From Siphonodentalium dalli (taxonomy: Eukaryota; Mollusca; Scaphopoda; Gadilida; Siphonodentaliidae), in NCBI GenBank assembly GCA_032622095.1, contig CP136066.1:196344816-196408815 (forward strand): 64,000 bases of DNA, written 5' to 3'. Shown piece after piece: positions 1 to 64,000 of this stretch (its first letter is position 1; every line of letters starts with the position of its first letter). A program made the position numbers and the translations under genes. Under the pieces are notes generated by a model. That model was not told the origin of the DNA, made no database searches, and saw only the letters and a program-made list of their open reading frames with translations.

Positions 1-679
1 GGGATTCCGTCGCAAAGGGAGGATACGCCACAATTTCGCATCCAAAATCAAACAGTGCTTGATTTTATTTCTTTACTCGCGAGCTTGTCGTAAGTATGCG
101 AGGTCCAACTACCGGTTACTACCTACGACTGAAATATGTCCAATTACGATTGAATCGTGGTCGTCTGAATATTCACTAAGTTGACTTTCATAAAGTTGTT
201 TGGCGACCGACCGGCATACCAATGTGACTCGTTTGTGTTATTATGGCGTGTCTGGGTACTGAGGTGCTTATCCTGGCAGCTGGTTACCTCGGAGACACCC
301 AATTACCGACTGTGGTTACATAAATATATCCACACGTAAACTATCACAACAAACTGCATTCTTGTCGATGGCGATAGTTTTCAATGTCTTTTCATTCTGA
401 ATTCAATTTGCGATCGCCTCTGATGCGACCGAGCAGTGCCCTTCTGTGACCCCTTGGACCCTCGGACTATCGAACCCTAGGACTGTTTGGAACAACAACA
501 ACAACATCATAATATATATAAATCAGGTTTAATAGACGTCCCACCAACCAACTTATAATTTACTCATTATTGGTTGGCGGCACTTCAATTAAAACCCTTT
601 TTTGGGGGGACTTTATGTCCAGAAACTGTGATCTAACCCTCGCAGAGCACGCATCGTCCTCTGTATATGGTAGACCACG
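1..679. other. Gene-free flank
   Basis: No coding frame, RNA gene or element is recognisable. A short inverted repeat (ccaccaaccaa / ttggttggcgg) lies near 541-578, and an (aac)n run near 491-505. Nothing else can be supported. Confidence 0.5.
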
Positions 680-985
680 CTAATGTACACTCTTAAAACG
701 ACTGTGTGGTAGAACCACACAGTTACCACACAGTTTGTGTAGCCATTTGATCGAGCACAACATTGTGTGGTGAATTGTGTGGCAAATTATCACACATCTG
801 TTGTGTGGCGGTGGCGAAAAAACTGTGTGGATCGTCCAAACAACTTGTTCTTTGTAGGCACACATTAAATGTGTGCTAAGTTGCGCACAAGATTGTGTGG
901 ATGCAGATGAACAGTTTATGTGTGGTAACTGACCTACATAGTTGTGTCGTTGACACACACAAAGATGTCTGGTTCCAGCACATTT
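680..985. repeat. TGTGTGG/CCACACA motif cluster
   Basis: The motif TGTGTGG or its complement recurs about a dozen times in 300 bases, often as short face-to-face pairs (CCACACA...TGTGTGG) that could form small hairpins. The 108-codon minus-strand frame here is produced by the repeat and is low complexity, so it is not called as a gene. Related motifs recur at 1.0-1.35 kb and 4.33-4.47 kb. Confidence 0.6.
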
Positions 986-999
986 ATTTGTTCGTTGAA

Positions 1000-1350
1000 T
1001 GGACACAAATATGTTTGCACTAAGGAAACAATATGTTCACCGCTACCACACAAGATTGTATTGTTATTGTACACAATGTTGTTGCGTACACATTTGTGTG
1101 GTTGATCCAAACAATAGAGTTCGCCGGCATTACACTATTTGTATTGTTATTGTACACAATGTTGTTGGGCGAGACTACACATATGTGTTAATCACATGCG
1201 TACACATTTGTGTGGTTGATCCAAACAATAGTGTTCACCGCCATTACACTATTTGTATTGTTCTTGTACACAATGCTGTTGGGCAAGACAACATATATGT
1301 GTTAATTACATGTGTACAAATTTGTTTGGTCGATCCAAACAATAGGCTGC
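1000..1350. repeat. Tandem repeat of about 114 bp, three copies
   Basis: The block containing GTACACATTTGTGTGG, then gttgatccaaacaatag, occurs near 1086, 1200 and 1314, giving a period of about 114 bp with a few substitutions per copy. The 195-codon plus-strand frame across it is a translation of the repeat (the same peptide phrase appears three times) and has no independent coding evidence. Confidence 0.75.
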
Positions 1351-4330
1351 TAATCCTGCAAAAAAAAAATCATATTCAACGAAGAGTGTTTACACCGATA
1401 TTTATTGGCCATACAATAGTTCGGCTATCGTTGGACGTTTTTTTTCCTGCCATACATATGAAATGTTATAGTCTACTGATGCTTGACGTGCGGCGCTGGA
1501 CGTTTTCGAATATTAACTTATCAAACAGCAAACATGCATATCCCGGGGTCCGCGGCCTTCTTTTGTGTACACAGCAGAAATCGTGATTGTCGAATGATAT
1601 AGTATAGCTATAGTCTTTAATTTCAATAATAAAACGACACAAAACCAAACAGCCGTTTAACACATTCACATAATATTTTGGTCATCCGGCGAGATTTCAA
1701 AGAAATTTTAAACTATAAGCGTGCATGTTTCAGTTCCATCAATGGGTTTCACATCAATAACTAGTATTTTCCTCCAACTTGAATGTATTGGAACAATTCG
1801 AAAGTCAGTCTCTGCTATATATACATATATATGTATATTGCTATACTGGTTGGCTGTCTTACATCAGACTCACCCTCACGTGTGTAGAAGAACAAGCTCT
1901 AAAACTAACTGAAGCTTTCTGAGATCCCTTGAACTATACAAGAAAATTAAGGGCTCCAAAGAATGTATATATATATATATCGGTGCAATTTCTGGGGAGA
2001 AATCTCGAGTTCACGAAGAATAGAAGTCATCGCCTCTTGCACAGAAACCAAATTACAGCACATGACATCATCATATGTATACCAAAATTATTTATTGTGG
2101 AATTTGTGTCTAACTCATACATTCCACCGTGGTTCTTGGTTGGTTGACTAGAGTTTATCTGCGTCGTTGCCAAGGCAGTCATGTCCATATCTTGTTATTT
2201 ACATCGACGTCGCACCGCGTGAACGCCATGATTTCACCATTGAACCTGTAAGCAGAGAAGTTATTTTGTTTATAACATGCCATTGTGGGAATATTATCTA
2301 CAGTGTATGTACATCTATAACAGTATTATAATTCATACATTAAATAGCGCATTTTCAGAAAGGAATATAGTTATTGAAACATGCTAAATATATACATGTA
2401 CTACTCATTATAGCTTCACATAATGAATGTTCGGACATTTTATAAATATAATTTACTTTATCTATATGGCCAGATCGATGACCCATTAAGCACAAACTTG
2501 ACACGGGAAATTTGCAATTTTACATGAGGAATTTTAGCTATATATAACACAATACATTCATATATAAGGATTATAATATGAGAAACATGGCGAGTTTGAA
2601 AATAAGCCCACCTCCCCCTTTTTTATAGTATAAACGATAACTCTTCACCATGTACGTCACTTAATCCAAATGCTAATAATACTTTAATGACACATCTCAC
2701 TATTCTCCAGTATTTATAATTTTAGATTATTTATAAGTTCATTATTTGCTATTATGACATTTATTGAATGACATAATATTCTTCACAATTTAAAGTTTTG
2801 GACACAAACGGTGGCTACATATGTATTAGATATACGACATCACCTCACCCGGCCCCTCCGTCGGTAACCGAATTTACGCAAGTTATACATGTACATAGCA
2901 GAGGAGCCAAAATATGCATGTTAATTTTTCACATCGTCTTGGTAAACCACCAATATATAATGGACAAATAAATACCCAACAATTTGTTTCACTTGGTACA
3001 TTGATCGTCCATTGTGGTATTTCAAGGTTTATTGCAACAGTGATGCTCATGATCATCATATTCAAATGAAATTAATTTGAAACACCAATTTCACACATTT
3101 TGTGTGATTCCGGGTGCCACATATAGAACTTCGTAGTATACGACTAGGCCATTCCATTGGCATCCACAAGTCGCATTCAGGGACGCGGCTCGACGGTCGC
3201 CGTTGCCGGGGGGTGTCCACATTCAAATGCCGAAGTGCACCCCACCCTCCCCTTGAACCATATTTGTAGAATTATATTTGCACACCCCCTTCTCGTTCTG
3301 AATTTTCCAATTGGTACCTCAAGCTTTCCAACTATTAGAATTTCCAACCAAATGGAAGTCTTCCACCCGATGGCCATTTTTGTTTTACCAAAAGTAGAAA
3401 AATATGCTACTGTTTGTCTAAAAAAAAACAATAAATTTCCCACTAATTACTGGTTGAAAAATCAAACAAAGAGAACAAATTCAACCTATTATAATGCATG
3501 TGATGTAAAACTTGCAACTTTGCGTCAGGCATGAAATTTCCAACTGTTGGAATTTTTATTAAATTTTACCGAAGTTTGGGATATGGTTATAGACACACCC
3601 TTCCCAATATCCGCCCTGTCGCCACGTCACTGGTCTCAGTAGATATTTCTTCTCATCTGCATTCCATATAAACACAAAAAACGTCGTTACTTTATCAACA
3701 TGAGAATCTTACCGTGCAAAATAATAAAAGTGTGGTTCTGGTTTAGTGTAAACATATTTTTATTCCCAAATCCAAACATAATACACATAATACACAAATG
3801 ACATAAATATACAACATATAAGAGATAATGTATGGAAATGAGGATCAGATTCTGGTTTAAAGCACACTGTATAATATATAGTGTATGTGAATGTCTTCAC
3901 CACACAGTTGAATTTGTCAATTTACATAAAGACAATTTTCGAGCAGAAATAGGTTTTATGCTTCGGAAAGATGCGTATCATATATACTACAGAAACAACA
4001 GATAAACCCAGATAAACGCACAACTCTAAAATGTAAATATATGACTATGCGATAGGGAATTGTTGAATCAGAAAATCCAAATCAAGTTTATTATTTCGTT
4101 CAATCATGTTATACAAAATAGATACGGACATTCTCACAAAGGTGAATATCTTGCCAATTTAAATATAATCTTACCTTAACTATTGAAATAATCGAAGAGA
4201 CCGCCCAATATATCGAATTTCGAGATCCACCACAATCAACAAGACTCCGTGTGTACACTTTACGGCAACCTGTGAGCCTGTACGAAACAACGACGCGCGC
4301 GTGACCACCACGTGAAATTTAAAAAACCGA
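1351..4330. other. AT-rich intergenic DNA
   Basis: No gene or element is recognised. Short TATATA runs occur near 1816 and 1965. Open frames here are short and lack domain signatures. Confidence 0.5.
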
Positions 4331-4470
4331 CGTCACACACAAATATGTGTGGTGATGTACACATATATGTGTGGATATTGGGTGATACACACATATGTGT
4401 GTATTATGTACACATTTATGTTCAGATAATGCCTCCACACAGTCATTGTGTGGAAGCTGCCACACAGTCC
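4331..4470. repeat. ACACATATGTGT palindrome cluster
   Basis: Successive self-complementary motifs of the form ACACA(a/t)ATGTGTG occur at about 25-30 bp spacing, followed by CCACACAGTCATTGTGTGG. They resemble the motif clusters at 0.7-1.35 kb and probably belong to one dispersed family. Confidence 0.55.
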
Positions 4471-4851
4471 TTTTTACGGTGTATGGGCAGCATGTTAACT
4501 CCATATATTTACATACTAAGTGTGATTATCACTAAATCCAGCATTTCGATCGGTCGGCGCCAACGTGACTAGTTGCAGTTATTTCTCGGTGAATGCGCAA
4601 CAGCTCATAACTGCAACCCCATAATTACATCGATACGTCAACGATACCGGAAAGAAAAACGCGTGATGTTTTGGGCGCATTTGGACTCGCGCAGGATTGA
4701 CTTAAATTAAATCACCAGGTTTCAATATAAAGAAATTGTTCCTGTTAACTTTTGCCAAGGGTGCTATGGGATATTTTGGGCTGGTTTTGTCACGATACAC
4801 TTTTCGATTTAAATACATTTACAAAAGTGGCTTTTTCGCTAAATGTATATA
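4471..4851. other. No recognisable feature
   Basis: AT-rich sequence without coding signal or repeat structure that I can support. Confidence 0.4.
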
Positions 4852-5008
4852 AATATAAGAATTAACTTTCATGTGGACTGTTTTTTATGGAGATGTAATT
4901 GTGAGGTAAGTGGTCATAACTTGTATGTAGGTTTTACACAAGTTATGACCACTTACCTCACGGTTACATCTCCATAAAAACAGTCCACATGACAGTTAAT
5001 CCTTATAT
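4852..5008. repeat. Hairpin (foldback) element
   Basis: Arms at about 4852-4924 and 4937-5008 are near-perfect reverse complements (CATGTGGACTGTTTTTTATG and its complement are easily seen), separated by a loop of about 12 bases. TTAA occurs at 4862-4865 and 4996-4999 just inside the arm ends. It could be a TTAA-type MITE, but similarity continues outside the TTAA, so the true ends are uncertain. Confidence 0.75.
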
Positions 5009-6348
5009 ATATATAGTCAAACACATCGTGACCATGACCACACGGAATCGGAACACAATTTGACACAAAAAAGTCGTTAGCCACAACGGAAGTACGAACA
5101 CACTGAATGAACATTATAGGGTATATTCGTTGATAATTTCAAACGACTGTGAAAACACGTTTGACACCATTTATCTCGTTGTGCATAGTCCGCCGCTATA
5201 AACTAAGGACGAGTTGTAGATCATATATCCGCAATTGCATTTATGACAATATACGAATACTGGCGTATAGACACATCAGAGTTATGGATGCATGCACGGA
5301 CTCATTACTTCATATGTGTTAAACTCAGTAAGCGTGAACATATTCTCATTTTTTATCGAAATGGCCATGTGTACAAATTATAATATACGTGCAACACCGG
5401 CGAACGCACGCGCACACATATATGCCAAACGTTCATGGGGTTGCCCTGCAGCACTTTTTTTTGGTGAGAGTGACCCATTCAGCCCCAGTAATCGCATACA
5501 ATTCCCGATGATTCAGAGTGACAATTTGATCATGATGCTATAGTTAATGTTGTGGGCATCCGCAAAGGTGCGAAGCGACAAAACCAACAATGATAACAAT
5601 CAAATTATATTTAACACATGCACGTAGCTATTGCGTTGTAACTGGGATTTGTAGCCCTGGATGTATACAGGTTGGTTATATATGGACTTTTGTGTATCCA
5701 TTTTCATGTATATTCGAAGACTGGAATCAAATATTTTTGGACATATGAAAGAGTACTGTGCAATTATATTACATTTGAAAGAAAGGTGATAAAAGGGGCA
5801 ATTTGATATCCAGAACCCCATTTCATTATACCTCATTTAATTTTAGTATTAGTAAAAGTATTTCACTAGCAGGACGCATGTACCCTGGCGATCGAAAACA
5901 AATGCACTTCCGTATAACACGTATCGCTTAACAATGTCAAGTATAAAGAGCTACAAAATACCAATCACGAATATATATGAACTCGTCGCAGAATTTGAGA
6001 CTGACTAAAGAATGTCCGCGATAAGTACATGTATCTTTTAACGACGACCTAGAGTTATTCTTCATTTAAATGTTAACGTCATCGATGTTTTCCGAAGTGG
6101 CCGAGCCACCCTCTGACCAGTTGTACCTACCATTGTTAACAAGAAGGTGTCACCTCAAGCACTTTTAGAGTACCATGTCACTATTTCAGAGCGAACAATA
6201 CTTGCTTCAATCCATACATAACGTCCTTGGAAGCTGTCGGTGCTTCCAGTTCATGATAAGTTTGCTGCTCATCGATCTTTTTAAAAATATATTTAGAAAT
6301 GCTTTCCCCAAGTGCTCATGCTTGTATCAGCCCTGATCTTTAGTCAGT
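5009..6348. other. Intergenic DNA without recognisable genes
   Basis: Several short frames are present but none has recognisable domain content, and no tandem structure stands out. Confidence 0.45.
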
Positions 6349-6828
6349 CCTGCTAATCTGCCATGATGCGGTTGGGTCCTGCTGAATTGCTATGATACTG
6401 TTAGGGCAAACTGATGATGTTGACAAAAATTACCGTTATATTTTTTTAATTAGTCTTTTTCGCGGTGTTCCGATAACCTGAACATATCAAGGAAAAGCCA
6501 TTATGCGTATATGAAACATTCAAAAACATATTTATTGCGAAACATTTTTAATACTGGTTGTGTTAGTTGTTGAAAATCGACTATAATAAAGATGGTTATT
6601 CACGTCGTTTCAGAAACACCAGCGCAGCCATTATTATATTTTTTCAAAAATGTATATGTTCTTGAATGATTCATACACACACTGGTTTTTTCTCAAATCG
6701 CTCGGTTTAGCCAAACACCGCGAAAATGACAACTTTAGAACAAACAACGGTACTTTTTCGTAAAGGTTTGCCCTACCCGCATCATAGCAATTCAACATGA
6801 CACACCAGCATCATAGCATATTAGCAGC
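6349..6828. repeat. Foldback element of about 480 bp
   Basis: The left arm (about 6349-6485) and right arm (about 6712-6828) are imperfect reverse complements. The shared outer part runs from TGCTAAT through GAATTGCTATGAT to AGGGCAAAC. Inner shared parts include TACCGTT and CGCGGTGTT. The unrelated centre is about 225 bp. No coding potential is seen, which fits a non-autonomous inverted-repeat element. Confidence 0.65.
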
Positions 6829-8568
6829 ACCACTTGACCATGGGTGTGTATAGAAAGTTTCATCTCTCAGGATTGGAAATGATACATCGATACCAACAAG
6901 TGCATGCAGACGTGGCTACGGGATCTTCGTCTTTGTGCTTCAAGTGTCCAACAATTGTGGATAATTTCAATTTGCAATTGAATGACTATACCTGCTGAAA
7001 ACGGCGGGCCACCAAGACATATCAACGGTTCTAATCAGGGGCGTGGCTAGAGAGTTTCCTTGGGGGCGGGGTGTTATTATGAATTGTAACAAAATATAGA
7101 GCTACAATGTAATGGTGCTAGGGTCATTGATTCATTCCTGTGGTGCCGAAATGTGAAAAATTGCTACTTTTGACATTTCATCACCTATCGTTTGTCTCTG
7201 TGGGAAAACATGGCCATCTGGGTGTGATTTTATAAATTTATAGAAGAGTCATTTACGCACACAATGGGAACATGATATACATTCCTGGCTGGATATTTTT
7301 GTCGGATATCACGTTTTCAGAGAAGCCATTAAGGAAGAAATCAGTAGGGTGAAGTTGAGTGCAGGGGGTGCAGAGGTCGACCAATAATAAGGATTGTTTT
7401 ATAAACAACTCTGGTCACCACTGATGGAAGTGCTCTGTGTGTATTTACCGTAGCTCGACAGCAACTGTTTGAGACTTGCACTACGCGCATCGAGTATCAT
7501 AGTCAGAACAAGTGATAAAATAAATAAAGATCACAGTTTCGGCAGTTGAGTCAATCGTATATCATCACAAATATGTCGTCCTCTTCAGCTGGCGTATCTC
7601 GTGTGACCATCCATTAAGAGCCATGCAGATGCACGTTTTGCATAAAGACATTTTCAATAAAGATTTTTTAATTGCATGATATATCGATTTTGTAATACGA
7701 CCCTGCCTAACTATGCTTAAAAGCCATGTCCTGATTGGCCAGTGGCCCGAGTTACCATGGCTATCTCGTTCCAGTTTTGTGGTACAATTCTACTTTTTCC
7801 AATTGTACCACGAAAAAAATCGGTTTATTCAGATCGACGCACGCGACTTTTCCCGTCTTTTCTAACTCCGCGCAAACGGGGCATCAATGGAGTACACCCG
7901 TACCCGTAACCCTTTGAATTTTGCTACATCTTGACAATCTTGCGAATTTTCTAGCGATTTGTCGCTTGAAACCAGTTTGGTTGCCAGTGAATATGGTCCA
8001 AATGATGTTATGGTATATTGATATATGTTACGACCAAAGAAAGTTACTTAATAAGTATATTAAATGACAAAATAAATCCATGGGGCCGGGCTGTGCATTC
8101 GTCGATTCGAATCTCGATCATATTCGTCGATTCGATATTTCGGAATCAAGTTGAAAATGAAAGCGTTTGTTCACCAGTACAGAAGGGGGATAAGATCATT
8201 TAGATCGCTTTGTGTAAGGAAAATGGTCCATAGTCGATGATCATATTCATGTTGTCCCAACAACGTTCAACACAGAAATGACCGCAATTCGTATTTCCTG
8301 TACAATTTAAATGAAAGGCACGGGCGCCGCTGAAAACACATCGTTTTTTAGCCAATCACAACGATTATTTTCTAGAAGAGGTGCCTCGAAAAGTCAATGG
8401 GGGAATTTCATAACAAGACAAGATTACCGGAGTATTCCATGCAAATAAATCGAGTACGCCCAATACGAATTACACCACGAAATGTTTTCTCACCTGAGAC
8501 CGAAAAAGCGCAGTATTTCGTTGACTATTCAGTCGAATTGTGACCATAAACTTTCAGTCGTATTACAA
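6829..8568. other. Intergenic DNA
   Basis: No gene recognised. A small inverted repeat (GTGGTACAATT / AATTGTACCAC) lies near 7781-7812 and resembles part of the hairpin at 8569-8715. Confidence 0.45.
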
Positions 8569-8715
8569 AAGAAATAAATACACGGTGTATCGGTGTGTAT
8601 GGTCAAGTTGTACCACAAAAAACTGATTGTAGGACTCCGCTACGCGTCGTCCTACAATCAGTTTTTTGTGGTACAACTTGACCATACACACCTCTACACC
8701 GTGTATTTATTTCTT
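8569..8715. repeat. Hairpin element
   Basis: Arms of about 65 bp (about 8570-8634 and 8647-8713) are reverse complements with few mismatches. The outer part reads AAGAAATAAATACACGGTG and the inner part CAATCAGTTTTTTGTGGTAC on the right arm. The loop is about 12 bases. No coding content. Confidence 0.8.
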
Positions 8716-9260
8716 AAATAACATCATAAACCATAACAAGAAGCCACACATATTTCAGCCTAATTTCACACAAATGTCATATTAGAGTAGATAAGTAGAT
8801 AGTGTGACAGCCAAAGTCGTATGGGTCTCGGTTTACCATTTCCTGCTTACCTGTTTACCTCTTTCTTGAATTTCCGCCTTCAACGGCACACCCTTTCGGT
8901 ATTATTTACAGTTTTGTCAAATATAACGACATGTATGTACAGTTTAAAATAAAAGTCTGTTTCAATGATAATACTAATCTGTTGGTGCCGATCTGTCACT
9001 CGAAGACTTGGTTTTCAAATTGAGACCATTGTATCGCTTAATATGTAATTTGTAACATAATCTATGTGAATGGAATTGAAGTAGGCCAATTTCATCAGCT
9101 GGTGTGGCATCGTTGTAAATGACTGCATTCGCATAAACCACTATCTGGAGCAGGCTGTACTGTAAAATCTCGGGATTAAGCTTCCTGGAATCCTGAGTCA
9201 ATTGTATGATATGCAGCATCGCTTCATTTCGCGCGGTATTCAGGTATTGACGTAATGGTT
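8716..9260. other. No recognisable feature
   Basis: A stretch without tandem or inverted structure. The minus-strand open frame near 8974-9219 has no recognisable domain and is not called. Confidence 0.4.
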
Positions 9261-9341
9261 AGAGCACAAGAATTGTTCTTTACCAGAATCAATCGAGTCG
9301 GAGACGAGATTTATTCTGGTAAAGAACAATTCGCGTGCTCT
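9261..9341. repeat. Short inverted repeat
   Basis: Arms 9261-9289 and 9313-9341 (AGAGCACAAGAATTGTTCTT against AAGAACAATTCGCGTGCTCT) are nearly perfect complements around a loop of about 23 bases. Similar peptide fragments on both strands are a by-product of this symmetry. Confidence 0.8.
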
Positions 9342-9667
9342 GACCGACTTATAGCACAATTGATCACATATAATGCAATAAACTGGAAATGTGCCGTGCG
9401 CTTGTGCCGTGCGCTGACCGCGATTGGACACAATAGCCGGTTAGCCACCCCCAAAAACGTGATTAACACGAACTGAATGTGAATAGATATGTCCCAAACA
9501 ACACGGACTGTTCCCACTTTGAAGCGCGCGTGCGATTTGTTTGTTATGAGTTGCGAGTGCCTAACAATGGGATAATCATTGAACTATTCCTTCGCCAGCC
9601 TTGGGAATTGGTGTACTTTACCAAAAATCAGGGAACGATTGCAACAATGGGATTGTGCTGTAAATTT

Positions 9668-9950
9668 AAAAATTAAACGAGGCTTCACCCGTGAAGGTGA
9701 AGTTTAATTGTGATTCTATGAAGTATAGCATCACTGGAGGGATCAACTGAGATAGCATCACTGCGCATGTGTCCACGACAACACCTCATTCTTAGAAGCA
9801 TGTGTCTACTATTGATATGTAGTAAAGCTGGAGGGATCACACCCACGGTGGGGTATGGGGCGGGCGGCAGTTGATCCCTCCAGTGATTCTATACTTCATA
9901 GAATCACAATTAAACGTCACCTTCACGGGTGAAGCCTCGTTTAATTTTTA
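9668..9950. repeat. Foldback element with nested hairpins in its arms
   Basis: The left arm (about 9668-9749) and right arm (about 9869-9950) are long near-perfect complements (AATTAAACGAGGCTTCACCC / GGGTGAAGCCTCGTTTAATT). Inside each arm the CTTCACC...GGTGAAG segment is itself self-complementary, so the arms can fold twice. The 120-bp centre is unrelated. No protein is encoded. Confidence 0.8.
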
Positions 9951-12900
9951 ATTCTATTTCACTATAGAATCACTTCCGGGGTCAACTGAGACTTTAAAGC
10001 GATCGATAGTAGACACAAACAACCGCGTTCAACACAGTGAACAAACGGTGTACTCCATGAAACACAAAATAACTTCTATACAGTTGAAATATACGAATCA
10101 CAAAGCACAGCATCAAGACATTGCTAGCAGTGTTATTATTATTAGATGCATTTCATGAATATTGTAGTATTCCACCAAAGTCAACTCACATTTGCCCCGC
10201 CAACATATCTAGGAAGGTCATCAGTACAAGAAAGTCGCTAGTGGCAGCGTTTAATATGACATCATGGCAATGAAGGTGCGTACCATACATATACGCATCA
10301 ACTCAACCGAAGGTTAATTAAGGCACCACTCATAAGCAGTTAAGCGGAACAGCAGAACGGTAGATACCGGTAACAATATAAATCCATCCACTTGGCAATT
10401 ATTGGCAAAACAAGAGGTTTATTGGGCCTACTCAGCCGACTATATTCTTGAACTTAAAGCACAAATTTCGCATGCCTCAGCCCCATGTACCAGATACTGG
10501 TTGAAGGAGATTGTCAAAGACAATTCACTCACCGATATATTGCCAAAGGCGAAATCCTCTGATAAATGAAATTACATCCACTACGATATCTGGGAATGAA
10601 ATTTGCACAGTTCATATGCATGTATAGACACGTTTTGAAATCTGGCGTGGCAGGATTATTGCCGAGTCACTGACATATCGCCAACGGTAGCACCGACTGC
10701 TAATATACACAACACAGCCCACCGGGCAGTGAGAATATAACACCTTAGCTCAATCGCACCGAAACAAATCATTCGTAAAATTCGAGAGGTAAGAAACGTC
10801 GGTGAAATGGTTCACAGGCACCAGTAACAGAACAAATCCCATTGTCAGTTGTGTTAGGGTTCCTGGTCGACACATTGTACTAATATTCATCTCGGGAAGC
10901 TTTCCCAGTCTCCCAGTCAGATGATATGCGAACCAAACAATTAAGCTTTGGTGCAGCCGGTAATACACGATGCTGTGCGGTAACGACGGTATCAGGAGCA
11001 TTTCCCCAACTTTATAAACACCGAAAAAACACAGGTACATCTGCGTGGGCTCTATACAAGACACGCGACCATTGGAAATTTCGCAGTCTGAAACGGCTAG
11101 CTGAGCAAAGTTCCCAATCAAATTGAAATAGAGATATATGAGTGAAAATGCACTCCATTTCAGCGAAGCTAAGAAATCAGTGGTGAGACGAAGCGTGCAA
11201 TTTATGGGCATTCCAAACATACACGGATTATACATGAATGCCTCGGGGATACCAATTAGACAGGTATATGTATATGAGATGCCATGTCGTGGCCATCATC
11301 AAAGATAGAGACATGCTCAGTCTGAGTATTTTCAACACTCGGAAGAAACTTGCATAAATTGTTGCCTTGGCCCAAACATCCACATGACCAATGTCAAACG
11401 ATTATATCTTGCATATGTACATGTACATGCACATTCGGCCGTCTTGTGTGTGTAAGGAACATGTGTAGTATGATCAGTATAAATTTGAGTATGCGTAGTA
11501 TGCCAATGGTGGACAATTAAAGTATGCCAAGTGGAGTTTCAAGGCTATCGATGGTGCATGTTCATGTTCATGTCCATGGTGCGTGTTCACAACGGAAAAA
11601 ACATGAAGTGGCACACAAAACGTTAACATTGCTATTGGGGCATCCCCGCCAAATATGCGGAGATCACTTTATAAAATTAGTGACTCACAACCATGATTGA
11701 TGTGGCAGAAAACTATATAGATATATGATGATATCAACAGCACAAGGCAACGTGTGTGACGTTTGAAAGAATGCAATCAGAGCGTCAAAATTGAACATGA
11801 ATTGTCCCAATATGAACCCAAACCATGCCTAGTTCAAGTAATACTCGTAACCGGCTCACATATAGTCATATGCAGGCATATATATACATGAAGGTTGGAT
11901 AATTCGTCACAAACCACCTTGATTTCAGCTACGGTTTGGATAGCAGCATACTAATATTCGCCAATCGCACGCCTGTGGCATGCATGCGTTACTGACCCAT
12001 GGCACAATTATGTATAAGTGAACCAGTGATATGCACTCATATTGTCACATTAGTAAGAAATGGAAGAGAGTGAGTGATGCAATACCGATTTACCTAATAC
12101 TATAACGAAACCATGCGATGGAATGAGCGCTAAAGCCAACCTCGCATATTTGTGCATATTCACAAATATCAGCCATGACAAAAATGACAATCTTCACACC
12201 GAACGTCCGGCAAATTTCATACCGGTTTTATCGGTTCTTGAACAGCATGTGAACCATAACCACACAATTATATATAACTAGGTACAAAATGTCCTTCCGA
12301 TGCGAACCGAACATTATTGGCTGTCATTAATAACGACATATAAGGATATACTAGTCGTGACGTAAAGTACAATACGTCATAATTGTAACAATCAGGCATC
12401 ACTAAATAAAGCCCTTTAAAATCCACCTGGAACTGGTGAAGGCATTGAGCCCCATATAATGATCATAGGCCTTGGTACACTGCCGCTGTACCTGTATGCC
12501 GGGTTGTCGGTCGCAACTACAAATGTAAAAATAAAACCATCTGTCGACCAAGGTACATTGGAAATACCAATCACCGTCTATGAGTTCATTTACCGTTCAT
12601 AGATATAAAGTGTATTTCAACTTGCGTAATCGCCAAAACCACCAATAACGTATAGGTGTAACTGACATGGCATGACAAGAATCATATGCGATATTGCGAC
12701 GCGATAGCCGAGATCCGTCCGCGGATGTATGCAAATACACAAATCAGCCAAACACAATTACAAGTGACCAGTGGCAAGGCGATCAAATGATCCATAGCCT
12801 TTCTCTCGTCTATGGCCGCTTCAAGGTGAACAACGGCCAGGGACATCACCAGCTCGACATAACTGGTCTTTGCAACCATAACATTGGATATGGCGCATCA

Positions 12901-13290
12901 TGGTATCGGAGCATTGACATCGAAACCGTTATCACGCACAAATGCACACCGGAAACGTTATCGGATTCCGTCTCGTGGCGAAAATGTAACCAAATATTTC
13001 TGTTACGAATGGTTCGGTGTGTCAGTAGAGATGTGAATAATCTCCTTAAAACTCAGTCCTTGATGAGTTAACGAAGAACGTGCGTGCCCAAATATTGTCA
13101 ATGATTCAAATGTTGAAGTAATACAACATTGATATGACAGAAAATATGTGTCCATCAGATCCAAAGCAGTTGAGCACAACTTTCCCTCAAAAGAGGGCAC
13201 AATCAAGCTTTGTATGTTGGTTAGGATATATCACATCACAACTATAGCGTATACATGTATAGGCGAACAAGAGCCGCAGAATGCTATGGT
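9951..13290. other. Intergenic or unresolved DNA
   Basis: No gene is confidently recognised. The longest frame (10750-11235, minus) is listed separately. A second hydrophobic minus-strand frame (12682-12879, ending in a WLICVFAYIRGR-like stretch) could be another exon of the same gene, but no splice signals convincingly join them. Confidence 0.35.
10750..11235 (-). CDS. Unrecognised hydrophobic frame, 161 codons (doubtful)
   Basis: This is the longest frame outside the receptors and repeats. It carries at least two hydrophobic segments (SAFSLIYLYFNLIG near residues 29-42 and TMGFVLLLVPV near 131-141), so a membrane protein fragment is possible. The frame stays open upstream of the first ATG without a good splice acceptor. 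I do not recognise a family. Chance is a real alternative, since 160-codon frames occur at random in a window this size. Confidence 0.15.
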   Translation of the reverse strand: MYNPCMFGMPINCTLRLTTDFLASLKWSAFSLIYLYFNLIGNFAQLAVSDCEISNGRVSCIEPTQMYLCFFGVYKVGEMLLIPSLPHSIVYYRLHQSLIVWFAYHLTGRLGKLPEMNISTMCRPGTLTQLTMGFVLLLVPVNHFTDVSYLSNFTNDLFRCD

Positions 13291-13293
13291 CGA

Positions 13294-13926
13294 TTATATA
13301 TCATTAAAAACCCCTGCATGTTTATGAACCACATGTGATCTGTAAACCATGCAGACAATATGACACACGGTCAAGCATTGGTTGGCGTCGGAAAACCATT
13401 TTGTGAACCTGTCCTCATCAAACGCGACATAATCCGGCCTTCCGCCTGTCCGTGCATTAAAGTCTCCACCCAGAATGATAAGCGATGTTGGGTCATATTT
13501 GCGGAGTTCTGTCTCGATATCTCTAAAGACGAAATCGTAACAATCTCTTGTTTTCCAATAAGTAGAATTTTGTGGGGGCATGCAGTTAAACAGAAACGAA
13601 AATGACATCAGACTTTTGACCAAATATTTCTCCGTTAAACTCTACCCATAACGCAATATCGTGAATGTTATGCACACGTGTAACAAACTTCGCATACTTT
13701 GATCTAAAATAAAATGCTATTCCACCTTTCTCGTTATCTTTTGTATTTCTGCTCAAATCAATACATTGATAGCCAGTTAAACTTATATTCCCGGGGTCTT
13801 GATGCCAAGTTTCTGAAATAGTTATGAAATCATAATGATCTAATTGCCGTATGAAATCAGAATCATTAATTTTGTTAACAATGCATTGTGCATTCAACGC
13901 GGTGTAACATGCATTGTGTGTTAAAG
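13294..13926 (-). pseudogene. LINE endonuclease-domain remnant (EEP/APE-like)
   Basis: Two overlapping minus-strand frames encode successive parts of the endonuclease/exonuclease/phosphatase domain used by non-LTR retrotransposons to nick target DNA. The upstream part (13897 down to 13586) has the N-terminal ISETWHQ motif and the GGIAFYFRS motif. The downstream part (13623 down to 13294) has the diagnostic ILGGDFNARTG motif carrying the catalytic Asp and Asn. The two frames are offset by one base, so a frameshift lies near 13590-13620. No reverse transcriptase follows. This is a dead, truncated copy. The family (CR1/L2/Jockey-like) cannot be decided from this part. Confidence 0.8.
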
Positions 13927-14093
13927 AGTGAATTGTTGATATTACATCATTGTTGATATTAATAAAATGCTCGCGTCGAGTGAGTGACGTTTAGTGACAA
14001 ACCAAGCCACTCAGTTATGGGCGTGCCGACATTATGGACCGACGTCGTGACGCGTGAGTGACAGCTAGATGGGTAGCTAGTTGCGTGAACGTC

Positions 14094-14200
14094 AACCGAG
14101 TTGTCCCGGCTAACCGGGTTGTCCCGGCTCATATAACAGCGTGATCAATTTGTCCCGGCAGACCGGATTGTCCCGGCTAACCGAGTTGTCCCGGCTCATG
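14094..14200. repeat. Minisatellite, 18-bp unit (TTGTCCCGGCT)
   Basis: The unit AACCGAGTTGTCCCGGCT and close variants occur five times, in two groups, each ending in CAT(a/g)TAACA. The whole looks like a duplicated block of about 80 bp. Confidence 0.7.
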
Positions 14201-14204
14201 TAAC

Positions 14205-14500
14205 AAGCCCCTTAAGGACACTCTAATGCAATGATTATCCAAAATACAATCAGAACCAAATTATGATCTTGTAGCAAATTGCCCAAATGTTCAAATAATA
14301 TAACAAAACAAAAGCATAAAAACAAAAAACAGTAATAAAAAACAGTGGTATTACTGGTATATATAAAATTGTATATTAAAAAAAACAGAAATAAGAAAAG
14401 AAGAGAACAAAAACTAAAACCAAATAGCCAAATACAAACATATAACATAAAAATATGATGAAGACTGATGAATGACTGTAGAACCTGAACAAAATGATTG
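14205..14500. other. A-rich stretch without genes
   Basis: The plus strand is A-rich and the minus strand T-rich. The two hydrophobic Phe/Leu-rich minus-strand frames are the expected translation of T-rich DNA. Confidence 0.5.
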
Positions 14501-14519
14501 AACACTCATTGCATATCCT

Positions 14520-16200
14520 CATATAAATATAGTGGTGAAAATCCACACCAAATTTGATACAGATCGGATAGCCTATTGTTGAGATATCTGCTCGGAGGGG
14601 AAAAACCCAACATTTCCAGAAAAAACAAAGATGAATAACTCTAGAACTGTAAACCCGAATAAAACATTTGAACACTCATCAGAATTTACTCATAGCTGTG
14701 AACATCCGTACCAAATTTCATTGAGATCCGAACACAACTGTTCAAGTATGACCCGAACAGACATCGGATGGACCAAAAAGCCGACATTTCCAGATAAACA
14801 AAGATAGATAACTCTAGAAGAGAAATCCAAATAAAACGCTTGAACACTCCATTGAATGTCCTCACAGCAGTGAACATCCATACCAAATTACATTGAGATC
14901 CGAGCAGTATACTGTTCAAGTTATATTCATGCCCCAAGGTTAATGCAAGATGAAAAATAAAGGGCGCCGGATTAAATTAATGCATGCATATTGTGGCGCG
15001 TAGCAGAAAAGCTCTTGCATGTAGCTGGTGCATGCATGACTACCATGCACATGTATATACTATAATGCATGCCAAAATGTGTCATGCACTACCCACATAC
15101 CTGAATGAATTATCATTGGTGTAAATGTCGACTTCGGAATAGTGAGCATAAACGTCGTGTCTAGACGCCTAGGTATGCGCTGTATATGTATGGTTTTCAC
15201 CAGCCTGCGTGAATACTAAACATTATTGAAATTGGTTCGTATTTCTTTCAGTTTTCAAGTCTGGCAGACCAAAATTGCGAAAAAATGATAAACTACAGTC
15301 AATAACTCAGATAATATGAAAATTCAAACTGAAAGCTTTCGTTATGGCAAACCTCCAAACAAAATTTTATTCAGATCCGATAACCCATTGTTGAGATATC
15401 TGCGCGCGCGCCGCGAACGGACAAAAAGAAATACTTTCCAGATAAACAAAGAAGGACAACCCTAAAATTAAAAACGCCAACAACGTCATTTGCCCCTCTT
15501 TTGAAATCTGTCACGATCGAGAAATTCCATACCAAATTTCATTTAGATCTCATAGCCATTGGTTGAGATATATATGGACGGATGGACACAAAACCCACAT
15601 TTCTAGACAAACAAGATGGCTGCTGGTGGCCATGTTTTTAACTAATTTTTGGGGGTAAATTGACAGCTTCAATATAGAGGCCACCCCAAAGATCTAAATG
15701 AAGTTTGGTGACGATCGGATGAGGGATGTGGCATGTAGGGTGTGCTGAAGGATTTAGTCATGCAAAGAATAAAGTCTATTTTCAGACTAAGTCCCATCAC
15801 TCAATAAAGGCCGTAACTCCGGAAAAACAATAATGAACGAATCCGGCTGTTTGTTAATACTCTTTCCTCCATGAAAATCCGAATGATGATGACCAAGATA
15901 TAGAGCTTCAAAGTTGTTACGGACGGGCGGACGGTTGGACTCACGTTTATACATTTGAGCCTTAAGTGGTTAGAGGAGGAGCCTAAGACAAAAGATATTT
16001 TGACATGATCGAGCGCCTATGATGTCAAATTACCACCTATTCCCCGTTATTTCGTTCAATATTGAGTTAAGTCGTAGTCTTTAAGTGGTCAAATCTGTCA
16101 AAATTAAAAAATCACTTCAAGACCAAATGTGTGGGTGTGTGCACCCCCCCCCCCCCCTCGATGCACGGACGGACGGACGGAACCATTTCTATATATCCCG
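14520..16200. repeat. Diverged repeats with 'ACCAAATTTCATTGAGATCCGA' core, about 165-bp spacing
   Basis: A core similar to ACCAAATTTCATTGAGATCC recurs near 14551, 14710, 14881, 15360 and 15530, and inverted near 15693. Spacing within runs is about 160-170 bp. Between cores, phrases like 'acatttccaga(t/a)aaacaaag' and 'ggacggacgg' recur. The part after about 15.33 kb is shared with 33.43-33.75 kb. A (GGAC)n run at 16168-16180 ends the block. Similar cores recur at 40.6-41.0 kb. Confidence 0.65.
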
Positions 16201-16620
16201 CCAAACTTTTCGTGGATAATAAATACTCCATTTCGATTATCGAGCGAACAATAAATGTCCTCCGTTCATGTTGATAGCAACCTACTTGGGGATTGAATGT
16301 CAGCCATTTCTAAATGGGACGAAGATCACAAATTTCAATCGCTTGTTCTGAAAAGTTGCATTAAAATTTGAGGAAAATTCGTCAGTCTTGCGGCAATGTT
16401 TAAAATGCAGTTTTCTTGATATAGCGGGAGAACTATGTAAACTGATTTCCTCTAATCGTCGGGGGCATATGTTACTGCTGAAATATTTACTCACATTAAA
16501 CTGTCGAAAAAGAATTGTTATAGTACGCTATAAATTGGTGATAAACATTATCTGAAAAGGATTTATAAATAATTATTTATTCTCGCGATCGATCCGTTTA
16601 GTCTGATGACCCAACATAAG

Positions 16621-16853
16621 GGCCCTGTGCCAATGCATTCTCTTATATATGCGAGTCGACCATAGGTCGCCTCGCATATATAAGAGAATGCATTGGCTTA
16701 ACACATTAAAAATTATAAAATTGTTAAAGAATGTAAGAAAAAATGGTAAAAAGTGTTAAAAAAAGATTTTTTTTAGGCCAATGCATTCTCTTATATATGC
16801 GAGGCGACCTATGGTCGACTCGCATATATAAGAGAATGCATTGGCACAGGGCA
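16621..16853. mobile_element. Double-hairpin element, copy 1
   Basis: Two hairpins of about 72 bp, each nearly perfect, are arranged as inverted copies of each other around a core of about 80 bp that is A-rich. Each has a stem built from CAATGCATTCTCTTATATAT and GCGAG plus the complement. The whole unit starts GGCCCTGTGCC and ends GGCACAGGGC. The same position in copy B of the duplication (about 34.37-34.40 kb) lacks it, so it was inserted in A or lost from B after duplication. Related copies are at 25.59, 42.26 and, more diverged, 25.26 kb. Confidence 0.8.
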
Positions 16854-16949
16854 TAACTGTAACTATCACGTGTCGGTGGCAATTCTTATATAACAACTTC
16901 AAAACCCACCACAATCATAGCACAACTTATTCAAATACATATAAACGTT

Positions 16950-16977
16950 AACAATTTTCTCATCTATATTCTGACAG
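16950..16977 (+). promoter_or_regulatory. Probable 3' splice site before receptor A
   Basis: A pyrimidine-rich tract runs into TATATTCTGACAG, followed by GCACTCTGGCG, and the same arrangement is found before copy B. The reading frame is open through the site but has no ATG. The first codons after it (TLAISYLLVSQ in A, TLAIFVLLVSQ in B) look like the end of a signal peptide. The start codon is therefore expected on an upstream exon that I could not locate. Confidence 0.65.
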
Positions 16978-19900
16978 GCACTCTGGCGATTTCCTACTTG
17001 TTGGTGTCGCAGGAAAACTTCGTCAAATCTGAAGCGACACATTCGGCTGTCATTGGTGTGTTAACGCCTAACAATAATGGTATCGCACCGAGGGGACAAG
17101 AGTTTCAAACGGACATACGAAGAAGGGCGCCATCTGATCAGCTACAGGCCCAGACCAGCGGTGGTGTCGAAAATGCCGCGCACTTGACCGCAGATTCCCT
17201 GGAGCCCCGGAGAACCGTTTCAGATGAAAGGAGGACAGCAACTTCGCAAAATTGGATTACCGGTCGGCCAATAAACACGATTTCTCAACAAACAGAGCCT
17301 TCCGAAGATCACTGGTCAAATGTTCGCGAAATGGCGCATGAGAAACACGCGAGAACCATTCGAAGAATCAGTACAACGCCTCTGATATCAAAACCGACCA
17401 CTTCAAAAGATTGGACTAATGTAAGAGAGATACGGGGTAAGCGTTCACAAAAAGAAATTATAGCAGAACTGCCGGAGTTACCGACCGGCTTCGCTTTACC
17501 ACCAACACATTATCCTCCGTTTACTACTATGCAAACTGACGTTGTAAACATGCTGTACCCGAAACCGAAACCTGTACGCTTGCGAAGAGACGGCCCATGC
17601 AATGAGAATAAATGTGGAATATACCTCATATTTGAGTCTTGTGGATGCGATGTCGATTGTCTAATGCACGGGGACTGCTGTGAGGATTATTTATACGTCT
17701 GTTTGAAAATATATAGTGCCGAAGAAGCAGTTGAATTCATTGAACGTGGTTTCAACAACACACCTGGAGACAATTATGGCATTGAATATTTTGATTACAA
17801 GGTGTGGTTTAGAAATCATAGTATGATGCGAACTATGGATAACATAAATGCCGTAACGGTGTTTGATAGCATCCCTTTAATTGACAAATGCTATCATAGA
17901 GGGAATGTCGTTTACTGGACAAAATTTCTGTGTGAGCTACCGAACATTGACGACCCTTTCAACATTCTCGCGTCCTCCGTGGCCGTCCCTCACATCACAT
18001 ATAAAAATATATATTGTGGGATGTGCAATGGTTTTATTAACGATCACCAAACTCACATGGAACAAGACCGCAAGATGTCCGGATGAGTATTCGAAATTTG
18101 TAAATTGGACCACTATCTATGAATCGTGTAATGTCACATATTCCTATCCTGCGCTACCTAATATTGAACGAATAGTGACGATCCAGTTATCGAAAGTATT
18201 ATCTACAAACGTGTGTAATAACGAAAGGGTTCACTTGGTGTTGTGAATCCCAATGCTCAGGTTTTATGCCGAATTTCTCAGGATCCAGGTTACTTAGTAA
18301 CGAAGACGCGATGTTCTGTACTCTGGCAAACAAATCCGATTGAGTATCCTGAGAGGAATCGGTATTGTGATAAGTGTGTCGTCGAATATAACACTGAGTG
18401 CAAAGCAGAAAAAACCGGAAGACCAATGCGTAACGAACTACCGCCGGGTATAGACATTTTATTCAATTTCGATCTCTCAGATATTACCAGCTTCGCAAGT
18501 GGTATAACAAGGCCGCTCTTGGCATGCCACGAAAATCAGATACTACTTGCGAGTATGGGTCAGTGTGTTGACATCAATCGGCAATGTTTCCGATCCTCAG
18601 AAAAGACATGTGACGACTCTCGATTTAAGAACAGAACTGGGCAACTGTATGGGAGACAAAATAGACAATATTACATCAAGTACTTCATGACTCAATCAAT
18701 TGAAGAATTATTTGGCAGTCATTCGAGAGATACCCGAATAGGATATTTCTTATCACATCTTAACAGCCAGTTTGAAAAAATAGTGAATTTGTCAAATGAT
18801 GGTGTGCCACGTATGACATATTATGAACGTGCCAAATGCGTGAACCATACGTGGAACTCTGGTACATTTATGAAAATTAAAATGAATGCGACTGTTTCGG
18901 AAGAGAAACATGGCGGTCCCAGAAGAACTCGAGAAACTATGTTATTCAAACCGCTTTTCTTGTTCCCAGATTTCGACATTAAACAATGCGACGAGACTCA
19001 GGATTTGCATGCAGCTCCAAAAATCATTCGAACACTTATTTCAATCGAAAGTGTTGAAAGTTTCTTTAAAATCCGATAACATATATGAAATTAAGAAAAT
19101 GCTGGAGGGGGGTTTTCCAGACGACATAATACCCAACCAACTAACAGTCGTTGTGACCAACGTCGACGAGAGACCACTGGAGTGCAAGTCAGGAGAGACA
19201 ACCCTACTTTGCGACGCAGAATTCATAGGAGCAACACACAATCAGAGTGGCTATCTGTACCTCGATGGTTCTGTTTTCGCATCTTTGCTTCACATTCCCT
19301 TTGCAGAAGTTGTTTTCTCCACACGCGATGTTCCTTGCAAAACATTGGCACTAGTTTGTCTACATTATCCTGTTGATCTCAAATGTGATATGGCACAGTT
19401 ACGTGGTAACATTAGCATTTACAACGACACAACAGTTATTCTGAACGGCACATCGCTTGATCTTACTGGTTCGGTCTTCGCAGTTAGAGACGAGACACTG
19501 TATATATGCGCGTCCAATCTTACAGATGTCGCACGGCCACGTCGGCAGTCAATTAGGACTATGCTGTCGATCGTTCTACTTGGATTCTCTGTTCTCTCAC
19601 TTTTGGCCACAATTGTTATCTACCTTTCTTGCAAGAAACTTTTGAACCTACCTGGCAAATGCCTTGTTGCTTTTGCTTCTTGTTTGATGTTTGCGCAAAG
19701 TCTCTTATTATTTACAACCACCAACCACAAGGAATTATGTTATTTTATCGCCGTTTCCCTACACTGGTTCCTGTTAGCATCTTTCTCATGGGTTACAATT
19801 ATCTCATTTGACTTCAAGCGAACGTTCGTCAACAGCACACCAACTGGAAATCCATCAAAAACATTTATACTTTACGCAATAGTTGCATCGATGCTTCCAA

Positions 19901-20400
19901 CGATGGTCACCATTATATCCGTCATTCTCGACTTTGTTCGCCCAGGTGGGTTCCATATCGGCTACGGTGATGGTGAAATTTGCTGGATATCTGTCCCCAT
20001 GGCAACAGTGTATATGTTTGCTCTCCCAGCCTTACTGACATTAGTGTACGACGCCGTCTGCTTCGTTTTGATCATTGTCTCAATTGAAAGGCAAGCCGGC
20101 GAATCTGCCAGAATATTGCATCAAAAACAGGATAGGAGAAGATTGTTCGCATATATGAGAATAGCATCGATCATGGGTCTTACTTGGATTTTTGGTTTTC
20201 TCTCATCCTTCACGGGCATCGAGGCTTTAGGTTATTTCCATGTAATCACCAACAGTTCTCAGGGAGTCTTTGTAGCAGCGTCATTTCTTATAAAGAAGAG
20301 AGTTTATGCCTGCATTAAGGAGATATTCAGCTCTCAGCAACAATTTGAACGACCGGCGAGGGATTCGAAGGGAGCTGGCACAGCCTCTACATCATTATGA
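16978..20400 (+). pseudogene. Receptor A: somatomedin-B plus seven-helix (secretin/Methuselah-like) GPCR, frameshifted
   Basis: The order is: end of a signal peptide, a Ser/Thr/Arg-rich linker, an eight-Cys somatomedin-B-like domain (17598-17703; CxxxxC...CxCDxxC...CC...C pattern), a Cys-rich ectodomain with a KNIYCGMCNG motif, then seven helices (about 19560-20310). Helix 1 is VLLGFSVLSLLATIVIYL and helix 6 holds GLTWIFGF. Such receptors sit in the plasma membrane and signal through G proteins; the ligand is unknown. Compared with copy B there are three lesions: +1 base near 18047-18051, -4 bases near 18230, and a 4-base TGCA gain near 19007-19014. The first two together restore frame and leave about 60 wrong residues. 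The third shifts the frame for good. No canonical GPS cleavage motif is seen. Either a recent pseudogene or, less likely, assembly errors. Confidence 0.88.
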
Positions 20401-20568
20401 CTTCTTCGTCAGTTTTTCATGGAATGGACGAATGTTCATGAACCATAAGCAGACGACAGACAGACAATTCAGCAGCAGAAGGATTTCCTTATTGTTGAGT
20501 GGCAATGTTATAGGTTATATATTCATATGACCATTTCGTCAATATATTTATAGTACAGGAATGGTTAA

Positions 20569-20812
20569 AGGGGTACTTTACACAAAATCCGGCCCGTTAT
20601 GGGACCATCTCCTTTTATACTTTTTATACTGATCATAATTTATGCAACAATTGAATGAATTTGAGCCATGGATTTGTGCAAAATACACTCGTGTGCTATA
20701 TGAATGAGGCATACAGCATGGTAATTATAATTAATTAATTTGTTGCATATATTCTGTTGAGTATAAAAGGAGATGGTCCCATAAGTGGCCGAATTTAGTG
20801 TACAGTGCCCGT
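20569..20812. mobile_element. TTAA-flanked inverted-repeat element (MITE-like)
   Basis: This is a 244-bp unit flanked by TTAA (20565-20568 and 20813-20816). Its ends pair as AGGGGTACTTTACAC and ACGGGCACTGTACAC, and a long inner arm (ATGGGACCATCTCCTTTTATAC and its complement) also pairs. It is absent from the matching 3' flank of receptor B (near 38.0 kb). TTAA targets are typical of piggyBac-type transposases. No protein is encoded, so it would depend on a transposase elsewhere. Confidence 0.75.
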
Positions 20813-21530
20813 TTAAACAATATGCCGGTAATATTTCTAGGCAGACGGGAATGGTACTGGACACATTTCGCTGAATGAACGACGACGATTATTATTACGA
20901 ATAGCTATTTGCATTCGTACATTTTCGGACGGTCCAAAAACCTAGTCTGTGAGACAATCGTGCTTGACGCTCATAGTAATTATGTTGTTGTCAGGTTATA
21001 TCGTAGCGCATTGCGTTTGGCAAGATTCTCACGTTTCACAACGAAGAACGATTTGATTACCACCAAGAGGTAAAAATTAAGGCTGCATGGCGATCACAAT
21101 TAAGGACATACATGTAATCTCAGAATCATCTCCAACATTGAGTAGCTGAGAAACGATCTCGAACTGATCACTATTTGATGTATTTGTGAGTTTTGTTGAA
21201 AATCCGAAACCGTAATCGTAACAGCGAATAGGGAAAACGTCAACGAATAGAAAGAACACACATTCTGGTGACGTAGTACCCTATTCGTAATAATTATCTG
21301 TCTTAGTTCACTAGGCGTAAGATGTATAATAATTGTCGTGTCGTTTTACGTACATGTACGTACACGTATATGCGATTTGTAGCGTGTTAGTTTAGACATC
21401 GATATATCTATATTGAATCCTTCTTACACAAGAGTATGGTGTTCCACAAGAATGTTCGTTAGGGACATATCGTGTTCATTTTGCGCACCATACGAGTTCA
21501 TCAGGTTAAGTGGCGTAAACTTTCACAAAC

Positions 21531-22025
21531 ACGTGACAGCAAGTTTCACTTGTTTTTACACATTATGTTTCCATGACTTCTCGTAAACATTTTAATGAAC
21601 TAGGTCCCATGGAAACACTTTAGCCTGATAACGCTTATCCGTAAATATTGTTTGATTTAAGGAGGCGCCCCATTAATGAATTTTCATTACAAACTATCAA
21701 TTTGAAGGAGAAAATCATTTTATTCCACACCCATTGACATGAGGCACATGTATTCAACGGAATCCCAGTCATTCAATACACATTAGTGTATACCTCTAGT
21801 GGAATACAAGCCGGGACTATTTTTGTCGACGTCGCCAAGTAAGGTGACGTACATTACGTCAATCATCCGCTTCCGGTGACCCCCCCCCCCCTCGATAATT
21901 ACTGATTATCCACATAAATAAATCACAACAAAGTTAGCTATAGTTTCAATGAAGGTGACAGTCATGGATTGAACTTATCTGACTGAACGATGCAGAATAA
22001 ATACAGAACACAACTTGCATCATAA
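21531..22025. other. Intergenic DNA
   Basis: No gene recognised. A C homopolymer of about 10 bases lies near 21881-21891. Confidence 0.45.
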
Positions 22026-22119
22026 TCTCGAATCTTTTATCGAACTCGTTGAGGACGACGCATAGTCGCGAAATATAGCCTTGCGCCATCCGCAACTCAT
22101 TCGATAAAAGATTCTCGAT
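22026..22119. repeat. Inverted repeat
   Basis: Arms at about 22026-22052 and 22093-22119 (TCGAATCTTTTATCGAACTC and its near complement) enclose a spacer of about 40 bp. Possibly a small foldback element. No flanking duplication is clear. Confidence 0.65.
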
Positions 22120-22625
22120 TAAGATATATATATCTTTATTGCCTCCTTCTATGGAGATATTGAATATATTACACTAATATGTACAGAAGACAGTATATAT
22201 AGTGATATGGTTTCTTAGAGAAGAACATTAATATTGAAGGTATTTAAGATCAGAATGCTTGCCTATGCGTCAGAGTGTAAAAGGAAATACTCACGATGGA
22301 TGCGACCCACTGGCATTGGTAGGACGAAGTGAGTTATATACTTCGGTAAGTAATAAAATGTCGTGCGTGACAGACAAAACAAAAACAAAAAACAAACAAA
22401 CAAACAAACAAAAAATGTTGTAGGAGGCGCAAGTTGAATCAATGTTGATATGCCTTCAATATATACCGTAAGCAAGATTTCAAGTTTTACATTGTTTTCC
22501 GTGTGATACAAATGCCAGACATTCTGAGCTTAAAGGAGGATACAATATAAGTAAAGAATGCTATGTTTTTGGTATCTCACATCCGTATGGTCGGAAGTAA
22601 GTTTTGTAGGTAATCTTCTAGCAGA

Positions 22626-22930
22626 TCATCTTATCGACCTAGTCATTGCCAGGAGAAATGAAGCAGATGTATCTATAATCTGCTCGCGGCAGTGGTCAAT
22701 CTGCCATGTGATGCGTGGATCATCGGAACCAAGGAGCAGAGCATATAAATCACATCTTGGGAGGCTGTCTAGATAAATACCTACGAAAATTCCATGGTGG
22801 TTGATTATTGTGTCCAATAAGTGATTTCTCAAAGCAAGAATAAACATGGAAGTGCAAGAATATAAGGCATGGTCAATTTCATTTTCATACACATATAACA
22901 ACACCTGTTCGCCCCCACAATATGAGATAT
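22626..22930 (-). pseudogene. LINE reverse-transcriptase C-terminal remnant
   Basis: A minus-strand frame of about 100 codons reads like the extreme C-terminus of a non-LTR retrotransposon polyprotein. It has a degenerate zinc-finger segment (CGGEQ...HALYSCTSMF...LRNHLLDTI), then a hydrophobic tail with DLYALLLGSDDPRITW, then a stop at 22626. In the family this follows the reverse transcriptase. No reverse-transcriptase motif is visible upstream, so only the 3' coding end survives. The assignment rests on motif resemblance, not on a search. Confidence 0.45.
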
Positions 22931-23464
22931 ATGTTCAAATTATATAACCAAGTGGGGTTTTTAAAATAACACAGATTTGTTATGTAGGTCGGTAGAGAGT
23001 TTGACAGGAAATATTTAAAAGAAAAACCACACTGCATTATCTAGACTATGCACCCACCTAGGGTACGCGCTCAGTCTACCGTCTGAAATGAAGACTGCCA
23101 GCGAGAAATTAAATAAAACATTTTCGTTGCATATTTTAGTTTTTTGAAGCCATTTGTTAAACATTCAACCACCTTTTCAGTAATATGGCAGACATAAACA
23201 CTCATTACTGACTCATCTTTTTCAGACAATATGTAGTTTTGTGGTGATTTTTCTTTAAAAAAAATATAGTTCTGCAAATATTCCTACGTTATATTTTCGA
23301 CTTTATAATGTTCCCTGTCAAAGCTTCAAAGAGTTCCCAGGTTTTGTACTGGTGGATTATTATCTCTGCCAGAGTAGAGCTTAATGGTATGATCTAGAGC
23401 ATGCCCCAGTTACGAAGCTATATACAATATATGTATATGGCAGGAATCAAGTATTATAAGGGAA
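22931..23464. other. No recognisable feature
   Basis: AT-rich DNA with no coding or repeat structure that I can support. Confidence 0.4.
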
Positions 23465-25205
23465 ACTTCAAAGTTGTCATATCGGCTGAACTAGTCAAAG
23501 AAACCTGCTGACGAAAGGGCTACTATTTCCCATATCGACAAAACAATCAACCCTAAACTCCCTACAAGTGATGTAGTCGTCAATATAGACCTGAATATGA
23601 AATTTGAGAATTACTGAATGCTTAGTCATGGCGAATAGCACAAACAGGGTCGGGAAGATGCGTCATAATTTGCTCGAACTTATGGCAGTATATCACCCCT
23701 GACAAATGCAACATTCGTTCATTTCTTCGATATTTTCCAAACACATCAGCAAGTTACGAGACTATAATGAGCCTATAATTTCAACTACTCATCGCTGATA
23801 CTTCAACAACTGGATATAGAACATAATTGTTTTTAATGAGATTTCGGCGTTGAAATTGCATGCCTCGATGAAATATTATTAATTATTTATACAGGCGAAA
23901 AAACAATGAATACTAACTTACTCTGTAGAGAGATCTGGCCGCCATTTCCGTGAAAATTATGACGTAAGCTCCCGGCCCTGACAAAGGCATGAATCAAACT
24001 TTTCAAACCTGATCAACCAATAGATTACCCGATCAACCAATCGATTACCTGATCAACCAATCGATTACCTGATCAACCAATTGATTATTTACTCCATTCC
24101 ATACATGTGAAGGGTGTGTCTTCGTCATCTGGAAATGTACTAATCAATGAACAATGAAATAATAACAATAAAATAACAAATATCTGAGTTAAAGACATAT
24201 TATGTACTTGTTCGGGTGCGTGAAACTGATGAGTTAGTGTTCAGGCGCTATGCCAACTGGAGGAATGTAACATTATACTAATATCGCCGAAAATCTTAAG
24301 CAAATCGACCGTACCATTCTATAGAAAACATCGTCTGAACTGCGCTCAATTGTAAATATTTACGACTCAATTGGGGACGAATTTATCGGCGATAAACTAA
24401 CGAAACCCATTTTGTCATCAACAGTAGCTGCATTTAATTAGTAGATAAGTATGACGGTGTGTGTTGTCAATTTGGATATAATATTTGTAAAAATAACTAC
24501 TTTAAACAAGATTATTCTCCGTTTCTATTTGATCACACTACCGGAGTGCTTCACATCACTTTAACGCATTGACTAAGACCAACTCAAGGGTTTGTTAGAA
24601 GGGGTTAATATTTCCCATACCGACTAACTAGTCCATACCAAAAAACTATACATGTAATGTGTGTGTCATAAACCTGGATATGACATACTTGTATGAGATT
24701 TAATGAAAAAAACTTATTTCAGATAATTATAATGATTAGCACAACGTCAATGGATGAGTGGGTTAATGTTCATCAAACTGATCAACCAATCAATACCAAG
24801 CACGGTCCGTGTGGAGTATGTCATAAACGTGGGCATAAAATATGAAAATGATGAAATGTTACATACCCGAGTTATCGCATTTAATAGCGCAAACTTAATG
24901 TTTAAATCATGAGATACTTGGTTGGATAGGTTTAATATTTTCCAAACTGATCAAGCGATTGCTACCAAAAGCTATTCACGTGAAAGGTACATGTATGTCG
25001 TCTTAAACATGTACATGGAATATGAACACGATCGGATATGAATACACGAGTTGGGCATTGGTTATACCAACAGGCGGAGAGACGGACCGACAGATGAAAG
25101 ACGGAGTTTATCCGACATTACATATACCATATAAACATGGTATGGTACGGTACATATGAAAGCAAAACAGACATTCTGACCTCTGGAACAAGAGAATATG
25201 CGACT
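23465..25205. repeat. Dispersed repeat R1, copy a (longest)
   Basis: This copy matches 52445-53710 (copy b) and, in part, 26957-27358 plus 28233-28260 (copy c). The most conserved stretch starts GTCAATATAGACCTGAATAT and ends GACGTAAGCTCCCGGCCCTG. Its 3' part carries the 'gacggac...ctatccgacattacata' segment. Copy a contains about 380 bp (24.2-24.58 kb) missing from b. No coding capacity is recognised. Confidence 0.8.
24011..24090. repeat. 20-bp minisatellite, four units
   Basis: GATCAACCAATCGATTACCT is repeated four times head to tail with a few changes. It sits inside R1 copy a only. The other R1 copies have a single diverged unit or none, so the expansion is local. Confidence 0.85.
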
Positions 25206-25216
25206 TGCGATATTAA

Positions 25217-25466
25217 CCCTTTCATGACTGGAGTGCGCTGGTGCAGCATTAAATACCTCGTACCAGTGCATTCTCTTATATATGCGTGTCTCACATAGGG
25301 AGCCTCGCATATATTAGAGAATGCACTGTTACAAGTTCAAGGTAAATATTGTTAGGACAATCATATCTTATATATGCGAGACGCCCTATGGGCGACTCGC
25401 ATATATTAGAGAATGCATTGGCACAGGGTTTTCGCAAAATTTCAGGAAGCTCCAGTCATGAAAGGG
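25217..25466. mobile_element. TTAA-flanked MITE with CCCTTTCATGACTGGAG termini
   Basis: The 250-bp unit is flanked by TTAA (25213-25216, 25467-25470) and has perfect 17-bp terminal inverted repeats, CCCTTTCATGACTGGAG. TTAA target plus CCC-starting ends fit a piggyBac-type non-autonomous element. Inside are two diverged versions of the TATATATGCGAG hairpin module also seen at 16.6, 25.6 and 42.3 kb. No coding frame. Confidence 0.85.
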
Positions 25467-25479
25467 TTAACTACTCGTA

Positions 25480-26165
25480 AATATACGAGAGTCATTGTCA
25501 AAACTAACGTCCGAATAGCATATTTAATAATTTGACAAAGCGCGATAAGTATCAGACACTGTTATGAATTAACCCTTTACCCAACAGAATGGCCCTGTGC
25601 CAATGCATTCTCTTATATATGCGAGTCGACCATAGGTCGCCTCGCATATATAAGAGAATGCATTGGCTTAACACATATTAAAAATGATAAAATTGTCAAA
25701 GAATGTAGAAAAATATTATTAAAAATGTTAAAAAATGTAAGAAAAAATTATAAAATTGTTAAAGAATGTAAGAAAAAATGGTAAAAAGTGTTATGCCCTG
25801 TGCCAATGCATTCTCTTATATATGCGAGGCGACCTATGGTCGACTCGCATATATAAGAGAATTCACTGGCACAGGGCATAACTGTAACCATCACAATGTG
25901 GTCAATGAACCGGTTCCAATGATATCCATATTTCTATGGTGTTATTGAGACAGACCGAAGATATTTTAGGCTGTTGAAGCTTTATTTGGGCGTTTTTGGC
26001 CGTTTTGTTGGGTAAATGGTTAAACCCACACACTTATCTGATTCCCGTATACTCTCTACGGGAAGTTACAGCTTTGGATGAAGCTATTAATGTCGCGTCT
26101 GTCGTTGGGGTAAGACCATATATCGTCGATCTGTTGTCGTGATAAATAATGTTTCATATATATAA
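25480..26165. repeat. Dispersed repeat R2, copy a (interrupted)
   Basis: R2 starts near 'acgagagtcattgtcaaaactaac' and contains CCCGTATACTCTCTACGGG, then a run that is open in all copies up to a shared TGA. Copy a is split by the TTAA element at 25573-26019. Removing that element restores a continuous match to copies c (43.3 kb) and d (54.5 kb). A short frame (about 34 codons ending TGA, containing YSLRE-TA-DEAINVA) is kept in this copy. Confidence 0.75.
25573..26019. mobile_element. TTAA-flanked element carrying the double hairpin, copy 2
   Basis: TTAA at 25569-25572 and 26020-26023 flanks imperfect termini (CCCTTTACCCAACAGAATGG and CCATTTACCCAACAAAACGG). Inside are the two inverted 72-bp hairpins (about 25593-25667 and 25797-25876) separated by an A-rich core of about 130 bp. 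The element interrupts dispersed repeat R2, and related R2 copies read straight across, supporting a real insertion. Confidence 0.85.
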
Positions 26166-26439
26166 ATATACGGGAGTCCTTGTCAATACTTCATCTATAT
26201 AGGTTATTTAATAATTTGACAAAGCGCGATAAGTATCATGCTATAAAGTCCACTCAATTTTCTGGTTCCCTTGTACTCTCTACGGGAAATTACAGCTTTT
26301 GAAGCCACTATTGCTTGCGCGTTTGTTGTTAGAGAAAGACCAGATACAGTCGATATGTTGTCGTGATGAAGAACTGTTCATATGCCACACGTGAGTAAGC
26401 TTTATACAACCCTTCGACTCCCTCTTGGCAATATATACA

Positions 26440-26493
<54 letters not shown>

Positions 26494-26790
26494 ACCACGA
26501 TGTCCAAGGAAGATTCATTCAAGGTTCAGGCCCAGGAATAACAATATAATCGTTTATAGAATACAATTTGGACCGCACGTCTTATCACCGGAAGAAACGA
26601 CAGTTGTTTCAAGATTGATGCTGCAGTTTCTCATCTATTGTCATTTTTACTGATCGAGAATGTTTTTCCAAAAACTGATATGTTCCTAAGTGTAAGGATC
26701 GAATTAATAATTGATATGTCCATCAGTCGGGTCGATAAAATTTGAAACGCATTTTATATATCAGTTAAAGGGACATACGATCTTCGCAGT
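26166..26790. repeat. Dispersed repeat R2, copy b, with (TA)n
   Basis: This copy is homologous to 43325-43880 and 54467-54835. It includes a (TA)n microsatellite of about 50 bases (26442-26490) at the point where the other copies have shorter ATATAT runs. On the minus strand each copy has a possible splice donor (CATCGTG/GTGAG), which may be coincidence. Confidence 0.75.
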
Positions 26791-26859
26791 GGGTAAATGT
26801 GAACAATAAACAAGGTATGTAAACCATCGTAAACTAGGTCACAACGAGACCCGTTATTA

Positions 26860-26956
26860 ACGTTGACCATGATAATTTTCGATGTTTTGCCTATATTATG
26901 GCAAAACAAACCCCGTTATTAAAGTTTACTATGCTAGTTTTGTTTTTTGCCTAAAA
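26860..26956. repeat. Outlying piece of the 175-bp tandem family
   Basis: The first half (to about 26905) is in inverted orientation relative to the array at 28.3-29.7 kb (GACCCGTTATTAACGTTGAC). The last 48 bp (about 26908-26956) are a direct copy of 28261-28308. R1 copy c lies between the two direct copies. Confidence 0.65.
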
Positions 26957-28260
26957 TTCCGTCAATATAGACCTGAATATGAAATTTGAGCATTACTGAA
27001 TGCTTAGTCATGGCGAATAGCACAAACAGGGTCGGGAAGATATGTCATATATAATTTGCTCGAACATGGCGGCAGTATATCACTCCTGGCAAATGCAACA
27101 TTCGTTTATTTCTTCTATATTTTCCAAACACATCAGCAAGTTGCTAGACTATAATAAGCCATTTCAACTACTCATCGCTGATACTTCAACAACTGGATAT
27201 AGAACATAATTGTTTTTAATGAGATTTCGGCGTTGAAATTGCATGCCTCGATGAAATATTATTAATTATTTATACAGGCGAAAAACCAATGAATACTAAC
27301 TTACTCTGTAGAGACATCTGGCGCCCCGTGAACATTATGACGTAAGCTCCCGGCCCTGCACCCTAAATCTAGTTGGATGAACCTTGTATACAACTCGTTG
27401 GGTGCGAATTTGTTGTGTACTTATTATCCAACAGTTTAGTACGATGTACACAACTGATTGCGTGAACTGTCTTCTGTGGTATTACTTTCATACCACGTTG
27501 GATAAAACCGCCACGTGACCGGGTCATCCAATAGCAGCGCGTTTCCGGTGCGGGCGAGCATGCGATTTTTGGCTCCAAATATTTTAAAACAAGATGGATG
27601 ACTGCGTGAAAAAACTCCCGAGCGACTGGAAAATGGGACAAGACGTCGTGGATAGCTTTGCCGGTATAGTATACCTTTGTTATAATTATTCTTTGTACGA
27701 TATACTGATTATGTAGGCTTTATTTATTGAGTGTATATTTATTTATATTTGCCAAATTTTGAAGTTTACAAATTTACACAACTGCTGACGGCACTAATTT
27801 GACTAAAGTAGTACACTCATACACTCAAAATAAAGCCTATATAATCAGTGTATCGTACACAGAATAATTATAACAAATGCATACTATACCGACAAAGCTA
27901 TCCACGACATCTTGCCCCATTTTACTTTCCAATCAACGTTGGGTAAATCAACAATCAACAAATGTCATCCAACTCTACCCAACACCCAACGGTTCAATAA
28001 ACGTAGATAGGTGCTGTGGGCAATTAACGTTGATTGAGTGTTGTGTGAAATTTCATCCAACACGTTGTGTAATTAACAAACAACCGTTGGTAGTAAATAT
28101 ATATGCAACGTTGTGTAAAAGTGTATCCAACAAAATTGTCATGCAACTTTTCACACAACGTAGATAGGTGCTGTGGGCATACAACGGTTGATTGACTGTT
28201 GGATAACTTTTTATCCAACTAGATTTAGGGTGTGACAAAGGCATGAATCAAACTTTTCAA
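26957..28260. repeat. Dispersed repeat R1, copy c, interrupted by an element
   Basis: 26957-27358 and 28233-28260 together match the core of R1 copies a and b. The element at 27359-28232 splits it. Flanking direct copies of about 48 bp (26908-26956, 28261-28308) suggest this R1 fragment was itself placed inside the 175-bp array. Confidence 0.75.
27359..28232. mobile_element. CAC...GTG inverted-repeat element with internal foldback, 874 bp
   Basis: The termini are perfect 20-bp inverted repeats, CACCCTAAATCTAGTTGGAT. TG flanks both sides (27357-27358, 28233-28234). The empty site is visible in R1 copy a (near 23991, ...GGCCCTGACAAAGG), which gives a 2-bp target duplication. Subterminal regions are full of short ATCCAAC/GTTGGAT and CAACGTTG motifs, and arms of about 110 bp (27624-27745, 27815-27933) pair. 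CAC ends, short target duplication and reiterated subterminal motifs recall CACTA/EnSpm elements, but the class is not proven. No transposase is present. Confidence 0.85.
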
Positions 28261-29700
28261 ACCCCTTTATTAACGTTTACTATGCTAGTTTTGTTTTTGC
28301 CTAAAATGCCATCTAGGTGGCGTGTTTGCCATATATATATTGGCAAAATATGTGGCGATCTTCTGACGTAATAATATTATCTCCGTCTATATTAACAATA
28401 TCTGTGAAATAAAATGCCATGTAGGGGTGTGTTTTGCCATAGTATAGGCAACACATCGAAAATTGGCATAGTCAACGTTAATAACGGGTTTCGTGATGAC
28501 CTATAGTTCTATATTGATACTTTATCTGTCTACATATACAATATTTGCCATATCAAATACCATCTAGGGGGTGTGTTTTTCCATAATATTTGCAAAACAA
28601 TGATAACCTATTTCTACGAATCCCAGCTGCGTGTGGCGATTTTCTGACGTAATACTATTATCTTAGTATATATTAACAATATATGCCAAATAAAATGCCA
28701 TCTAGGGGGTGTGTTGTGCTATAATATAGGCAAAACATCGAAAATTAGCATAGTCAACGCTAATAACGGGTCTCGTGATGACCTAGTACTACGAATTCCA
28801 GCTGCATGTGGCGATTTTGTGACGTAGTGATATTATATATGTCTACATATACAATATCTGCCATATCAAATACCATCTAGGGGGTGTGTTTTGCCATAAT
28901 ATAGGCAAAGCATCGAAAATTTGCATGGTAAACAGTAATAACGGGTCTCGCGATGACCTAGTTCCACGAATTCCAGCGGCCTGTGACAATTTTATGTAAT
29001 GATATTATATCTGTCCATATTGACAATATCTGCCAAATAAAATACCATCTAGGGGGTGTGTTTTGCCATAATATAGGCAAAGCATCGAAAATTTGCATGG
29101 TAAACAGTAATAACGAGTCTCGTGATGACCTAGATCTACGAATCCCAGCTGTGTGTGGCGATTTTAGGAAGCAATTATATTTTATCTGTCTACATAAACA
29201 ATATCTGCCATATCAAATACCAGCTAAGGTGTGTTTTTTCCATATAATATCGGCAAAACATCGAAAATTAGATTAGTCAACGTTAATAACGGGTCTGGTG
29301 ATGACCTAGTTCTACGAATTCAAGCTGCCTGTTGCGATTTTATGACGTATTGACATTATATATTTCTACGTATACAATATCTGCCAAATCAAATACCATC
29401 CACGGGGTGTGTTTTGCCATAATATACATGTAGGCAAAACATAGAATATTTGCATGGTCAACGTTAATAACAGGTCTCGTGATGACCTAGTTCTTCGAAT
29501 CCCAGCTGCCTGTGGCGATATTCTGACGTAATGATATTAACTCAGTCTATATTAGCAATATCTGCCAAATAAATGCCATCTAGGGTGTTTTGCCATAATA
29601 TAGCCCAAAACATCGAAAATAGCACAGTCAACGTTAATATTAACTTTCTGGTCTCGTGGTGACCAAGTTCTACGAATCCCAACTGCGTGTACCGATTTAT
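28261..29700. repeat. Tandem array, about 175-bp unit, eight or more copies
   Basis: Anchors such as CCATCTAGGGGGTGTGTTTT recur near 28310, 28424, 28561, 28700, 28872, 29047, 29219, 29398 and 29577. The spacing is irregular at first (115-140 bp) and then settles at 172-179 bp. Each unit also holds GTTAATAACGGGTCTCGTGA and CATCGAAAATT. No protein coding. Similar unit lengths are known in pearl/HINE-type elements of bivalves, but no such ends were identified. Confidence 0.85.
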
Positions 29701-30980
29701 CAACTGTTATGATATATACGTTCCCGAAGAATGTAGATCGGCCACTAAGGGCATGTTCACTTTGTTCATCAAAGACTAGCCAATTATCGCGTGTCTTTTA
29801 TTTAATTGTGTCGGCATTTGAAATTGACTCTGATGTTTTCGCCGCTGAAGTGCAATGGCATGCACAAATCATTCTAGTCAAACTAGTAATTTAACCCAAT
29901 TGGTATATAATATATACCATCATCGGCAACCAATCGTCTTCACACCCTTCATATGAGCGATGTCTATATTGTTCGATAAATATGTCAAACAACTCGTACA
30001 GTATTACTAAGACCATCATTAGTGTAATAGATCAACTGGAGATAACAGAGATATTCTGTCAGTACATACAAATATTTCAGCGATGGATGAACTGAAATTT
30101 GATATCTAGATTTTCTATATAATCTCTCAAAAGACGGCCCAGCACCCGTGGTTCAAACTCTTGTTGGCAAGACACCCAAAACATTCCAAATGTGTGATGG
30201 CCGCAAGTATTGGCAGCTTCCAGTGAGTGCATTCTAGTTGATAATGAAAATAAGAACAAATAACTTTTTTATATTTTTCTTGATAATAATATTTTAACAA
30301 ACATGCGCCCATCGCGAATGTTTTCCGTATAGCATTAACAGACTTGTGATTTAAGGGATGTTGTGGGAGTAAGTGTCAAACCAAACAATTGCACCACCCA
30401 GAGTATCCCCGTCGATGTGGATTTCCGGTGAGGTTTATTAATTTCCTGGTGTGCCTTAATTCGAAGGATGTCTTAGTATGGGCTATAATGACTAAATACA
30501 ACCTATATGAATACCAAACATTATTGAAATCGGTTCATATTTGTTTGAGCTATCAAGCCGAACAGACCGCAATCGCGAACAATGAGGTGTTGCATTCCGG
30601 GGAGGTAATTCGAGCATTACAGTCCAAGGTACTTCCGGTTGTTTATGTATCGGCTTAGGAGCCACGTTAAATTGTGTGATCTGTCACCGAAGAAGGTGCG
30701 AAAACTACACCAGTGTGTGTGCCATTAGCTGTTAATTGATCCGGGATTTTATATTCCGTAATTAATTAATTTAGGGTTATGAAGCACATGCAATCGATGC
30801 GTTATTTTAATTACAAGTATAAAAAAAAGTGCGATTAGGATTAGCATGTCGCACTTGTTCGCGGCGCAAGAAGGGACTGCTGAGTACTCTACGTAATCGC
30901 ATTTTGATTATGTGTTAGAAACATTAAAACAAACTTCTACTACAAATTCGAGGGCAAGCTTATTGTCACGAACTAACAAT
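29701..30980. other. Intergenic DNA
   Basis: No gene recognised. 30508-30590 resembles 15212-15290 (aaacattattgaaat-ggttc-tattt), so part is a dispersed repeat. Open frames have no domain content. Confidence 0.45.
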
Positions 30981-31041
30981 AGTGTCACACCACAGGGTAT
31001 ATAAAACATGGCGAAAATCGAGAAGGAAACAAACACAAAAA

Positions 31042-31974
31042 ATGGCTTCTGCAAAAAAAACAACAACATCACCAACTTCCTCAAAATACAACAACTTGAC
31101 GCTTGTACAACTCACCGTAATGAACTACGAAAACGAAATCAACCTACGAGTATCTGGTCGAAAGAGCGAACTTATTGATCGGTAAGTATAGGTGTGTGAA
31201 TATTTGGCATGTGTGTAATCACCTGAATTATACAATCTCTGGATGGGGCCTTCATACATGTAAAGAGTGAATATAGTAATATGCAAATGCCAAACAACCT
31301 TTACCTGTCAGTCTATAATTTCGTTTTGTTTGTTTTCCTCTCTGAATACAGTATGTCATTTTAGCTCTTTGAATGGACATACGACCTTCAAGTCTGACTA
31401 TTTTGTTTAAATGTTATAATCCACTTGGACCTGATAGTTCTGGATATACATGACATCTGGTGTATGTGTTATTTGGGAATATGATAGAAAGTAAGAAGTT
31501 TGTAATTGAGATAATATATAGTGAAGATGAATGACAAAATAAATGAAACATACATGTAAAACATAAACAAAAATATATAAAATATTATAAAATAATAATT
31601 CCATACCTGTTTTTAATTTTAACATACGATGTACTTCGTATGGTACATACATAGCTTACCATAATTACAATGTACTCCCACACACTTAGCTTACCATAAT
31701 TTACTATCTATTTTAAGTTTAGAGTGTCAAGACAAAAATTACACCACAGGGAGATTGACCGAAAAATGTGTACGAGGAACGATATCTTAAGTTTGCGAGG
31801 ATGGCTCTACATGATGGAAAGTTTTACACAAAGGCACAGTGTTGTGCTTCTATGAAAAGAATGTTTCATACAATCTGGATATCATACAAACGGGGTAATG
31901 GTAGAATGCCAATGTATGTATGTAAGCATGTATGTGCCATGTTATACGGCTTAATGCGTTTTTGTTTTCCTTAG
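31042..31974 (+). pseudogene. SAP plus SWIM-like gene remnant
   Basis: Exon 1 (ATG at 31042, good context) encodes a basic Ser/Thr/Lys start, then a SAP DNA-binding motif. The SAP motif is split over two frames: LTLVQL in one, RNELRKRN in the next, VSGRKSELIDR back in the first, so at least two small indels are present. A canonical donor GTAAGT starts at 31182. A second segment (about 31768-31974, acceptor likely at 31749) reads YLKFARMALHDGKFYTKAQ, then CKHVCAMLYGL, which resembles the C-terminal CxH half of a SWIM zinc finger whose CxC half is missing. Such SAP/SWIM proteins occur in many aquatic invertebrates, sometimes with a YqaJ-type nuclease. No YqaJ part is seen. Decayed. Confidence 0.5.
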
Positions 31975-32194
31975 AAAATATTTCTAGAATAATTATGAGC
32001 AGATTGAATGCAAATGTAGAAAACACTTCTGATTCTGTATCATTAATTTATTATATGTATACACATGTTATTATCATTAAAATAATGTTATGAGAACTTT
32101 ATTTTGTTTTTTCTTGGCGGGGTTTCCAACAAATTTGCTTGTAACATATTTTACTAGAACATTCTCATCCCTGCATGCATGTCTGATATACACC
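31975..32194. other. Short spacer between two convergent gene remnants
   Basis: No coding signal. The plus-strand SAP/SWIM remnant and the minus-strand THAP gene end toward each other across this spacer. Confidence 0.5.
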
Positions 32195-33165
32195 TCACAC
32201 TATTTTGGCCATGTCACTCCTTCCGATAACTTCACTTGATGTTTTCTTAAACAAGGTCCAACGAAATAAATACGGTACTGCGTCGGACTTCAGGATGTTT
32301 CTGGTGCCCTTCTTAGCTGAAAAGTATAGACAATTTTGAGTTCTTATCCCAAACATCCAGAAAGAGGAAAACAGCGCACAAAAATCAAATACAAATTTAA
32401 AGAAACAGTGTACTGAGGATTTATCTGGCATATATACATGTTTCATTTTAACTGATTTATTTGTTATTCTTCAATTTTATTTCGACATTTAAATGTTATT
32501 AGCTGCAAATAGACACTTGAATGTGTTACTTCAGGCAACACCAAAAGAGTTTTAAAAAACTGGTATTTCAATTTAAACAAATAAATTATCACCCCCTTCA
32601 ACAAGGTGAAAACAGTACTGTAATTTTACTGAAATATAAACTTATTTCCTGGAAATTCGCTGCATGTAACTTTTATGTACCAAATTTTCTCATTTTTGTT
32701 TATTATGTGAGAATATGTTGTAAGGACAATATGACTAATTTAATATTTCTTGGCTCTTTTGGGTAAGTCATCTTATAAAAGTTGACTTGTAAATACCGTT
32801 TGTTGGCAAACAAGCTCAATAAGATGTGATATAATACGAAAGTTATGAAATGTTGGCTGAATGAAATGTTGAAGGAAAATTTTGATTCCCTGATCCTTGA
32901 TTGTTATTTAAAATTATTGGAAAATAGTAAACTCATAATAACAGTGTATACATTACGATATATATTACTTACAAGGATCATGTTTGCACATGTAGTCATC
33001 CTCGGTGAATTGTCCTGCACAAACGACACTAAAACTGCTGTATTCCCACTGTCCATTTCGGCCATCGCTTCGTCGAATGGCTACTGTCCATTTTTTTCGT
33101 AACTCTTTTGCCGCTTCGTCGTCACCTTTCGGGAATACATATCCACATTGCACAACACAATGCAC
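32195..33165 (-). CDS. THAP-domain protein, two exons (start unresolved, probably decayed)
   Basis: Exon 1 (about 33165-32973) encodes CVVQC, FPKG, ELRKKWTVAIRR and VVCAGQFTEDDY. It ends at a perfect donor (GTAAGT on the minus strand, 32972-32967). Exon 2 (32316-32195), after a pyrimidine-rich tract and CAG, continues in frame with KKGTRNILKSDAVPYLF, then about 23 residues and a stop. Together they make one full-length THAP zinc-finger domain (about 85 residues), a DNA-binding module also found in P-element-type transposases. Two oddities: the CxxH zinc ligand is CxxQ here, and no in-frame ATG precedes the domain (an in-frame stop lies at 33181-33183). An out-of-frame ATG giving MPPQCCAL is close by, suggesting a frameshift at the start. 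Confidence 0.6.
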
Positions 33166-34446
33166 AACATTGTGGTGGCATTATTATTAGTTTGGTAATG
33201 AAGAATTAACAGAATAACGATCCGAACAAGTCGAAAGACAGACATAATGAAACTGACAGATGACAAGCGAAAATAAGTTTGTTTACTTCTAACCGGAAAT
33301 GGACATGGCAGTTATAGCCACCTGGCGGTCGATGTCGATAATGGGACGCAATCACAAAACAGTACCCCATTGGCAAACGAAGGACGATATCTCAGACACA
33401 ATGAAAGTGCAAACAACATCATTGCGCACACTTTTGAAGGCATTCGTGATGGCAAATCTCCACACCAAATTTCATTCAGATCCGATAAACAATTGCTTAG
33501 AAATCTGCGCAAATGGACATAAAGAAATACTTTCCAGATAAACGAAGAAGGACAACTCTAAAATGAAAAACGTGAACAACCTCATTTGCCCCTCTTTTGA
33601 AAGCTGTCACGATGCTAACCTCCATACCAAATTTTATTTAGACCATATAACCATTGGTTAAGTTAAATATGCACGGACGGACAAAATACCCACATTTCTA
33701 GATAGATCCATATGAAGTTTGGTGACGATCGGGTGAGGGATGTGGCCTGGAGGGTGTGCTGAATGATTTAGTTATGCAAAGAGTAAAATCTATTTTCACA
33801 CAAAGTCCCATTACTGAATAAGGGCCGTAACTCTGGAAAAAACAATGGACGAATCCCGCTGTTTGTTAATAATATTGTCTCCATGTTGGTTCATCAACTT
33901 ACCGAATATCTTTCAAATCCGAATGACGATGACCAATATATAAAGCTTCAAACTTCGTTTGCCGTGGATAACAAATAATCCATTTCAATTATGGAGCGAA
34001 CAATAAATGTCCCCCGTTCCTGTTGATAGCAATTTATTTGGGGATTGACACGACAGACCCGTCAGTCATTTCTAAATGGGACGAAGATCACAAATTTCAA
34101 TTGGCATATTATGCTGATGAAAAGTTACATTTGTTCGGAAAATTTTAGGAAAATTGGTCAATCTTAGTACGGCGATGTTTCAAATGCACGTTCGTGATAT
34201 AGCGGTAGAATTTTGTAAACTGATTTCATCTAATCGTCGGGTGCATATATTACTGATAAAATATTTACTCACCTTCAAATGTCGAAAATACGTGTAAATA
34301 AGCTATAAATTGGGGAAATATTAGCCAAAAACGATTTAGAAATATAGATTTATTCTCGCGATCGACCCGTTTAGTCTGATGAGCCATTGCGACAACGCGC
34401 ATTGGCAATTCCTACACATCTAACATATTCAAATATACATACAAAG

Positions 34447-34474
34447 TAAACTATTTTCATCTATATTCTGACAG
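34447..34474 (+). promoter_or_regulatory. Probable 3' splice site before receptor B
   Basis: TTTTCATCTATATTCTGACAG precedes GCACTCTGGCG, as in copy A. Conservation of the acceptor with diverged sequence just upstream supports a shared upstream exon. Confidence 0.65.
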
Positions 34475-37400
34475 GCACTCTGGCGATTTTCGTCTTGTTG
34501 GTGTCGCAGGAAAACCTCCTCAGATCTGGATCGACACATTCGGCTGCCACTGGTGTGTCAACGCCTAGCAATGATGATATAACACAGAGGGGAGAAGAGT
34601 TCCAAACGGACACACGAATAAGGGCACTATCTGGTCAGCTACATAACTGGATTACCGGTCGACCAATAAACACGATTTCTCAACAAACAGAGCCCTCCGA
34701 AGATCACTGGTCAATTGATCGCAAAGGGACGTATGAGAAACACGCGAGCACCATTCGAAGAATCCGTACAGCAGATCTGATATCAAAACCGACCACTTCA
34801 AAAGATTGGACTAATGTAAGAGAAACACCGATTATGCGTTCGCAAAAAGAAATTAGAGCCGTAAGAAGCCCGAATTTACAGACCAGCTTCTCTGTATCAC
34901 CAACACATTCTCCGTTCGCTACTATTCAGACTGACATTGTCACTACACTTTATCCGAAACCGAAACCTGTACGCTTGGGAAGAGACGGTCCATGCAATGA
35001 GAATAAATGTGGAATATACCACACATCTGAAGTTTGTGGATGCGATGTCGATTGTATAATCCTCGGAGACTGCTGTGAGGATTATTTCTACGTCTGTTTG
35101 AAAATATTTATAGCCGAAGAAGCCGTTGATGTCATTGAACGTGGTTTCAACATCACACCTGGAGACAATTATGGCATCGCATATTTTGATAACAAGGTGT
35201 GGTTTAGAGATAATAGTGTGATGCGAACTGTGGCGAACATACATGCCGTAACTAGATATAACAGCATCCCCTTAATTGACAAATGCTATCAAAGAGGGAA
35301 AATTGTTCACTGGACAAAATTTCTGTGTGAGCTACCGAACATTGACGACCCTTTCAATATTCTCGCGTCCTCCGTGGCCGTCTCTCACATCACATTTAAA
35401 AATATCTATTGTGGGATGTGCAATGGTTTTATTAACGATCACCTACTCACATGGAACAAGACCGCAAGATGTCCGAATGAGTATTTGAAATTTTTGAGTT
35501 GGGTCACTATCTATGAGTCGTGTAATGTCACATATTCCTATCATGGGATACCTACTATTGAACGAATAGTGGAGATCCATGTCACGAAAGAACGATCTAC
35601 AAACGTGTGTGATAACGAAAGGGTAAACTCACTTGGTGTTGTGAATCCGAACGCTCAGGTTTTATGCCGAATTTCTCAGAATCGTGGTTACGTAGAGTCG
35701 TCGGTGCAATGTTCTGTACTCTGGCAAACAAATCCGATTGAGTATCGTGAGAGGAATCGGTATTGTGATAAGTGTGTGGCGGATTACTCTACTGGGTGCA
35801 GAGGATGGTCAGGACATTCCGGAATTGACTTCGAACTACCGCCGGGTATAGACATTTTATTCAATTTCGATCTCTCGGATATTACCAGCTTCGCAAGTGG
35901 TGTAGAAAGGCCGATATTGGCATGCCACGAAAATCAGATACTGCTTGCGAGTATGGGTCGGTGTGTTGATATCAACCTGCAATGTTTCCGATCCTCAGCA
36001 AAAGCATGTGACGACTCTCGATTTAAGAACAGAACTGGACAACTGTATGGAAGACCAAACAGACAATATTTCATCAAGTATTTCATCACTGAATCAATTA
36101 AAGAACTATTTGGCAGTCATTCGAGAGATACCCGAATAGGATATTTCTTATCACATCTTAACAGCCAGTTTGAACAAATTGTGAGTTTGGCAGATGATGG
36201 TTCGCCACGTATGACATACTATGAACGTGCCCAGTGCGTGAACCATACGTGGAACTCTGTAACTTTTTTGAAAATTAAAACGAATGTAAATGTTTCGGAA
36301 GAGAAACCTGCCGGTCCAAGAATATCCCGAGAAACAATGTTATTCAAGCCGCTTCTCGTGTTCCCAGATTTCGACATTAAACAATGCGACGAGACTCAGG
36401 ATTTGCAGCTCCAAGAATCCTTCACACACTTACTTCAATCGAAAGTGTTGAAAGTTTCGTTCAAATCAGATAACATCTATGAAATCAAGAAAATACTTGA
36501 GGAGAGTTTTCCAGACGACATTATGCCCAACCAACTAACACTAGTTTTGACCAACGTCGACGAGAGACCACTGGATTGCAAGTCAGGAGAGACAACCCTA
36601 CTTTGCGACGCATAATTCATTGGAGCAACACACAATAAGAGTGACTATCTTTACCTCGATGGGTCTGTTTTCGCATCTTTGCTTCACATTCCCTTTGAAG
36701 AAGTTGTGTTCTCCACACGAGATGTTCCTTGCAAAACATTGGCACTAGTTTGTCTACATTATCCCGTTGATTTGAAATGCGATATGGCGCAATTACACGG
36801 TAACATTAGCATGTACAACGAAACAACAATTATTCTGAACGGCACATCACTTGATCTTACTGGATCGGTCTTCACGGTTAGAGACGAGACACTGTATATA
36901 TGCGCGTCCAATCTCACAGATGTCGCATGGCCACGTGGAAAGTCAGTGAGGAGTATACTGTCGAACGTTCTACTTGGATTCTCTGTTCTCTCACTTTTGG
37001 CCACAATTGTTATCTACCTTTCTTGCAAGAAACTTTTGAACCTACCTGGCAAATGCCTTGTTGCTTTTGCTTCTTGTTTGATGTTTGCGCAAATTCTCTT
37101 ATTATTGACAACCACCAACCACAAGCAGTTCTGTTATTTTATCGCCGTTTCCCTCCATTGGTTCCTGTTAGCGTCTTTCTCATGGGTTACAATTATCTCA
37201 TTTGACTTCAAAAGAACGTTCGTCAACAACACACCGACCGGAAATCCATCGAAAACATTTATACGTTACGCAATAGTTGCATCGATCCTTCCAACGATGG
37301 TTACAATTATTTCCGTCATTCTCGACTTTGTTCGCACAGGAGGGTTCCACATCGGCTACGGCGATGGTGGCATTTGTTGGATATCTGTCCCAATGGCAAC

Positions 37401-37794
37401 AGTGTATATGTTTGCTCTGCCGGTCTTACTGACATTAATATACGACGCCGTCTGCTTCGTTTGGATAATTATCTCGATTGAAAGGCAAGCCGGCCAATCT
37501 GCCAGAATATTGCATCGAAAACCGGATAAGAAAAGATTTTTCGCATATGTGAGAATAGCGTCGATCATGGGTCTGACTTGGATTTTCGGTTTTCTCTCAT
37601 CCTTCACGGGCATCGAGGCATTAGGCTATCTCTATGTAATCACCAACAGTTCTCAGGGAATCTTTGTAGCAGCGTCATTTCTTATAAAGAAGAGAGTTTA
37701 TGCCTGCATTAAGGAGAAATTCAGCACTCAGCAACGAATTGAACGACCGGCGAGGGATTCGAGGGGAACTGGCACAGCCTCTACGTCATTATGA
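34475..37794 (+). pseudogene. Receptor B: somatomedin-B plus seven-helix GPCR with one premature stop
   Basis: One continuous frame covers about 1,100 codons except for a single TAA at 36613-36615, where copy A has GAA (Glu). The layout matches copy A: signal-peptide end, linker, somatomedin-B-like domain with all eight Cys (34993-35097), a large Cys-rich ectodomain with KNIYCGMCNG, then seven helices (about 36960-37705) including FGFLSSFTGIEALG and NSSQGIFVAASF. The stop falls about 115 codons before helix 1, so normal translation would give an ectodomain without an anchor. The rest of the frame, including the helices, is undamaged, so the nonsense change is recent, polymorphic or an error. 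No canonical GPS motif. Confidence 0.88.
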
Positions 37795-38679
37795 CTTCTT
37801 CGTCAGCTGTTCGTGGAATGGACGAATGTTCAAGAACCATACGCAGATGACAGACATAAAATACAAACAAGTGCAGAAGGGTTCCTTATCGTTGATGGGA
37901 AATGTTTATATACTATGTATATTTATACATGTATACATAACAGATAGTATATTCATATGACCATTTTCTAAGAGAACTACTCGTCAATAGGTTTATAGTA
38001 CACAATATGCCGGTACCATTTCTAGGCAGACGGGAGTGGTACTGGACACCTTTCGCATAATGAACGACGGCAGATTATTATTACGAATAGCTACTTGTAG
38101 TCGGTCCAAAAACAATCGTGCTTGCCACTCGCAATAATTATTAGTTATCAAATCATAGCTCAAAAAGCACTTTGTGTTTGGCAAGATTCTCGCGTTTCAT
38201 AACGAAGAACGAATTGATTATCACTAATAGGTAAAAATTAATGCCACATGGCGATCACAATTTAAGGACATTATCTCAGAATCATCTCCAACATTGAGGA
38301 GCTGAGAAACGATCACGAATTTATTACTATGTCATGTATTTGTGAGTTTTGTTGAAAATCCGAAACCGTAATCGTAACAGCGAATGGGGAAAACGACAAC
38401 GAATAGAAATAACACACATTCTAGTGACGTAGTACCCTATTCGTAATAATCATCTGTCGTAGTTTATTAATGCGAAAGATGTATAATAATTGTCGTGTCG
38501 TTTTACGTGCATGTACGTGTTCATTTTGCGCATCATACGAGTTCATCAGGTCAAGTGGCTTAAACTTTCAGTTTAATGCATGACTTTATTCAACTACTTT
38601 ACATGCGCTTTGATGAACTGAGTACTCCGATTCTCTACCGAGCGTTCTGTTCTCTGCGAATAGCTCGATTCTCTGCTAA

Positions 38680-39470
38680 AGCCCCGGTTCCATATTCCCT
38701 ATTTTCTGTCCCGAATTAGTATATTCCATAATATTCGGCACCAATTCGGGACCAGACCAAATCGGCAGCATTCGAGTGAATTCTGGACGAGTTTTATTCA
38801 AAAAAGCCGCCGAACTGATTCCGAATTATGACAAAATTTAATCGTCCCGAACATTGCCGAGTATTCCAGAATGCTTCCGAATTTCTTCCCGAATGATCAA
38901 GAATTATCTCGAACTGATACCGAAATTTCATGCGAGTGGCTGCCGAATTGCCCAGATTACTACCGACTTACACCGAATTGTTGCCGAATACCCCGAATCA
39001 ATGCCGAACTGGAATTGAATTGATGCCGAATTGGTATTCAATTGCTGCCGAACGTCCCGAATCGATGGCCAATTTTGCAGATACACCGGATCTCAGTATA
39101 AAAGCAGCCACACATGGCGAATTCGGGAATAACCTACCGAATACTGCCGACTACTCCACCCGAATATTGCCGAGTACTGCAGACTACTCCCGAATAGGTG
39201 CCGAATTGCTCCCGAATTTCTCACGATGATTGACAATCGGGAGCGATTCGGCTTGGTTCCCGATAGTTTTGAACATTTCAAAACTGTCGGGAGCGAGTCC
39301 AGAATTGTCCCGAATCGACCCCGATAGCACCGATATCCCCGATCATGTTCGGGGTAAAAATTCACTGTCCCGACTCGTCCCGAACTTACTCCACGATTTT
39401 TGCAAAATTATGATTCGGGAGTCATTCGGGAACATTCGGGGTTGAAAATCGGGAATATGGAACCGGGGCT
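38680..39470. mobile_element. TAA-flanked inverted-repeat element packed with CCGAA motifs
   Basis: The 791-bp unit has 20-bp terminal inverted repeats (AGCCCCGGTTCCATATTCCC) and a TAA on both sides (38677-38679, 39471-39473), which fits the 3-bp TWA target of PIF/Harbinger elements. The interior holds roughly 35 copies of CCGAA or its complement, mostly as CCGAATT or CCCGAAT every 10-30 bp, forward in most of the left two thirds and reversed toward the right end. Frames inside just translate the motif. No transposase. Confidence 0.85.
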
Positions 39471-39473
39471 TAA

Positions 39474-39699
39474 GATAAAGTAGTACATGCCGCCCGCTTG
39501 ATTTCTACTAATATGACTACATAATTAGTCATAAACATGACACACAATGAGAGGCGGCCATATCCATTTACATGTGTAATCAGATCCATTGGCACGTCCG
39601 ATATTATACAGCTGCTTCAAAGAACACTTAATTGCAAATAAAACATTTACACCAAGTGTCTCCCTCTGTATAGCGTCCTATGATGTCCCTAATATTAAT
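39474..39699. other. No recognisable feature
   Basis: Short AT-rich spacer. Confidence 0.4.
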
Positions 39700-40400
39700 G
39701 ACCACATTTTTATGTCATCGCTAGATAGAACCGAATGTCTATATTTTACGGACATCGAGATATAATTGAAAGGCAATGTTATTTAATGGAAAACGTCTGG
39801 TTGCTAACTCTCGCATGAAACATTGCCACTCATCCAGTCGGTCATGCTCAATGAGAAAGTCTACTATATCTGACAACAACTGTGACAATTCGTCTATAGC
39901 ACGAGTAGAGTCAGATTATGTCATGTTAATGTCCGATTCTCCTTGAAACAGTTCTTTGTGTAAACTCTCATCTCGCATCACTTTCTTCAGAGAACTTTCA
40001 GATGTGTCGGCTTTGGTTTCTTCCGGAAAAGTAAAAACGCAATCATCCTCGTTTAAGCGGATGGATGCCACGTCACAGAGTAGTGTTTTTTAGAATAATC
40101 CCGAAATGCTTCGCCATGTACTGTGTGTTGCGAATATCATCACTCGATACGCCGCACAGCAAGATAACCTCGATGTCCTTGTGTGCAATGAGGGTATGCT
40201 GCAGCATCTCGTGTCCATGTTCAATCATTGCTTGACAATAATAGTATCGCCATTTCTGAGGAATAGATATTGAAAACCGTGAAAATGTTTTTCATGTAAA
40301 TTCAACAATCAAGACTGTGGCGAAACGCTTAAAGTGTCCTTGTCTCTTTGCTAAAACTCGTCATCAACAGCAGCAACAACAACAATAAAAGGTCGGCGAA
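39700..40400 (-). pseudogene. Decayed coding stretch, possibly TIR-like
   Basis: On the minus strand, protein-like frames follow each other with breaks. From about 40380 down: FKRFATVLIVEF, a stop, FSISIPQKWRYYYCQAMIEHG, DIEVILLCGVSSDDIR. After a shift near 40090 come RLNEDDCVFTFPEE and LKKVMRDESLHKELFQGES, a TAA near 39920, then QLLSDIVDFLIEHD and RRFPLNNIAFQLYLD down to about 39740. The W-x-x-Y...A helix followed by a VILL strand resembles the second half of a TIR domain. The C-terminal helical part is not one I can name. At least one frameshift and three stops mean it is non-functional as it stands. Confidence 0.35.
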
Positions 40401-40409
40401 CTCGTGTCC

Positions 40410-41120
40410 CCCGAAAGGTGGCTGTTTAGTAACTTATATTAAGGATAGATTTTGTTTAATTCTGTCAAAATTCATTGGACCGTGACCAACTTCAAACTCG
40501 GCCTTTGTCTTCTGAAATTTGACCTACGTACCACATATCAAGAGATTCAGTTGAATTTAAAAACAATCAGATAACTAAAAGTAAAGTTATCAGCCGGAAA
40601 CCAAAATAATCGGCAAAAATTGGCGGATCACACCCAAATTCGAACTTGACCTGTATTTTCTTGTGGTTAATCTACAGACCAAATTAAAAAACAATCAGAA
40701 TACATAATCTAAAGTTATCACCCGGAAACCAAAATAATCGTAAAATTATAATTCGACAAGGACCATACCTCCGGCAAAATTGGCGGACCGAACCCTTGTT
40801 CGAACTTGGCATGTATTTGGAGCTCATAAACTTACATACCAAATTTGGTTCAGATCCGATCACACAAACTAAAGTTATCATCCGGAAACCTTAAAATGAC
40901 AAAATTCTGTCGAAAAAGGAGCCATAACTCCATACCGAACTTGACCTGTATTTCGAGCTCATAAACTCGCATACCAAATTTAGTTTCGATCCGTTAGCCC
41001 AAAATAAAGTTCTCATCCGGAATCCTTCCGCACGGACGGATGCGCGGGCGTCCCGACGACTCGACGACCTGACGGAGGGACGTGCATCGGCTATTTTAAA
41101 AGTCTCACACAAAATTCGGG
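40410..41120. repeat. Diverged repeats, 130-160 bp spacing, related to the 14.5-16.2 kb family
   Basis: Phrases such as 'acttgacctgtatttcgagctcataaact', 'ATACCAAATTTGGTTCAGAT' and 'aaagttatcatccggaaacc' recur near 40.52, 40.65, 40.81 and 40.94 kb. The block ends in a CGGACGGATGCGCGGGCG stretch like the GGAC run at 16.17 kb. The minus-strand frames here are translations of the repeat. Confidence 0.65.
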
Positions 41121-42220
41121 GGACAAAAAGAAAACTAAACTCGTTCGCAGACGTATTTACTTCACTGCGCCTAAACATAAACAGGAGAAACGCATACTAT
41201 ACATAAAATTCACTTAAAAGTATCATAAAATAAAAGTGCTTTCAAAAATGTTCTACAGTTCTAACAATAGTCACAATTCCTGTCCCAGTTTTTACTAAAA
41301 ATAAAACGAAACGACTATTGCCCAGTGACATATGCTGAATTTATTATCCCTCTGGCTGAAACTTATCAATCAATATAAAAACTTCATGAACTAGATAATG
41401 TCAACTGTACGTGCACACGAAGAGAAATAATGTCCGCAAGAAACAACAATATCAAATGTGTTCAGTAATTGTTTGCATGTATTAACTCTGTGAGAGAAAG
41501 ATATGTTATAAGTGTGAGCAGATAACTGTATTTAGGTAATGTGAATCCAATACAATATCCACAATAATTGTTTGAACATGATTTTGGGGTTGGATGTGGA
41601 CAAGTAAAAACTACTCCGCACATATGCGGAGCCACCGCGACAAAGTTCCAAAGAATCGGAGCTCTCAACAGAGAACTGGAACATTCACCATATTTTCATT
41701 ATAGCTTCTTTTCTCGAAAAACAAAAATGCGAGTTATAGTTGATTTTTTTAGCATCCCCCAGTAGATGTCAGGGGCTCCATATTTTAAAAGATACGACGA
41801 ATTTTTATGAGTATTAGCTTGTAAAAATGTTGTGGAAATGAAGAATTTTCATCACCAAATGACAAATACCGAGTAATTTCTCCCAATAATATTTGAAAAT
41901 ATGACGATAAACTGACATATATGGGACACATATGGGACATATATTACTGACCTTCACTTGTGCGTCCATTGTTCTTTCTGCTGTAATGATTCGAGGTAAC
42001 ACGTGGCAGAAAACTTGATGTGAGTATGACGATGTCATGAAAATGAGCAAAAATACAAAGAATCGGAAACTTTGTTCGGTAAAGAATGTAAATATTGCTC
42101 GGGATTACGCGAACTTGTGAGTTGGGTTAGATTCAAGGTGGGGTGCAGTTGGAAATTCCAACAATGGACAGTCGCACCCCCTACAAAGCAGGACCTCTAA
42201 ACCCGTCACTGTATGTATAT
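41121..42220. other. Intergenic DNA
   Basis: No gene or element recognised. Confidence 0.45.
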
Positions 42221-42678
42221 GTGACCCGCCATATCAAATCCAGTCGTAAGTCGGGATTTTTTTACCCTGTGCCAATGCATTCTCTTATACATGCGAGTCG
42301 ACCATAGGTCGCCTCGCATATATAAGAGAATGCATTGGCCTAACAATTTTTTATCATTTTTTTTAAATAAATGTTTCTTACAATTTTTAGGACATAAAAT
42401 AAAAAACAGCCATTACCCTGCAGGGAGCCCCACACATATATAGAAGCATATAGAAGAGTGTCGTCTGCTCATGTTTTTCTGGGGCTCTGTATGGGTGAAA
42501 TTATAAAATTGTTCAAGAATACAAGAACAAATTATTAAAATTGTAAAAAAAATGTTAGGCCAATGCATTCTCTTATATATGCGAGGCGACCTATGGTCGA
42601 CTCGCATATATAAGAGAATGCATTGGCAAAGGGTAAAAAAAATCCCGACTTACGACTGGATTTGAAATGGCGGGTCAC
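42221..42678. mobile_element. Double-hairpin element, copy 3, with GTGACCCGCCAT termini
   Basis: The 458-bp unit has long terminal inverted repeats of about 45 bp (GTGACCCGCCAT, then CAAATCCAGTCGTAAGTCGG, then a T run). Just inside lie the same two hairpins found at 16.6 and 25.6 kb (about 42266-42340 and 42559-42627). The core contains an unrelated insert (42.41-42.49 kb). The outer ends differ from the TTAA-flanked copy at 25.57 kb although the hairpin module is the same. No TTAA flanks. AT on each side may be a short duplication. Confidence 0.85.
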
Positions 42679-43324
42679 ATGTGTCCACAACGCACTCAGC
42701 GTGGACTATACATGTTCACAAGTAGATTATTTAACTAACTGTCCATTACGTTTGAATCCATTGAAACGTGCCATCTCATTTCTTCCATATATATGAACAT
42801 ACATGTACATGAACACGCACATGGAATTCCCTTGAATACGCAACAAATGTAACATGCACGTGCATAGTACGTGTGCCTGCATGACACCTGCTAATAAACC
42901 TCCTTTGGTTGCGTTGCACACCATCATCAGACAGTATTTATAATAATAGATTATAATCAAGGTGCGTGACCACCGATGGATAGCTAATCACAGCAAATCA
43001 AGCTGACACACTGACCCATATACACAGGCTAAAAGCGGACTGGTCTATCATTGCTTACAAAATAATATTGCTCGAGTTAATTGTTGAAAGGCAATCATCT
43101 ATGACGGAATGACACCAGATAAAGATCTAACTCAAATGCAGAGCGAATTAGAATCTATACGACAAGTTGCTTGTATTGAATAATTTAATACATAAGATGA
43201 AAACAGGATAGCTGCATCCCCGGATAGCTGTAATTGTTACCCGGCGAAGTATAAACACTATATTGTTATCGTTAACCGATTAACTCGGATAGGATCTTAG
43301 CCGGCTAATGTATAAACACCCACT
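42679..43324. other. No recognisable feature
   Basis: Intergenic DNA with short frames only. Confidence 0.4.
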
Positions 43325-43880
43325 AAGTGAGAAAGCGTGATAAGTATCATGCACTGTTATGCAATAGCTCCCCGTGCTTATCTGATTCCCGTATACTCTC
43401 TACGGGGAGTTACAGCTTCTGATGCAACTATTGCTGTCGCGTTTGTCGTTGGAGCAAGACCAGATATTGTCGCTCTGTTGTCGTGATGAATAATGTTTCA
43501 CATACCACACGTGAGTAAGCTTTATACATCTCTTAAACTCCATCTTGGCAGTATATACATACATATTTATCTCACCACGATTTTCAATGAAGATTCATTC
43601 AGAGTTCTGACCCAGGCACAATAATATAATCGTTTATAGAATACAATTTGGACCACATAACTTATCACCGGAAGAAACAACAGTTGTTTCAAGATTGATG
43701 CTGCAGTTTCTCATCTATTGTCATTTTTAGTGATCGAAATTGTTTTTCCAAAAATGCTATGTTCCAAAGTGTAAGGATCGAATTAATAATTGATATGTCC
43801 GTCGGGTCAGTTGAAGTTTGAAACGCATTTCATATGTCAGTTAAATGGAGATACGACCTTCGCAGTGGGTAAAAAATATC
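43325..43880. repeat. Dispersed repeat R2, copy c
   Basis: Matches the 26166-26790 and 54467-54835 copies. It has the cleanest short frame of the family: ATG near 43356, 48 codons, ending at the shared TGA, with PRAYLIPVYSLRGVTASDAT and VVGARPDIVALLS. Confidence 0.8.
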
Positions 43881-44539
43881 AAAACTGTCTGTAAAACAAT
43901 CGCCATTGATTAGAAAATAGAACAATGAATCTTTATCCTTATTTGTATCGTTGGTAACTCACAATGACGAGATTTCGCGCGTTGAACCCATTGTTATATA
44001 GAAGTTACAATGTTACAATGCTAGTCGTTTTATAAAACATCGCTCATTGCTATTCTAAAGATTTAATTAGAACTCAGTTTGTTTTCGGGAATCATTTACA
44101 TTGTTCTGATCTTAATAGGCTTAATTGAACACCTTCGTGATTGATCGGATTTGCTCGACTGCGAATTGATATAATTTCTGACACTGTAACAGTACGGTTT
44201 AAATAAATGTAAAAAGGTTTTAACACCTGATATCTCGTCATTGGGATTTGTCAGTTATTTAAAAAATAACTATTGTTTCGATTAAGGTTATGCAGTTATA
44301 ACAAACAGCTTAAAAACTAATAATATAACGCGCATAGAATATGAAGTCGTGAAGATAGGACACTGCATTCAATATCGGAATTGACCATTTCCATTTATGT
44401 TAGGAATAATAAAATATATAAAAGTTAAAATTCGCCCCCCCCCCCCCCCACGGTCCCAATTTATTTACATTGGCCTTCGGAAAGTGATGATACGAGAAAC
44501 AATCTTAAATACAACAGAAAGGGTCTGTTTTCCAGACTT
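43881..44539. other. Intergenic DNA
   Basis: No gene recognised. A C homopolymer lies at about 44437-44449. Confidence 0.4.
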
Positions 44540-44870
44540 CATGATTGCATCTCAGTTTCACGCGCGTAAATTTTCGGGACTAAACCGGACAGTAATTTCT
44601 AAGTGGGTGTCTTTGGAACACTGAGACACTCCTTGACGATATTCAATATATGCGTTTGTATGAGGAGAACAGGTCTTTCGATTGGTATATAGGTTGTGAC
44701 AAAAAATGCCTGATATGATTGTGAGAATTTGCATTTTCTTGGATATTTTGCGGAAGAAATCGTCTCGCGGCGATGATTCAAAGGTATTTTTTCGCGATAG
44801 AACGCTGACAACTGATTTCAACCGATCGTCGGGGGCCGACTATCAGTGACGAAATATTTACTTACCTTTA
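44540..44870. repeat. Third copy of the receptor 5'-flank sequence
   Basis: This stretch aligns by eye with 16270-16510 and 34050-34290. Shared landmarks are 'atttctaa(a/g)tggg', 'gcggc(a/g)atg-tt-aaa', 'aactgatttc', 'atcgtcggg' and 'gaaatatttact'. No receptor coding sequence follows it. It is either a fragment of a third duplicate or a mobile segment that the receptors share. Confidence 0.5.
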
Positions 44871-47344
44871 CCTATTTAGAAGGTGTGTCTAAATGTGTTT
44901 ATTTGCAGCAAAACGGTGTCAGAAAGTGTCTGCAAACTTTGAAAACAAAGACTCCTCGCCTCGGACTCCATAACTTCGGGTTTCCGTTTCTGTCCGTTGA
45001 TCCACTGTGAAATTTAGGTTATCGAGAAATAACTTTAATGGCTATAAATGTGTGACAACCAATGGTTTTATATTATTATGTGGATTGACAGATTGTGATT
45101 AAATTATAAAATAATGGCAAATTCGATCTTGATGCAGCAAATAACTAAATATAATAATTTACCCACACTTAATCCCGTTCATTTAAAATTTGGTACACGT
45201 TTGGTCGGTACCTTTTGTCAAAAGTGAAGAAACTCGATACAATGTCAATTATTCGTAATTAAGGACATCCTGATTATTCAGGAATTATATTTTGTGATTA
45301 GTTGGTGTACTGGAACCGTTACATCAAGCAAACTCGTGCCAAATTATAGATATCTTGAATGCATTATAGTCGGGAGCCCACGTATTATTCGAACTAATGA
45401 GTACGAAAGGTTTATGTGCCTGAGTTGTCGGGAGGACGGGGCTGACGGCACAAACCCAATTCTTAAGTTCCGCAACTACAGCACAAAAGGGGCAAGTACC
45501 CACCAAAAACCACGAAAATCACATTTAGCCGTACTTTCGAGTACGAAAAAACATTACTTAAGAAATGTTTTTTTGCAGCATTTTCAGATAAGAAGGGTAT
45601 TTAAACAGAATCCCTCAAAACGAAAAAATCACTTTTATTCGAACTTTCGCGTACGTCTCTGAAATTTTCTATTGTCATTCTTAGATATATACTAAACATG
45701 AAAACCCACCTTACGAAGCGGATTTATGCCGCATTTTCAAATAAGAAGGGGTAGTTTGACCCCTAGTTATGTCACTCAACTTTTAAACAATCTAACATAA
45801 CCAGTAGTATGGTCGTTGAAGCTGAATTTGGGGATCAACCCGGAAGAAATTGGATACAAGCTGTGTTTGTGTCATTCGACAACATATCCAAAATTCGCAA
45901 ACATCCGCTCATGGGAAACTTCAGGATCTAAGATGACGTAAAAGATGGCCGCCAAATGAATAATTTTCCAGTCAAAACCCACTGATATGCAAACCCTCAG
46001 TGAATATGGAAAAATTCTGACCAAAACGGATTCCATATTGATAGTAACATATGATAGAACATACATAGAGATAATTTGGTTGTCAATTGGGACAAACTTC
46101 TGGCAATATAACCGCCGAATTCGAGAAATTTATAATTTTAAAGTATATATTTTTCTAAGACAATATTCAATTATATTAGCATATCAAATTTGTCTGGGAT
46201 ACATGCTCATTTTGGTATCATTCGAACCGGTAAAGCCACAGGAACAACATATCCAACATTCGCCGAATCCACGCACGGACAAATATTTCAGACCACTTTG
46301 AATTACAACACATGTTTGACTCTCAAAGTCCGTTTTCATCAATTTATGTAACCGATTATGAACATGGAGGAATTTATGTGCTTGATTTGCCTGTATACTC
46401 TACGAGAACTGCGATTTGTAAGTGCATAGTAGCGAATAGTACGATTACCAAGTTGATGTGTACCACTGATATCTTTATAAGCTGGCTGGCAATATCAGTT
46501 CGTTCTACAATAAAGAGCGTTTGCTACAGAACACATGTTATATGTTATAAGCTTCCAGGCAACGTCGCTTTGTAATACAATGAAGACAGTTTGCTACAGA
46601 ACACGTGCCATATGCTTGTGCTAACAGATGCGCATTATGGGTCTCGCCTATCGACTGGTTTTTGTTTTTTTTTTACAAACAGCTTCATTGCGGGTCTCAT
46701 TGCGGGTTGTGTATGTCCAAGTAGTTATACTTTTATTTGCAACAGCACTTATAACTTTTCTCCCGTTGAAACCTAACGGTGCCAGCGTACGCAGGAGACC
46801 TGTTACTATGCATATTCTATATGTCTGCCATTTAATGTATTGTCAATCCATATTATCAGTTGGTCTTGTATTGAACATAGAGTCATGGCAGTATTTTGCG
46901 AGCCGCAAAAAGTTACGCAATTTCGGTATTTCGGTATGACATGTGTTTTATGCCCATCCGGTTTTGATGACAAACCTTCCGCCATCGTGTCTAAGAAAGC
47001 ATTGTGACATTCAATTTGATCAATTTATGAAATAAACGTGGGCGGCACGACCTGAAAGATTATTTGAATGGGCGCTATCAGATGACACCAGTCGGTAAAG
47101 TTCTTGCCCATTCTTGTCCTTAGAGATTTCACAGACCCAAAAGGCGATAACCATTGGTCAAATAGCTCCAAAAAAAACAACAACTGAGAACTGGTGAGTT
47201 GTCGTTTGATTCCAAGAAAGACTGTATTTTCTGTGTTACGCCTGCCATTATACACGTAGATCCTCGACGTCCAGACAAATCAGGGGCGAGGCAAGTAACA
47301 ACCCTCCCGATGGGGGGGGGGGGTGTATAGCCATAATGCAGTTA
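44871..47344. other. Repeat-rich intergenic DNA
   Basis: 45.5-45.75 kb repeats a 'gcattttca(g/a)ataagaaggg' phrase. 45.85-46.3 kb has pieces related to the 49 kb 'GCCATCTTGG' family. 46.5-46.62 kb holds a duplicated 'tttgctacagaacac-tg' unit. The 122-codon plus-strand frame at 45294-45662 spans such repeats and is not called as a gene. Confidence 0.45.
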
Positions 47345-49070
47345 CACATATGATTTCTGGGAAGGCAGTATCAAGGGCAATGTGTGGACATTTCATAACT
47401 GATGCTGCTCTTACAAATAACCCGATACCAGACATTGTACCATCTACAGAAACAGGTATTAGTCCGACGAGCCCATGGGTGGCCGAACAGTGCAGAATAT
47501 GAACATGCTCGATGCTTCGCCTAAATCAGTCTGACGAAATCACAATTCCTAGAATCGATAGATAGATCAATCTTTGTTGACAATAAGGGTCACATTCACA
47601 GGTAGAGTAATTTGGACCAAGAAACAAATAAAAAGAACTTCTGAGCAAGTATTAAGTGATTGATGTTGATTGGTGAAATAAAAGTGATACAACTTGCTTA
47701 ATGTTGACGTCTAACAGTCATCAGATATAGGAGAAGGTTGAGATGAACGCAATGAGTGATCTATACAAAGCCTTTGAAAGTAGAGTAATTGCTGCATCTG
47801 CTGTGTCTGGGTGCCAACCATTGTTAAAACTCGAGGAATGATTGAGAAAATATAAATCTTTGTTTATTGAGACATGGCTAAATATTGTTCATACGAACTG
47901 ACAACAATACCTAAAGTGTTGACTTATTATGTCCAGGGTTGTGATCTGCAGGAGCAAGCCATCGCTGTTATCGATGGTGGGGCTGTTCCCCACATAATTA
48001 ACTGGGCAAAACATGCACATACGAGAAGTAGCTAACAAATATGTTAAGTACGTGCGAACGAAATATGGAGTTGGGTGCATCGTGTTCGATGGTTATGGAA
48101 ATGGTCCATCGATCAACGACCACGAACACCGAAGGCGAAGTGGGAAAACGTGTGCAGATGATCAACTCAAAGACCACACGGATGTTCAAGTGAATCAAGA
48201 GAGATCTCTCAAACGAGAACAATAACAGTAAGTTTATTGATTTGTTGAGTCAACTACCGAACGCATAATTATGGACAAACAATATACAAGAGTACAGGAG
48301 AGTGAGGAGACGCGGACACATTGATAGTTGGCTCTGTCATTGAATACGCATCACATTCCAATCAGACACCGATAGACTGATTCTATTGATGTATCATTGC
48401 ACATCAGATAAATTACGAAAGACAAGTAAAAGAGGCATTACACTATGGAAAATTGTCGAAATCGTGAATAAGGCGGGTGATGCCACACCAAAAACATTTG
48501 GTTTCTGCATGCGTGGTTAGGTTGTGACACCACTTCTGCCATATTTGTGCATGATAATACCAAGAATTACCCAGAATCGGCTGACGTTGGGCATCCATCA
48601 CTAATCACATGGATAATATCGAAGCCACCCAACATGAAATAGGAAAATTAGAGAAAAAAAATGTTTTTCATTATGTGCGGTGGAAAGTCGGAAGAAAATT
48701 TGAATACTCTACGTTATCCTAAATGTATGGACATGGTTTCGTCGAGCAAAGGATCAATCGATCCTCAGAAACTCCCACAGACAAAAGGACGGCATATTTC
48801 CACAGTCTGAGAGTTCACCTACACGTAATGATTTGGAACTCCGACATGATGTGTTGCACCCTTGGGAATGTGGATGGAAGGTGAATGTCTCAGAACTCTT
48901 CCCAATTATGAGTGACCAGGATGCAGCACCTTGTGAACTTTTGAAGTTCGTTCGTTGTAAATGAAAGTTGTCGTCCACGAATCCATGTGGCAGTAACTTG
49001 TGTTCGTGTCGCAAAAATGGACTAAAATGTGTTGTAGCATGTGGAGATTGTCGCGAAGGCTGAACAAACT
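47345..49070 (+). pseudogene. Decayed PIN/FEN-like nuclease gene with Cys-rich (CXC-like) tail
   Basis: Protein-like segments follow in order on the plus strand through several frames: GKAVSRAMCGHFITDAAL (about 47350), VIDGGAVPHIINW (about 47970), YVKYVRTKYG and IVFDGYGNGPSINDHEHRRR (48040-48140), SKFIDLLSQL (about 48230), DTDRLILLMYHC (about 48370), FLHAWLGCDTTSAIF (about 48505), GGKSEENLNTLRYPK (about 48680), ECGWKVNVSELFPIMSDQ (about 48870), and a Cys-rich end, CGSNLCSCRKNGLKC-ACGDC (about 49000). FDGY, DTD and GCDTTS are spaced like acidic sites of PIN/FEN nucleases, and the tail resembles TSO1/tesmin CXC metal-binding regions. Such multi-copy genes are common in invertebrates. Multiple frameshifts and stops make this copy dead. 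Confidence 0.6.
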
Positions 49071-49219
49071 CAGAGGAAATTAGACATGACAGTTCTGAAG
49101 ATGATAACTGAGTACATGACGGTTTCTTGTACGTTGTTCGAGTTGTTTGGCAGAGGCTAATTGTGACATTTTAATTGGAGATTATTCTTTAAGAAAGACA
49201 TACGCTTGGAATTTTCAAA
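49071..49219. other. No recognisable feature
   Basis: Short spacer after the decayed gene. Confidence 0.4.
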
Positions 49220-49930
49220 ATTCCGAAAATCGGCCGCCATATTGGCATCCATCCTCACCTTTGGTAACCATATTATATTTGTGTATCGACTGTCCCATGT
49301 TTAAGTCAATGTCGCTTCCGTTTTGGTTGATAGTTTCCATATAACCCGGAGTTCGCGTGTTAATTGGCACTGATTCGAAATGTCATCATTTGGCCGCCAT
49401 CTTGGACGCCATCTTGTATCCTGACTGCTTGTGTTATTTTTTTGTGAATTTTGGATATGTTGATCTTGTTCCTTTCTGCATCAAATAATACCAAAACTAC
49501 TTGTATTGAAATGTGAGATATCAATATAATATACATATGTATTAGAAAAATATTTATATACACTTGAAAAATATAATTTCCCCGAATTCGGCGGCCATAG
49601 TGATAGCCATCGGCCCGCAGAGACAACGACTTTATCACTATGTATGTTCTAACATGTGTTACTTTCGATGTGGAATATGTTTTGGTGAGAAATGTTCCAT
49701 GTTTACCGATGTTTCGTATGTTATTGGGCACCGATGGGAAATTTATTTATTGTATCGGCCATATTGGACGCCATCTTGGATTCTGAATTTTTCCATTAGC
49801 GGATTTTTGCGGATTTTGGATATGTTGTTCCTGCTGTTTTCCCGCGTCGACTGGTACCAAAATCAGCTTGTATCCAATTGCTTCCAGGTTCAACTCTCCC
49901 ACGACCACACTAAAGTGGGCGCGTAGACAC
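49220..49930. repeat. Repeats with paired GCCAT(A/C)TTGG motifs
   Basis: Motif pairs such as GGCCGCCATCTTGGACGCCA occur near 49231, 49391 and 49756, with a variant near 49590, spaced about 160-200 bp. Related units are at 45.9 kb, 51.4-51.75 kb and 52.03-52.07 kb. GCCGCCATCTTG equals the classical YY1-type binding consensus. Whether it is bound is unknown. Confidence 0.6.
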
Positions 49931-51409
49931 CAGGCAAGATGGCGTCAACTATGGTCGCCGTTCTTCAGACGAAGTACTCAGTCATCAGTTTGGTTTAAAC
50001 AGTATATTTATTCCATGAACAATACAACATAAATTACAACATATCAGAATATAACATCATGGACCGGTTTGATCAGTTTGATCCAAACTATAGAGAGAAA
50101 AGCTTGTCAAAAGTATGCAAATATATATATATATATTGAAGTAAATACATACGTGGTACCATCGCTCAAGGGAAACATTGGAACTTCTCGTCCATGGTGG
50201 CCGCCAAAAAGGCCTCCGGAACTGGAAATTTATATTTTTCCATGGTATTTTCTTATCAGTGTATGCTGTTTGTAAATAGTGGAGAATTATGGCTTTGTAT
50301 TGTATGTTTCAGGTTAAGTAACAGATCACCGGAGCAATGAGTTATGTCATTCTTTGGGGTCACACCCATTTCCGATTCACCAAGAGCCCGATTTTCAGTC
50401 ATTGTTCAACACTGGGCGATGTAAGTTATGCATACCATTGCCTATGAACATTTCACCTCACAAGAAGCAAACTATTCACTTTGGTTCAACATGGCGATCA
50501 AAATATTTTAAATGGTAGATATTGCTCTAGTGATGCCCTGCGTTCGCTTCCAAATTGTGGTTGATGAATAATATTGGCTAATGTTCGCTGCATACGTACA
50601 TGCGTTGAATCCTAACATATCAGATGTACCGTGGTTAATTATAACTATCGCAATCGCATACATTACGAATATTATCAATTATTCTCTCTAAACTTGACAT
50701 TAAAATCGGCTAAATTTCACTGTTCGCGAACTTGGACCATGTTTCAGCTAAATATAAATACCTTTAGTATCAGGGGTGTTTGTTGTTTCGGAACTGTCTT
50801 AATGGTTGTTTTCATAAATGCAATCAAAATTTTAAAAGAGTAAATTTTTCACATATGCAGAACATATTCTCTGATGTTTCTAAAATGTGGCAAACTGTGA
50901 CTTACTTTGTTATTAGACATGATATTTAATCTCGTGACAACTATATATGTTATTATGGCGGCGCCCGTACCTTACTGATGATGACAAATTCATTTTACAG
51001 GATGCATTGTGGCATTTGGTGAAAAGTCTTTTGAGATTCTGGCCACGTTTTAAAGGGAACGGCCATAACATTGCAAATGAAATGCGAGGGACCATAATCT
51101 ATAGCTACAATGATCATTTGCATCATATTCATCCACTTAATACAGGTTGGATGTCAAGATGATAGTCATACACCAAAATTCAACAGATTTTGCTCAATTT
51201 ACCCCGATAGCATTTGCAAGGTGTTCTGCATTAATTTGTTTTGACTAATGCCCGTTTCTATTATGAGACAAATGAAATGAAGACGGTTTTGGACAATATA
51301 ATAATAACTCGCACCACCAGAGAAAGGGATTTTCAATCTAGACTGTGCATCACAATGTGCTGCCTTTACAGAAGAGCAGAGAATAATGTCCGGGATTATT
51401 TGAAAATAT
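49931..51409. other. Intergenic DNA
   Basis: No gene recognised. A short (TA)n lies near 50122. Confidence 0.4.
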
Positions 51410-52260
51410 CAACATTCTAGCCAGCTCGAGTATCTTTTTCTAAAAACACATCAGTGTGACGGATCAAAACAATAAACACCAAAGATAGTTCCATATTACT
51501 TGAAAAAATAGTCCAAACCTGAAAAGTTATTTTTTTGCCGATTTCGAGAAAACATTCGAATAATTTTGTTGGTAATGTAATACTAACACTTATCCAAGAT
51601 GCATCATAAATGTTAGTATTCAATGCATACACGACAGAACAGCCAACACAACTTGTAAGCGATTGCACGTCACGCTGGGACAAATATTGACCATTTTCCT
51701 TATATTGGCCGCTATTTTGACAGCCATTTTTAGCCAAAGTGACAATTTTGGATCCAAAGAATTGAAATATTCACGAGTAATGGTATGCCTCACTTATTTT
51801 GTACAGTTCTGCTCATTTCTTGTTGAAATATGACTAGAATCCCAAAGGTGATCTTTTGGTGAAATTTCATACCGCGTTCTGTAAAATCGAATTATTGTGA
51901 AATCGCAGGGGGCTGGTATCATAGAATGGCATATTTGATTGCTCCAGTGATCAGTTAACATGTCCGAACCAGTCAATACAGAAGAAACTGATCTAGATAT
52001 TAGTGAAAAAACGTCAAATTTTCCACTTACGGCTGCCATGTTGACGGCCATCTTGGACGGGGAGTTCCAATTTCGCCCTAAAAATGTGCCATTATATCTC
52101 GCAGAGTCATACTTAATTTTAAATCACATATTCCATGGTAAGATGCCATTATGTACATGGCATAAGCTACAGTCATTATCTGGTTCAACGTCAGATACAC
52201 AAGCCGATATTCGGCCCAAAGTGCAGAAATCGTTCGAATAAATCTCATGTATAGAACCGT
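51410..52260. repeat. Further GCCAT-TTGG-type repeat copies
   Basis: Inverted and direct relatives of the 49.2-49.9 kb family occur ('atattggccgctattttgacagccattttt' near 51.70 kb, 'ggctgccatgttgacggccatcttggac' near 52.03 kb). Frames of 85-106 codons here translate repeat sequence. Confidence 0.5.
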
Positions 52261-52444
52261 CACAGCCATGATTGGCTTGAAATAAAACCGTAACACGCAC
52301 ATGTGTGTTGATTCTGATGCTACTATTCCAAATTATCAACCAATACCGGGATATTTTCTCAGCTATTTTACAGAAGAATATCACGGGTATACGCCACCAA
52401 AAACAAACGAATAGCGTTCATGTGGCTTGATTTTCAGTGATAAC
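52261..52444. other. No recognisable feature
   Basis: Short spacer before R1 copy b. Confidence 0.4.
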
Positions 52445-53710
52445 ACCTCAAAGTAGTCATATCGGCTGAATTATAGTCAAAGAAACCTGCCGACGAAAGG
52501 GCTTCTATTTTCCACATCGACCAAACAATCAATGCCAAGCTCCATACAAGTGATGGGGTCGTCAATATAGACCTGAATATGAAATGTGAGAATTACTGAA
52601 TGCTTAGTCATGGCGAATAGCACAAACTGGGCCGGGAATATACGTCATAATTTGCTCGAAATGGCGGCAGTATATCACCCCTGGCAACTGCAACATTCGT
52701 TCATTTCTTCTATATTTTCCAAAACATATCAGCAAGTTACTAGGCTAGTGAGCTATTTCACCAACTCATCGCGGATACTGCAACAACCGGAATATCGAAT
52801 ATAATTGTTTTAATGAGATTTTGGCGTTCAAGTTACATGCTTCGATTGAAGTATGATGATGGAAGTCACTTTGACACTGATATCTTATCGACAGTCGTAT
52901 TTATATTGGGACGGTATTCAAATTGAGCTAGGACAAATTGATATTAAAGCTCATTCGACATCTGCTTTCGTCTAATTATTTAGAGACATCTGGCCGCCAT
53001 TTCCTTGAAAATTATGACGTAAGCTCCGGCCCTGACACATGCATGGATTGAAGGCTCATACGCACGAAGAGTGTATCTTCGTCATCTGGAAATGGACTAA
53101 TCAATGAACAATGAAATAATAACAATCAAATGACAAATATCTGAGTTAACGCATGTAAGACAAAATCAAGGGTTTGTAAGAAGAGGTTAATATTTTCCAA
53201 ACCGACCAACTAGCTATAGTCCATACCAAATTAGCATAACGTCAATGGATGATTGGAAAGGGTTAATGTTCAGCAAACTGATCAACCAATCAATATCAAG
53301 CACCGTACGTGTGAAGTGTGTTGTCATAAACCTGGGCATGAAATATGAACATGATGAAATGGAACATACCTGATTTATCGCATTGTATAGCGCAAATGTT
53401 TAAGTCATGAGATACATGTATGGATAGGGTTAATATTTCCAAACTGATCAAGCGATTGCTACCAAAGGTTAACCACATGAGAGGTACATGTATATCATCT
53501 TAAACATGTACATGGAATATGAACACGATCGGATATGAATACATGAGTTTGGCATTGGTTATACCAATAGGCGGACAGACGGACAGACTGACGGATAGAC
53601 GAACAACGGGGTCTATCCGACATTACATACCATATAAACATGGTATAGTACGGTATACATATGAAAGCAAAACAGACATCTTGACCTCCGGATCAAGAGG
53701 GTATGCGCAG
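52445..53710. repeat. Dispersed repeat R1, copy b
   Basis: Homologous to 23465-25205 with an internal deletion and a 160-bp stretch (52.83-52.98 kb) not seen in copy a. It ends in the same GGACAGACGGACAG / CTATCCGACATTACATA segment. No element sits at the GGCCCTGAC site that carries the CAC...GTG element in copy c. Confidence 0.8.
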
Positions 53711-53817
53711 TCCCCGTTGGGTACATTAAATCCCCACTATATATAAATACCAACAGGGGTACCCGGCCTTGATCTGGTGACGATTGTGAACCCATGTTCC
53801 CACATGGCGTCTGGGTT

Positions 53818-54240
53818 AATAATAAACGCTCTTTATTTATCACATAATTTATTAGTCCCCATGTAAGTCAACTGAGGTCAAAGGGTGCTATCCCATGACA
53901 ATCCCTAGGTCAGGTGACTCATCTGTACAAATGTTCCTACATATCTTTTAAGGCATCGGCGGTCAACGTGGGCTATCTAATAGGTTCACAGGGTCAAAAT
54001 GCATGTACCCATATGTACAAATGTTCAACTCAGAGGGTCGGACCGTTTTGTCGCCAAAATATATTTACAATACTTATTATTGCCATGTTAAAGCATCTGA
54101 GATGAATGTGACCTATCTAGAAAAAAAAACGCCCCATTCCCGCCCCGGGTACAATTATACCCCAGCATGAAAATGTTCAGCTCCAATCGTACAGCCGTTT
54201 GGTCGTCTATAAACGGACAAACAAACAACAAGCAAAATGT
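53818..54240. repeat. Left arm of a large inverted repeat
   Basis: Starts AATAAACGCTCTTTATT and contains 'gtcaactgaggtcaaagg', 'tgtacaaatgttc' (twice, about 88 bp apart) and 'cagccgtttggtcg'. The same landmarks appear reverse-complemented in 57035-57660, so the two blocks are opposing arms around about 2.8 kb. Confidence 0.55.
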
Positions 54241-54251
54241 GTATTAGTATA

Positions 54252-54464
54252 CAGTAATGCCATAAGTAATCGACTCCATAACCACAGCAGAATTATGGGT
54301 AACTTTTCAGGATTTAGTCGGAAATATGGATTGTTGCCATTCATCGGAAAGCTCTCGTGGAGAGCTTTCCGATGAATGGCAACAAGCCATATTTCCGACT
54401 AAATCCTGAAAAGTTACCCATAATTCTGCTGTGGTTATGGAGTCGATTACTCAGGGCATTACTG
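54252..54464. mobile_element. Near-perfect palindrome flanked by TA (Tc1/mariner-type MITE)
   Basis: The two halves are almost exact reverse complements over about 105 bp each, with virtually no loop (centre near 54358, CTCTCGTGGAGAG). The ends are CAGTAATGCC and TA lies directly outside each end (54250-54251, 54465-54466), as expected for a Tc1/mariner-type target duplication. No coding content. Confidence 0.85.
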
Positions 54465-54466
54465 TA

Positions 54467-54835
54467 GATACGAGAGTCATTGTCAAAACTAACATCCGTT
54501 TAGCGTATTTAATAATTCGAGAAAGCGCGATGAGTATCATACATTGTTATGCATTCAACACCACACGCGTTTATTGTTCCCGTATAATTATACTCTTTAC
54601 GGGAAGTTACAGCTTTTGATGAAGCTATTAATGTCACATTTGTCGTTGGATCAAGACCAGATATCGTCGACCTGTTATCATGATGAATAATGTTTCATAT
54701 ACCACACGTGAGTAAGCTTTATACAACTCGTCGACTCCCTCTTGACAGTATATACATGTACATAATATATATATCTCTCTCACCACGATGTCCAAGGAAG
54801 ATGCATTTAAGGTTCTGGCCCAGGCATGACAATAT
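54467..54835. repeat. Dispersed repeat R2, copy d
   Basis: Starts at 'gatacgagagtcattg' immediately after the palindrome and matches R2 copies a-c through 'ctcaccacgatgtccaagg'. A few small indels break the short frame around the CCCGTATA site. Confidence 0.75.
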
Positions 54836-56774
54836 TACTCCCTGAGTCATTCCTCAAAAGACGCTTAGTTTTAGATTTCGTTGCACCTCCCTCGGGGGGG
54901 GGGACTTTTTTCCGGGTACGTATGCCGGGGTGTGTGGGTGGGTAGTCGATGGGACCAACCAACAATTTTTTCTGCAACTCCAAAAAAAAATTCTGGACGT
55001 TTTTTGACTGTTTTTGCAATGAGTTCCACTTAAAACACTTTAGAATAAGAGAAATAATGTAATTCTAACTGCTAAATTGACTGCAGGCAGTTATCGTGTT
55101 GTATTATTTAGCAAATTATAAAATCCAAGATGGCCGCTGGCAGCCATGTTTTTTTGGCCGAATGACCCCAAAATGGCTCGTTCCTATTTACATGTCAATG
55201 TTAACATCCATGACAAATAGTATGCACATAAATTCATATACAGCTGTTTACAGTGAATCCCACCCCCCGCAAATCTCTGTTTTAGTGTCAAAAGGGGGGT
55301 GGATGTCCAAAAATGGTCGGAAAACACTGCCGAAAACAGAAACAAATTTGGACGTGGGGATGGGTGGGTCCCAACAAGGGTCGAAAGGTAAAAATCAGCA
55401 TACGTTCATAAAAAAATCCGATACCCACCACCAATCACCGGAAACAGAAAAACATTAAAACGAATACAGTTTCGTTCCATATATACCATGACCAGCGCGT
55501 ATATTATAAACAGCATGCTATCATAAAGACCTACTACATTTTACCTAAGCAAGAGCCTGATTGTGTTACAGAAGACAGCACATTGTTACTGGCTAATAAC
55601 ACACAAATGATATAAACGCTCTTTATTAATTCCATATCAGGAATTCAGCAACAAAGAACGCTCTTTATGTTTACCATCATAATATAAACAAACACCAGGA
55701 AAGTAACTTTTTATGCTTTTGTTTACATAACAATGGTCAAGCTTATGACAATAACATACTGTTTTTGCACTTGTTTCTTATTTGTATACAGACAAAGTCT
55801 GTCTACATTTTAATATTCTTTCTGTTTGTGGCGGTTTTTGATCGGTGGAAATATTTTCACAGCATACCCACCGCCAAGGCCTCCCGTACATTTAAACAGC
55901 GCGCGCTTCGCGCACATTTTGATCTTTTAAACATTCTTTTATCAACTGAAACATTAAACTAGCATTAATCAGCGTCGGCAGTATTATTAATTTACACTGT
56001 ATTAGTCCCGGCCCGGGAATGTGGTTTTTCTAACCGAGTTCCGGCGAATCTACTTAACAGTATACGCACTGAAGGGAGGTCAGACTGTGCCCATTCGTCA
56101 TCTTCCGCATAACTTTCATAACAAAGACAGCATTCTTTACTTATGTTCACACCGAACTGTCAAATTAAAATACCATATTAGCCACTGTATTAGCACCCAT
56201 TCCCAACGATGGTATATGGTTCGAGTCTCGAGTCTACACCCACTACATGCACTTTCACGACAAAATCAACATTTGTTACTTCTATTCACACTCAACCTGA
56301 ACTGACAAATTAATTCAGCGCCTATTTCCAACAACGCTGAACATTAGCGCGCATGGAGGTTTTGGTCGACAGTAGCAAAGCTAATGTGGGTTTGCCTGCG
56401 ACGTCACATGACGTTAGGTCGTGGTACAAATCTGGGCCACATTGCACTCACATACTTCTCTTTCACCGGAAGCGCGTTGGAAAACTTTATTGAACTAAAA
56501 CTGTATTTTGTACCCCCACTCTACCCCACATATATGCATGCACATTTGGAACTCAACAAAATCAACATGTTATTTTATTAATGTATTTACTAACTGAAAT
56601 AGACTCCATTTGGGAGCATTTATTCCGCAACGGAGGGTCATGCGGCCCCTTTGTGCGCTATATATGAGCCTATGGCTCGGGAACACTATTTTTTCACAGA
56701 AAAACTGTCGATTCTACTACCACCCATATATACAAGCGCATATGAAATGCAACACAATCAACTTATAGTTCTGT

Positions 56775-56819
<45 letters not shown>

Positions 56820-57034
56820 TATATGAGATAGACAACTCTGTGTGGCGCGGCGCGGCGCGGCTACTGCGTGCAGGCGCGGCTAGAGTTACCGTTCTTGGCT
56901 CCGTGGTAAGTAATGACAAGTCTAATTCTCGAGGCATCATCAACTGCGAGGGTATATCATTCCTTGCTTGTACTTTCTTGGTGTTATTGACTCTGACGTC
57001 ATATATGTTATTTTACCTGGGAGCGCTATTTTGC
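54836..57034. other. Interior between inverted arms; no gene recognised
   Basis: Holds a G homopolymer (about 54893), a pair of 'aacgctctttat' motifs (55.62 and 55.66 kb), a (TTA)n(TA)n microsatellite (56777-56817) and a GGCGC-rich stretch (56846-56880). Frames of up to 136 codons include the microsatellite translated as Tyr/Ile and show no domain. Confidence 0.4.
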
Positions 57035-57660
57035 AGGTCCCGTTGCCCTCGGATGTCTTAAAAGGGCACTAAGAATTATGATATATATATATATTGATTA
57101 GAGGCGACCAAACGGCTGGACCATAGGAGCTGAAAATTTGTAAATGTCGTAATTTTACTCAGGTAACCTTATTATATAGGTCCCGTTGATATAAGATGTC
57201 TTAAAAGGGCAACAGTAATTAATTTAATTATTTAGCTAAATAATTAATTATATACCTAAAATTGTTGCAATCTGGAAGGTGAAAATTGACACACTGGGAT
57301 AAATTATCCCGTTGGGTAATATGGGGTTGTTTCCGTTGATCTCATACTCCTTGAAGGGGCAACTATAAACAATAAATAGCGTTCATTATAAGCTTAGACG
57401 ATATGTAGAAACGTTAGTACAGATTAATCACTTGACAAGGGTAATGTTATGGAATAGGCACATTTGACCTCATATGACTTAAAGGGGTATTAATCAATTG
57501 CACGATACGCAGAGAGCGTTTATTATTCAGCCCAGAAAATGTGCAAGAAATGTGGTACACAAAAGAAAAAATTACGTGGTGAATTTCACGGCAGGGTGAT
57601 GTTGACATCAAATGACCTGAAGAGGCACTAACTATTAGCAATAAAGAGCGTTTATTATCA
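57035..57660. repeat. Right arm of a large inverted repeat; tandem units of about 130-158 bp
   Basis: The phrase '(g/a)atgtcttaaa(a/g)gggca' or a variant recurs near 57035, 57176, 57334, 57465 and 57598. The block is homologous in reverse to 53818-54240 and ends with AATAAAGAGCGTTTATTAT. Confidence 0.6.
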
Positions 57661-57689
57661 ATATATTATCCCAATGTGCATTGTGTGCA

Positions 57690-58562
57690 TTTTCCGGACC
57701 ACAGTGGGTCCTGAAATTTGGAATGCTCATCGACAGATACCAAATCTACAATAATCACTCCCATATTCAGGGTCACCACGGGTCATGGATACCTAGTTTT
57801 ACGCAATATTAAAATCTGACCCCACATTATGAACCCTTGCGAACTTTCATCTCAACTATGGTAACTGAAATTTGGCAACGTCATCGGCATGTACCGACTC
57901 TACAATAATCACGAGCCACGCAGCTCGAATTCCTATATTCTGGGTCATCACGAGTCACGGAAACCTCGTTTAACCAAATATGACACAATGACTCCACCTT
58001 AAGAGCCCGTGCACACTTTACACTGCACTCTGGGCACTGAAATTTCGCACACTCATTAAGATGTACCCACTCTACCATAATCACGAGCCAAACAGTTCGA
58101 ATTCCTATATTCTGGATCATCACGGGTCACGGAAACATCGTTTAACCCAATATGACACCATGACCACACATTAAGGGCCCGTGCGCACTTTCCACTGCAC
58201 TCTGGTTACTGAAATATCGCACACTCATTAAGATGTACCCACTCTACAATAATCACGAGCCAGGCAGTTCGAACTCCCAATTCTGGGTCATCACGTGTCA
58301 CGGAAACCTCGTTAAACTCATTATTACGCCCATGACCCCACCTTAAGAGCCCGTGCGCACTTTCCGCACTAATTATTAAGATGTACCCACTCTACAATAA
58401 TTTCAAGCCACGCAGTTCGAATTCCTAAATTCTTGGTCATCACGAGTCAAGGAAACCTCGTTTAACCCAATATGACACCATGACCCCACCTCAAGAGCCC
58501 GTGCGCACTTTCCACTGCACTATGGGTACTGAAATTTCGCACACTCATTAAAATGTACCCAT
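57690..58562. repeat. Satellite C, forward orientation, about five units
   Basis: The anchor CTCTACAATAATCACGAGCC recurs near 57739 (diverged), 57898, 58069, 58243 and 58390. Spacing is about 159-175 bp, with one shortened unit. Units share TTCGAATTCC and GGGTCATCACGAG with the flanking satellite A/B units (TTCGAAAT and GGGTCATCCCGAAC). The junction to satellite A/B is near 58562. Confidence 0.8.
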
Positions 58563-61500
58563 ATGTTATAGTCATTTGGGCAAATTTCACAGTGCGGATA
58601 CGCCCTTAATTGACAAATATATGGATCGAAGTTGGACTACATTCACCGTTGTGTAATAAAAGGACCACACGCAGTTCGAAATAGTGGGTATATGGGTCAT
58701 CCCGAACTTGTGAATATCGTGATAGGTCAAAATATTACTGTTACAGTCATTTGGGCAAATTTCACAGTGCGGATACGCCCTTAATTGACAAAAATATGGA
58801 TTGAAGTTGGACTACATTGACCGTTGTGTAATAAAAGGACCACACGCAGTTCGAAATATTGGTTATATGGGTCATCCCGAACTTGTGAATATCGTGATAG
58901 GTCGAAATATGATAGTAATAGTCATTTGAACCAATTCTACAGTGCGGATACGCCCTTAATTGACAAATTCATGGGTTGAAGATGGACTACATTGACAGTG
59001 GTGTAATACAAGTACCACACGCAGTTCGAAATAGTGTTTATATGGGTCATCCCGAACTTGTGAATATCGTGATAGGTCAAAATATTACTGTTATAGTCAT
59101 TTGGGCAAATTTCACAGTGCGGATACGCCCTTAATTGACAAATATAAGGATCGAAGTTGGACTACATTCACCGTTGTGTAATAAAAGGACCACACGCAGT
59201 TCGAAATAGTGGGTATATGGGTCATCCCGAACTTGTGAATATCGTGATAGGTCAAAATATTACTGTTACAGTCATTTGGGCAAATTTCACAGTGCGGATA
59301 CGCCCTTAATTGACAAAAATATGGATTGAAGTTGGACTACATTGACCGTTGTGTAATAAAAGGACCACACGCAGTTCGAAATATTGGTTATATGGGTCAT
59401 CCCGAACTTGTGAATATCGTGATAGGTCGAAATATGATAGTAATAGTCATTTGAACCAATTCTACAGTGCGGATACGCCCTTAATTGACAAATTCATGGG
59501 TTGAAGATGGACTACATTGACAGTGGTGTAATACAAGTGCCACACGCAGTTCGAAATAGTGTTTATATGGGTCATCCCGAACTTGTGAATATCGTGATGG
59601 GTCAAAATATTACTGTTATAGTCATTTGGGCATATTTCACAGTGCGGATACGCCCTTAATTGACAAATATAAGGATCGAAGTTGGACTACATTGACCGTT
59701 GTGTAATAAAAGGACCACACGCAGTTCGAAATAGTGGGTATATGGGTCATCCCGAACTTGTGAATATCGTGATAGGTCAAAATATTACTGTTATAGTCAT
59801 TTGGGCAAATTTCACAGTGCGGATACGCCCTTAATTGACAAATATATGGATCGAAGTTGGACTACATTCACCGTTGTGTAATAAAAGGACCACACGCAGT
59901 TCGAAATATGGGTACATGGGTCATCCCGAACTTGTGAATATCGTGATAGGTCAAAATATTACTGTTACAGTCATTTGGGCAAATTTCACAGTGCGGATAC
60001 GCCCTTAATTGACAAAAATATGGATTGAAGTTGGACTACATTCACCGCTCTGTAACAAAAGGACCACACGCAGTTCGAAATATTGGTTATATGGGTCATC
60101 CCGAACTTGTGAATATCGTGATAGGTCGAAATATGATAGTAATAGTCATTTGTGCCAATTCTACAGTGCGGATACGCCCTTAATTGACAAATTCATGGGT
60201 TGAAGATGGACTACATTGACAGTGGTGTAATAAAAGTAACACACGCAGTTCGAAATAGTGGTTGTATGGGTCAATCCGAACTTGTGAATATCGTGATAGG
60301 TCAACATATCACTGTTATAGTCATTTGGTCAAATTTCACAGTGCGGATACGCCCTTAATTGACAAATATATGGATCGAAGTTGGACTACATTCACCGTTG
60401 TGTAATAAAAGGACCACACGCAGTTCGAAATATTGGTTATATGGGTCATCCCGAACGTGTGAATATCGTGATAGGTCGAAATATGATAGTAATAGTCATT
60501 TGAACCAATTCTACAGTGCGGATACGCCCTTAATTGACAAATTCATGGGTTGAAGATGGACTACATTGACAGTGGTGTAATAAAAGTACCACACGCAGTT
60601 CGAAATAGTGTTTATATGGGTCATCCCGATCTTGTGAATATCGTGATGGGTCAAAATATTACTGTTATAGTCATTTGGGCAAATTTCACAGTGCGGATAC
60701 GCCCTTAATTGACAAATATATGGATCGAAGTTGGACTACATTCACCGTTGTGTAATAAAAGGACCACACGCAGTTCGAAATATGGGTCTATGGGTCATCC
60801 CGAACTTGTGAATATCGTGATAGGTCAAAATATTACTGTTACAGTCATTTGGGCAAATTTCACAGTGCGGATACGCCCTTAATTGACAAAAATATGGATT
60901 GAAGTTGGACTACATTCACCGCTCTGTAACAAAAGGACCACACGCAGTTCGAAATATTGGTTATATGGGTCATCCCGAACTTGTGAATATCGTGATAGGT
61001 CGAAATATGATAGTAATAGTCATTTGTGCCAATTCTACAGTGCGGATACGCCCTTAATTGACAAATTCATGGGTTGAAGATGGACTAAATTGACAGTGGT
61101 GTAATAAAAGTAACACACGCAGTTCGAAATAGTGGTTGTATGGGTCAATCCGAACTTGTGAATATCGTGATAGGTCAACATATTACTGTTATAGTCATTT
61201 GGGCAAATTTCACAGTGCGGATACGCCCTTAATTGACAAATATATGGATCGAAGTTGGACTACATTCACCGTTGTGTAATAAAAGGACCACACGCAGTTC
61301 GAAATATTGGTTATGTGGGTCATCTCGAACTTGTGAATATCGTGATAGGTCGAAATATGATAGTAATAGTTATTTGTGCCAATTTTATAGTGCGGATACG
61401 CCCTTAATTGACAAATTCATGGGTTGAAGATGGACTACATTGACAGTGGTGTAATAAAAGTACCACACGCAGTTCGAAATAATGGTTATATGGGTCATCC

Positions 61501-63430
61501 CGAACTTGTGAATATCGTGATAGGTCAAAATATTACTGTTATAGTCATTTGGGCAAATTTCACAGTGCGGATACGCCCTTAATTGACAAATATATGGATC
61601 GAAGTTGGACTACATTGACCGTTGTGTAATAAAAGGACCACACGCAGTTCGAAATATTGGTTATATGGGTCATCCCGAACTTGTGAATATCGTGATAGGT
61701 CGAAATATGATAGTAATAGTCATTTGAACCAATTCTACAGTGCGGATACGCCCTTAATTGACAAATTCATGGGTTGAAGATGGACTACATTGACAGTGGT
61801 GTAATAAAAGTACCACACGCAGTTCGAAATAGTGTTTATATGGGTCATCCCGAACTTGTGAATATCGTGATGGGTCAAAATATTACTGTTATAGTCATTT
61901 GGGCAAATTTCACAGTGCGGATACGCCCTTAATTGACAAATATATGGATCGAAGTTGGACTACATTCACCGTTGTGTAATAAAAGGACCACACGCAGTTC
62001 GAAATATGGGTATATGGGTCATCCCGAACTTGTGAATATCGTGATAGGTCAAAATATTACTGTTACAGTCATTTGGGCAAATTTCACAGTGCGGATACGC
62101 CCTTAATTGACAAAAATATGGATTGAAGTTGGACTACATTCACCGCTCTGTAACAAAAGGACCACACGCAGTTCGAACTATTGGTTATATGGGTCATCCC
62201 GAACTTGTGAATATCGTGATAGGTCGAAATATGATAGTAATAGTCATTTGTGCCAATTCTACAGTGCGGATACGCCCTTAATTGACAAATTCATGGGTTG
62301 AAGATGGACTACATTGACAGTGGTGTAATAAAAGTAACACACGCAGTTCGAAATAGTGGTTGTATGGGTCAATCCGAACTTGTGAATATCGTGATAGGTC
62401 AACATATTACTGTTATAGTCATTTGGGCAAATTTCACAGTGCGGATACGCCCTTAATTGACAAATATATGGATCGAAGTTGGACTACATTCACCGTTGTG
62501 TAATAAAAGGACCACACGCAGTTCGAAATATTGGTTATGTGGGTCATCTCGAACTTGTGAATATCGTGATAGGTCGAAATATGATAGTAATAGTTATTTG
62601 TGCCAATTTTATAGTGCGGATACGCCCTTAATTGACAAATTCATGGGTTGAAGATGGACTACATTGACAGTGGTGTAATAAAAGTAACACACGCAGTTCG
62701 AAATAGTGGTTGTATGGGTCAATCCGAACTTGTGAATATCGTGATAGGTCAACATATTACTGTTATAGTCATTTGGGCAAATTTCACAGTGCGGATACGC
62801 CCTTAATTGACAAATATAAGGATCGAAGTTGGACTACATTCACCGTTGTGTAATAAAAGGACCACACGCAGTTCGAAATAGTGGGTATATGGGTCATCCC
62901 GAACTTGTGAATATCGTGATAGGTCAAAATATTACTGTTACAGTCATTTGGGAAAATTTCACAGTGCGGATACGCCCTTAATTGACAAAAATATAGATTG
63001 AAGTTGGACTACATTGACCGTTGTGTAATAAAAGGACCACACGCAGTTCGATATATTGGTTATATGGGTCATCCCGAACTTGTGAATATCGTGATAGGTC
63101 GAAATATGATAGTAATAGTCATTTGAACCAATTCTACAGTGCGGATACGCCCTTAATTGACAAATTCATGGGTTGAAGATGGACTACATTGACAGTGGTG
63201 TAATAAAAGTACCACACGCAGTTCGAAATAGTGGTTGTATGGTCATCCCGAACTTGCGAATATCGTGATAGGTCGAAATATGATAGTAATAGTCATTTGT
63301 GCCAATTCTACAGTGCGGATACGCCCTTAATTGACAAATATGTGGATTGAAGTTGGGACTACATTGACCGTTGTGAAAGAAAAGGACCACACGCAGTTCG
63401 AAATATTGGTTATATGGGTCATCCCGAATT
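58563..63430. repeat. Satellite A/B, 175-bp monomer, about 28 copies with higher-order units
   Basis: CGGATACGCCCTTAATTGAC recurs about 28 times at 172-178 bp spacing. Two monomer types are visible: A with TTTGGGCAAATTTCACAGTG, and B with TTTG(aac or tgc)CAATTCTACAGTG. Read by eye the order is AAB AAB AAAB AB AAB AB AB AAB AB AAB B. The five-monomer block A-A-B-A-B (874 bp) occurs starting near 59798, 60672 and 61895. Repeated 64-codon frames at intervals of 350, 524 and 874 bp are a by-product of the satellite and not genes. Confidence 0.92.
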
Positions 63431-64000
63431 TTTGCGTCTTGAGGTGGGGTCATGGTGTCTTATTGGGTTAAACTAGGTTTCCGTGACTCGTGATGACCAA
63501 GAATTTAGGAATTCGAACTCCGTGGCTCGTTATTATTGTAGAGTGGGTACATCTTAATGAGTGTGCGAAATTTCAGTACCAAGAGTGCAGTGGAAAGTAT
63601 TGCGCACGGGCTCTTAAGGTGGGGTCATGGTGTCATATTGGGTTAAACGAGGTTTCCGTGACTCGTGATGACCCATAATATAGGAGTTCGAACTCCTGGC
63701 TCGTGATTATTGTAGAGTGGGTACATCTTAATGAATGTGCGAAATTTCAGTTCCCAGTGTGCAGTGGAAAGTGTGCACGGGCTCTTAAGGTGGGGTCATG
63801 CTGTAAAATTGGGTTAAACGAGGTTTCCGTGACACGTGATAACCCAGAAAATAGGAGTTCGAACTGCGTGGCTCGTGATTATTGTAGAGTGGGTACATCT
63901 TAATCAGTGTGCGAAAATTCAGTACCCATAGTACTGTGGAAAGTGCGCACGGGCTCTAAATGTGGGGTCATAGTGTCATATTGGGTAAAACGTGGTTTCC
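63431..64000. repeat. Satellite C, reverse orientation, continuing past the window end
   Basis: Reverse-complement copies of the 57.7-58.56 kb satellite: GTAGAGTGGGTACATCTTAA near 63538, 63713 and 63888, a period of 175 bp. The array runs off the end of the window. Frames here translate the repeat. Confidence 0.85.

Follow-up and report, generated by a model that had tools for sequence, protein, structure and literature searches.

Clusters of seven-transmembrane receptors that carry somatomedin B (SMB) domains have been described in several animals. In planarians the expanded PARF1 receptor cluster has one SMB domain in each member, and NvX is a cluster from Nematostella (PMC3261222). In amphioxus an expansion of ten adhesion GPCR genes with somatomedin B and kringle domains is described (PMC2246102).

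In this report we focused on two SMB receptor genes, A and B, of the scaphopod Siphonodentalium dalli. They lie in a stretch of 64,000 nucleotides that was analysed as a whole and is called the window below (C6:196344816-196408815 of the 2.23-Gb, nine-contig assembly GCA_032622095.1). Two complementary broken genes side by side appear to be an oddity, and the main explanation is an ordinary one with a plain cause, the turnover of a big receptor family. The points of interest are the apparently chimeric structure of a third copy, C, and a possible pattern of gene conversion across the family.

Results

Copies A and B carry separate lesions

The features of A and B are listed by window position, all on the forward strand (+); the 13 close copies mentioned are defined in the next section.

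15330-16613 (+): 5' flank of A, intron-like and non-coding, matching B 33435-34386 and, in pieces, the copies on C7 (flank comparisons)
16955-16977 (+): 3' splice-site-like sequence before the exon of A, pyrimidine-rich and ending in GACAG, common to 13/13 close copies
16978-20400 (+): predicted last coding exon of A, an SMB and 7tm_2 receptor gene with three indels (frames, Pfam, alignments)
18047-18051 (+): first lesion of A, one nucleotide more than in B, C and the other close copies, at about 18049 (A/B and 13-copy alignments)
18229-18231 (+): second lesion of A, loss of four nucleotides at about 18230 (same alignments)
19006-19013 (+): third lesion of A, gain of four nucleotides at about 19007, a tandemly repeated 4-mer (same alignments)
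20814-21361 (+): 3' flank of A, 83% identical to B 37999-38518 and 84% to C (flank comparisons)
33435-34386 (+): 5' flank of B, common to A (flank comparisons)
34475-37794 (+): predicted last coding exon of B, open to 36612, interrupted by TAA and open again over 36616-37794 (frames, Pfam, A/B alignment)
36613-36615 (+): lesion of B, an in-frame TAA where 12/12 other close copies have a sense codon (alignments)
37999-38518 (+): 3' flank of B, common to A (flank comparison)

The initial annotation, which described A and B as copies of one architecture with shared flanks and independent damage, is borne out on each of these points. Both contain one Somatomedin_B stretch above the Pfam cut-off (23.1), as does C, and a 7tm_2 match well over its cut-off of 20.6 bits (A 67.6, B 62.6, C 59.6), which places them among class B2/adhesion-like receptors. 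Their flanks match on both sides, in blocks of 80-87% identity between A 15330-16613 and B 33435-34386, and at 83% 3' of the exons. The lesions—three frame-changing indels in A (+1, -4 and +4), found in 0/12 other close copies, and the single TAA in B—are all private, and in the alignments each gene is indeed intact where the other is broken. Since the first two lesions of A sum to -3, its frame is lost only over the ~180 nt between them; the first open frame ends at 18086, the second spans 18222-19079 and the third (18886-20400) carries the seven-helix part. The base at 16978 is the first after the boundary in GACAG/G, and its equivalent in B, from the A/B alignment, is 34475.

The window also holds imperfect palindromes (54250-54466, 27630-27923, 16622-16852 and 4846-5015), each 170-300 bp long, which are probably short mobile elements, and a tandem satellite at 58564-63428 (period 175, 27.8 copies), flanked by units of 172-bp period in the opposite orientation (57757-58365 and 63437-64000). 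A second, more diverged period-175 array of 6.2 copies is at 28601-29698. Elsewhere in the assembly, probes of telomere ends gave no repeat, and profile searches gave six matches to Tyrosinase and none to Chitin_bind_4, for which the control was negative too.

A large family with many broken copies

What had been taken for a tandem pair turned out to be two of at least three tandem copies within a far larger family. Comparison of B's 3' open frame with the genome gave at least 88 matches (100 candidates scored), which, grouped by place, fall into no fewer than 38 related loci with identities of at least 44%, set in arrays on C4-C8. These comprise at least 14 loci on C4, 9 on C7, 7 on C8, 4 on C5 and 4 on C6, one of the C8 loci having pieces of 43-67% identity. 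The sequences in hand cover 34 of the 38 (A and B in the window and 32 fetched), those left unfetched being C4:77277795, C4:175598383, C4:175622153 and C8:148849460-148850311. The third tandem copy, C, is located outside the window, 39.8 kb 3' of B (C6:196418877-196422416), and its last exon is an open frame of 1179 codons. Family loci, B and C included, hold 17 of the 20 matches of a genome-wide SMB search; A is below the threshold of that search, yet over the Pfam cut-off when scanned singly. Two C7 loci 47.7 Mb apart, L003 (139.91 Mb) and L005 (187.60 Mb), are almost identical (5' dS 0.004).

Thirteen close copies (A, B, C and L002-L011) were aligned on C's frame. Because the first exon was not found, "open" refers here to the last coding exon only. 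By this definition eight copies are open (C and L003-L009) and five are broken: A, B, L002 (TGA at codon 490), L010 (TGA at codon 272) and L011 (+2 at nt 2526). No lesion is common to two of the five, and the frame-breaking changes are absent from the open relatives, as in duplicated or unitary pseudogenes. The remaining coding indels come in threes, with two exceptions: in L002 a +5 and a +1 lie nine bases from each other, and L003, L005, L007 and L010 share a -2 within the last six codons, which alters the tail only. Two further loci, L012 and L013, were excluded for a 5' half that could be aligned only piecewise; both are broken, and with them the count is 7/15. Breakage of two neighbouring copies is thus not the unusual event it had been thought to be. 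L012 (C4:170358200-170362600) and L013 (C4:170372100-170376500) are 99.94% identical over 3,196 bp and 13.9 kb apart, and represent either the renewed duplication of an already dead copy or a repeat created by the assembly. Mutual complementation of A and B was considered as well and is not needed, given the open frames of C and of at least seven copies on C7.

Relaxed selection, another suggestion of the initial annotation, left no signal. At private codons, where one copy differs and the other 12 agree, nonsynonymous and synonymous changes (N:S) number 65:57 among the broken copies against 43:39 among the open ones (Fisher p = 1.0), the test being a weak one of conserved codons and few events. 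Broken copies therefore display no visible decay relative to open ones by private N:S among the 13 close copies, and this likeness suggests that the losses are probably recent. In pairs with more than a few differences, pairwise dN/dS is mostly ~0.4-0.9 in the 5' part versus 0.2-0.5 in the 3' part.

A probable single large exon

Before nt 92 of C's frame the 13 copies differ by indels of any length, as an intron would give, and GACAG/G is kept in all. The open frame has no ATG in its first 105 or more codons in L003-L008, and none in 298 in L009. From the splice-site-like sequence common to the copies, the intron-like flanks and the absence of an early ATG, we infer as the simplest reading an upstream first exon followed by a phase-1 intron within the signal peptide, in which case one large exon of ~3.4 kb would encode the ectodomain together with the seven helices. 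No exon 1 turned up in the 4 to 6.5 kb upstream of A, B, C, L003, L004, L006 and L008, or in short flanks of other copies; upstream blocks common to the copies appear non-coding, and none of them could be identified as a signal-peptide exon. In the 5' flank of C (L001 242-1948) there is an open frame of 568 codons with an RVT_1 match (E 5.2e-19).

Copy C appears to contain the 3' half of B

A long tract that begins inside the coding exon of B is found again, nearly unchanged, at the C locus, and two further features of the window bear on it.

36220-46399 (+): tract near-identical to the C locus (C6:196420842-196430895), its 5' edge within B's coding exon (alignment)
46200-46664 (+): dispersed repeat, unbroken across 46399 in the window and cut at this point at the C locus (genomic matches)

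The tract aligns over 10,185 columns with 37 mismatches (~10,050 sites, 0.37% divergence) and 5 gap places, which account for 136 columns, 128 of them in one place. Within the exon, B and C differ at 225/1744 sites (12.9%) over nt 92-1964 of C's frame and at 8/1575 over nt 1966-3540. Their longest run of identity was not reached in 1000 permutations, a test based on shuffled sites, in which the slower evolution of the 3' half is a confounder. Beyond the tract, no homology to B reappears over a further 25 kb of C's flank.

The 3' edge offers a clue to direction. In all 40 scored matches (of 187 candidates), one of which is the window itself, the dispersed repeat runs across 46399. For the junction on the C side, 39/41 matches begin at query positions 184-280 (416 candidates, 40 scored), and the remaining two are the place itself and B's tract, so that two sequences which are separate in 39 matches adjoin at this junction. 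Because the repeat is unbroken in the window and joined at C, the C side carries the new join. C thus looks like a chimera with the 3' half of B, and copying looks to have run from B to C, a direction for which this one junction is the evidence. The TAA of B counts among the 37 differences, and none of the 12 other copies has it, which suggests that it arose in B after the copying and is probably the later event.

Phylogenetic trees were considered as evidence for copying and dropped. The 5' tree and the 3' tree both unite B and C, with support of 42 and 100 respectively. Of the two topologies, the 3' one is rejected by the 5' data (p-AU 4.5e-5), and the 5' one is not rejected by the 3' data (p-AU 0.095). 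As both trees agree on this pair, the argument for copying is founded on the step in identity.

Synonymous divergence along the exon

Across 39 pairs of copies on different chromosomes, the ratio of 5' to 3' dS is 0.75-1.40 (mean 0.95). It is >1.40 in 11/32 pairs on the same chromosome, from which 7 of 39 had been left out for a 5' dS under 0.1. The ratio is 16.7 for B-C, 2.1-3.5 for eight pairs of an L003-type with an L004-type copy and just over 1.40 for L003-L008 and L009-L011; A-B (0.88) and A-C (1.11) show no raised value. As all eight intermediate pairs set the L003 type against the L004 type, they represent one or few events.

Fifteen distant copies were compared as well, with L019, L026, L028, L029 and L034 left out as broken, short or alone, and L001 serving only for numbering. 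In a more distant clade of the C5 and C8 arrays the ratio is 1.55-2.53 for nine pairs from one array and 1.07-1.49 for 12 pairs that combine the two arrays. The C4 arrays are mixed, with 5' versus 3' dS of 0.298 versus 0.110 for L030-L032, 0.309 versus 0.283 for L032-L033 and, in the reverse sense, 0.020 versus 0.048 for L024-L027. The pattern fits gene conversion favouring the 3' half within arrays, which is a hint and not proof, as the pairs are interdependent and misalignment of the fast 5' part can inflate 5' dS.

Discussion

Tandem receptor families generally follow birth-and-death evolution. We consider it likely that A and B are recently lost members of a large tandem SMB/7tm_2 family and that C was copied in part from B. 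Such a family would grow and shrink by DNA duplication, ectopic recombination and pseudogene formation. At this locus, ~10 kb of B, from the interior of its coding exon to 46399, would have been copied into C ~40 kb downstream, a segment that comprises B's 3' half and 8.6 kb of flank; alternatively, the B and C loci may have recombined by unequal crossover, the rest then being deleted. Either event would leave C with its own ectodomain and the 3' half of B. B would have gained its TAA afterwards, and A would have been lost separately through its three indels. The presence of other close copies whose frames are open probably made these losses tolerable.

A broader and more tentative idea, to which we lend some credence though we would not bet on it, is that ectodomains stay distinct within the arrays, whereas gene conversion or unequal recombination repeatedly replaces the membrane-proximal and seven-helix half with that of a neighbour. 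B and C would then be a case in which the donor was inactivated once its signalling half had been placed under another ectodomain. If true, this would be a modular route to new combinations of ectodomain and signalling; if the pattern holds, ligand diversity would be made in the ectodomains and the signalling half shared by recombination within arrays.

Errors of assembly or consensus, by which A and B would be intact in the animal or B and C would be two haplotypes placed in tandem, are an improbable explanation. A mismatch of 0.37%, as seen in the B/C tract, is no more than alleles may show, and L012/L013 are another near-identical tandem. However, a difference of 12.9% in the 5' part is hardly expected between alleles. 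The lesions, moreover, are of several kinds—loss of 4 nt, a tandem repeat of 4 nt, insertion of 1 nt and a substitution—so that one type of error is unlikely to account for them; the -4, the +4 and the single substitution are atypical of homopolymer slips, and with 5/13 close copies broken, each differently, many errors would be required.

It is less probable still that B, and perhaps A, are working truncated genes whose stable message encodes a soluble SMB ectodomain without helices. Such a message is conceivable because the stops sit in the last coding exon. In favour of this reading, B has no stop between the splice-site-like sequence and 36612, a stretch that includes the SMB domain, and the exon that contains the stop extends to the normal stop codon. 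However, the lesion of B is a single recent substitution; private N:S in its 5' part (9:6) gives no sign of special constraint, and neither AATAAA nor ATTAAA occurs within 1.6 kb after B's stop, one being present 1.5 kb after A's. An origin as processed, reverse-transcribed pseudogenes, which the single uninterrupted 3.4-kb exon might evoke, has next to nothing to recommend it, since the loss of introns and flanks that it entails is not seen: the copies have intron-like 5' flanks, 3' flanks and splice-site-like sequence in common, the shared flanks being the main refutation, and many are open.

Read as recent losses and partial copying within a large tandem family, the A/B/C genes can be set beside known systems. 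Their seven-helix part matches that of vertebrate adhesion GPCRs, with ADGRG6 and ADGRD1 as the best solved matches (best E 1.9e-13), and they differ from these in that A, B and C have no Pfam GPS or GAIN match under hmmscan filters that drop weak matches, a GAIN domain with its GPS cleavage site before helix 1 being the mark of adhesion GPCRs proper. The amphioxus expansion is likewise an enlarged group of adhesion GPCRs with SMB domains among its members; unlike it, with its kringle domains, copy C has no kringle or other named extracellular domain beyond SMB by Pfam up to E = 10. PARF1 and NvX resemble the A/B/C family in architecture, as lineage-expanded clusters of adhesion-like 7TM receptors with a single SMB domain. 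Against the 12 planarian members, the S. dalli family numbers at least 38 loci, with broken and apparently recombinant copies among them.
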